Virus record (IMG/VR): IMGVR_UViG_3300030101_001363
Location: 1 to 38,856 of that record
DNA length: 38,856 nt
Strand: one strand, 5' to 3'
From: a virus
The position numbers and the translations under genes were made by a program. The notes beneath the pieces were generated by a model. The model was not told the origin of the DNA. It did no database searches and saw nothing but the letters and a program-made list of their open reading frames with translations. Shown piece after piece: positions 1-38,856 of the stretch (its first letter is position 1; the number at the start of each line of letters is the position of its first letter).

Positions 1-120
1 TCACTAGTATTGATAATCAATTAGTTAGATATCAATTCTCGTCACTATTCTCATCATCTTAATGACGACTTTAGTCATAAATCCTTGTTTATACAATTTA
101 ATATTACGATATTGCGTTAT

Positions 121-194
121 GCTTCTATAGCTCAACTGGATAGAGCAACTGCCTTCTAAGCAGTAGGTTTCAGGTTCGAGTCCTGATGGAAGTA
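121..194 (+). tRNA. tRNA-Arg (anticodon UCU)
   Basis: The sequence folds as a full cloverleaf. The 7-bp acceptor pairs GCTTCTA (121-127) with TGGAAGT (187-193), with wobble at the first and sixth pairs. The anticodon stem ACTGC/GCAGT (148-152/160-164) carries loop CTTCTAA with anticodon TCT at 155-157, and the T arm contains TTCGAGT. The discriminator is A194 and no CCA is encoded, which is common for Bacteroidota tRNAs. It reads AGA/AGG codons, which are frequent in the genes here. It ends only 2 nt before the next start codon, so it is probably cut out of a longer transcript. Confidence 0.95.
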
Positions 195-196
195 CT

Positions 197-433
197 ATGA
201 TTAGATCAACTATACTATTATTATTATTCGCAGCATCTTGCTACGCACAGCATCCATACATTAACCTTACGGCTAGGCAACTAGTCAAGCAAGCACATAA
301 GGACGGATATGAGATTGTGTCGCGATACTGTGACGATGTTGTTACGTTTACTTTATGGTCTGAGACTGACACTATTACTGTTCAGTATGAGATGTATAGA
401 AGAAAACCAGTCTTTGTTCGTTATGAGGAATAA
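197..433 (+). CDS. small secreted protein of unknown function
   Basis: This encodes 78 aa. Residues 2-18 form a hydrophobic signal-peptide-like segment (RSTILLLLFAASCYAQ) with a possible cleavage after CYA, so export to the periplasm or outer membrane is likely. The remaining ~60 residues are a small soluble domain with no motif I recognise. The gene starts just behind the tRNA and its end overlaps the start of the M23 peptidase gene by 11 nt, which suggests translational coupling and perhaps a role in lysis. Many flavobacterial phages carry short exported proteins of this kind, but I cannot assign a family. A lipoprotein reading (AASC) is weaker because the lipobox lacks Leu at -3. Confidence 0.65.
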   Translation: MIRSTILLLLFAASCYAQHPYINLTARQLVKQAHKDGYEIVSRYCDDVVTFTLWSETDTITVQYEMYRRKPVFVRYEE

Positions 434-1091
434 GATATTTAATATAGCAGTGTCCACATTACTTGTTGGACTAATGTTTATAAATGTGTACATGTCAATG
501 CCAAATAAGTATACATTTGATAAGGATTATTTTTATGTGGAGGAGGGTAGCCCTGATTCAGTTACTACTGTTGAGGAGCTCCCTCCTTTTTTAGATACGC
601 TCTACAGCGACTACTGCCCCTACATACATTACACTCACGACAGCACTATAGACTCTATAGTGATACACTACGACTCTGCGGTTGCTCCTATAGTCTCTAG
701 AGTATCTAGCGGTTATGGATGGAGATGGGGACGTATGCACTATGGTCTAGACTACTCGGGCTGCAATAGGGACACGTCAGTGTCTTCATTCGATGGAGTG
801 GTTAGGTATTCAAGTCTAGGGTATAATGGAGGATACGGCAACCTGGTTGTCGTTAGACATTATAACGGACTTGAGACATACTATGCTCACCACTGGAGTC
901 TATTGGTTGAGGAAGGTGATACCTTACTTGCAGGTGATCCTGTAGGGATAGTAGGCTCGACGGGTAGGTCAACAGGTCCACACCTACACTATGAGACTCG
1001 GTTCTTGGGTGTACCCATTGATCCTGAGATAGTGCTGAGTGGTAGAGATAGTATTGAAATAAAACGTAAAGGATTTAGTTATGGGATATAG
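423..1091 (+). CDS. M23-family peptidoglycan endopeptidase, membrane-anchored
   Basis: The protein is 222 aa when started at ATG 423; a longer open frame from 309 would overlap the upstream gene by over 120 nt and lacks a sensible N-terminus. Residues 4-24 form a transmembrane or signal-anchor helix. The C-terminal half is a lysostaphin-type zinc peptidase domain: HYGLD gives H106 and D110, H156 lies in YYAHH, and HLH gives H187 and H189, matching the HxxxD...HxH zinc-binding pattern of family M23. The enzyme should cut peptide crossbridges in the host wall. The signal anchor and the small exported neighbour suggest a lysis role; a role in virion entry is less likely because the gene lies away from the virion operon. 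Confidence 0.9.
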   Translation: MRNKIFNIAVSTLLVGLMFINVYMSMPNKYTFDKDYFYVEEGSPDSVTTVEELPPFLDTLYSDYCPYIHYTHDSTIDSIVIHYDSAVAPIVSRVSSGYGWRWGRMHYGLDYSGCNRDTSVSSFDGVVRYSSLGYNGGYGNLVVVRHYNGLETYYAHHWSLLVEEGDTLLAGDPVGIVGSTGRSTGPHLHYETRFLGVPIDPEIVLSGRDSIEIKRKGFSYGI

Positions 1092-1254
1092 AATAGTTAA
1101 AAAGATAGAAGATAATACTGTGTACTTACTTGACCCTTGGGGGGAAGTTTTGTATCTTGAAAGCCACGAGGACGTGGATAGTCTAGTAGGCATCCTTAAT
1201 AAGAACTCGGATGAAAATACAAGCTATACATATGAGCGATCAAAATTTACTTGA
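1081..1254 (+). CDS. small hypothetical protein (57 aa)
   Basis: This short frame opens at ATG 1081, inside the last codons of the M23 gene (11-nt overlap), and stops at TGA 1252-1254. It encodes 57 aa beginning MGYRIVKKIEDNTVYLLDPW, rich in charged and aliphatic residues like a small soluble beta domain. It fills the gap between the peptidase and the next gene in the same overlapping style as its neighbours, the main reason to believe it. Its end overlaps the next gene by 44 nt, more than usual here, which lowers confidence. I do not recognise a family. Confidence 0.5.
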   Translation: MGYRIVKKIEDNTVYLLDPWGEVLYLESHEDVDSLVGILNKNSDENTSYTYERSKFT

Positions 1255-1453
1255 TATAGGATTCGTAGAGAAGATTAATATTGACGGAGACAAGTACTAT
1301 GAGTACTTCGTATCTGGAATGAATCTCTTCGGGTGGTATGATATCGATGGGCATATTAATGTGTCTGTCGACGATACGTATTTGACATACACTGACATTG
1401 ATGATGTGTATGACTTAATTAAAATATTTCAGAAAGGTGGAAATACAACATAG
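1211..1453 (+). CDS. hypothetical protein (80 aa)
   Basis: An 80-aa acidic protein opening with MKIQAIHMSDQNLL. The middle (DKYYEYFVSGMNLFGWYDID) reads like a small beta-sheet domain, and the C-terminus is helical (DDVYDLIKIFQKG). There is no signal peptide or membrane segment. A second ATG at residue 8 would shorten its long overlap with the upstream 57-aa frame, so the start is uncertain. The end overlaps the next frame by 17 nt. Family not recognised; it is probably one of the small accessory genes that travel with the lysis cluster. Confidence 0.6.
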   Translation: MKIQAIHMSDQNLLDIGFVEKINIDGDKYYEYFVSGMNLFGWYDIDGHINVSVDDTYLTYTDIDDVYDLIKIFQKGGNTT

Positions 1454-1982
1454 AAAACCAGGCATGCATTCTAATTGGTTCTCCAAGCACTGCTGTAGTG
1501 CAGAGGGCATAAAGATTAAGTTAGATGTTAAGCACTCGCCTGAGGCCATTAATGGTAAGGTTTACTATAATGCATGCGGTAGAGTAACTACAATTGAAAG
1601 CTATAAGGAATTCGTATTGAAGTTTAAGATAGAGCCATCCACTAAACACGGTTCAGTGACTAGGGTGTATATGTCGGATAACGCTATATCAGGAGATCAC
1701 GTAGACCTCTTTCTAATGCGGCCTTATATTTTGACCGGGGGTCATATGAGATTAGGGCAGTCTCGGGTTTTTAGGAAACCTAATGAAGTGCAGGTTCAAG
1801 TCAAGGATGGCATCTGTAAGGTGTATAGCGATGACACGTTAGTGTCTGAGTTCCTTGTGGAGGAGAAGGAGCGGTATATTATGTTCCAGGTGGAAGCGAC
1901 TGATAAGGTAACGCACCTACATCCTATAGAGGCATCTTCGTATGTGTACGACGTGGAGGTGAAAAATACATCAGACGTATAG
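1437..1982 (+). CDS. hypothetical protein, possible polysaccharide-lyase-like beta-sandwich
   Basis: The 181-aa frame begins with GTG at 1437, just after a purine-rich GAAAGG stretch; an ATG at 1464 (residue 10) is an alternative start. There is no signal peptide or transmembrane segment. The sequence alternates short hydrophobic strands with charged turns (FVLKFKIEPS, VTRVYMSDN, YIMFQVEATD), which suggests a jelly-roll or concanavalin-like fold similar to small polysaccharide lyase or carbohydrate-binding domains; this is inference from pattern only. It is the last gene before the 651-bp gene-free region, and no terminator-like hairpin with a T run follows it. Confidence 0.6.
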   Translation: MEIQHRKPGMHSNWFSKHCCSAEGIKIKLDVKHSPEAINGKVYYNACGRVTTIESYKEFVLKFKIEPSTKHGSVTRVYMSDNAISGDHVDLFLMRPYILTGGHMRLGQSRVFRKPNEVQVQVKDGICKVYSDDTLVSEFLVEEKERYIMFQVEATDKVTHLHPIEASSYVYDVEVKNTSDV

Positions 1983-2028
1983 AAGTTTCGGGTAATACAC
2001 AATATATGCGCGTGACGCGCGCAAAAAA

Positions 2029-2046
2029 TGTCTACTATAATAGACA
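2029..2046. repeat. 18-bp palindromic repeat, copy 1
   Basis: The sequence is TGTCTACTATAATAGACA, a near-perfect palindrome with 8 of 9 pairs complementary. It is the most diverged copy of the family TGTCCAGWATAKTGGACA. Confidence 0.75.
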
Positions 2047-2056
2047 CCCCGCCTAC

Positions 2057-2123
2057 TTAACATAACATTTATTATAGGAACTTTTGCCGTTTTTCTGTTT
2101 AACATAATATAAGTTATAGGTTC
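2057..2123. repeat. pair of 25-bp imperfect direct repeats, 42-bp period
   Basis: The units at 2057-2081 and 2099-2123 share TTAACATAA at the left and TTATAGG at the right, 19 of 25 positions identical. The 42-bp period is four helical turns, so both copies face the same side of the DNA. Confidence 0.6.
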
Positions 2124-2137
2124 ACATAATACGTGAT

Positions 2138-2155
2138 CGTCCAGTATAGTGGACA
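2138..2155. repeat. 18-bp palindromic repeat, copy 2
   Basis: The sequence is CGTCCAGTATAGTGGACA, with GTCCA/TGGAC half-sites. It directly abuts copy 3 with no spacer, giving a centre-to-centre distance of 18 bp. Confidence 0.85.
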
Positions 2156-2173
2156 TGCCCAGTATATTGGACA
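2156..2173. repeat. 18-bp palindromic repeat, copy 3
   Basis: The sequence is TGCCCAGTATATTGGACA. The left half carries one change (TGCCCA for TGTCCA); the right half TTGGACA is exact. It is joined head-to-tail to copy 2. Confidence 0.85.
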
Positions 2174-2188
2174 CCCCCATAAAAATAC

Positions 2189-2206
2189 TGTCCAGAATAT
2201 TGGACA
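2189..2206. repeat. 18-bp palindromic repeat, copy 4
   Basis: The sequence is TGTCCAGAATATTGGACA, the best match to the family consensus with both half-sites exact. Its centre lies 33 bp (about three helical turns) from that of copy 3. Confidence 0.85.
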
Positions 2207-2216
2207 CCCACCCCCC

Positions 2217-2250
2217 CCTGTCACATTGACAGGTGGATCCTGTCACATTG
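2217..2250. repeat. pair of CCTGTCACATTG repeats, 22-bp period
   Basis: The 12-mer CCTGTCACATTG occurs at 2217-2228 and 2239-2250. The 22-bp period is two helical turns. The first copy extends into a 17-bp palindrome, CCTGTCACATTGACAGG (7-bp arms), so it could bind a dimer on its own. Confidence 0.75.
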
Positions 2251-2297
2251 TCATGGAAAATATTTGGAAATGTCGCTTGTATGACAGCACAGCCATA

Positions 2298-2315
2298 AAG
2301 CGCATATAAGCGCAT
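2298..2315. repeat. tandem AAGCGCAT repeat, 10-bp period
   Basis: AAGCGCAT occurs at 2298-2305 and 2308-2315, one helical turn apart, between copies 4 and 5 of the palindrome family. Short, so chance cannot be excluded. Confidence 0.4.
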
Positions 2316-2374
2316 TACCCTATCAAATGAAGTAACCATATACGAGCCCTTGAGTTTTGCCCTTAGACAAGATC

Positions 2375-2392
2375 TGTCCAGAATAGTAGACA
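2375..2392. repeat. 18-bp palindromic repeat, copy 5
   Basis: The sequence is TGTCCAGAATAGTAGACA; it shares TGTCCAGAATA with copy 4 and has TAGACA as the right half, like copy 1. A lone right half-site (TGTGGACA) follows at 2409-2416. Confidence 0.8.
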
Positions 2393-2408
2393 AATCGTGT
2401 TGATACAT

Positions 2409-2417
2409 TGTGGACAA
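2409..2417 (-). promoter_or_regulatory. DnaA-box-like site
   Basis: On the - strand this reads TTGTCCACA, one mismatch from the DnaA box TTATCCACA. It overlaps a lone half-site of the 18-bp family. Two proteins resembling DnaA domain IV are encoded in this window, which makes the site more credible than the sequence alone would. Confidence 0.4.
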
Positions 2418-2460
2418 GTGTATTGCCCCTATACGCGCGCGCATGGGTATACTATACCAC

Positions 2461-2633
2461 GGGAAAAGCCTTGCCTATTGAAAAAAAACTTTAGCGCATA
2501 ACTTATTGAATATCAATACCTTACACAGGGTAAATAAAAAAACTTTAAAAAAAAGTTTAATAAATGCATAATAAATAAGAATAATTACTAGTTTTACAAC
2601 CGACAACAATTATTAAACAATTAAATTTTTATC
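2461..2633. other. AT-rich tract, candidate DNA-unwinding element and leader
   Basis: This stretch is strongly AT-rich with several A/T runs and an AAACTTT...AAAGTTT inverted repeat near 2539-2561. It sits between the repeat field and the next start codon. It could be the melting region of an origin, the promoter and leader of the following gene, or both. I could not find a clear TTTG...TAnnTTTG promoter in it. Confidence 0.45.
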
Positions 2634-2993
2634 ATGTCTAAAAAAACAGTATTAACTCAAAAGGAAATGCGTGAAAACATCAAAGCGCAATTTGGAACAT
2701 TTAACGCTAACCGCGCCGACCTTAAACAAACGTGGTTAAAAGAGACGAAAAGCCTTAGCGGTTTAATTCGGTTCTGTAAGAAAGGCAAAGGCGCGTCATA
2801 CGTCATTAATGAGTGTGCACGCGTTAGCGCTCTTCATGGTGTGAAGGTGTCGCCTTCTGAATTGACTATCAAGAACTTAGTTACCCACTTAAAGGATGGC
2901 GAACGTTACCACAAAGATGGCACAGAGCGTAAGTACTTCAGTACTAACATCATAGCCTTGACTATTGGTAGAATAGCGCGCGCTAAAAAGTAG
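2634..2993 (+). CDS. small basic protein beside the repeat field
   Basis: A 119-aa lysine- and arginine-rich protein starting MSKKTVLTQKEMRENIKAQF. It appears all-helical with a basic middle (IRFCKKGKGASYVINEC) and a basic tail (IGRIARAKK), compatible with nucleic-acid binding. There is no signal peptide or membrane segment. It is the only gene between the repeat field and the structured-RNA region. Its stop codon UAG lies inside a strong GC-rich hairpin (2976-3000). A repeat-binding initiator or regulator is an attractive guess from position and charge, but I recognise no family. Confidence 0.75.
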   Translation: MSKKTVLTQKEMRENIKAQFGTFNANRADLKQTWLKETKSLSGLIRFCKKGKGASYVINECARVSALHGVKVSPSELTIKNLVTHLKDGERYHKDGTERKYFSTNIIALTIGRIARAKK

Positions 2994-3000
2994 CGCACGC
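2976..3000 (+). other. GC-rich hairpin across the stop codon
   Basis: GCGCGCGCTA pairs with TAGCGCACGC around an AAAAG loop, giving a stem of nine pairs with one C/A mismatch. The UAG stop (2991-2993) is in the 3' arm. No T run follows, so it is not a standard terminator; it ends 2-3 nt before the first tRNA-like element and could protect an mRNA 3' end made by cleavage there. Confidence 0.6.
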
Positions 3001-3002
3001 CA

Positions 3003-3047
3003 AACCACGTTTGGAATTTACTAGGGTTCGAGTCCCTAGCGTGGTTC
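3003..3047 (+). ncRNA. tRNA-like minihelix 1 (acceptor plus T arm only)
   Basis: The 5' strand AACCACGT (3003-3010) pairs with GCGTGGTT (3039-3046). An 11-nt linker (TTGGAATTTAC) replaces the D and anticodon arms. A perfect T arm follows: stem TAGGG/CCCTA with loop TTCGAGT (3027-3033), stacked directly on the acceptor as in a tRNA. C3047 would be the unpaired discriminator; no CCA is encoded. An acceptor/T-arm minihelix is the minimal recognition unit of RNase P and RNase Z in known systems, so a processing signal is the simplest role. It cannot decode. Confidence 0.75.
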
Positions 3048-3056
3048 TAAATTTTG

Positions 3057-3510
3057 AAACCGCCAAAATCTGGATTTTGAAATTTTGTTCTTTACATCTT
3101 GGAAATTGACCGCTCGGGTTATAAGTAGACTAACCGCTTTAAGGCAATGTTTATTGAGGGGAATAACGTACTAATTACGCCTCCAATTTTGCCCATCGGG
3201 ACGCCAAACGAGCTACAACTTGAAAGACTAAACGCTACCAATTAGCGCCTTTCGAAGGAAGTTACAACGGCACCTATAACAAGGTCAAACGCCCCTCAAA
3301 TAGGCGTGGTATATTGAGTCAATACATTGTATTGGAGAACGTATGGCCATCATTGGAAATATGTAAAACCCTGTGTAGCGGGAGGCGTCTATCATTTAGA
3401 CAAGGGGAAATAATACGCGGAACGCGCTTGATAACTACCCTACATTCAGAACACTGAACAAATAGTTACACCAATGGCAATTATGCCATAGTCAATACCT
3501 TTTACGGATA
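3057..3510 (+). ncRNA. candidate large structured noncoding RNA
   Basis: No gene is visible in this stretch. It contains a run of short perfect hairpins: 3117-3135 (GGTTA/TAACC), 3167-3179 (CGTA/TACG), 3192-3200 (CCC/GGG), 3233-3247 (CGCTA/TAGCG), 3248-3258 (CCTT/AAGG), 3320-3334 (CAATAC/GTATTG), 3387-3401 (GTCTA/TAGAC), 3416-3426 (CGCG/CGCG), 3445-3458 (TTCAG/CTGAA) and 3474-3489 (ATGGCA/TGCCAT). Two 8-bp long-range complements also exist (3154-3161 with 3292-3299; 3177-3184 with 3381-3388). Position next to tRNA-like elements in a phage recalls the GOLLD and ROOL large RNA classes, but I cannot match either. Strand is assumed from the flanking genes. Confidence 0.55.
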
Positions 3511-3570
3511 ACTATGTTTGGAACGCGCACATACCAGCGCGCGCAGGGGTTCGATTCCCCTGCATAGTTC
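3510..3570 (+). ncRNA. tRNA-like minihelix 2 (D-armless tRNA-like element)
   Basis: AACTATGT (3510-3517) pairs with GCATAGTT (3562-3569). After TTGGAA comes a middle hairpin CGCGC/GCGCG (3524-3528/3537-3541) with an 8-nt loop ACATACCA, then a T arm AGGGG/CCCCT with loop TTCGATT. It looks like a tRNA without a D arm, but the loop has the wrong size and no U33, so decoding is unlikely. The acceptor differs from minihelix 1 at two pairs, C-G becoming T-A in both cases, and both elements share TTGGAA after the acceptor. The matched architecture and compensatory changes argue for selected RNA structure. Confidence 0.75.
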
Positions 3571-3610
3571 AGCGCAATCCTGCGCATATAACCGCATAAA
3601 TTTTAATCCT

Positions 3611-3778
3611 ATGCAATTATCTATAAAGCACATAGTGCAATTCTTCGAAGCTCAAGATATTGAGCGTCAACAATTCATCCAAGATGAAATTGAAATCGCA
3701 ATCCTGCAACAGCAGGCATTACTTAACCACGAAATCCAATCCGATGAAACAGATAGCACGTTTCTTCAATTCGCTTAA
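3611..3778 (+). CDS. small hypothetical protein (55 aa)
   Basis: The frame is open from 3518, but that part is the tRNA-like element; the ATG at 3611 gives a natural 55-aa protein starting MQLSIKHIVQFFEAQDIERQ. It is acidic, glutamine-rich and predicted helical throughout. It overlaps the next gene by 35 nt in a different frame. No family recognised. Confidence 0.55.
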   Translation: MQLSIKHIVQFFEAQDIERQQFIQDEIEIAILQQQALLNHEIQSDETDSTFLQFA

Positions 3779-3941
3779 TTACGTCTGTATTGTTGCCGCC
3801 TGTCTTATGGTGTTAGGCAATATTGACTTTTGCGAAAACTCAGAGCAGTTGTTTGATCTTACATTCAACGCGCTCTTAATTCTAATGGCAGGACAGTACT
3901 TCCGTATTGTCAATTACTTAATCTTAAAAGGTGAGCAATGA
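3744..3941 (+). CDS. small two-helix membrane protein (65 aa)
   Basis: Started at ATG 3744 the product is 65 aa. Two hydrophobic segments are visible: residues ~12-27 (NYVCIVAACLMVLGNI) and ~39-61 (FNALLILMAGQYFRIVNYLI), separated by an acidic turn. The frame extends upstream to 3660, but that N-terminus is hydrophilic and would overlap the previous gene by almost 120 nt. An inner-membrane protein is likely; holins can look like this, but the gene lies far from the peptidase and amidase genes, so I do not call it a holin. Its end overlaps the next start by 4 nt. Confidence 0.65.
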   Translation: MKQIARFFNSLNYVCIVAACLMVLGNIDFCENSEQLFDLTFNALLILMAGQYFRIVNYLILKGEQ

Positions 3942-4231
3942 GAAAAATCACAGAACAATCGGTAAACGCATTCTTGAATAGAACCGAATTCAAGAAAGGT
4001 AATATGCAGGTAGAAAACTCAGATGATGGATGGACGTATCTGCGACTGTTTAATAATTGTATTGCTATTCTAAACGCTAAGGGTAATCTAAGTATAACAG
4101 ATGATGGATGGCAAACGAATACCACAAAGGAACGACTCAATGGACTGCCAGGCGTAAGCATTGTGCAGAAAAATTGGAAGTGGTTTCTCAATGGAAAGGA
4201 ATGGAATGGATGCTTAACTCAGATATCATGA
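3938..4231 (+). CDS. conserved phage hypothetical protein (97 aa)
   Basis: The protein begins MRKITEQSVNAFLNRTEFKK and contains NTTKERLNGLPGV and a C-terminal WFLNGKEWNG. This pattern (KERLN-LPGV, LNG-WDG) is familiar to me from small uncharacterised proteins of many tailed phages, so it is a real and widespread gene of unknown function. It looks like a compact beta-rich domain without membrane segments. The start overlaps the upstream stop (ATGA) and the end overlaps the next gene the same way. Confidence 0.8.
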   Translation: MRKITEQSVNAFLNRTEFKKGNMQVENSDDGWTYLRLFNNCIAILNAKGNLSITDDGWQTNTTKERLNGLPGVSIVQKNWKWFLNGKEWNGCLTQIS

Positions 4232-4728
4232 AGAATACAATCAAATACAAAATCATTCAACAAGCGGTATCGCACGGCAAACTATTCTCACGGCAGCAGT
4301 TCCATAATTTCGTATGGATTGCGAGAGAAGAACCTAACCGCAGTGGTAACACATACGGTAATGCCTTGCAGGAATATATCCGCGAGGGCTTAATAGAAAA
4401 GGTGGCGAGGAGTAAGTATATGGCTGGCGACTTAGCGCAGACATATCTCGACGACCCGAAGACTCACAGGGCGATCATAAGAGAGCGCAGGCAGGAGAAG
4501 AAAACAGACAACCTAGCTCAGTCCTTAGTGGGTGCTATGATTCAACGGGTTGTTTGGCTCAATCCACATGATACACCATACGATTGGAGTGGACGACCTG
4601 TGGTGCTCGTATTGAGTAACGGAATGTGCATTATGCCCCAGCGAGACGATGAGGGTAACGATGCAGGCGCACTGAGAGTGTGCGATTGGAATACGATTGA
4701 TGAAATCGGAATTATTGGTAAGAACTAG
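4228..4728 (+). CDS. hypothetical protein with winged-helix-like N-terminus
   Basis: ATG 4228 overlaps the preceding stop (ATGA), giving 166 aa; the longer frame from 4108 would duplicate most of the previous gene. Residues ~4-75 resemble a winged helix: helices KYKIIQQAVSHGKLF and RQQFHNFVWIAREE, then LQEYIREGLIEKVARSKYMA as recognition helix and wing. Residues ~95-160 form a separate domain (VVWLNPHDTPYDWSGRPVVL, then LSNGMCIMPQRDDEGNDAGA) seen in other phage proteins of unknown function. A DNA-binding or regulatory role is possible for the N-terminal part, by pattern only. Confidence 0.7.
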   Translation: MKNTIKYKIIQQAVSHGKLFSRQQFHNFVWIAREEPNRSGNTYGNALQEYIREGLIEKVARSKYMAGDLAQTYLDDPKTHRAIIRERRQEKKTDNLAQSLVGAMIQRVVWLNPHDTPYDWSGRPVVLVLSNGMCIMPQRDDEGNDAGALRVCDWNTIDEIGIIGKN

Positions 4729-4743
4729 AAGTTCAATTTGTTA

Positions 4744-5064
4744 ATGTTAAATAGTAAAGTAATGAAAGAAGTTTTTTATTCACTAAGACGTAGGCTCGGA
4801 AGAGACCTTGAGATGTGTCCTTTTGAGGATGATACTTTGGTATGTGGTATTAGGTACTGGGGTAATTGGGAACACGACTACACCAACGACTATGAGGATT
4901 CTGATTATGAGGATGATGACAATATGATTTTGTCTGATGAGTCAATGGACAGATTGTATCAAATAGTAGGACAGGTTCGGTCAGAGCACAAAGGATTTCA
5001 AATATTCTTTGACGTGTCCGAGAAGAATACCATTCATTTTGAAGTTAAAAAAAGAGAACAATGA
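4744..5064 (+). CDS. acidic hypothetical protein (106 aa)
   Basis: ATG 4744 is taken as start; a TTG six bases upstream and an ATG at 4762 are alternatives. The first half is amphipathic (VFYSLRRRLGRDLEMCPF), the middle is very acidic (residues ~46-66, many Asp and Glu with Tyr), and the tail is mixed. No membrane segment or known motif. Its end overlaps the next start (ATGA). Acidic proteins in early regions often mimic DNA or bind host enzymes, but nothing specific supports that here. Confidence 0.65.
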   Translation: MLNSKVMKEVFYSLRRRLGRDLEMCPFEDDTLVCGIRYWGNWEHDYTNDYEDSDYEDDDNMILSDESMDRLYQIVGQVRSEHKGFQIFFDVSEKNTIHFEVKKREQ

Positions 5065-5285
5065 TGCGAGAACTTATTATTCACAATGACCGACATCACT
5101 ACAAGGTAGTTGATGTTGACGGCAACAATCATCTCATTCCTTTTTGGGGTGACAACGGATACTATCAGTGGTTACTCAACTACAATCCAACAGACGAAGA
5201 AGTCAATTTGGGGATAAAGGAACGTGACTTGATATGTTTCAAGAATTTCTTGAATGCAGTACATAAAATTAAAATAGTATTATGA
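5061..5285 (+). CDS. hypothetical protein (74 aa)
   Basis: A 74-aa protein starting MMRELIIHNDRHHYKVVDVD. It is compact, with early beta strands (HYKVVDVDGNNHLIPFWG) and a C-terminal helix. No known motif or membrane segment. It is coupled by 4-nt overlaps on both sides, to the acidic protein upstream and to the GP88-like gene downstream, so the three are likely co-translated. Confidence 0.65.
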   Translation: MMRELIIHNDRHHYKVVDVDGNNHLIPFWGDNGYYQWLLNYNPTDEEVNLGIKERDLICFKNFLNAVHKIKIVL

Positions 5286-6031
5286 ATTACGTAGAATACT
5301 ACAAGCGGAATCGCTTACTCAAACCCGGCAGTACAAACGCGAAGACCTCTAAGAGTGAAACGCCTACTGCCATTATGTATATGTCCCCTTACACGGACAA
5401 TGACTTCGGACGTAACGTCTGTTCACACGCTAAGACCTGTATGAAGCCTTGCTTATCTGAGGCAGGGCGTGGTAAGTTCAGTAGTGTACGTGTGGCTCGG
5501 AGGAACAAGACAAACTTCTTCTTCAGTGACAAGCGCGCATTCCTTAGGCAACTGAACAATGACTTGGAGCGAGTCAACAAACGCGATCACAAGACAGCGG
5601 TGCGTATGAACGGCACAAGTGACTTGGACTTCGTGTCTATGCTGCGAGCAATGATAAAGGTCAACGTGTTCAGCTATGAGAACTTGCAGTTCTATGACTA
5701 CACCAAGAATCCCAATCGCGTCAAACGATACGCAGGCACTAACTATTTACTGACGTTCAGTTACGATGGACAGAATTGGGATGACGCAGTGACATCAATG
5801 ACAGAATACAATACGCCTGTATCTGTGGTGTTCAACCTCAAGAAAGGCGAGGCACTGCCGAAGACGTGGCGAGGGTTCGATGTCGTGGATGGTGACGTGG
5901 CGGATGACATCATGATCGGCAAGAGAGGTAAGTACATACTCGGACTTCGGTTCAAAGGAACTAAGGCTAGGTTGGAAGAGGGCATCCAACTTGGCTTTGT
6001 AGTAGACAGCCCATTTATTTTTAACTCTTAA
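5282..6031 (+). CDS. GP88-family phage protein (PF17338-like)
   Basis: The protein is 249 aa. It has the signature of the phage 'gene product 88' family: a cysteine cluster near residues 47-57 (C47, C53, C57 in VCSHAKTCMKPC), an AGRGK...VARRNKT segment, RMNGTSD at 108-114, QFYDYTKNP at 136-144 and LLTFSYDG at 156-163. The family is widespread in phages but has no established function. The strand-ending motifs (NGTSD, YDYTK, FSYDG, VVDGD) recur at 20-30-residue spacing and look like a (beta/alpha) barrel; with the cysteines this suggests a metal or Fe-S site, which is inference. It lies among early genes. Confidence 0.8.
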   Translation: MNYVEYYKRNRLLKPGSTNAKTSKSETPTAIMYMSPYTDNDFGRNVCSHAKTCMKPCLSEAGRGKFSSVRVARRNKTNFFFSDKRAFLRQLNNDLERVNKRDHKTAVRMNGTSDLDFVSMLRAMIKVNVFSYENLQFYDYTKNPNRVKRYAGTNYLLTFSYDGQNWDDAVTSMTEYNTPVSVVFNLKKGEALPKTWRGFDVVDGDVADDIMIGKRGKYILGLRFKGTKARLEEGIQLGFVVDSPFIFNS

Positions 6032-6039
6032 ATATAATT

Positions 6040-6324
6040 ATGAAAGTATTTCAATTCAATTTACAAGATTCATTGGGCAACAAGAAGACGCTCATATGTA
6101 GACTAAGAGATGGCAACATCAGATACGTATTATATGGTGGCTGGGGGTCTAGTGGTATCAGTTTCAGTGTGAGCGACATCTATCTGAAATACCACGACCA
6201 CTTACCGGTAGAAAATCTGCCCAGTGAAACCAAAGATGAATTCATTCAAAGGGTTTGGGACATGCTCGAAAACAGCACTGACAAACCCGTTAAGAATGTA
6301 AACGTTAACGTAAAATTTGCATAG
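6040..6324 (+). CDS. hypothetical protein (94 aa)
   Basis: A 94-aa protein opening MKVFQFNLQDSLGNKKTLIC. Strand-rich N-terminus, a glycine-rich turn (LYGGWGSSGISF) and a C-terminal helix (DEFIQRVWDML), ending in a lysine/valine tail. No signal peptide or motif. It is followed after 2 nt by the next gene in the same operon. Function unknown. Confidence 0.65.
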   Translation: MKVFQFNLQDSLGNKKTLICRLRDGNIRYVLYGGWGSSGISFSVSDIYLKYHDHLPVENLPSETKDEFIQRVWDMLENSTDKPVKNVNVNVKFA

Positions 6325-6326
6325 TT

Positions 6327-6566
6327 ATGGGATACAGAACAATATTTTATTACGAGACCTATGAGGGTAAGAGGTATCATTTTCACACGCAGCATTGCTA
6401 CCGTCCAGCGTCCACAAAGGCATGGAAACAACTAAAGAAAATGCTCAGTGAGAAGAGAGATAATATCCGCTGTATAGGTTATGATATAGGCGATGAGCCA
6501 CTGGCTTTGAGATACGCAGATAACGAGTTCGTGAGTATAGGTACGGGAATATGGATGACAAAATAA
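6327..6566 (+). CDS. hypothetical protein (79 aa)
   Basis: A 79-aa basic, tyrosine-rich protein starting MGYRTIFYYETYEGKRYHFH. A histidine-rich patch (YHFHTQHC, residues 17-24) could bind a metal, and a basic helix follows (WKQLKKMLSEKRDN). No family recognised. It lies 2 nt after the preceding gene and 20 nt before the next, within the early operon. Confidence 0.65.
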   Translation: MGYRTIFYYETYEGKRYHFHTQHCYRPASTKAWKQLKKMLSEKRDNIRCIGYDIGDEPLALRYADNEFVSIGTGIWMTK

Positions 6567-6586
6567 ATTGCAAATAAAAAGGAATC

Positions 6587-6919
6587 ATGAAAGAGAATAA
6601 ACTAATAGCAGAATTTGAGCAGTTACCTACACAGGTATTCAATAGTGGTATTATGAACTACTACCACGATGGTGCTTGGTATGAGGAACACGAACTATCT
6701 TATGAAAAATCTTGGGGTTGGTTGATGCCAGTGGTGGATAAGATAGAATGCACTACAATAGACAACAATGATAATTCAGATAACTTCTTTAATGTAATGA
6801 TTGAAGTGTTTGAGTGCAATATAAATGGTGGCAACATATGTATATGTGAGAATGGAAACACTAAACTTGAGGCAACCTACAAAGCAGTAGTAGAATTTAT
6901 TAAACAATTAAATAAGTAA
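6587..6919 (+). CDS. conserved phage hypothetical protein (110 aa)
   Basis: It begins MKENKLIAEFEQLPTQVF and contains KSWGWLMPVVDKIE and a C-terminal KLEATYKAVVEFIKQLN. This frame (a 'NKLIAEFM' start, 'SWDWLMPVVEKIE', then 'EATYKAVVEFIKWYN') is familiar from small uncharacterised proteins found across phages and prophages, so the gene is real although its function is unknown. An AAGGA purine run about 8 nt before the ATG is one of the clearer ribosome-binding sites here. Confidence 0.8.
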   Translation: MKENKLIAEFEQLPTQVFNSGIMNYYHDGAWYEEHELSYEKSWGWLMPVVDKIECTTIDNNDNSDNFFNVMIEVFECNINGGNICICENGNTKLEATYKAVVEFIKQLNK

Positions 6920-6921
6920 GT

Positions 6922-7140
6922 ATGAGTATAACGACGTTTGAACAAGCCAAGAAAACGCTTGAGGATTTAGGGTATGTGGTAGATGTTTGTCACATATGCA
7001 CCGTCACTGATCGGTACGAGTGTACAGATGAGGACGCTAGGGATATACTGAATGACGTGTACAACGAGGTGTGTGACATAATCGATGAACGCGTAATTGA
7101 TAGGTGTGAATTTTTAGAATATAAATACAAGGACGAATGA
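6922..7140 (+). CDS. hypothetical protein (72 aa)
   Basis: A 72-aa acidic protein starting MSITTFEQAKKTLEDLGYVV. It looks like a helical domain: an N-terminal helix (TFEQAKKTLEDLG) and a long second helix (TDEDARDILNDVYNEVCDII). Four cysteines are present, not spaced as a zinc finger. Coupled to the next gene by a 4-nt overlap. Function unknown. Confidence 0.65.
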   Translation: MSITTFEQAKKTLEDLGYVVDVCHICTVTDRYECTDEDARDILNDVYNEVCDIIDERVIDRCEFLEYKYKDE

Positions 7141-7463
7141 AAGAGATATCAATGAAAAAGTTTTTTAAGGTGGCAGAAAAAGTTGGGTTAGTAAAAGATG
7201 GTTACTACAAAAGTGGTTCGCCTAAAGGTTCAGAAGAGGATGTCAATGATTTTTACATCTTAGAAGATAAATTAGATTATCCTAAATCACAAAGAGCCAC
7301 CACAGAAATATCAATGCAAGAATATCACGCGATGCGTAATGAAGCGTGGGATATGGCAGTAAAAACCAAGATGGTTGAAGACAAGGATAGCGAGTGGTTG
7401 GACTTTGACGAAGCCTACTACGAATATATTCTTTGGGAAAAAGGCTACACGATAGTCGATTAA
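7137..7463 (+). CDS. hypothetical protein (108 aa)
   Basis: The start at 7137 overlaps the upstream stop (ATGA); an in-frame ATG at 7152 is possible. The protein starts MKEISMKKFFKVAEKVGLVK and is acidic and helical, ending LWEKGYTIVD. The stretch MQEYHAMRNEAWDMAVKTKM is probably one long helix. No recognised motif or membrane segment. Function unknown. Confidence 0.65.
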   Translation: MKEISMKKFFKVAEKVGLVKDGYYKSGSPKGSEEDVNDFYILEDKLDYPKSQRATTEISMQEYHAMRNEAWDMAVKTKMVEDKDSEWLDFDEAYYEYILWEKGYTIVD

Positions 7464-7481
7464 ATAATTAAATAAGGAATC

Positions 7482-7568
7482 GTGAAAGAGAGAGTACAAA
7501 TTATAGATTGGAAATGGGTAGCCATAGTAACTTTTGTACTATGGATTTGGTCAACACTTTTAAATTAG
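7482..7568 (+). CDS. 28-aa single-pass membrane microprotein
   Basis: A GTG-initiated frame encodes 28 aa: a charged start (MKERVQIIDW) followed by a hydrophobic helix (KWVAIVTFVLWIWSTLL). AAGGA lies 6 nt before the GTG, better than most sites in this operon, and the stop is 5 nt before the next ATG, filling an otherwise unexplained gap. These points support translation. It may be a small inner-membrane regulator or toxin-like peptide. It is very short, so chance cannot be excluded. Confidence 0.45.
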   Translation: MKERVQIIDWKWVAIVTFVLWIWSTLLN

Positions 7569-7573
7569 AAATC

Positions 7574-7810
7574 ATGAAGTACAAAAAGCATTTAGTAGAA
7601 CTTAAATCAGTTGGGAGTTTTGTAGACGTTATAAACTCTATAGTCTACCCGGCAAACAAGGATGGCACACCAGACTTCAACTGCCCAACGGCATTGTCGT
7701 TTGACTTTGACGAGTTTCTCGACGACGACTCAGAGTGGTGGGATGCTATGAGTAAGGAGGACAACACTCTATTGTGGAGTACAATGCTAAAGGCAGCCAA
7801 GGAATGTTAA
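7574..7810 (+). CDS. hypothetical protein (78 aa)
   Basis: ATG 7574 is chosen because the longer frame from 7508 runs through the upstream microprotein gene. The product (MKYKKHLVELKSVGSFVDVI...) has a basic start, a strongly acidic middle (DFDEFLDDDSEWWDAM) and a short helical tail ending KAAKEC. No motif or membrane segment. It is the last gene before a 64-bp gap holding a promoter-like sequence. Function unknown. Confidence 0.6.
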   Translation: MKYKKHLVELKSVGSFVDVINSIVYPANKDGTPDFNCPTALSFDFDEFLDDDSEWWDAMSKEDNTLLWSTMLKAAKEC

Positions 7811-7824
7811 CAGATGTTAAATAT

Positions 7825-7855
7825 TTTGATATTAACATTTTATTATTTATTATTG
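7825..7855 (+). promoter_or_regulatory. Bacteroidota-type promoter candidate
   Basis: TTTG (7825-7828) is followed after exactly 19 nt by TATTATTG (7848-7855), one mismatch from the -7 consensus TAnnTTTG used by the primary sigma factor of Bacteroidota. The predicted start lies about 13-15 nt before ATG 7875. It sits in the largest gap of this part of the operon. AT-rich gaps can give such matches by chance. Confidence 0.45.
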
Positions 7856-7874
7856 TCAAACTAAACTACAAATT

Positions 7875-8177
7875 ATGGCAAAGTTATTTATTGAGGAGAT
7901 CAAGGAGATTGCTAGACCTAATTACACAGTCGACCTTGAGATTGAGTTCACTCGTGATGCTGATGCAACCCCAATCAAATGGGAAAAGAAACTAATACCA
8001 ATAGAAAAGATAGAGCAGTTCTACTACGATGAGGGGTTAGACCAGCGCGAGTTGTTAGGGCCGCCCCACCTTGATGCTTCGTATGACAAGGTGTGGACAG
8101 TTGATTTTTGGGATGAGGTAGAAGACGGATACCTAGAAGATTTCGTCAAGGATTATTTAATTGAAAATTTAAAATAG
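7875..8177 (+). CDS. hypothetical protein (100 aa)
   Basis: A 100-aa acidic protein starting MAKLFIEEIKEIARPNYTVD. It contains a strand-rich middle (VDLEIEFTRDADATPIKW), an LLGPPHLD turn and a highly acidic C-terminal helix (DEVEDGYLEDFVKDYLIE). No recognised family. It may head its own transcript from the promoter-like sequence just upstream, leading into the 127-aa gene and the methyltransferase. Confidence 0.65.
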   Translation: MAKLFIEEIKEIARPNYTVDLEIEFTRDADATPIKWEKKLIPIEKIEQFYYDEGLDQRELLGPPHLDASYDKVWTVDFWDEVEDGYLEDFVKDYLIENLK

Positions 8178-8182
8178 AATTT

Positions 8183-8566
8183 ATGGGAATGTTTAGTTGG
8201 ATTACAATGGATACGGGAAGAAGTATCCAAAACAGACACGTCGAGGACTACAAGCCACGGACAGTGTATATGCGAGACCAGAAGGGGAACGTGTGGGCAG
8301 AGCGTGAGTACGATGGGTACGGTGTGTTCGGTGGCAAGGACTTCTATCAGTTGCTCGCAGAGATGAATGAGGTCGAGGGCTTGACAGGTGACGTGAACAA
8401 TGATCGGCAGCTTGGTATAGACTTGGCGTTCAGTAAGGAGGCGCACATATCACCGACACTTAATGAACACTATGATTCGCATTGGGTTAAGGAGCACAAT
8501 GAAGATTGTCCTGACCAAGGGTATTTTTATTACGATGAAGACGAGGACGATGATGAGACATGGTAG
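8183..8566 (+). CDS. conserved phage hypothetical protein (127 aa)
   Basis: The N-terminus MGMFSWITMDTGRSIQNR followed by a short basic stretch, VYMRDQKGN and YDGYGVFGGKDFYQLLAEMN matches a widespread phage family whose members start 'MGxFSWxTxDTxxSI' and carry 'YxGYGVFGGxDxYxLLAxMN'. Function is unknown. The C-terminus is extremely acidic (YYDEDEDDDETW). Its last 14-17 nt overlap the start of the methyltransferase gene in another frame, so translation of the two is probably coupled. Confidence 0.8.
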   Translation: MGMFSWITMDTGRSIQNRHVEDYKPRTVYMRDQKGNVWAEREYDGYGVFGGKDFYQLLAEMNEVEGLTGDVNNDRQLGIDLAFSKEAHISPTLNEHYDSHWVKEHNEDCPDQGYFYYDEDEDDDETW

Positions 8567-9419
8567 TTTATTTTCAGGCATAGGTGGGTTTGATTTGGCG
8601 GCTCAATGGATGGGCTGGACAAACGTATTCCACTGCGAGTGGGAAGACTTCCCACGCAAGGTATTAAATCATCACTTTCCTAAATCAATATCATATGGAG
8701 ACATCAAAGAAACAGACTTTACTATTCACAGGGGACAAATCGACATCCTCTCAGGGGGATTCCCTTGCCAACCTTACTCCGTCGCAGGTAAGAGAGAAGG
8801 TAAAAACGACGATAGACATCTCTGGCCTGAAATGCTACGAGCAATACGAGAAATTAAACCAAGGTACGTCGTGGGCGAAAACGTTCGTGGCCTGCTTAGT
8901 TGGAATGGAGGATTGGTTTTCGATGAGGTGCAATCTGACTTGGAAGATGAAGGCTTCGAAGTCATCCCGTTTATACTTCCAGCTGCAAGCGTCAACGCCC
9001 CGCACAAAAGAGACAGGGTATGGTTTGTTGCTCACACCAACGACAAGGGAGGACGTGGTGAACTTGGAGACATTCCAAAAGCGAATGGAGAAGTATCCCA
9101 ACGGAACGACTATGCCGAATTTAGCTACCCAAGTAAGCAGCATGATGTTGCCAACACCCAAGGTTCAGGACGAACGCCATGCACTGAGGGACAGGGGCAA
9201 GAGCAACCTCGGGGAAGAGATGGCGGAGGTTGGATATCAACGCCTTGGGACTCCTTCCCATCTCAACCCCCTGTTCTGTGCGGAGATGATGGGATTCCCC
9301 GCGAATTGGACGGTATCACCTTTCCTAAGTGGAGAAAAGAATCAATCAAAGGATACGGCAACGCAATAGTTCCGCAGGTAGTGTATCCCATATTCAAAGC
9401 AATCGAAAGATTGGATTAG
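8553..9419 (+). CDS. dcm: DNA (cytosine-5) methyltransferase
   Basis: The protein is 289 aa from ATG 8550 or 288 aa from ATG 8553; the open frame from 8463 adds 30 residues unrelated to the family. Motifs in order: I (GSLFSGIGGFDLAA, 4-17), IV with the catalytic cysteine (GGFPCQPYSVAGK, C72), VI (GENVRGLL, ~108-115), VIII (PHKRDRVWFVA, ~150-160) and X (GYGNAIVPQV, 267-276). The catalytic fold is complete but the target-recognition region is short. It methylates cytosine C5 in a specific sequence, probably to shield phage DNA from host restriction; no partner nuclease is present. An entire second gene is nested in its centre. Confidence 0.93.
   Translation: MRHGSLFSGIGGFDLAAQWMGWTNVFHCEWEDFPRKVLNHHFPKSISYGDIKETDFTIHRGQIDILSGGFPCQPYSVAGKREGKNDDRHLWPEMLRAIREIKPRYVVGENVRGLLSWNGGLVFDEVQSDLEDEGFEVIPFILPAASVNAPHKRDRVWFVAHTNDKGGRGELGDIPKANGEVSQRNDYAEFSYPSKQHDVANTQGSGRTPCTEGQGQEQPRGRDGGGWISTPWDSFPSQPPVLCGDDGIPRELDGITFPKWRKESIKGYGNAIVPQVVYPIFKAIERLD
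8695..9369 (+). CDS. nested gene: methylase-associated protein in an alternative frame
   Basis: A 224-aa frame lies wholly inside the methyltransferase gene in another frame. Its translation is not noise: it has a serine-rich start (STSSQGDSLANLTPSQVREK), CNLTWKMKASKSSRLYFQL, PRTKETGYGLLLTPTTRED and a C-terminal LNPLFCAEMMGFPANWT. The last motif (LNPxFxExMMGFPxxWT) and the 'TWK.K....RLYFQL.PS.PRT.ETG...LPTPT' arrangement recall proteins often seen in phages beside or within C5 methylase genes. Start ATG 8695 has an AT-rich leader like other starts here. I take both frames to be coding; the product's function is unknown, perhaps tied to methylation. Confidence 0.7.
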   Translation: METSKKQTLLFTGDKSTSSQGDSLANLTPSQVREKVKTTIDISGLKCYEQYEKLNQGTSWAKTFVACLVGMEDWFSMRCNLTWKMKASKSSRLYFQLQASTPRTKETGYGLLLTPTTREDVVNLETFQKRMEKYPNGTTMPNLATQVSSMMLPTPKVQDERHALRDRGKSNLGEEMAEVGYQRLGTPSHLNPLFCAEMMGFPANWTVSPFLSGEKNQSKDTATQ

Positions 9420-9437
9420 TTAACCTCAATAATTTAA

Positions 9438-9650
9438 ATGGAATTAAGTAAACATCAGAAGAAAGAAAGGCTGACCAGCATAAAGCAACACGTTAGCATA
9501 ATGAAGGATAACCTACTAGACATGTATAAATTAATGGATGTCATGGATAACGATACTAGGTTAGAGATTCGAGATAATATTAGTAATGTCAAGGATGAGC
9601 TCAATGCAATTCTTATGGCGAGTAAATGGCAATTTGAAATAAAGGAATAA
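9438..9650 (+). CDS. small helical hypothetical protein (70 aa)
   Basis: A 70-aa protein starting MELSKHQKKERLTSIKQHV. It is predicted helical throughout with heptad-like spacing of Ile, Leu and Met (MKDNLLDMYKLMDVM, IRDNISNVKDELNAIL), so a short coiled-coil dimer is likely. It overlaps the next gene by 1 nt (TAATG). Function unknown. Confidence 0.65.
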   Translation: MELSKHQKKERLTSIKQHVSIMKDNLLDMYKLMDVMDNDTRLEIRDNISNVKDELNAILMASKWQFEIKE

Positions 9651-9832
9651 TGAAAATGAGTAAAGCGCACGTAGATGCAACGATAGATTTCTACGTAAGG
9701 TATATGCAATTTGTAAAGACATGCAATGATGATATGCACCACGCAGCTGTCATGTATGCTGGTCGTCTCAAGACTGACGAGTCTGATGACGTTAATGTAA
9801 ATGCTCAAGACGTTGAGCTCAAATCAAATTAA
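9650..9832 (+). CDS. small hypothetical protein (60 aa)
   Basis: A 60-aa protein starting MKMSKAHVDATIDFYVRYMQ. One amphipathic helix covers the first half; the C-terminus is acidic and probably disordered (DESDDVNVNAQDVE). An AAGGA lies close before the start codon, and the TAATG overlap couples it to the previous gene; the next gene starts immediately after its stop. Function unknown. Confidence 0.6.
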   Translation: MKMSKAHVDATIDFYVRYMQFVKTCNDDMHHAAVMYAGRLKTDESDDVNVNAQDVELKSN

Positions 9833-10147
9833 ATGTTAAAGAAGATAACATTCGATAACTGTTTGAGGGTGGTCTCCGAGAAGACGGAGATACCTACTGA
9901 CAACATCCTTGCCAAGGACAAGTCACGGCTGGTATCAGATGCTCGACATCTGTTTTTCTACACATGCAACGAGGCAGGTGTTACGCCTGCATATGTCAGG
10001 GAGTATGTTAAACTCTACACGGGTGGAGTCAACTCTCCTCAGACAGGTCTTATTAAGTATGGCATCGAACGCATCCAGCGTATGATGGCTGACGATAAGA
10101 ACGTCGACTCGTTGGTAAAACAAATCATCGAAGAATGTATACAATAA
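9833..10147 (+). CDS. DnaA domain IV-like protein (diverged)
   Basis: A 104-aa protein. Residues ~30-86 follow the layout of the DnaA C-terminal DNA-binding domain: KSRLVSDARHLFFYTCNE matches the first long helix with its conserved AR, VTPAYVREYVKL the helix-turn-helix entry, and SPQTGLIKYGIERIQRMM the region where DnaA has DHxTVxHA. The DH is replaced by SP, so the match is diverged. No AAA+ ATPase part is present. It could bind DnaA-box-like DNA in the phage origin or interfere with host DnaA. A clearer relative is encoded at 16208. A generic helix-turn-helix protein is the alternative. Confidence 0.55.
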   Translation: MLKKITFDNCLRVVSEKTEIPTDNILAKDKSRLVSDARHLFFYTCNEAGVTPAYVREYVKLYTGGVNSPQTGLIKYGIERIQRMMADDKNVDSLVKQIIEECIQ

Positions 10148-10488
10148 ATCAAGTTTGGAGGGACGCACGAGAGGATGGGTCATCCACCTTCGTCAAGGCG
10201 ATGGGCAAGGATCCTGCCTTCGTGCTGAACAAAACCTTTAAAGTATACATTAAGGACGAGGAGTTGAAGGTATATAAGTGTACGTCAGAACACTATCAGG
10301 AGCAGGACGCTAGCGTCTTCCTAAAATACGGATGGCATAAAGCCATAATACTGACATACTTAAATGCTTGCACCGAACGTCTCGATGTAATGATTGACTC
10401 CATGCAAAATGGGCTTCGCGAGGAGTCAGTTCATCCTAGAATTAAGAAGCTCATCAATAACTACAATGAAAAAATCAAATCATTATGA
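10135..10488 (+). CDS. hypothetical protein (117 aa)
   Basis: A 117-aa protein starting MYTINQVWRDAREDGSSTFV, overlapping the preceding gene by 13 nt and the next by 4 nt. It has a strand-rich first half (NKTFKVYIKDEELKVYKC) and a helical second half (HKAIILTYLNACTERLDVMI). No recognised family. Its place directly before the annealing protein and exonuclease suggests it belongs to the recombination/replication module. Confidence 0.65.
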   Translation: MYTINQVWRDAREDGSSTFVKAMGKDPAFVLNKTFKVYIKDEELKVYKCTSEHYQEQDASVFLKYGWHKAIILTYLNACTERLDVMIDSMQNGLREESVHPRIKKLINNYNEKIKSL

Positions 10489-11060
10489 GTGTATTTCAAA
10501 AGTTAAGCGCAATCCCTTTCAAGGATAGGGTCAAGCGCAAGGGTTCGTTAGATTATGTATCATGGGCAGATGCTTGGTCATTAGTTAAGAAGCATTATCC
10601 TGAGGCACAACGCACAGTGTATGAGCACGAGCACACGGGTCTCAACTTCTTCAGTGATGGGCGCACGGCATACGTCAAGGTCGGTATTACTATCGATGGG
10701 CTAGAGCATATTGATATGCTGCCTGTGATGGACTACCGCAACAAGGCCATACCTGTAGATAGCATGACGGCATTCGATGTCAACAAGACTATCCAGCGAT
10801 CAACTGCCAAGGCGATTGCCATGCACGGATTGGGCTTGCAGTTGTGGACGGGTGAGGACCTGCCGGGAGATAGTACTCCTGAGCCTACCTCTACTACTAA
10901 GTTGCAACCCCTGAAGGTAGACGATAAGAACTGGGCTAAGGTCTGTAAGTACGTAGAGTCTAACAAGGACACGCACAAGTTCGATGACATCATAAAGCAA
11001 CTGTCTACTAAGTATAAGATAGATGCTAAGACTAAGACTGCACTAAGAGCTAAGGTATGA
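10485..11060 (+). CDS. Sak-type single-strand annealing protein (DUF1071-like)
   Basis: A 191-aa protein matching the Sak/DUF1071 recombinase family: LDYVSWADAWSLVKKHYPEA (22-41), TAYVKVGITIDGLEHIDMLPVMD in the middle, MTAFDVNKTIQRSTAKAIAM (94-113) and HGLGLQLWTGEDLP (114-127). These fall in the family's usual order. Such proteins bind ssDNA, anneal complementary strands and work with a 5'-3' exonuclease; the RecE-like nuclease follows with a 4-nt overlap, as expected. Residues ~135-191 are a lysine-rich, probably separate tail. It likely serves replication-linked recombination and genome ends. Confidence 0.88.
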   Translation: MSVFQKLSAIPFKDRVKRKGSLDYVSWADAWSLVKKHYPEAQRTVYEHEHTGLNFFSDGRTAYVKVGITIDGLEHIDMLPVMDYRNKAIPVDSMTAFDVNKTIQRSTAKAIAMHGLGLQLWTGEDLPGDSTPEPTSTTKLQPLKVDDKNWAKVCKYVESNKDTHKFDDIIKQLSTKYKIDAKTKTALRAKV

Positions 11061-11782
11061 GTGAGGTCTTAAATAATCTCAAGATTGACGAGATGTACTA
11101 CGGGGAGTATGGGCAGCAGTGGCTGTCCAACTCCGACATCTCATCACTCCTAGTTAATCCTGCAAACTTCAGGAAGGCTAGGACAGATAGCAAAGCCCTG
11201 ATAATGGGCAGATACTTTCACTGGTCTATACTCGAGCCCGAGAAGGCTAAGGAAATACAATGCATCGATGCAACTACAAGGTCAACGAAGGCGTACAAGG
11301 AAGCTACACAGGACGGCAGTGTGATGTTACTATGTCATGAGCAAGAGCATGTAGACAAGATGGTTCAGGCCATCAAGCACAACTTCGATTTCTTTGAGGG
11401 CATCTACGAAGAGGGTAATGTGTTCGAGCAGCCTGCGACTACTGAATTGTTTGACCTAGATTGGAAGGGCAAGGCAGACATCGTAGCATCCTCCCGGATC
11501 ATTGACCTGAAGACCACGTCTAATCTTAATAGCTTCAGGCAGTCGGCATACAAGTTTAACTATGATAGTCAGGCGTACCTGTATCAGAAGTTGTTCGGTA
11601 AGCCGATGGAGTTTTGGGCTATTGATAAGACAACGCTAGCGATGGGTCAGTTCCATTGCTCGGATGATTTTCTGCGGTCTGGTGAGCAGAAGGTGAAGGA
11701 GGCATCAGAAATTTATAAAAGATTTTTCGGGAAATCCTCTACCGAATCAATCGAGAATCATTATATTGTGGAGGAACTTTAA
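11057..11782 (+). CDS. RecE-like PD-(D/E)XK exonuclease
   Basis: A 241-aa protein with the RecE/DUF3799 layout. An N-terminal helix set ends in GRYFHWSILEPEK (H55), then come the nuclease core residues: KGKADIV with D141, IIDLKTT with D150 and K152 (the D-x-K pair), and YDSQAYLYQKLFG (~169-181) with the conserved Q and Y. It should digest one strand of duplex ends to expose ssDNA for the annealing protein encoded just upstream. At about 240 aa it matches the nuclease domain alone and lacks the long N-terminal part of E. coli RecE. Confidence 0.88.
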   Translation: MSEVLNNLKIDEMYYGEYGQQWLSNSDISSLLVNPANFRKARTDSKALIMGRYFHWSILEPEKAKEIQCIDATTRSTKAYKEATQDGSVMLLCHEQEHVDKMVQAIKHNFDFFEGIYEEGNVFEQPATTELFDLDWKGKADIVASSRIIDLKTTSNLNSFRQSAYKFNYDSQAYLYQKLFGKPMEFWAIDKTTLAMGQFHCSDDFLRSGEQKVKEASEIYKRFFGKSSTESIENHYIVEEL

Positions 11783-11793
11783 ATTAAATTAAT

Positions 11794-12024
11794 ATGACTA
11801 AAGAGAAAATTTTCGCAGACGGTTTCAATTTCAAGCGACGTGATAACGCTCCTGATTTTGTTGTAGGCAACCTCAGCCTCAAGGCTGAAGAGGCTATCCA
11901 GTTTATCAAAGACCGTACAAAGAACGGATGGGTTAACCTCAACATCAACCAAGCAAAGAGTGGTAGCTTCTATGTGGAGCTCGACACTTATGAGCCGAAG
12001 AAGAAGGAGGAGCAACCCTTTTAA
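11794..12024 (+). CDS. small protein with SSB-like C-terminal tail
   Basis: A 76-aa protein starting MTKEKIFADGFNFKRRDNAP. It has a compact beta-rich core (APDFVVGNLSLKAEEAIQFI, then WVNLNINQAKSGSFYVELDT) and ends KKKEEQPF. An acidic C-terminus ending in Pro-Phe is the docking tip of bacterial SSB proteins, which recruits replication and repair partners. With position after the annealing protein and exonuclease, this suggests a minimal ssDNA-binding or SSB-mimic protein. The core is shorter than a standard OB fold, so the ssDNA-binding part is inference. A terminator follows. Confidence 0.7.
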   Translation: MTKEKIFADGFNFKRRDNAPDFVVGNLSLKAEEAIQFIKDRTKNGWVNLNINQAKSGSFYVELDTYEPKKKEEQPF

Positions 12025-12042
12025 TATGTGGTTTGGTTCATG

Positions 12043-12070
12043 GGGGGAGGATTAGCCTCCCCCTTTTTTT
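12043..12070 (+). terminator. Rho-independent terminator
   Basis: GGGGGAGG (12043-12050) pairs perfectly with CCTCCCCC (12056-12063) around loop ATTAG, followed by seven T. It ends the early/recombination transcript and separates it from the primase-helicase gene 19 nt further on. Confidence 0.93.
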
Positions 12071-12088
12071 GTCGGGTAATCAAATCAC

Positions 12089-14470
12089 ATGATAACAATA
12101 TTTCGAAACATAAAAGATACCGACCAGCCATTCTACAAGGACATCGTCTACATCCTACACCGGATCAGAGATGGTGCATCCAAAGATTTAATAAAGAATA
12201 TAAGGTCGGAGAAAGATAAGTCCAGGCGCAATGAATTAAAGCAAGGACTACCTGCCATTTGTTTTAGTGGCAAGTTCTCCCGCAGGTCTGACGCTGCATT
12301 GGTTGAGCACAGTGGTTTCATTGGGCTTGACTTCGATGGCTATGACAGGCAGAAGGATATGCTTCAAGACAAGGAGCAGATGAAGAAGAACAAGTTCGTC
12401 TTTTCGGTATTTGTTTCTCCTTCAGGCAATGGCCTAAAGGTTATTATCAAGATACCACCTGAGCCACACAACCACACAAACTATTTCAACTCGCTCAAGT
12501 CTTACTTCAACTCGGACAGATTCGATGTGTCCTGTAAGAACGTGAGCCGGGTGTGCTACGAAAGCTATGATCCATTGATTCATATCAACGAGAACAGTTC
12601 AGTATGGGATTCGATAGCGGAGGATGAGCACAAGGAAGTAGTCACTGGTGACGTTACAATACCAATCACAAACGAAGGCAAGATAGTTGACATCTTAGTG
12701 TCGTGGTGGGAGCGTAAGTACCCTATGGTATCAGGGCAACGCAACCACAATATCTATATTCTTGCAGCAGCGTTCAATGACTTTGGTATTCAGCGTTCGT
12801 TGGCTGAGTATGTACTGACTAGGTATGAGGCGGAGGACTTCAGCGAGGAGGAGATAAAGGCCACTGTCGCTTCTGCTTATCGCCATGTAGACAAGTTCAA
12901 TACACGATCATACGAAGACCAAGAGAAGGTCAGTAAGATACGTGATATGGTTAAGGCAGGTATGTCTCGTAAGGAGATACGTGCGGAGGTTGAGACTGCT
13001 GAGATATCTCCGGGTGTGGTTGACTCTGTGGTCAGTCGCATTGAGGAGGAGCAAAGCAATATGAAGTTCTGGACAAAGGATGATAAGGGGCGCATCAAGA
13101 TAATGCACCTGTCATTCAAGAACTTCTTGGAGGAGCATGGGTTCTACAAGTACAATCCTGAGGGTAGTAAGAACTACGTCTTTGTCAGGGTGACCAACAA
13201 CCTGATTGACCACACATCTGAGAAGGAGATAAAGGACTTTGTTCTTAACTACCTGCTAGAGCTGGAGGATGCCACGCTGTACAACTACTTCGCTGACAAC
13301 GTGCGATACTTCAGGGAGGAGTTCCTGACGCTGCTTGCATCTATTGATGTGTACTTCATCGAGGATGAGAAGCAGGTGAGCTATCTGTACTACCGCAACT
13401 GCGCTGTAAAGATTACTCCTACTGAAGTGATACCTATTGACTACCTTGACTTAGGTGGTTACGTATGGAAGGACCACGTCATTGATAGGAACTTCACTAT
13501 GTGTGAGCCAGGTAAGTGTGACTTCAAGACATTCGTAAGTAACATCTGTGCTAAGGATTCTAAGAGGACGCAGTCAATGGAGTCTACTATAGGATACCTG
13601 ATGCACGGCCACAAGAATATGTCTTACTGTCCTGCTGTGATCCTGAATGACGAGGTCATATCAGACAACCCTGAGGGAGGTACAGGTAAGGGACTTCTTA
13701 TGAATGCCCTATCACATATGAAGAAGCTGGTCACTATCGATGGTAAGTCATTCACGTTCGAGAGTTCGTTTGCTTATCAGCTGGTGTCAGCAGATACTCA
13801 GATACTATGCTTCGATGATGTGCGCAAGGCCTTCAACTTTGAGCGGCTGTTCTCTGTAGTTACAGAGGGCCTCACGCTAGAGAAGAAGAATAAGGATGCA
13901 ATCAAGATACCATTCAAGAAGTCTCCTAAGATTTCAATCACTACTAACTATGCCATCAAGGGTAAGGGTAATTCGTTTGAACGACGCAAGTGGGAACTAG
14001 AGTTACATCAGTTCTACAATAAAGACCACACACCCTTTGATGAGTTTGGTCGTATGATGTTTGGTGATTGGGATGATGATGAGTGGTGCTCGTTTGACAA
14101 CTACATGATTGGATGTCTCCAGCTGTATATGGTGGAGGGATTAGTCAAGAGTGAGTTCGTCAACCTTGCGGTGCGCAAGCTTAGTGCTGAGACCTGCCAT
14201 GAATTCATTGAGTGGTGTGGCCTTATCAAAGGCAGTGAGATTGCTGAGATTCTTGAGAGGCAAGGCAGGATCCACGCGCAGGAGATGTATGCTAAGTTCA
14301 CAGATGAGTACCCTGACTTTGCTCCAAAGGCTAAGATGACAGTGAGTCGTATACGATTCTACAAGTGGCTCGCAGCCTATGGAACATTCAAGTATGGAAA
14401 GCCACCGGAGGAGGGGAAGGATGCAAGTGGCCGATGGTTTAGATTTATTAACGATGACCCCCCTTTTTAA
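12089..14470 (+). CDS. primase-helicase (VirE_N-like primase plus SF3/D5 helicase)
   Basis: A 793-aa multidomain protein. Residues ~55-165 match the VirE_N/BT4734-like primase module common in Bacteroidota elements (CFSGKFSRRSD, HSGFIGLDFDGYD, VSPSGNGLKVIIKI). Residues ~200-270 look like a primase C-terminal helical domain (SWWERKYPMVSGQRNHNIY, then YVLTRYEAEDFSEEEIKATV). Residues ~480-660 form a D5/SF3-type ATPase with Walker A EGGTGKG (529-535), an acidic Walker B (ILCFDDV) and a sensor-like ISITTNY. It should unwind the fork and prime replication. No DNA polymerase gene is in the window. Confidence 0.9.
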   Translation: MITIFRNIKDTDQPFYKDIVYILHRIRDGASKDLIKNIRSEKDKSRRNELKQGLPAICFSGKFSRRSDAALVEHSGFIGLDFDGYDRQKDMLQDKEQMKKNKFVFSVFVSPSGNGLKVIIKIPPEPHNHTNYFNSLKSYFNSDRFDVSCKNVSRVCYESYDPLIHINENSSVWDSIAEDEHKEVVTGDVTIPITNEGKIVDILVSWWERKYPMVSGQRNHNIYILAAAFNDFGIQRSLAEYVLTRYEAEDFSEEEIKATVASAYRHVDKFNTRSYEDQEKVSKIRDMVKAGMSRKEIRAEVETAEISPGVVDSVVSRIEEEQSNMKFWTKDDKGRIKIMHLSFKNFLEEHGFYKYNPEGSKNYVFVRVTNNLIDHTSEKEIKDFVLNYLLELEDATLYNYFADNVRYFREEFLTLLASIDVYFIEDEKQVSYLYYRNCAVKITPTEVIPIDYLDLGGYVWKDHVIDRNFTMCEPGKCDFKTFVSNICAKDSKRTQSMESTIGYLMHGHKNMSYCPAVILNDEVISDNPEGGTGKGLLMNALSHMKKLVTIDGKSFTFESSFAYQLVSADTQILCFDDVRKAFNFERLFSVVTEGLTLEKKNKDAIKIPFKKSPKISITTNYAIKGKGNSFERRKWELELHQFYNKDHTPFDEFGRMMFGDWDDDEWCSFDNYMIGCLQLYMVEGLVKSEFVNLAVRKLSAETCHEFIEWCGLIKGSEIAEILERQGRIHAQEMYAKFTDEYPDFAPKAKMTVSRIRFYKWLAAYGTFKYGKPPEEGKDASGRWFRFINDDPPF

Positions 14471-14471
14471 T

Positions 14472-15698
14472 ATGATAGAGTTTAGAGATTATCAGAAGGA
14501 AATAATTGAGCGTGGTACTCAGATAATTACCACACACGGGTTTGTGTATCTGGCGATGGAGGTTCGCACAGGCAAGACCCTAACAAGCCTTGGCATATGC
14601 CAAAGGATTAATGCAAGGAATGTATTGTTTATAACAAAGAAGAAAGCAATAAGTTCAATCGAAGGTGACTATGAGTTGCTATGTCCTGACTATGAGATGA
14701 CTACCATAAACTATGAGAGTCTTCATAAGATTCCCAATACCAAGTGGGATGTTATAATATGTGACGAGGCACATGGTATGGGTGCATTCCCTAAGCCTAG
14801 TAAGAGGGCCAAGGAGGTGTCTAAGCTGCTCTCTAAGACACGAGCGAGGGTCATCCTACTGTCAGGTACACCAACGCCCGAATCTTACTCTCAGATGTAT
14901 CACCAGGTGTATGGTATCCCAAACAATCCATTCAACTTCTACAAGAACTTCTACAAGTTTGCTGAACAGATGGTATTCAAAAGCCAAAAGCGATTGGGCA
15001 CACATACGATAACTGACTATAGTAATGGCAAGGAGGCGATCCTGAAGAGGATGCAGCCATACACAATCAGTTTCTCTCAGAAGGACGCTGGGTTTGTGGT
15101 TGATACTAATGAGCGACCTTTGTTTGTGAAGATGCACAACAGCACATACGATATGATAAAGAGGCTCAAGAAAGATTTGGTGCTTCAGGGAAATGATGAG
15201 GTTGTGCTAGCAGATACTGCTGTCAAACTGATGGGTAAGATGCATCAGATGTATAGTGGGACTGTTAAGTTTGAGAGTGGTAAGAGTATGGTGTTCGACC
15301 ACAGCAAGGCAGAGTTCATACGTAATCATTTCAAGGGCAAGAAGATTGGTATCTTCTACAAGTTCAAGGCGGAGCTCACGGCACTGAAGAATGTGTTTGG
15401 TGATACGCTATGCACTGATCTCGATGACTTCAATGGCAGTGATAAGAACATTGCGCTGCAGATTGTAAGTGGCCGGGAGGGTATCAGTCTACGCGAGGCT
15501 GACGCTCTAGTGTATTACAACATTGACTTCTCTGCTACTAGCTACTGGCAATCAAGAGATAGGATGACCACAAAGGACAGACTAAAGAACGATGTGTATT
15601 GGGTGTTCGCAGACAAGGGTATTGAAACTCGTATATACAAGGCAGTGATAAGCAAGAAAGACTACACCCTTAAACACTTTAAAAACGATTACCTTTAG
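14472..15698 (+). CDS. SF2 DNA helicase (DEAH/SNF2-like)
   Basis: Started at ATG 14472, one base after the primase-helicase stop, the protein is 408 aa; the longer frame from 14379 lies inside the upstream gene. Motifs: FRDYQKEIIERG (Q-motif-like, 4-15), Walker A EVRTGKT (30-36), DEAH (98-101), SGTP (131-134), then the second lobe with SGREGISLREAD and YWQSRDRMTTKDR (~333-370, motifs V and VI). Phages use such helicases for replication restart, branch migration or transcription-linked roles. It is short and lacks fused nuclease domains. Confidence 0.92.
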   Translation: MIEFRDYQKEIIERGTQIITTHGFVYLAMEVRTGKTLTSLGICQRINARNVLFITKKKAISSIEGDYELLCPDYEMTTINYESLHKIPNTKWDVIICDEAHGMGAFPKPSKRAKEVSKLLSKTRARVILLSGTPTPESYSQMYHQVYGIPNNPFNFYKNFYKFAEQMVFKSQKRLGTHTITDYSNGKEAILKRMQPYTISFSQKDAGFVVDTNERPLFVKMHNSTYDMIKRLKKDLVLQGNDEVVLADTAVKLMGKMHQMYSGTVKFESGKSMVFDHSKAEFIRNHFKGKKIGIFYKFKAELTALKNVFGDTLCTDLDDFNGSDKNIALQIVSGREGISLREADALVYYNIDFSATSYWQSRDRMTTKDRLKNDVYWVFADKGIETRIYKAVISKKDYTLKHFKNDYL

Positions 15699-15700
15699 GA

Positions 15701-15946
15701 ATGCGGGAGCAACAAATACAATCGAAAAGAATCAAGGAGTTAGAGGCAGAGGGATACTACGTAATCAAACTTATAAAGACCAACAAGAATGGGATACCTG
15801 ATTTGATTGCGATTCCAGCGGGAGCTGACGTGCTCTTCTCTGAAATAAAAACTCCGAATGGTAGGCTGTCTCCGTTACAGCAATTTAGATTAAAAGAACT
15901 TGAAGAACATGGGTGCAGAACAGAAGTATACAATGGTAAACATTGA
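15701..15946 (+). CDS. VRR-NUC domain nuclease
   Basis: An 81-aa protein that is just a VRR-NUC (PD-(D/E)XK) domain. KNGIPDLIAI supplies D34, LFSEIKTPNGRLSPLQQ supplies E48 and K50 with the family's conserved SPLQ and Q60, and the C-terminal helix with VYNGKH closes the fold. Stand-alone VRR-NUC proteins of phages resolve branched DNA such as Holliday junctions. It follows the helicase by 2 nt and overlaps the next gene, consistent with a replication/recombination role. Confidence 0.88.
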   Translation: MREQQIQSKRIKELEAEGYYVIKLIKTNKNGIPDLIAIPAGADVLFSEIKTPNGRLSPLQQFRLKELEEHGCRTEVYNGKH

Positions 15947-16211
15947 GGAGGGATTTGTTGACAAGATGGATCAGCTTGATCCGTCTGTTAAAATAAGAAT
16001 GGCACATAAGATGGTGGAGATAGCAAAGGACTATGATGCCATACCCAACGATACATTCCACGTAATAATGGTGACGGTAAATGATATGGATGATGTTCCC
16101 TGTTTCCTGAAGCTAGTGGTGTACAAAGATGAGGATGCTCCCTTATCTTTTATGGACATTGAAGAAGTCCACGTAGATGATTATTTAGATTACTTAAACC
16201 AAAACAAATGA
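15933..16211 (+). CDS. hypothetical protein (92 aa)
   Basis: ATG 15933 gives 92 aa with a 14-nt overlap into the VRR-NUC gene; ATGs at 15900 and 15909 in the same frame would lengthen the overlap. The protein starts MVNIEEGFVDKMDQLDPSVK, is acidic with helical and strand parts (TFHVIMVTVNDMDDVPCFLK), and ends YLDYLNQNK. No recognised family or membrane segment. Its stop overlaps the start of the DnaA-domain gene (ATGA), so the two are co-translated. Confidence 0.65.
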   Translation: MVNIEEGFVDKMDQLDPSVKIRMAHKMVEIAKDYDAIPNDTFHVIMVTVNDMDDVPCFLKLVVYKDEDAPLSFMDIEEVHVDDYLDYLNQNK

Positions 16212-16624
16212 ATAGAGAGGAATTAGCAATGATGGTTACCGAAGCGGTATCAGAGAATCAAAGTGTTACTATAAAAGATTTGAGAAGTAACTTGAGGAGA
16301 CACCACCTGGTCAAGGCTAGGTGCATGGCATTTAAAGTGTTAAGAAAGAACTATGGTTTCTCCTTGAGTCAAATCGGCACGTTCTTTTGCAGGCATCACG
16401 CTAGTGTGATACACGGCCTCAGGGTTCACGATAGTTATATGGATACCGACAGGGAATATGCAAGCGACTTCGGAATATTGACTAATGAAATAATGAAGAA
16501 CGATGTGAACTTTCCACTACGGCAGCAGGCTTTAGAGTTCCTCGAAGAACTTGAAATGTCTAAATCAATAGGCAGCAAGATAGCCCTTGTGGAAAATTTA
16601 ATTACGGCATCAGGTAAAAATTAA
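16208..16624 (+). CDS. orphan DnaA domain IV protein
   Basis: A 138-aa protein with a clear DnaA C-terminal (domain IV) module at ~30-90: HLVKARCMAFKVLRKNYGFS matches the first helix with its AR, LSQIGTFF the helix-turn-helix, and CRHHASVIHGLRVHD the signature normally written DHxTVxHA (here HHASVIHG). The AAA+ and domain I parts of DnaA are absent, so it can bind DNA but not hydrolyse ATP to open an origin. It may mark the phage origin, where a DnaA-box-like site occurs at 2409-2417, or compete with host DnaA. The C-terminal ~45 residues are an unrecognised helical tail. Confidence 0.85.
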   Translation: MNREELAMMVTEAVSENQSVTIKDLRSNLRRHHLVKARCMAFKVLRKNYGFSLSQIGTFFCRHHASVIHGLRVHDSYMDTDREYASDFGILTNEIMKNDVNFPLRQQALEFLEELEMSKSIGSKIALVENLITASGKN

Positions 16625-16637
16625 ATATATTGTAATT

Positions 16638-16865
16638 ATGAACTCAAATAATAATGTCGATAAGATATTAGGCTACAAGTCTTGGAGTGATAGGCGTAAA
16701 ATTGATTCTCTTCTTGAGATGGATTGTATTATGTACACCGAGCTAGGCATTGACTCAACCAAGAAAGAGAGAGACGATGTCAAGAAGATGTCTCGCAAGA
16801 TTTATAAAGCCATAAAAAGCATTGACCCTCTCATAGGAGGACCTATGCTTTCCTCAATGGATTAA
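16638..16865 (+). CDS. hypothetical protein (75 aa)
   Basis: A 75-aa protein starting MNSNNNVDKILGYKSWSDRR. It is mixed-charge and helical (RRKIDSLLEMDCIMYTEL, KKERDDVKKMSRKIYKAIKS). No motif or membrane segment. It sits between the DnaA-domain gene and a 59-aa gene, all on the same transcript. Function unknown. Confidence 0.65.
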   Translation: MNSNNNVDKILGYKSWSDRRKIDSLLEMDCIMYTELGIDSTKKERDDVKKMSRKIYKAIKSIDPLIGGPMLSSMD

Positions 16866-16867
16866 AT

Positions 16868-17047
16868 ATGAAACACAGAATCAATCATGTTAACCAAACA
16901 ATGGATGAGATTCATGATCTCGCTAATGAAATCTATGAGCACTGGGTAGATGAAGAAAGGAAGGAGGCAAGACGTGCCATAAAGAAATTAACACAAGCAC
17001 TTACTGACCTTTTAAATTCTCTGAAAGATGACATCGAAGGAATCTAG
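16868..17047 (+). CDS. small helical hypothetical protein (59 aa)
   Basis: An ATG at 16868 opens a 59-aa frame, 2 nt after the previous stop and ending at TAG 17045-17047 inside the next gene's start (20-nt overlap). The protein (MKHRINHVNQTMDEIHDLAN...) is one long charged helix with regular hydrophobic spacing, likely a coiled coil. Close packing with both neighbours supports it as a real gene. Function unknown. Confidence 0.6.
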   Translation: MKHRINHVNQTMDEIHDLANEIYEHWVDEERKEARRAIKKLTQALTDLLNSLKDDIEGI

Positions 17048-17744
17048 ACCTAGACTAAGTGGCCAACGATTGGCTGCATATAATCACTTAACTAGCAACG
17101 AGAAACGTTTGTTGGTTGTGGGAGATATTCACGAGCCGTTCTGTCAGCCAGGTTACTTACAGTTCTGTGTAGAAACTTATCAAAAATACAATTGCAATGC
17201 CGTACATTTTTGTGGGGACATCATCGATAATCACTATGCCTCATACCATGAGACAAGCCCTGAGGGGTTTGGTGGAGATGATGAGTTGCAGTTCGCTATA
17301 GATAGAATATATGATTGGGCTACTGCTTTCAAGAAGGCCACGGTTTGTATAGGCAATCATGATCGGATCATTATGCGCAAGGCCTTCTCGTCTAGTATAC
17401 CTAAGGCTTGGATAAAATCTTACAACGAAGTACTACAAACTGATTGGGACTGGCGTCCTCGCTTCGTCATTGATGGCGTGCAATACGTGCATGGGGAGGG
17501 AGGAACAGCCCGAACCAGGGCTAAGAATGATATGATGTCCACTGTTCAGGGGCACATACACACGCAAGCCTACGTAGAGCACCTATGTGGACAGGATAAA
17601 AAAATATTCGCCATGCAGGTAGGCTGCGGTATAGATAGGGACAGTTATTCGCAGGCCTATGCTCGCAACTATAAGAAGCAGGCACTAGCCTGTGGCGTTG
17701 TCATTGGAGGCCACACTGCGATCAATGTTATCATGGAGCCTTGA
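17028..17744 (+). CDS. calcineurin-like metallophosphoesterase
   Basis: A 238-aa protein with the full metallophosphoesterase motif set: GDIH (D33, H35), GDIID (D64), GNHD (N110, H111), a histidine in YVHGEGG (H155) and GHIH (H176, H178). These bind two metal ions. Phage enzymes of this family act as nucleases or phosphatases; after a replication module, DNA processing is likely, but the substrate cannot be read from sequence. It is the last + strand gene, and its final 14 bp overlap the end of the 3017-aa gene on the other strand. Confidence 0.9.
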   Translation: MTSKESRPRLSGQRLAAYNHLTSNEKRLLVVGDIHEPFCQPGYLQFCVETYQKYNCNAVHFCGDIIDNHYASYHETSPEGFGGDDELQFAIDRIYDWATAFKKATVCIGNHDRIIMRKAFSSSIPKAWIKSYNEVLQTDWDWRPRFVIDGVQYVHGEGGTARTRAKNDMMSTVQGHIHTQAYVEHLCGQDKKIFAMQVGCGIDRDSYSQAYARNYKKQALACGVVIGGHTAINVIMEP

Positions 17745-20700
17745 GTGAGGCGTCATACATATTTACATAGTCAGTCTTAGGGTATGGTATGTCTTGCCAA
17801 GCCTCAGGGAATATCTCTCCATTTCTATATGTAAAGTTTGAATGACCATCGTGAGTCTCTCCGTCTCCATATAGGAATACATAATCATCTTCGCTACCTG
17901 GTAAATCATCCTCAGTGATTGCTCTGCTTAACATCATGCCATACGGTGTTAGCTTAGACATTTCAGATAGTGGAATCATATCATCATCGTTAGCATTCTT
18001 TAGCGCTTCTGGCATCCCTAGATATGAAACGTGCCCGTCCAATATCCAAGACTCTATTTGAGCTCTATCTTCACCATCAAACTGTCTAGAGAATGACAGG
18101 TCAGGAGTGTTAGCCTCTTGAACTATTGGAGAGTCTTCGTATAGTTTCTTTATCTCGCGAACTGAATAGAACCTTTCGCCATCAACTATGCTGAAACGAC
18201 TTGGATCATTTATCAGGCTGTACTCATCAAACTTTAGCTCGTTGAGCTCTTCGTATGTGTAGTATACATCTGCCACCCCATAGTCTCCTCCGTATATGCT
18301 ATTCAAGGCAACAGTATTTTTAACACCGAAATGGGTGTATGAGAAGTCTCCTATTTGATTCATAAGAAAGTCATACCCTTCGCCTTTGCTACCAGTATTG
18401 TCAATCCTTTTTACTTCATTGGCCAAGCTGTACTGCTCAACACCTAATGCTTCGTTGGCATTTTTTACTGCTTCTGATTTTGCTTGTAGCATTCCGGGGA
18501 ACATCCTTAATACGCTAGCATCCTGAACATCTTCTACTCTAAGGCTTGTTGCATTAGGGAATTTAGATTTTAGTTCTTGGAATACTAACTCGTCTATCGC
18601 GCTCTGAATATAGTTGTTCACATTACCCATAACCTGACTCCACGTAATGCCAACTTGCTTATTGTTCTGATCCCTAGTTGGTTTGTCATCGTAACCATTG
18701 TACCTCTGAAGGGTGTATGTAATTTCGTTAGTATACTTATCTCTGTCTGTGACCATTCTAACGTTCTCATAGATAGGTCTGTTGAGGTCTACAGAATAGA
18801 TATACAAAGCCTCTGCTAATGCTTGATTCTCAAACGTCTTTCCATCAAAGAATCTATCTGAAATATTCTCTTTATTAATTAAAGACCAATCTCTTGCGCC
18901 AGGCATCAATGGTGCTCCAAGGAACATTCCCATAAATTCGCCACCTAAAGGCCAAAACATAGACTCTAGTTCCTTCTGCTGTGCAAGAAGTCTTTGTCTT
19001 CTTCTGTTTGTTTTAGGATTGTCAGTGGTCAATGGCAGGTCCTTTAGCTCCTGCTCTATCTTTAGCCATTTGAATAACGGCTTCCCGTAGGTTGAGAATA
19101 CTGGCCCTAATATAGATAATGTTGAGTTTATAACCTCTGAGCTAGATGCATTGTGGTCAACACCTCTCCCCATTTCTTGGAGTATACTATTGCCAAAAGC
19201 AATTTGATCCTCAATGGCAACATCCCCTTCAGTCATCCACTCTTGAGCTGTATTTATACCCGAGGACACAAACATATTTGTTGCAGCGTTCCCGTCATAC
19301 AATCCATACTGAGAGGCTAGGTGTTGTAGCGTACCTTTTTTCAATGCCTCGGACAATGTCATGTCTTCTTCACCATCGTCATATTCATCGTCAGCGAATA
19401 GTGAAAGTGAGTACTGCGCCAACATAGCTTTTAAAGTGAAGTATGTAATCTGTCTTGCTGTTGTTGCAGACCACAATTGAGTAGCCTGCTTTCTTGTCAT
19501 CTTACCTTCTTTGAAAAGAGCAACCCAAGCCTTCTTGAAGTTGTCTATATCATTAAGGTGGAAGGTGGCCATCGGGAATAATGCATCTGCTACAATTCCT
19601 CCTCGTTTATTCTTTATGTTCAATATCCTTACTCTCATATCAGCCAATGATCCGGTCTGAGTAATTATATTAGTTACTGCTTCGTCAGCCTTTCTTCTCG
19701 CTTCTCTGATTGCGCTAGCGTATTTATTCATATAGGCGGCATCATTATTATGTATGGCCCCCCAATCTATCTTTTGTCCTGTAAAGTTTTCAAACTCAAT
19801 AGCCATATTACCAAACCAAATAGGCCCTGCAAAGGGTCTATCAGGCATAGTAATAAAGTTATCTATCAGTTGCCCTAAAGCCTTAGCCTCCATTAAGGGG
19901 CTTTGCTTGATGGCGTTTAGTATGACGTTTTCATAGTAGGCCCTAGCCTGCTCTCTTTCATTCACCACCTTGCCTGGCTCTACAGGTCCGCCTCTACCGC
20001 CCATCCCAGTTTGACTAGGTATCACTCTTTGTGCTACAGTACAGTCAACATTACTTAGTATTGTACTCATTGACATGTCGGAGTTCCAAACACTCATATA
20101 GGCCATTGACCCTTTTGCCATAACCTCAGGGAACATAGTAGCATATATCATGTTAGACGCTAAATCCGCTATCCTATTCTTACCACCAAGTATGTACCTA
20201 TAGGCGTTTGTTTTCAGAGTGCTATATAATCCTCCATCAAGACCCAATAAGTTCTGTGTCTTGTCGACTGACGATACGTTATTTAAAACTGCTTGAGTAA
20301 GGTTGGACATGTAACCTCCTATTGCCTGATATATCTCTACGTTTTTATCTTCAAGCTTTGTCCCTGCCTTCTCGAACGTTGTGGCTGTAAGCTCTGATGC
20401 AGGAGCTACATATGCATACTCAATCAAGGATTTAGCAGCCCTGTTAAATACATACTCAACATCAAAGTGTATAGGCCCTACTGTTGTAGTTCTCTCTAAG
20501 GTTGGCGGAGGGGTCTCCGTTGCTCTCTGCGACCTCACCTCTGTTGCGCTCAAAGCATTTGTATTCATCTTAAGTTCAGCAGCCTGGTCCATTACAATTG
20601 ATGCGTGGTGAACATACCCTTCATAGTTTACAACCTCCGCCCCTAATATTGTTCCATTTACATACTCATTATATACTCTCAACTTCTCATACATCGTCTG

Positions 20701-23700
20701 CATATCCTCAAACGCACTATACTCTTCTGGAGAAAGAGTGTTTTTTAGCGAAGCTAGGTATGCATCAACACTAGACATATCCAACTTAGCGAAGTCTTTC
20801 TTTATCTGCTTGAGTATTTTAATATCGTGCCTTGAGTATTCCTGAGACCTTATTCCTCTGCCTGTGCCCTCGAATGGCTCCACTATAGCGTCTATATATT
20901 TTTCTATACTAGCAACCTTGGGGTTGTCAGGATTAAGAAGGAACTCTAACTGAAGCAATGCCGCTTGAACTCTATACTTGGATTCCACTCTAGAATTGCT
21001 TTCAAAGTCTTTAGTTCCAAAAGCCTTATCCATTATACCAGATACTTCTTTAGCCATGTTAGAGTACTCAAGCAGGAACACTCCGGTTGATTCCATCCAA
21101 GGCTCAATCAACGCTTCTTTTACGTCTGTGTTATTGTAGTTCCCTAAGCCTAAGTCAATCATACTAGATGTGACTCCATTTAGCATAGCCTCTATGGCTT
21201 GGGTTTGGTCTGCTATTGTGCCCGACCTGCTCATTATAGAGTTGAATGTTGCCCTAACTTTGGCATTTGTTCTAGACCTAAATAATAATACGTCAACCTC
21301 AGGGAGGTTCTTAATCACGTTGCTAAGTTTCTCTGATTCTTGTCTAGACTTCAGGTCGATGTACTGCGTGAGGAATGGGTTGAAGCTCTCCAGCTCTAAC
21401 GCTTGATTCAAAGCCTCGTTTATTTTATTTAGCCTCGCATCCTTTAGCGCTTGAAGAGATGCCCTGTCTAGATTTATGTCCCTGTTGAACATAACAACAA
21501 GCCTCCTGTTTAAGGCGTTAGGGATTGAGTTGAGGAACTCCTCAGAGTTTAAACGCTGAGACTTGGCTATGATCTCATCTATAATTTGCTCCTTATTAAC
21601 AGCAGGGGTGACATCATCCTTTGGTGTTGTCTGAGTCTCCTCCTGTTGATCCTCAGGCATATCCTCCTGTTGATCCTCAGGCATGGCTTGTTGAACATCT
21701 TGACTAGCCTCTTCCTCAGGTTTTGGTTTTGGCTTTTGTCTCCTTGAATCTGTCAGCTTATCTGCCTCCTCTGCGATTTGTTGGTTTCTTCCACTGTCTC
21801 GCTGATTTTGCTTAACAATAAAATCGCCTTCTTGCCTGTCAAGTGCAGCTGATTCTTTATCTCCTGGATTATTTCTTGCTTCTTTTACGCTAGCTCTTTG
21901 TAGGTAAAGCAGGCCTTTGTTGGGGCTTCTTTCTATGGCTTCATCTAATAGCCTTATCGCTCCATCATAGTCCCCTCTCTCAGCTAGTATTTTCGCAGCA
22001 GGAATTATTGCTGTAGCGTTCCCTGGTAGACGAGACTCCTGTATAGACAACTCTATGTCTTCATCAGTGTCACTGTTGCTCCTTTTCCCTGATATATTAT
22101 AAGCCTCTGCATCTATATCATTTTGGAAAGCCTTGAGGTAAATGGCTAAGTTATTAGGATCGGCAAGCGCTTCCTTGGCAAATCTTTCCCTTCCTGCCTC
22201 TAGATTTGGGTAGGCTGATAGGTCTGCGCTCATAACGTCTTGGAATAAATCCTTAGTGGATTGCGTTTCGTTATCGAGTGATATCTCACCAGCATCAACT
22301 TGATCCTGTAATCTCTTGGAATCTTTCATGGTGGCCTGAACCTCAGGCGTAGTGTCAACATCTGTTGCAGGTAGCTTCGCTGCTAGTGACGTGGCCTCTA
22401 TTACTCCGCCCTTACTCATAACATCGGATAGCCTTATAAGAGTATTTGTTACGTCTTGGCTATTGTAAAGAGAGATTCTACTAGGTGTAGTATTCATTTC
22501 TCCACCTTCATTGACAGTAGTTTTAGATGGGCTAACCATATCCCTAATACCAGATATGAAGTCATACAACATACCTCTAGAAGAAAGATTAAGTTCCTTG
22601 TGGCCTACAGCTAGGTCAGCTAAAACACCTGCAAGAGCCTCGTTACTTACCTGACCCTTAGGATATAGCCTAGTGAGCGCCTCCAAATCAGCAGGGTCTA
22701 TGATGCCAGCGGCCGCAGGATCACTATTCAATGCCTCAACCACTGTGTTGAAGTCAACAAACTGACCCTCTGTTTCGAAGTCAGGATTGGTAAGCACCCA
22801 ATGCGCTACTTCCTCGAACAATTCTCTTGATGAAGGTGGCTGATCCTGTCTCAATACTATAACGCCATCTACTACCATAGCCTTGGTGTCCTTTGGATTT
22901 ACGCCATCCTTTACAGGGATGCTGTCGTATTGTTCGTTAGTTAGTTTTGTAATTGGTACGCCATTAGCCTCTATCTTAGTTACAGCGTCTTCAACTACAG
23001 CCGCGTCAAGGTCTGATTGTATTTGAGACTGAGTCTTACCCTCCGCTTCAATATCTAACCCCGGTATAATATCTAACTGGCCTTCCACCTTCACGCTATA
23101 CCCTCCATCTCTCACGCTTGAACCATCAAATGTAACCTCTCCTGTTTCAGTATCAGCATTTTCAAATTTTACTAGTTGCCCCAATTCATTGTATATACTG
23201 ACCTTAGCGCCTTTATATTGGTCAGTCACCTTTATAGTGACCATATTTGTCTCAGAGTCAGAAGATATGCTAGCGGCATTAGACTCAATAATACCCGACA
23301 CCTTGCCATCCTTCACGATAACGTTTACATTGCTGTTATATCCTAGCTCAACTTCTCTTTTAGTAGCGAAGACCTCCATTTCACCAGTCTTATCATTAAA
23401 CCTCATTGTGTGGTTCAATAGGTGAGCTGGAATCTCATCTGCCTTGAACGAGTAGATGTTAAGCCTATCCATCTCAACAGAATTATTAATCTTATCGTCT
23501 AACCTTTTCTGCCTTTCATTTATCTCGTTGACACTCTCCTGCCTTGTGGCATCATCCTTAATATTATTAGCAGCCTCTAAGTCTTGATTAATCTTTATCT
23601 GTTCAACAACAATCTCATGGCGTATGTTATCAGTGACTCCTGCCAATGAGGTAGAAGTGTTTTCAATATATTCCTTGGCTAGAACCATAGCCCTGTTAGC

Positions 23701-26700
23701 CTGCTCTTGAGTTATCTCTCCTCGCTGAACAGCCTTGTCTAATCTTGACTGCAACTTGACGGGGTCTTTGGTCAGTTGAACAAAGTATTCTTGTTGTGTT
23801 GTCGTGAAGTCGCTAATATTTATAGTGGCAGCTGCTCCTGCGCCTCCAAATGTTGCGGAAAGGATTGCTATATCTATGGACTCGTTTAGCCCGGGGATAC
23901 CATCTATTACACTACCACCTAGCAACAACTCTTTAGTAATATTCTTTTGGATTTGATCCAGAGTTTCCTGAGTAAACTCAAGTCCTGCACCTGCCATAAT
24001 AGTTTTTGTAATCTCTGCATTTACTTGAGCAACCGCCTTACTGTCTGCTTGAGCAACCGCCTTGACAAGGTCATCTGAATATCTGCCTAAAACTTTATTG
24101 AACAGAGGGCTAGCCTTGCCGAAGAACTCAACCCCAAATGCCTGCGCTGTTAGTGTTGTAAATACAGAGTTAGCAGCAGCAGCTAGTGAAGCTTCTCTAG
24201 GCGATATACCTGACTTTGATAGCATATCATACTGAGCATCGTAAGAGGTCAAGAATATCGTGCCCATCTTAGCAGAGTTCATTAATGTAGCTCTACCTGC
24301 TTGACTTAGTCCTGTTGAATACAGACCTGCCACAGCACCACTGTTCATAGTGCTCAATATCTGAGTTCCAATCTTCAGACCATTACTGTAAAATCCAGAG
24401 AGGCTTCTTTCATATGAAGAGGTCAGACCTAGTTCTTTTATTTCTTCGTCAGACATTGAAGCAAGGACCTCATTAGAAAGCCTAGGGTCTACCCTAGCGA
24501 AGGTCTCAGCATCTAAAGCTGGGCCTAATATATCACCCTCTTTGTTAGTCATGAATCTATATCCATTCCTTTCTTCACTTAGGCGTATCCCCGTCATCTG
24601 AGCAATAGTAGGCACGGTCATCTCGTCACCAAGTATTCCATCCGCAGCCTCATAGTATCTATCACCCACGTCGTCAGCACCTACAAGATATGCGGCCTCT
24701 GCGAATATTGAACTTACTGCTCCATACACTCCACGAGCTCCACTAAAAATACCGCTTCTAGTTGCCTCACCCGTTACAGCAAGGAATGCAGTAAAAGGAT
24801 TTTCAGCAGCCCATTGGTCTAATGCTATCTGATCCTCCGCTTTTATATATGCTAGCTCACCATAAACATCTTTGATGTCTGATGGAGCAAAAGTAGAGAA
24901 CCTCATGCCATAGTCATTGGCCATTCGCATATGATGCTGATACAGCTGAACTTGTCTTGGTGTGGCCTTATATGTTATGCCAGCTATTTCAACGTCCTGC
25001 AAATCACCTTCAGACATAACATCTCTGTTGTCATTCATAACAATAGATGCTATTGCTAATTGTTCGTGCAGTTTTTTCTGCCCGGACAGCCAATTATACT
25101 CAGCAGCCTGCTCTTCAAGAAGTGAGTTTATTAGAGTGCCTGCCTCCTTCTCGCTTAAAGCTCCATCTCCATCCTCATCAAACCCACCTAAATAAGCAGA
25201 CATTCCCTTGCCTTCGGCTAGGTTGACTGCTAGGGCATACGCTTCCTCGTCAGTATACTTCCTAACCCTGAACGCCCCATCGCCCACTGATTTCTTTATA
25301 GACTTGTTCTTTATGAATTGGCCTCTTATCTCACTTAGTATAGCTTCAGGAGTGTTAGGGGCTAGCTTGTCCCTTGAAGGGCTAAGGCTTTTTAATTCGC
25401 CAAAATCGTATACGAGGCCTGTTGATCCAGGTATGCCATATTGGTCGGGGTCTAGCGATGGTAAGATGTCTCCATTAAGTTGTCTTATTACATCTTTATA
25501 AGAGAGATTTGTTCTCTCCATTATTTCCTTAACCTTATTCAGGCCATCAACAGCAGCCTGTTCAATTTCATAGTTTCTTGACCAATCCTCCCCATACTTC
25601 TCTCTCATGGTTTTAGAGATGTATGCCTTCCTAGCTTGGTCATACTCAGCTTTATACTTCTCCTCAAACGTAGGCTCTTCAAATTCATAAGACATCTCAC
25701 CTATGGCTTGCTGAACATTAACGTCTACTAGCCCACTCGAAGGGTCGGGCTCCATAGTCTCGGCCTCAACGAACGTCCCCTCTGTGGCGACAGGTGGCTT
25801 AGGAATATCAATAGTAATAATGCCTGACGAAACTAGGGACTGAAACTCATCCGACGCTGCGTTGTAATCTTTTTGATGTTGAAACAATATCGGATCATCT
25901 CCGCTAAGGACTCTATCAGACAGCTTTGTTTCAAGACTAAATAGCTCCTGATATAACTCAACCTTCTCTTGAGGGCTAGCATTAGTGAAATTTGATACAA
26001 GGTCCTTTCTGTCGTTAAATCCTATGCCATATGTATTTCTGATTATGTCCTGCTCAAACTCATCAGCAGTCATATTATATATGTCATTGATATTCTTGGA
26101 CTTAATGTTAAACTCTAACCCATCGCTTATGGTTTCTCCAAGGTTATACGTCAAAAGGTCTGACATATTATTATTGGATATAGTCATTTCAGCGTAGTCA
26201 GTGAAAGGTATAAATCCTGCGTTATAGTCATACTGAGAGTTGACTGCTATTGTATACTGAGAGTTGACATTCTTTTGTATTGCTGGAAACACAGCCATAT
26301 TGTGAAGGAACTCTTCTTGAGGCAATCCTGTTTGTTGAGATAGCTCCTCGACCTGAGACATCACCCCACTTCCGAAGCCTGTCGTTGACTTGTCCTTGCC
26401 GTCTGTCTGTCTATAATCTAGGTTAAAGTTTTTGACATCTTCACCTCTAGCCTGCTCACTGTAGAATGAGTTTCTTGCATCTGTGTTGTTCTTTAGGAAC
26501 TCATGCATTACGGACAAATCGCCATATGCTTCTCCTAATCCCATTTCATTTAGATTCCATCCTATATGGGACACACTAGCCCCTTGGAATATGTCAGGAT
26601 TACTAGTCCCATAAATGGGTTTAAACGTCATAGTAGACGAGTAATCAGCGAATGCGCTAGTTGACATTCCATCACCCGGGGAAAGTGTTATCTCGGCATC

Positions 26701-26784
26701 TGTGTTCTGAGTATTATCCTGACCATTCCCGTTCGTGGTTGTTTCATCGCCAGGCCCTGTTAAATTCAAATCTTCAACTGCCAT
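17731..26784 (-). CDS. 3017-aa giant virion protein, probable ejection protein
   Basis: Last gene of the virion operon. The N-terminus is an Asn/Gln/Gly-rich disordered stretch; no signal peptide. Visible modules: a canonical EF-hand loop DEDGDGALSEKE (536-547), glycine/alanine-rich hydrophobic stretches (~660-710, ~800-870, ~970-990), a segment like a T9SS C-terminal sorting domain (~1183-1238, VSIYNELGQLV...GGYSVKV), a degenerate metalloprotease-like RELFEEVAHWVL (H1328; the first His of HExxH is Glu), a TPR-like pair (~1590-1635), a PEDQQE repeat (~1700), and a C-terminal helical region (~2350-2460) like those of large polyvalent phage proteins. Size, order and hydrophobic segments fit an internal protein ejected with DNA, like T7 gp16 in role. 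Confidence 0.75.
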   Translation of the reverse strand: MAVEDLNLTGPGDETTTNGNGQDNTQNTDAEITLSPGDGMSTSAFADYSSTMTFKPIYGTSNPDIFQGASVSHIGWNLNEMGLGEAYGDLSVMHEFLKNNTDARNSFYSEQARGEDVKNFNLDYRQTDGKDKSTTGFGSGVMSQVEELSQQTGLPQEEFLHNMAVFPAIQKNVNSQYTIAVNSQYDYNAGFIPFTDYAEMTISNNNMSDLLTYNLGETISDGLEFNIKSKNINDIYNMTADEFEQDIIRNTYGIGFNDRKDLVSNFTNASPQEKVELYQELFSLETKLSDRVLSGDDPILFQHQKDYNAASDEFQSLVSSGIITIDIPKPPVATEGTFVEAETMEPDPSSGLVDVNVQQAIGEMSYEFEEPTFEEKYKAEYDQARKAYISKTMREKYGEDWSRNYEIEQAAVDGLNKVKEIMERTNLSYKDVIRQLNGDILPSLDPDQYGIPGSTGLVYDFGELKSLSPSRDKLAPNTPEAILSEIRGQFIKNKSIKKSVGDGAFRVRKYTDEEAYALAVNLAEGKGMSAYLGGFDEDGDGALSEKEAGTLINSLLEEQAAEYNWLSGQKKLHEQLAIASIVMNDNRDVMSEGDLQDVEIAGITYKATPRQVQLYQHHMRMANDYGMRFSTFAPSDIKDVYGELAYIKAEDQIALDQWAAENPFTAFLAVTGEATRSGIFSGARGVYGAVSSIFAEAAYLVGADDVGDRYYEAADGILGDEMTVPTIAQMTGIRLSEERNGYRFMTNKEGDILGPALDAETFARVDPRLSNEVLASMSDEEIKELGLTSSYERSLSGFYSNGLKIGTQILSTMNSGAVAGLYSTGLSQAGRATLMNSAKMGTIFLTSYDAQYDMLSKSGISPREASLAAAANSVFTTLTAQAFGVEFFGKASPLFNKVLGRYSDDLVKAVAQADSKAVAQVNAEITKTIMAGAGLEFTQETLDQIQKNITKELLLGGSVIDGIPGLNESIDIAILSATFGGAGAAATINISDFTTTQQEYFVQLTKDPVKLQSRLDKAVQRGEITQEQANRAMVLAKEYIENTSTSLAGVTDNIRHEIVVEQIKINQDLEAANNIKDDATRQESVNEINERQKRLDDKINNSVEMDRLNIYSFKADEIPAHLLNHTMRFNDKTGEMEVFATKREVELGYNSNVNVIVKDGKVSGIIESNAASISSDSETNMVTIKVTDQYKGAKVSIYNELGQLVKFENADTETGEVTFDGSSVRDGGYSVKVEGQLDIIPGLDIEAEGKTQSQIQSDLDAAVVEDAVTKIEANGVPITKLTNEQYDSIPVKDGVNPKDTKAMVVDGVIVLRQDQPPSSRELFEEVAHWVLTNPDFETEGQFVDFNTVVEALNSDPAAAGIIDPADLEALTRLYPKGQVSNEALAGVLADLAVGHKELNLSSRGMLYDFISGIRDMVSPSKTTVNEGGEMNTTPSRISLYNSQDVTNTLIRLSDVMSKGGVIEATSLAAKLPATDVDTTPEVQATMKDSKRLQDQVDAGEISLDNETQSTKDLFQDVMSADLSAYPNLEAGRERFAKEALADPNNLAIYLKAFQNDIDAEAYNISGKRSNSDTDEDIELSIQESRLPGNATAIIPAAKILAERGDYDGAIRLLDEAIERSPNKGLLYLQRASVKEARNNPGDKESAALDRQEGDFIVKQNQRDSGRNQQIAEEADKLTDSRRQKPKPKPEEEASQDVQQAMPEDQQEDMPEDQQEETQTTPKDDVTPAVNKEQIIDEIIAKSQRLNSEEFLNSIPNALNRRLVVMFNRDINLDRASLQALKDARLNKINEALNQALELESFNPFLTQYIDLKSRQESEKLSNVIKNLPEVDVLLFRSRTNAKVRATFNSIMSRSGTIADQTQAIEAMLNGVTSSMIDLGLGNYNNTDVKEALIEPWMESTGVFLLEYSNMAKEVSGIMDKAFGTKDFESNSRVESKYRVQAALLQLEFLLNPDNPKVASIEKYIDAIVEPFEGTGRGIRSQEYSRHDIKILKQIKKDFAKLDMSSVDAYLASLKNTLSPEEYSAFEDMQTMYEKLRVYNEYVNGTILGAEVVNYEGYVHHASIVMDQAAELKMNTNALSATEVRSQRATETPPPTLERTTTVGPIHFDVEYVFNRAAKSLIEYAYVAPASELTATTFEKAGTKLEDKNVEIYQAIGGYMSNLTQAVLNNVSSVDKTQNLLGLDGGLYSTLKTNAYRYILGGKNRIADLASNMIYATMFPEVMAKGSMAYMSVWNSDMSMSTILSNVDCTVAQRVIPSQTGMGGRGGPVEPGKVVNEREQARAYYENVILNAIKQSPLMEAKALGQLIDNFITMPDRPFAGPIWFGNMAIEFENFTGQKIDWGAIHNNDAAYMNKYASAIREARRKADEAVTNIITQTGSLADMRVRILNIKNKRGGIVADALFPMATFHLNDIDNFKKAWVALFKEGKMTRKQATQLWSATTARQITYFTLKAMLAQYSLSLFADDEYDDGEEDMTLSEALKKGTLQHLASQYGLYDGNAATNMFVSSGINTAQEWMTEGDVAIEDQIAFGNSILQEMGRGVDHNASSSEVINSTLSILGPVFSTYGKPLFKWLKIEQELKDLPLTTDNPKTNRRRQRLLAQQKELESMFWPLGGEFMGMFLGAPLMPGARDWSLINKENISDRFFDGKTFENQALAEALYIYSVDLNRPIYENVRMVTDRDKYTNEITYTLQRYNGYDDKPTRDQNNKQVGITWSQVMGNVNNYIQSAIDELVFQELKSKFPNATSLRVEDVQDASVLRMFPGMLQAKSEAVKNANEALGVEQYSLANEVKRIDNTGSKGEGYDFLMNQIGDFSYTHFGVKNTVALNSIYGGDYGVADVYYTYEELNELKFDEYSLINDPSRFSIVDGERFYSVREIKKLYEDSPIVQEANTPDLSFSRQFDGEDRAQIESWILDGHVSYLGMPEALKNANDDDMIPLSEMSKLTPYGMMLSRAITEDDLPGSEDDYVFLYGDGETHDGHSNFTYRNGEIFPEAWQDIPYPKTDYVNMYDASLKAP
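21637..21684. repeat. 24-bp coding tandem repeat
   Basis: Two near-identical 24-bp units (CTGTTGATCCTCAGGCAT core) lie head to tail inside the 3017-aa gene. Each encodes MPEDQQE(D/E) in an acidic, probably disordered linker after the TPR-like segment. The unit length keeps frame, and copy number probably varies between relatives. Confidence 0.85.
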
Positions 26785-26787
26785 TTG

Positions 26788-28791
26788 TTAATTGTTTAAT
26801 ATGTCTTGGAATGCTCTTTCTAACCCCTTATATACCTCACTCATTTCATGACTAGTGGGTGTGATAGACCCGGTTATTGAATATGTGCCAACAGTCCCAT
26901 TGACTATTACTTTGTACTTGCCGTCATTGAAACTTGTTCCGCCACTACCATCTAGTATGTTAATACTCCTAATATTACTAGCTAAATCATTAGCCGCTTG
27001 TCTCTGTTGAGGCGTAAGGCTTCCATCTGATGCTATTTTATCCGCTTCTTGCGCAGCTCCTTTTAATGTTGTCCGTAAATTAGAGGCCACTGATCCATAA
27101 CTTGAATTGGCTTGTTCGGCAACTCCAAGTTCACCTGTTTGATTAAGTGAGAATTCATCCTCAAAATAACTATCTGTGTAGCTACTTAGGTCTAGTTCAG
27201 CTGTAGTCGCTAGTTTATATGTGGCAGCTTGGCTAGTATTATTAAGGTCTATTGTGCCATTATCTATCTCACTTACCATGTCATTAATTACCATCCTCCA
27301 TTGGCCATCATCCTGTGGCGAACTATTCTGAGCTTTGCTAATAAAATCACCAGGTGCTCCCGCAGCAATCTGACGGAGAAAAGATTTCTTTTCTTCAAAA
27401 GGAAGTGCCTTGAAAAGTTCGTTTTGGTCGCCTGCTCCCAAATTAGGCAACGTTGCCTCTTGGTTTTGGTCAAATCCAGATACGCTTCTGCCGGATTGAA
27501 TTGAAATTTCACCAGAGCTAACTCCGACTTTATTAGCTATTCCTGAAGCTGCGTTATCCCATACATCTGTACCACCTGGCCTATACAACTGAGCGGTCAT
27601 TATGTAGTTTAAAGAATTGAACTTGGTACTACCGCTTCCGTTGCCTCTAGTTCCGGCTCTTCCAACTATCTTGGTTGTTTCAATTTGGAAGTCCTTGGCT
27701 GCTAGTGCCCTTAATAAGCCATCTTTTTCAAACTCTTTATTTTGGCTTTCAGATAGATATGGTTGCAACAGGCCCTGCTCATCTCTGTAATAATAAATGT
27801 CTTTACTGCCGTCTTGATTGTACTTAGGGTCTGTCTGCAAGGTCTGTAAATCTACCAACCCATCGTCAACAATGTTATACCCTATATCGGTAAGAGCGTC
27901 TGTTCTATCCCTATCGTTTATAGACCCTAAGCCAGCTTTGATAGTTCTAAACATATTAAAGTATGCTAGGCCATAGTTAGTAAGACCAGAGCCATCCGAT
28001 GCATCGGGGTTCATTGCCTGCACAGCACTGTAGTCCCCGCTTACTTTGGCATCATCTACGGCATCTATGAAAGCCTGAGGGTCACCCATCGCATAGTAAT
28101 CCTCAAATATTTGCAAGTAGTCAGCGTCCCCTATTTTATCCTTCTCACTTGTTTCTATGATTCCGACAATCTTATCCCCCAAGTTATTGTAATACGTTAT
28201 GGCATCAAACGCATCGTTGAAGTCTTTGTTCATATTTACTATGTTGGCCATGTCTACAGTCTTAGACATATCTATATCGCCATTCTCATCCTTCTCACCC
28301 ATAAAAAGAGTCATGTTGTTAGGATCAACAACTAGCCCCCACTGCTCTACATTGCCAAACTTAAACTGGTCGTTTTGAATCACATCATCAAAATCAGTAG
28401 AAATATCTGCCCTGTCTGTAACAAACTTCTGATACTCTTCACCCCATGTCGTCATGTATTGGTTATACATCTTATAGCCATCAGCTAGTCTCTGCTGACC
28501 TGCTCTTGCAGCACTAGGCTTTATTAAGCCACGTCGCATTAACCTTACATTTGTCAGGTAGGCTTGGCGTGCATCATTGGAGCTTTTAATTATCTCGCTG
28601 TTTATACTTGTGCTTGGCGTTGTAGCCTGCTTATCTAGTTCGGCTAGCTCCTTAGCTTGCGAGTCTGCTATTGCTTTCTTTCGCTGATCCCTAGCGGCCT
28701 TCTCTGCTAACAGGTCTTGGCTAAACTTCTCAGCTAGCCCTCCCCAATTTACTCTAGGTTTGTCTCCTCTTTTATAACCGAAATACGACAT
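26788..28791 (-). CDS. internal virion protein candidate (667 aa)
   Basis: A 667-aa acidic, soluble protein starting MSYFGYKRGDKPRVNWGGLA. The first ~75 residues are a charged helix (AEKAARDQRKKAIADSQAKE), and the middle has tyrosine-rich stretches (YQKFVTDRADISTDFDD, FEDYYAMGDPQAFIDAVDD). No enzymatic motif is visible. It lies between a 317-aa Ala/Gln-rich protein and the 3017-aa giant, the order in which podoviruses keep their internal or ejection proteins (gp14-gp15-gp16 of T7 as a role model). Function is inferred from context and composition. Confidence 0.65.
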   Translation of the reverse strand: MSYFGYKRGDKPRVNWGGLAEKFSQDLLAEKAARDQRKKAIADSQAKELAELDKQATTPSTSINSEIIKSSNDARQAYLTNVRLMRRGLIKPSAARAGQQRLADGYKMYNQYMTTWGEEYQKFVTDRADISTDFDDVIQNDQFKFGNVEQWGLVVDPNNMTLFMGEKDENGDIDMSKTVDMANIVNMNKDFNDAFDAITYYNNLGDKIVGIIETSEKDKIGDADYLQIFEDYYAMGDPQAFIDAVDDAKVSGDYSAVQAMNPDASDGSGLTNYGLAYFNMFRTIKAGLGSINDRDRTDALTDIGYNIVDDGLVDLQTLQTDPKYNQDGSKDIYYYRDEQGLLQPYLSESQNKEFEKDGLLRALAAKDFQIETTKIVGRAGTRGNGSGSTKFNSLNYIMTAQLYRPGGTDVWDNAASGIANKVGVSSGEISIQSGRSVSGFDQNQEATLPNLGAGDQNELFKALPFEEKKSFLRQIAAGAPGDFISKAQNSSPQDDGQWRMVINDMVSEIDNGTIDLNNTSQAATYKLATTAELDLSSYTDSYFEDEFSLNQTGELGVAEQANSSYGSVASNLRTTLKGAAQEADKIASDGSLTPQQRQAANDLASNIRSINILDGSGGTSFNDGKYKVIVNGTVGTYSITGSITPTSHEMSEVYKGLERAFQDILNN

Positions 28792-28798
28792 GCTTTAA

Positions 28799-29752
28799 TT
28801 ATTTAAGTGAAGCTATAGCTTTAAGTGTTTCAGGATCTATACTCCCTAGACTCCCTAGTACCTGCAACACCTGGTTTAGTTCGGAATTCACCTTATTTTC
28901 TCCATCTGTTAAGTTCTCTGTGTTCAGGTCTGACGTGCTTATCGTTGGGGCTCCCGTGCCTGTTATCAGATTGAATCTATCTGACATAGCCCCTTCTTCG
29001 CCAAACCTAATAAACTCTCTAAGATTCTTGGCGGAGGTGTTAGCGAATATGTCTCTGAGCTGTGGTTCATCAACTCCCGTAAAGCCCTCTGCGGTTTCAT
29101 AAATTCCTTTGGCTCTTAGGTTTTCAAGAAACGCAGCTTGTTCATCCCCTAGCAAGTTAAACTCATCCATCGCCTTGTCTGCTAACCTGCCTTGCCTACC
29201 CTTAGCGTATAGTGGAATTGTTGCCGCAAGCCCTGCGGTCAGTAGCTCTCCCCCTGCGCTAACCGCTCCTTGAATGGCTTGAGTTCTAGCAGCGGCTGCT
29301 TCTGCTTGCGCCTCCCTTGATCCTGCAATCTCCTGCTGTGTTATTGACTGCAACTCTCTATCCATTCTCTGCTTATCTCCTACTACAGCCTGACTTCTAG
29401 CCTGCTCCTGTTCAATAAGGTTCTGACGAAGTCCAAGCATATTACCTAGACCAGCCTGAGCCTGACCTGTAGCCCCTCCTAATACAGCTCTTACTCCTGC
29501 TTCTTGCAAGCCCCTTGTGGCCTGCTCTTGCGACGCTAGCATTCTACCTGAAATCTCGTCAGTGATGCCTGTTCGAGTTCTAAGCTCTTCTGTTCTAAGA
29601 ATCTTTGCCCGGTCTTTCATCTCCTGAACTCCTCGGTCAATAGCCTTCTGTTGTTTTTTAATTCTTTTGTTTTCCTGACGAGCTTGTATAGATTGAGCGA
29701 TTACGCCACCCAATTTGCCTGCTCCCATAGCGATTAAAGAAAATGGATCCAT
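28799..29752 (-). CDS. Ala/Gln-rich internal virion protein candidate (317 aa)
   Basis: The start MDPFSLIAMGAGKLGGVIAQ gives a short hydrophobic, glycine-rich segment, followed by a long Ala/Gln/Arg-rich helical region (~25-165, e.g. QEMKDRAKILRTEELRTRTG and REAQAEAAAARTQAIQGAVS), a second hydrophobic stretch (~168-188, GGELLTAGLAATIPLYA) and a soluble tail. Long Ala-rich coiled coils with N-terminal hydrophobic segments are typical of the smallest of the three podovirus ejection proteins (T7 gp14-like in role). Context with the two large proteins downstream supports this; no sequence homology is claimed. Confidence 0.65.
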   Translation of the reverse strand: MDPFSLIAMGAGKLGGVIAQSIQARQENKRIKKQQKAIDRGVQEMKDRAKILRTEELRTRTGITDEISGRMLASQEQATRGLQEAGVRAVLGGATGQAQAGLGNMLGLRQNLIEQEQARSQAVVGDKQRMDRELQSITQQEIAGSREAQAEAAAARTQAIQGAVSAGGELLTAGLAATIPLYAKGRQGRLADKAMDEFNLLGDEQAAFLENLRAKGIYETAEGFTGVDEPQLRDIFANTSAKNLREFIRFGEEGAMSDRFNLITGTGAPTISTSDLNTENLTDGENKVNSELNQVLQVLGSLGSIDPETLKAIASLK

Positions 29753-29771
29753 GTCGGTAAAGATACCAAAA

Positions 29772-30656
29772 TTAAGGGAAACTCTTCATTGCTTCAGTTC
29801 CAACTGTAAAGACAGACCCGCTGAATCTCATAGTGAAGTCCATGTATGTACCTCTCAGTCCTAAAGACTCTACATTATTATCCTTAATAACTTTAAGGTA
29901 GTCTCCCGCTGATGGTAGTAATGCTGGATTTAATTGTATCGTCTCTATCGCTTTTAAATTAAACCTATCTATTACTTTAACTACGCGACCAAAGTTACCT
30001 AGTGGCCCAAATATTAAGTCTCCTCCTGTGGCTGAGGTTGGATTACCTTGGTTTATCATACCATCAAACTGATGCGTCAATGGGAATGTATATCTGTGAG
30101 TGGCTGATGGGTGCTCTAGGCCAACTGTAACTATAGTGTCTATCTCCCCAACCCCTTTAGTATATCTGAGGTCAAGCGAATTGCTTACGTCTCCCCTTAT
30201 GTATGCGTAATGTGTATTCTCTTTTGTTACATAGTCGAAAGAACTAACTGCCCCTGCATCACCTATTGTGGTTAATGATAAGGATGGCTTGTCTCCTTCT
30301 ATCTCTATTGTCTTAAATAGTTTTGTATCTAACGGTGCGTCGTTAAATGTAGAGGATATGTTTGCCTCAGAATATCCTAGGTCGCTAGTTAATAGTGATG
30401 CCGCACCAGATCCTGATTGTGCTGTTACTTCTATTAAGTGCTCGGCATAATACGTACATTTGCTTGGAGAAAACTGAGTCTCAGTTACAGCTCCAGCGTC
30501 ATTGACCCTCCTAACAGTCTTGTCGTGATGCAGATACAAATTACCACCCTTAAATGTGAAGTAATCATTGCTCATACTTATGGCTTTTTCAGGCCTATAC
30601 GAATAGAACGTAGACCATCCTCCAATCTTAGGCGAGTATGCTGCTGTGTACGGCAT
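29772..30656 (-). CDS. virion structural protein candidate (294 aa)
   Basis: A 294-aa protein starting MPYTAAYSPKIGGWSTFYSY and continuing DYFTFKGGNLYLHHDKTVRR. It is rich in beta strands, Ser and Thr, with no signal peptide. The N-terminal pattern (SYxP......NDYFTFKxGxLYxHH) resembles repeated segments in structural proteins of crAss-like and flavobacterial phages that sit near the muzzle or tail-tip proteins. Its start codon overlaps the amidase stop by 1 nt (TAATG). A tail-tip or fibre-related role is likely but unproven. Confidence 0.6.
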   Translation of the reverse strand: MPYTAAYSPKIGGWSTFYSYRPEKAISMSNDYFTFKGGNLYLHHDKTVRRVNDAGAVTETQFSPSKCTYYAEHLIEVTAQSGSGAASLLTSDLGYSEANISSTFNDAPLDTKLFKTIEIEGDKPSLSLTTIGDAGAVSSFDYVTKENTHYAYIRGDVSNSLDLRYTKGVGEIDTIVTVGLEHPSATHRYTFPLTHQFDGMINQGNPTSATGGDLIFGPLGNFGRVVKVIDRFNLKAIETIQLNPALLPSAGDYLKVIKDNNVESLGLRGTYMDFTMRFSGSVFTVGTEAMKSFP

Positions 30657-31534
30657 TATAATTCTGTTAGCATAGTTAGTAATTCTTCCTGTGGGAACAT
30701 GTCGCTCTTTCCCTTGTTGGTGTTAGAATGCGATAGAAGGCCCCTTACGTGCCCGTAGTAAGCCTCTCTATTCCATTCGAAGGCATCAGCACCTTTTTCT
30801 TTTATAAGGGCAGGAAGGCCCTCTCTGACATCTATGTTGTCTCTGTCTGCAATAAACAATATTAGCTTACGCAAAGACTCAATCTGAACGTCAGAGTATC
30901 TGTGCCAATTTTTATACCCCTTAAACTCTTTTGCTAGTTCAACGCAATGATCTGGATGCACAGTGTGTCCGGCATAAGTCTTCCCATTCTTTAGGTATCC
31001 AAAGTTACACACCTCTATGCCGACGCTATTCGTATGCATCTCTTGAAATCCGTTCCTTCCTAAATGCCAAGCATAGCCTCCATCAGGTATACACTTAACA
31101 ATCTCACCGTCATACTTGAACTCGTCGTTAAATATAGATGGCCCACCCAAGACAAACTCAGTTGCGATTCTGCCCCTGCTGTCTCTACCCCAATGGTCGA
31201 TAGTCCGATATGGGCTATGCCATCCTGCTGTGTGGTGTAAGAATAGCCAATCTTTTTTAGTAGGGCCCTTCAAGTACTCACCCTTTGGTAGTATGTGATG
31301 GTTAATAACAATTCCGTGTTGACTGTCTAGTGACTCTTGTATGTCTGTAGTTAGTCCAAACAACTCAGCCCAAGTTTTAGGCCCTACTATGCCATCTATC
31401 TCTAGAGTGCTCTCAGCTTGAAACCTCATCACAGCAGATTCAGTTACAGGACCAAAGATACCATCAGCCTCAATATCTAGTTCTCTCTGAATCTGTTTTA
31501 CTTCTTTTCCTGTATCTCCTTTTCTTATTAGCAT
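30656..31534 (-). CDS. N-acetylmuramoyl-L-alanine amidase with peptidoglycan-binding domain
   Basis: A 292-aa protein. Residues ~5-58 are a PG_binding_1 domain (KGDTGKEVKQIQRELDIEAD and AVMRFQAESTLEIDGIVGPK). Residues ~95-280 are an amidase_2/PGRP-type domain: LFLHHTAGWH with the first zinc histidine (H100/H101), HLGRNGF, NSVGIEVCNFG with E174, and LLSHSNTNKGKSDMFP with the second histidine (H269) and D278. It cleaves the bond between MurNAc and the peptide stem. It lies inside the virion operon between muzzle and structural genes, so it may be virion-associated; endolysin use together with the M23 peptidase is also possible. Confidence 0.9.
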   Translation of the reverse strand: MLIRKGDTGKEVKQIQRELDIEADGIFGPVTESAVMRFQAESTLEIDGIVGPKTWAELFGLTTDIQESLDSQHGIVINHHILPKGEYLKGPTKKDWLFLHHTAGWHSPYRTIDHWGRDSRGRIATEFVLGGPSIFNDEFKYDGEIVKCIPDGGYAWHLGRNGFQEMHTNSVGIEVCNFGYLKNGKTYAGHTVHPDHCVELAKEFKGYKNWHRYSDVQIESLRKLILFIADRDNIDVREGLPALIKEKGADAFEWNREAYYGHVRGLLSHSNTNKGKSDMFPQEELLTMLTEL

Positions 31535-34500
31535 TGGTAGAAAGTTGGTTGTGTTGCGTCGACCACAGGGGCCATAACTATATTCTTGTCTGAATATACG
31601 CCATTCTGCACTAATGCAAGTATATTTCCTGTAGTTGGTGATCCTGCACTAGTGTCTCTATACAGCCCATCTGTGGCTCCCGTAGTAGCATCCGCTGTAG
31701 TCCATATGTTCTTAGCCAATCTATTCCTATCATAAAACGCTCCTACTGGAAGTGTTGGGTTGTTGCCCGGGATAAGATACCTAGAGTCTGTGAAGTAATT
31801 ACTTCCTACCCCACTACAAGCTGTTGCAGGAACGCTAGCGTGGTAGTCTAGACTAAGAGTAAACACATCTCTCAAATCCCATATCAAGTATAGAATATGA
31901 TTAGACGGGTTGTTATATGTGAATGCCCCTACAGTCCCCGAGAAATGGGCTGCGGATGATGGGGTTAGTATACCCCCTGTAGTTCCGCCACCAGAGGCTG
32001 CTGCATTCATCATAGCCACTAAGTCTGCTTGACTAGAACTAGCGTTGTAATCAGTAGCTGATAATAAAAACATCAACCTATGTCCGTTTTGAGCCGAGTC
32101 AACAGAACTAGGTAGGAAGTTGAATTGATTTGTCGATGATGGTTTGAAGCTAGGTGGCTCTAGTAATGCCATAACAACAGACTCTCCATCATCAGGTATC
32201 GGGTCTATGCCTTTAGTCCCCTGAATAACGGAATAATGAGACACTATATTGTTACCTCCCGTCGCAAACGTTGTGTTGATTGAGTTGTAAGGTATGTCTG
32301 CTCCCGTGCCTATACCATGACCAAAGTCAGTAAATAAACCTGCTTGAGCAGCAGTAGTAAGAACAAACCTCCTAACCTCTACCTGGTCGTTGTCAGGACA
32401 AGGTACAGAAACCCTATATGTTATAAGACTATTTGATGGCACAGATATATTAAGGTCTGCCGTGGTTGGAGTCTTAGCATTCTTGGTAAATGTAAACGCT
32501 TTGTTAACTCTTATAGCAGAACCACTACCACCCTGTGTAGCTCCATTCCAAGTTAAGGTAGGAGTTAGATTACCGCCCGTAGTGTCTACTATATCGTATG
32601 AAGCTCCCTCAGTGATAATAGCATCCTGCAACACTATAGTCGTGGCATTGGTCACAGAAGATATTACAGATTCTTTACCATTGTTTTTGTTTCTTATTCT
32701 ATGATTTGCTAGTGTGGCACTAATTGTCGTGAAGTCCTTTTCTGTATCAACTAAAGTCTTGGCATTAACAGCACTCTTGATAGTGTAGTCTTCATTGGCC
32801 AAGAACTCGGAGTTAGACCCCACAGTGATGTTAAGCTCAGTATCTGAAACAACAGAGTTCACATTGTATGGTAGAATCTCACCAGCTCTAAATATTTGAT
32901 CTCCTGATGTTACTGTTGTACTGAATGATGCGTTACTATCTATAAGCCTTCCTTCAGCAGCAGATGTAGTCTGTCCCGTAGTTTTATTTGTTGATGCCAA
33001 CTTAACACTACCCTGAAACTTTCTCTCTGACACGGATTCTATAATAAAAGCCACACCAACTGACCCTGTTTCTTCTCCAAGGTTTACAGTTATGTTCTTG
33101 ACAGAATTTGGTTGCTCTGTGCCCTCTGTATATACGTAGTCGCAAGGGGCAATGATAGCATCTCTCGCCAACTCATCCTCGCTAGAGTGCAGTATGTACT
33201 CATCTATGTTTGCATCGTAACCCCCTAGCTTTTCAGTATACTGCCCCATCTTGGAGAAGTCATCTCTAAAGAAGTCCGTCATATACTTCTCAGATATAAC
33301 TAGCATCTTCTCATCGCTATATGAAGAGCCATTCAACTGTATAACAGAACCTCTCTTTGCGTCTGTAAAGAATCTAGCAGGTCCATATCGAGCATAGCTT
33401 TCAGGATTCTTGCTAATCCCATACTCCTCCATTCTTGCAATCTGAGTTCCTAATACTTCAGGTATAGATGCCACATCCCCTCCACCTACAGAGTCAGATA
33501 AAAGATTCTTGCCTGCCAATACATACGACACCTTGTCTTCCTGAAGAACCAACACGTCGGTCATCCTTCCGTCTATAACCTCTATAGTACCGTGCGTCTT
33601 CTCCAAATCCTTGAAGTTCCCCAAGCTAAGATTAAACTCATTGAGTCTGTTTAGGTTGGTGTCGGCATTGTGTATGCCACTATAGGTTATTGAGTCAAAC
33701 CTTCTTATGTTCTTGTAGTCTCGGTTAGATACAGCATTCGCCCTTTCACCTATTTGAAACTCTTTTGTGCTAGTCCGGTCTCTTACTCTAAAGCTCTCAG
33801 CACCATTGCCAAACGCATAACAATTAAACACAGTAAGGTCGCATATTGCTGATTGTGCGCCTGTTTGGTTTTGAGTATTTCCTGAGTGAAACTTGTCTCC
33901 ACTTCCGTCCGTAGTTATATCAAAACATTGGCTCGTTTCGTAATACAACTCATCGCTTATATCCTTTGGCTCCGTTTCAAAAATCATCAAAGATTCGGAT
34001 GTGAATATCTCAATAGAAAGTTTTGCAACAGATTGCTTTCCTTTCCCTTTATATCCCATTGCACCCGACCTTATAGCCAACCAATACACATCCTCAGATG
34101 GAGGGTTAGTTGACATAGTTGCAGGAACTTTATGAAATTGAAACAAGTTCTTGTCGGCACTATGCTCTATGTCAGAGGCTATGTCTTGTGTTGCGTAAAA
34201 AGAAACTCCCGACCCAAAACCCCTATAACTTAATACCTTTTCATCTGACGGATTTGAAAATGTAATTGGCTCTAAAGTGTTAGGGTCTGCTGTTGCAACC
34301 ACCGCTGGCGATGGAAAGTACTCTTGAGTTGTTGGAGAGTTTGAGGACGTATCAACTCCAAGGTCTAAAAAGCTAGCTATGTTTTCTCCTACCCAAAAAT
34401 CATAAAAATTATCATAATCTTCAGTAGCTGTAAACTCCCTGTCAAACCTATAAATTTTTGAGCCCTTGTTGCTGCTCTTTTGGTTTCTTCTGAAATCAAA

Positions 34501-36945
34501 CTTAATCCTAACAATAGCCCTCTTAGGCACACTAAAGTTTTCTACATCAACAGCTGGAGTAGCAGGGTCGTTGTTTATGTTAAACAATGGGTATGAAACA
34601 TATGGAGTAGATGTGGCGTTTACAGTTTGTGGGGTCGAAAAAGGTATAGAAACCGTACCGTTCACATCAGGCCAAGCTTTATTTTCTCTATCAGTAACGT
34701 CACCCCCAACACCTGTTACTGTTTTTTTAATTACTCCCTGTGTCTTTCTTTCTATTTCTGCTGACACATCAAGGTTCCCAGGATTCATTGACATATAGAG
34801 GCCATTGAACTGAGGAGATGCCACGCCAGAGTCTACAAGAAAGTCCCTTGGTTTAGACTCTATATCTATGACGGTTGCTTTTTCTAAAGAACTCAATGCC
34901 CCTGAAGAATCTGACTTTACAATAAGAACCTCATCGTCAGCCATCTTTGTTTGGTTGTTTCCCTCTAGCTTGAAGAATATAGTTTTCTGCTCAGGGTCTT
35001 GGTAGAATATGTTTGAGTATATCGTTTCATAAGCCCCACCTGATGGCTTAACAAAGAACCTGTAACTAGTAGCCCAAGCCGGTGGCTTTTGAGTAGTGGG
35101 TATGTTTACCCTAATTGTATTCTTTGTGACTGAGTTTTCAGCAGGTATATACAAAGTGTTTGATCTGCTTATAAGAACAGTGGTTGACCTCTTGTATTCA
35201 TCTAGATATACAATTCCAACATCGTAGTCCCTATTGCTATGAAGACTTCTAAACGAATCGCCTATGCTTATGTCTAAGTTAGCCGAACTAATCTGCATGT
35301 ACTCGTATGATATATTCCCTGACCCATCATCTCTTTTTACAGCAGGTATAGTCAGGGTTATGTTTGTTCCTGAGTATCCAATCTTTATGGGCTCACCCAC
35401 GTTTGTCGTTCCTGTCCCTAGCGTTGTGTATCCAGCGGGAGCGTTGTTCAGCACACTGCAATTAAATATGTCTGTGCCAAGATTGCTAGAGCAAGACGAT
35501 GAAGATATTGGAGACACTATAGGGAATGATCCACTAGATGACGTTCCAATTATTGAAGCTATTCCATCGGGACTTAAAACTAAATCCGCCACAGATGAAA
35601 AGTCTCTAGGCAACTTGTAAAAGAACGATATCGACGTTATCGGATGATTAGAACCTGGTGCACTCGCGCCTGAGAAGGAGCTTCCAGAGAACCTAATCCT
35701 GAATGAAATTTCATTTCCTGCCTTCAGTTTATCTACGGGTACAGCAAAAGTAGCTGTTGCGTTTGGTTTACTAGTGGGCGTGTGGATAGTGTAGGTAAAC
35801 GCAGATAATGTAGCATCTACAGTTTCTGTTCCAACCTCGGTGGCAACTAACTCCGCATTGTAGTCTAACTTAACAGGATTACCATCAACGTCAATAAGGT
35901 CTCTACCTTCTTCGTAGTTTCCGTACATAAGCCTGTTGCCCATTATTGTTTGAGCCTTAGCGGTCAATGGGACATTATCAAATAGTCTACCTATCTCTCC
36001 CTCAGGAAGAACCGTGTAAATCTTACTATTATCAAACACGATAGTGTAGTCAATATCATCAGCGATGAGTGATTTGTTTTTATCTATTCGCTCAATGACA
36101 TTAATAACGGTTGAATCACTCAACTTAAATACAATGTCAAAGCCAATAACTCTAGAAGGTCCTGTCTTGACAGTCACCCTAGCAGCGTTGTGCTTATTGA
36201 GCATCCCTAAATTATCGAAGTTGCCTGACTCTAAATCAAATCTACTTGCATCAAACGCCACCTCCGAGAACGAAGATAGTGCGCTGTACTCTCCATCTTG
36301 GTATCTATACCTATAGGCAAAAGATATAAACCTATCCTCTATAAAGTTTTCTTCAGAGCCATTGTCGAATGCAACAACAGTAGGTGAGCACTCAGGTGGC
36401 TTAACAATAACGTTTACATCATCCTGAGTTATTACGTCTACCAATGGTGATCCGGTTGGGAATGCGTAGTTCCTATTGACGTTAATCTTTCTAGGTGGGT
36501 TAAAGTTGTCCGTAAAGAGCAACATGTCATCAATCTTGTTGACGGCATTTATCCTATACTTAGTATCAAAGTTTAGAACACTAGAGCTTACGACGTGATA
36601 TATCAATCTCAACTCTACCATATTGTATGACAATATGTAGTCTAACGCAGGAGCAGTGGCTCCCGCAGCATTCACCCCTCCCGGGTCGTGAACAAACCAA
36701 TATATATTTTCCTCAGCATCATCAGTAAAAGCCCCTATACATTCTGCGAATAACGAAGCCCTAACTCCATTAAATGAAATCTCTGTTAGCCTCTCATTAC
36801 CATCAGCCTCCTCAACAAGACCAATGGCTTGGTCGTCAGCAGACACAGCTACGTTAGTGGCATCAGAGTATTCACCCTTAGGTAGTATCCTGTTATTGAA
36901 GGACTTATTCATATAGCCCTTCTCAAAACTTCTAATCAGCTTCAT
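31528..36945 (-). CDS. 1805-aa tail muzzle/nozzle-like protein
   Basis: The N-terminus FEKGYMNKSFNNRILPKGEY then DATNVAVSADDQ resembles muzzle/nozzle or stabilisation proteins of podoviruses (the 'MNKDxxxRLxPxGEYxDAxN' start). The rest is a long series of beta-rich segments with many Ser, Thr, Asn and Gly and no coiled coils or membrane segments. Position just after two connector-type proteins fits a muzzle, the hollow tail extension of crAss-like and P22-like virions. At 1805 aa it is larger than typical muzzle proteins, so extra domains or insertions, perhaps for receptor binding, are likely. Its end overlaps the amidase start by 7 nt. Confidence 0.75.
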   Translation of the reverse strand: MKLIRSFEKGYMNKSFNNRILPKGEYSDATNVAVSADDQAIGLVEEADGNERLTEISFNGVRASLFAECIGAFTDDAEENIYWFVHDPGGVNAAGATAPALDYILSYNMVELRLIYHVVSSSVLNFDTKYRINAVNKIDDMLLFTDNFNPPRKINVNRNYAFPTGSPLVDVITQDDVNVIVKPPECSPTVVAFDNGSEENFIEDRFISFAYRYRYQDGEYSALSSFSEVAFDASRFDLESGNFDNLGMLNKHNAARVTVKTGPSRVIGFDIVFKLSDSTVINVIERIDKNKSLIADDIDYTIVFDNSKIYTVLPEGEIGRLFDNVPLTAKAQTIMGNRLMYGNYEEGRDLIDVDGNPVKLDYNAELVATEVGTETVDATLSAFTYTIHTPTSKPNATATFAVPVDKLKAGNEISFRIRFSGSSFSGASAPGSNHPITSISFFYKLPRDFSSVADLVLSPDGIASIIGTSSSGSFPIVSPISSSSCSSNLGTDIFNCSVLNNAPAGYTTLGTGTTNVGEPIKIGYSGTNITLTIPAVKRDDGSGNISYEYMQISSANLDISIGDSFRSLHSNRDYDVGIVYLDEYKRSTTVLISRSNTLYIPAENSVTKNTIRVNIPTTQKPPAWATSYRFFVKPSGGAYETIYSNIFYQDPEQKTIFFKLEGNNQTKMADDEVLIVKSDSSGALSSLEKATVIDIESKPRDFLVDSGVASPQFNGLYMSMNPGNLDVSAEIERKTQGVIKKTVTGVGGDVTDRENKAWPDVNGTVSIPFSTPQTVNATSTPYVSYPLFNINNDPATPAVDVENFSVPKRAIVRIKFDFRRNQKSSNKGSKIYRFDREFTATEDYDNFYDFWVGENIASFLDLGVDTSSNSPTTQEYFPSPAVVATADPNTLEPITFSNPSDEKVLSYRGFGSGVSFYATQDIASDIEHSADKNLFQFHKVPATMSTNPPSEDVYWLAIRSGAMGYKGKGKQSVAKLSIEIFTSESLMIFETEPKDISDELYYETSQCFDITTDGSGDKFHSGNTQNQTGAQSAICDLTVFNCYAFGNGAESFRVRDRTSTKEFQIGERANAVSNRDYKNIRRFDSITYSGIHNADTNLNRLNEFNLSLGNFKDLEKTHGTIEVIDGRMTDVLVLQEDKVSYVLAGKNLLSDSVGGGDVASIPEVLGTQIARMEEYGISKNPESYARYGPARFFTDAKRGSVIQLNGSSYSDEKMLVISEKYMTDFFRDDFSKMGQYTEKLGGYDANIDEYILHSSEDELARDAIIAPCDYVYTEGTEQPNSVKNITVNLGEETGSVGVAFIIESVSERKFQGSVKLASTNKTTGQTTSAAEGRLIDSNASFSTTVTSGDQIFRAGEILPYNVNSVVSDTELNITVGSNSEFLANEDYTIKSAVNAKTLVDTEKDFTTISATLANHRIRNKNNGKESVISSVTNATTIVLQDAIITEGASYDIVDTTGGNLTPTLTWNGATQGGSGSAIRVNKAFTFTKNAKTPTTADLNISVPSNSLITYRVSVPCPDNDQVEVRRFVLTTAAQAGLFTDFGHGIGTGADIPYNSINTTFATGGNNIVSHYSVIQGTKGIDPIPDDGESVVMALLEPPSFKPSSTNQFNFLPSSVDSAQNGHRLMFLLSATDYNASSSQADLVAMMNAAASGGGTTGGILTPSSAAHFSGTVGAFTYNNPSNHILYLIWDLRDVFTLSLDYHASVPATACSGVGSNYFTDSRYLIPGNNPTLPVGAFYDRNRLAKNIWTTADATTGATDGLYRDTSAGSPTTGNILALVQNGVYSDKNIVMAPVVDATQPTFYQC

Positions 36946-37865
36946 TTAATTGTTTTATGTTGACCCCTAAGGTTCATCAGAAGTCTACCGGGGTGCATAT
37001 TACTCATTCGTATCTTTGCGTTTCTAAGTAAAGATGACTTATTTCTTTTAGCATTTAATACAACGTACTGCTGTATGCCTGCTCTATTGTTTAGTAATGA
37101 ATACTTAATGTACGCATATACATACTCTTCAAATAGTTTGTTTACCGTAACCAAGGAATCGTCTCCTCCCTCCATTCCATCTGATATATATTCTAGGAGG
37201 CACGTTTGACCTGCCATATCAGATGAGAAGTTTATGACTCCTGACTTGTTGTCTATCCTGAATGTAGGGTTTGAATTTGCTGTCTCAGTGTTTAAGCCAT
37301 ATCTACCTCCAATGGCATAATCAAAACACCAGCATCCATCAATACAATAACCCATAGTGTTATGGAATGGGCTAGACTCATTTAGATATAAAGTCTTGGC
37401 TGTAGAATTTATTCTAGCTAAATCTATCCCCGATCTTTCAGGCTCAAGTATCTCACCCTCTTCATCAAACAGAATCCTACAGTCATTGTCTTGAAGGTAC
37501 GCCTTCGCGCTATTGGCCTGAATGTTCTCCGTCAAGGGGAACAAAGCTCCATCTTTAAACAGAGATATCCTAACCCAGTTCACATAGTTGTGTGGTAGTA
37601 TAAATCTTAGGTCGTCGCATACATCAAGCTCTAGTGCTTTGATTTCTTTGAAGGCATCGTAGTTGAGTTCTTGAATAGCTCTCTTAGCATGGAACAACAC
37701 CTTCTGCTTGGGCACGTTAGCTAATAGCTCATTGTTACCCATATACATCAAGATGAAGTTGTTTACAATGTCCTTTAGCGACACGTACTGATAAGACCCC
37801 CAATTGGCATTCTCAGGAGTCGCTCCTGCATTTTCATAATATTGATATCCTGATAAGTATGGCAT
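36942..37865 (-). CDS. ring/connector virion protein (crAss-like type)
   Basis: A 307-aa protein. NWGSYQYVSLKDIVNNFILM (~21-40), then FHAKRAIQELNYDAFKEIKA (~58-77) and RFILPHNYVNWVRIS (~87-101) match a structural family common in crAss-like and marine podoviruses that forms a ring between portal and muzzle. The C-terminal half has a FEEYVYAYIKYSLLNNRAG helix as in relatives. It overlaps both neighbours (1 nt upstream, 4 nt downstream), so its expression is coupled to theirs. Exact ring number cannot be assigned. Confidence 0.8.
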   Translation of the reverse strand: MPYLSGYQYYENAGATPENANWGSYQYVSLKDIVNNFILMYMGNNELLANVPKQKVLFHAKRAIQELNYDAFKEIKALELDVCDDLRFILPHNYVNWVRISLFKDGALFPLTENIQANSAKAYLQDNDCRILFDEEGEILEPERSGIDLARINSTAKTLYLNESSPFHNTMGYCIDGCWCFDYAIGGRYGLNTETANSNPTFRIDNKSGVINFSSDMAGQTCLLEYISDGMEGGDDSLVTVNKLFEEYVYAYIKYSLLNNRAGIQQYVVLNAKRNKSSLLRNAKIRMSNMHPGRLLMNLRGQHKTIK

Positions 37866-38815
37866 TATCTATCCTCTTTAGTTTCTAAAGTTGTTTGACC
37901 AAGTGCGTACTGAGTTACAGCAGGCTCTCTTATTTCTATTCCTGCATACTCTAATATCTTGTGAACTAGAACAGGTAGCTCTGATTCTGGAAGTTCAAAG
38001 TCTTGGAAGTCCGCAGCCGATTGGTTAAAGTTATTACCGATGTAAGTCCACTTAGGGTCTTTAGGGTATCGTATGTAGTTGGCTATGATTATCCCTGTAT
38101 TAGGAAGAGTGTTTGGATACACCGTAACGCCATAGTCACTAACCGTATATACTGGGAATATAGTAGATGGTGCTGTTAGGTTTGATACCAACAGTTTGTG
38201 TATTTTACTTTTCTCTTGGTGCTCAATCTCCGTGCTAGACGTAGGGAATACTTGGTATCCGTTACCCGAAGCAAACATAAGATCCGTAGACACGTTGACA
38301 TTGTTCCCATCTATAACATTAGTAATATACCCAAATGCCCTGGTCGTAGTATTCACAATTGGAGCACCCTCCATAGCAGATGTAAATGTTGTAGACCCGC
38401 TCGTGTCTTGAAGGTTGAAACTAGTAGATGCTCCACTAGCAGTACCTGTCAATGTCGCAGCCCCATAGTGCATCAGCGTGTTAAGGAAGTACGAATCACT
38501 TGGCTGAGAAAGAATATGAGAACCACTGATAGATGAGCTAGCAACATACAATGGAGTTGACGTAGAGAACTCCTCTATAAGTTTTAGTTTTCTCTTGGCT
38601 AGGTCAGCAAAGTCATCGTTAGATGCCACTGATGCCCCTAGTATTGTTGTCCTTTTATTCTGCTTGTTGACCTGGTGATTGTAGTCATACATCAGCTGTG
38701 TGAAAATATCTAGCTGTGCCTTAACTGCATATCTGTTAAAGTCGGTTGGGGTAATGTATCCAAAGTTCTCTTTGTTTGCTATAGCGAGTACAGTCTCTCT
38801 AACTTCGTTAATCAT
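37865..38815 (-). CDS. connector/tail-tube-like virion protein
   Basis: A 316-aa protein starting MINEVRETVLAIANKENFGY. The N-terminal helical part (DFNRYAVKAQLDIFTQLMYD) and the C-terminal FELPESELPVLVHKILEYAG resemble adaptor or ring proteins encoded beside the ring protein above in podoviruses. The middle (~100-200) is a Ser/Thr/Gly-rich beta domain. It is the first complete gene of the virion operon in this window; a terminator-like hairpin lies just upstream, so a promoter should lie between them, though I found no clear one. Confidence 0.7.
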   Translation of the reverse strand: MINEVRETVLAIANKENFGYITPTDFNRYAVKAQLDIFTQLMYDYNHQVNKQNKRTTILGASVASNDDFADLAKRKLKLIEEFSTSTPLYVASSSISGSHILSQPSDSYFLNTLMHYGAATLTGTASGASTSFNLQDTSGSTTFTSAMEGAPIVNTTTRAFGYITNVIDGNNVNVSTDLMFASGNGYQVFPTSSTEIEHQEKSKIHKLLVSNLTAPSTIFPVYTVSDYGVTVYPNTLPNTGIIIANYIRYPKDPKWTYIGNNFNQSAADFQDFELPESELPVLVHKILEYAGIEIREPAVTQYALGQTTLETKEDR

Positions 38816-38830
38816 AACGCTAAAGATACA

Positions 38831-38856
38831 AAATAAAAAAGGGGTCGAAACCGACC
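38831..38856 (-). terminator. probable Rho-independent terminator at the window edge
   Basis: Read on the - strand, GGTCG and CGACC form a stem with a GTTT loop, followed by CC and six T, then ATTTT. It would end a - strand gene lying just beyond the window. The stem may extend past the edge, so its full strength cannot be judged. Confidence 0.7.

Follow-up and report, generated by a model that had tools for sequence, protein, structure and literature searches.

Reduced tRNA-like elements at phage gene junctions as candidate punctuation marks of polycistronic transcripts

The window, an IMG/VR virus record of 38,856 bases, carries two tRNA-like elements, TLS1 and TLS2, both lying where the initial annotation had placed them, with a small open reading frame (ORF) on either outer side. 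Both elements were delimited by sequence, fold and covariance model, and the features of the region are as follows.

2634–2993, plus strand: upstream ORF of 119 aa, its stop codon ending 9 nt ahead of TLS1
3003–3046, plus strand: TLS1, made up of acceptor (3003–3009, AACCACG, with 3040–3046, CGTGGTT), micro D-arm TT-TGG-AA (3010–3016), linker (3017–3020, TTTA), T stem (3021–3026, CTAGGG, with 3034–3039, CCCTAG) and T loop (3027–3033, TTCGAGT), with a discriminator-like C at 3047
3047–3509, plus strand: inter-element stretch of 463 nt, the predicted release product if both elements are cut
3510–3569, plus strand: TLS2, made up of acceptor (3510–3516, AACTATG, with 3563–3569, CATAGTT), micro D-arm (3517–3523, TTTGGAA), a 20-nt hairpin insert (CGCGC-N8-GCGCG at 3524–3541), T stem (3544–3549, CAGGGG, with 3557–3562, CCCCTG) and T loop (3550–3556, TTCGATT), with a C at 3570
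3611–3778, plus strand: downstream ORF of 55 aa from its ATG, 41 nt after TLS2

Each element folds better than 200 of 200 dinucleotide shuffles (z of −2.9 for TLS1 and −3.7 for TLS2), and in a search of the window with the family covariance model TLS1, which is part of the training alignment, scores 60.9 bits (E = 4.6e-15) and TLS2, which is outside it, 38.1 bits (E = 1.7e-8), these E-values being rough. Acceptor pairs 4 and 6 differ between the two elements on both strands, C-G becoming T-A, just as the initial annotation had described. Its 8-bp acceptor gives way to a 7-bp acceptor and a 6-bp T stem (a 13-bp stack), which the comparative data favour, and the TTGGAA that it singled out is indeed present but belongs to TT-TGG-AA, a covarying 2-bp mini-stem that forms a micro D-arm. 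ARAGORN and an Rfam search at gathering thresholds returned only the tRNA-Arg at 121–195 in the window, neither TLS1 nor TLS2 being called as a full cloverleaf (RF00005). At permissive thresholds the nearest Rfam models in the window fell below cut-off (tRNA-Sec, 21.3 bits against 47), and mascRNA-menRNA (RF01684) reached 19.5 and 18.9 bits against a gathering cut-off of 42.5. No intrinsic terminator was found on the plus strand of window positions 2400–4300.

The 119-aa ORF has no PHROG match, and a search for relatives found none. Between the elements there is no ORF of at least 50 aa in the ORF list and the stretch does not fold better than its shuffles (z −1.0), so that a functional excised RNA is at most putative at this place; the stretch could represent an RNA set free by cleavage, a very small gene or a remnant. 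Two candidates within the region were discarded, namely a structured RNA between TLS1 and TLS2, to which folding lends no support, and a boxA-like word near 3087, which is not significant. The nearest relatives of the virus by primase, G438 (99%) and G439 (95%), both lack the 2500–4250 block, and the more distant relatives G448 and G441 have elements of their own after stop codons. At one such locus (L346, G448:C1:2000–7000) a repeated palindrome, GTGTAATGACATTACAC, occurs both next to the element and downstream of the ORF that comes next. Elsewhere in the window, the ordinary tRNA-Arg (TCT) gene is also found in G438 and G439, and two giant ORFs occupy the minus strand, one of 3017 aa (17731–26784) and one of 1805 aa (31528–36945) that matches a virion structural PHROG.

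TLS1 and TLS2 exemplify a large RNA family that is specific to viruses and has no Rfam entry. The family element is 44 nt long and consists of a 7-bp acceptor, a 2-bp micro D-arm, a linker, and a 6-bp T arm with its T loop. Covariation, which the initial annotation had named as a check, is very strong: in an alignment of 39 distinct elements 99.2% of cells are paired and the covariation score is 0.90 (0.18 when shuffled), and in one of 45 distinct elements that includes the D-stem the values are 98.8% and 0.90 (0.19 when shuffled), with the D-stem itself paired in 100% of cells and showing 6 and 7 two-sided changes per pair. Searches of whole records with the first model recovered core variants of TTTGGAA (CTTGGAG, CATGGTG, TATGGTA, ATTGGAT, AATGGTT, GACGGTC and CTCGGAG); they keep the pairing, and thus the core is a stem of 2 bp capped by a TGG or CGG loop. 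The scanner demanded at least one D pair, whereas the first model did not and yet recovered several of these variants. The most conserved bases are those of the T loop and the GG-bearing D loop, and in the tRNA elbow two D-loop Gs meet the T loop. All 52 distinct elements have C at position 73, including ones not selected for C73, and none of the 52 encodes CCA; at position −1 the commonest base is U (30/52), which RNase P prefers. An A1-U72, A2-U71 end and a 13-bp stack are untypical of bacterial tRNA.

The distribution of the family was assessed with a fixed 45-base pattern in which the two end pairs of the acceptor, the core TTTGGAA, C73 and the T loop were specified, while five of the seven acceptor pairs and all six T-stem pairs were free to vary. 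A scan of viral contigs, a partly redundant set composed mostly of fragments, matched 106 stretches; 99 of 107 viral sites form all five free acceptor pairs and at least five T-stem pairs, and two more form four of the five. The same pattern matched 36 stretches in GTDB genomes, of which two pair, both on contigs of metagenome-assembled genomes (MAGs). This difference argues that the structure is selected and that, in the collections searched, the family occurs nearly exclusively on viral contigs, and these pattern-scan counts are the fair ones to compare because the structure scanners required pairing. Other variants are under-counted since discovery started from one core sequence. Across the class Bacteroidia, 395 genomes yielded four weak matches, each coinciding with an ordinary tRNA-Leu. 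Among named phages, blastn with the window region and two consensus elements gave no full-length match, and no full element was found in crAss001, phi14:2, phi18:2 or the Flavobacterium, Polaribacter and Maribacter phages reached by homology; a 21.5-bit match in MW202828 was set aside as that spot is a tRNA by Rfam. No cultured phage with an element was thus found among the named phages searched, and a literature search of partial coverage returned no report of such elements in phages. Protein relatives and one MAG title suggest that the hosts are probably Bacteroidota.

The position of the elements relative to genes was measured at 79 distinct junctions with enough flank, with ORFs called mechanically. 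The stop codon of an ORF of at least 50 aa ends −2 to +11 nt from the element in 73 of them, the ATG of a following ORF lies within 60 nt downstream in 76, and both hold in 71; random same-strand positions satisfy the joint rule in 37 of 3,950 cases (0.9%) and antisense positions in 0 of 79. Spacing to the upstream stop is tighter than to the downstream start. In the window the outer sides of the pair obey this rule, given the stop before TLS1 and the ATG after TLS2. About 20 of some 80 junctions lie at −2, where the last two bases of TAA are the first two bases of the acceptor, so that a canonical RNase P cut would strip two bases from the stop codon. For this class, either only the 3′ side would be cut, or A-tailing would restore the codon as in mitochondria, or RNase P would not be used. 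Among the family 3′ flanks listed, none has the long U tract of an intrinsic terminator.

Elements also recur in series. In G014 (69 kb) an element comes after each of about 12 consecutive small ORFs, with a spacing of ~300–480 nt, and after the element come a small hairpin and a leader with AAACCAAT before the next ATG. Other arrays comprise six elements in 2.7 kb (G023), five (G024) and four (G002), the last with three identical copies that share identical downstream sequence. ARAGORN did not find the elements in the array loci. In the G014 array itself (L281, 3144–7200) the hairpin that precedes the recurring leader is short and variable and is seen after most elements. The head of this array (2690–2735) resembles a tRNA: it has an acceptor and a T arm, encodes CCA and could form a hairpin like that of an anticodon arm. 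It perhaps represents a stage between a tRNA and the reduced form.

The largest group of elements sits mostly 8–9 nt past the major capsid gene (Phage_capsid, PF05065) and is itself followed by a small gene and a head-tail connector. Among 79 loci with relatives of this capsid gene, 65 carry the element; of the 14 that do not, four are truncated and ten encode capsids only ~36% identical. These ten have strong hairpins soon after the stop codon, followed in six by U runs typical of terminators, and Cellulophaga phage phi18:2 likewise has a terminator-like hairpin after its capsid gene. At one locus (L187) a second capsid-like gene is also followed by the element. The strongest indication that the element forms or protects an mRNA 3′ end is this occupancy of the capsid 3′ site, where more distant relatives have a strong hairpin, often a terminator. 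At seven loci (L174, L057, L072, L182, L186, L189 and L192), on contigs between 19 and 245 kb long, an ORF of ~283–314 aa comes immediately before the element. In L174 this ORF encodes an SPFH/band-7-like protein that is also present in crAss-like phages, whose checked records are without the element.

We consider it probable that TLS1 and TLS2 are members of a phage family of reduced tRNA-like structures that act as punctuation in polycistronic transcripts and serve as substrates of host RNase P, tRNase Z or both. These two enzymes recognize an acceptor plus T arm. Each element would fold like the half of a tRNA that comprises acceptor and T arm, placed right behind a stop codon and shortly before the next leader, and its micro D-arm would offer the GG that docks with the T loop in tRNA. 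Host RNase P could then cut on the 5′ side and/or host tRNase Z on the 3′ side, after the invariant C, which would separate the upstream mRNA, or leave it with a protective structured 3′ end, and would give the downstream mRNA a fresh 5′ end. Which enzyme would cut, whether both sides would be cut and how expression would be affected are inferred; the elements fit the pattern of known t-elements. The untypical acceptor end and 13-bp stack, the stop-codon overlaps at −2 and the negative outcome of the search for cultured phages weigh against this reading. The built-in cleavage signal proposed in the initial annotation thus survives as the best reading, but the excision of one special RNA from the transcript does not appear to be its main role: family members sit between protein genes, with a stop on one side and a start on the other, and therefore look like operon punctuation and mRNA end-forming devices. 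The further copies in other phages that it had named as support were found in numbers, by pattern scan and by covariance-model searches.

The tight spacing to the upstream stop is also what would be expected if the elements were retained 3′-end caps, with tRNase Z cutting the 3′ side only or exonucleases trimming to the fold, so that the element protects the upstream mRNA, a situation that we liken to the tRNA-like end of plant viral RNA. Replacement of the hairpin or terminator after the capsid gene favours this explanation, and the 2-nt overlap with stop codons speaks against a 5′ cut. However, arrays with an element between every operon gene would yield one-gene messages, implying a 5′-end function for the next gene, and the commonest base at −1 is the one preferred by RNase P; we therefore regard retained caps as rather unlikely. 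Start codons that come after the elements, together with the conservation of an elbow-making T loop and a GG-bearing D loop, could instead suggest a regulatory tRNA mimic, its elbow or acceptor bound by a tRNA-binding protein or the ribosome to control translation of the next gene. Such a role is distinctly improbable, because the adjacent genes are unrelated (capsid, SPFH protein and small unknown genes), a dozen copies occur in one phage and it is the stop, not the start, to which spacing is tighter.

One-gene-one-element arrays also resemble integron cassettes, and the identical copies with identical downstream sequence in G002 would suit DNA-level sites, either for recombination of the attC type or as targets of integration, through which small gene cassettes would be shuffled. 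We give this very little credence, since the conserved letters are those of tRNA T and D loops, the pairs covary freely, which fits RNA, and many phages have a single element at a fixed place after the capsid gene. Decay of an ordinary tRNA gene is a likely evolutionary origin of the element, and TLS2 retains a hairpin at the place of the anticodon arm; that the elements are nothing more than such functionless remnants, a possibility raised in the initial annotation, is contradicted by covariation. Compensatory changes at nearly every pair, an invariant core, constant placement at gene junctions and one size across unrelated phages make it scarcely credible.

Punctuation by cleavage thus remains our preferred reading, and tRNA-based message punctuation is textbook mitochondrial biology. 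If the reading is true, a compact, repeated, phage-encoded form of it had an independent origin in viruses of bacteria, gene borders in many uncultivated phages could be predicted from sequence, RNase P and tRNase Z would have in the elements a minimal substrate of natural origin, and bacteria a new kind of mRNA 3′ end, one that takes the place of the terminators found at the capsid genes of related phages. More tentatively, and at somewhat less than an even chance, we suggest that phages of (probably) Bacteroidota evolved a mitochondria-style minimal tRNA mimic and placed it after gene after gene, turning operons into separate messages, some of whose stop codons are completed after the cut.

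The tRNA punctuation of animal mitochondria was reportedly described by Ojala et al. in 1981. The phage elements resemble it in having a tRNA-shaped unit between genes, with the stop codon adjacent to or running into that unit; animal mitochondria, however, use working tRNAs, whereas the phage elements have no anticodon arm (or a hairpin only) and are missed by ARAGORN in array loci. Transcripts of animal mitochondria are punctuated by tRNAs, A-tailing completes unfinished stop codons, and some annotations contain a 2-bp overlap of stop codon and tRNA that the authors ascribe to missing transcript data (PMC4624183). Among phages, phi80 M3 RNA and C4 antisense RNA are listed as phage-derived RNase P substrates (PMC11143913); compared by description, they show host RNase P processing of phage RNAs but are single RNAs and not an intergenic family. 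The mascRNA/menRNA of MALAT1 and MEN-beta (RF01684) also has a reduced tRNA-like fold, with no common descent claimed. It is a substrate of RNase P and RNase Z.

The closest known counterparts are the t-elements of plant mitochondria and Haloferax, which define mRNA or rRNA ends and are not used in translation. Those of plant mitochondria (Forner et al. 2007) are, according to PMC11658184 and PMC8662596, structures of tRNA-like form adjacent to genes, at which RNase P/tRNase Z cut and transcript ends are set, and those of Haloferax volcanii are likewise tRNA-like, beside genes and cut by RNase P and tRNase Z (PMC4326828). The phage elements share with them a tRNA-like acceptor/T-arm structure, here upheld by covariation, and a location at gene borders, here far above the random expectation. 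Unlike t-elements, they reside in phage genomes, form one 44-nt family with a 2-bp micro D-arm, a 6-bp T stem and an invariant C73, and are used serially along operons, their cleavage being predicted from sequence.
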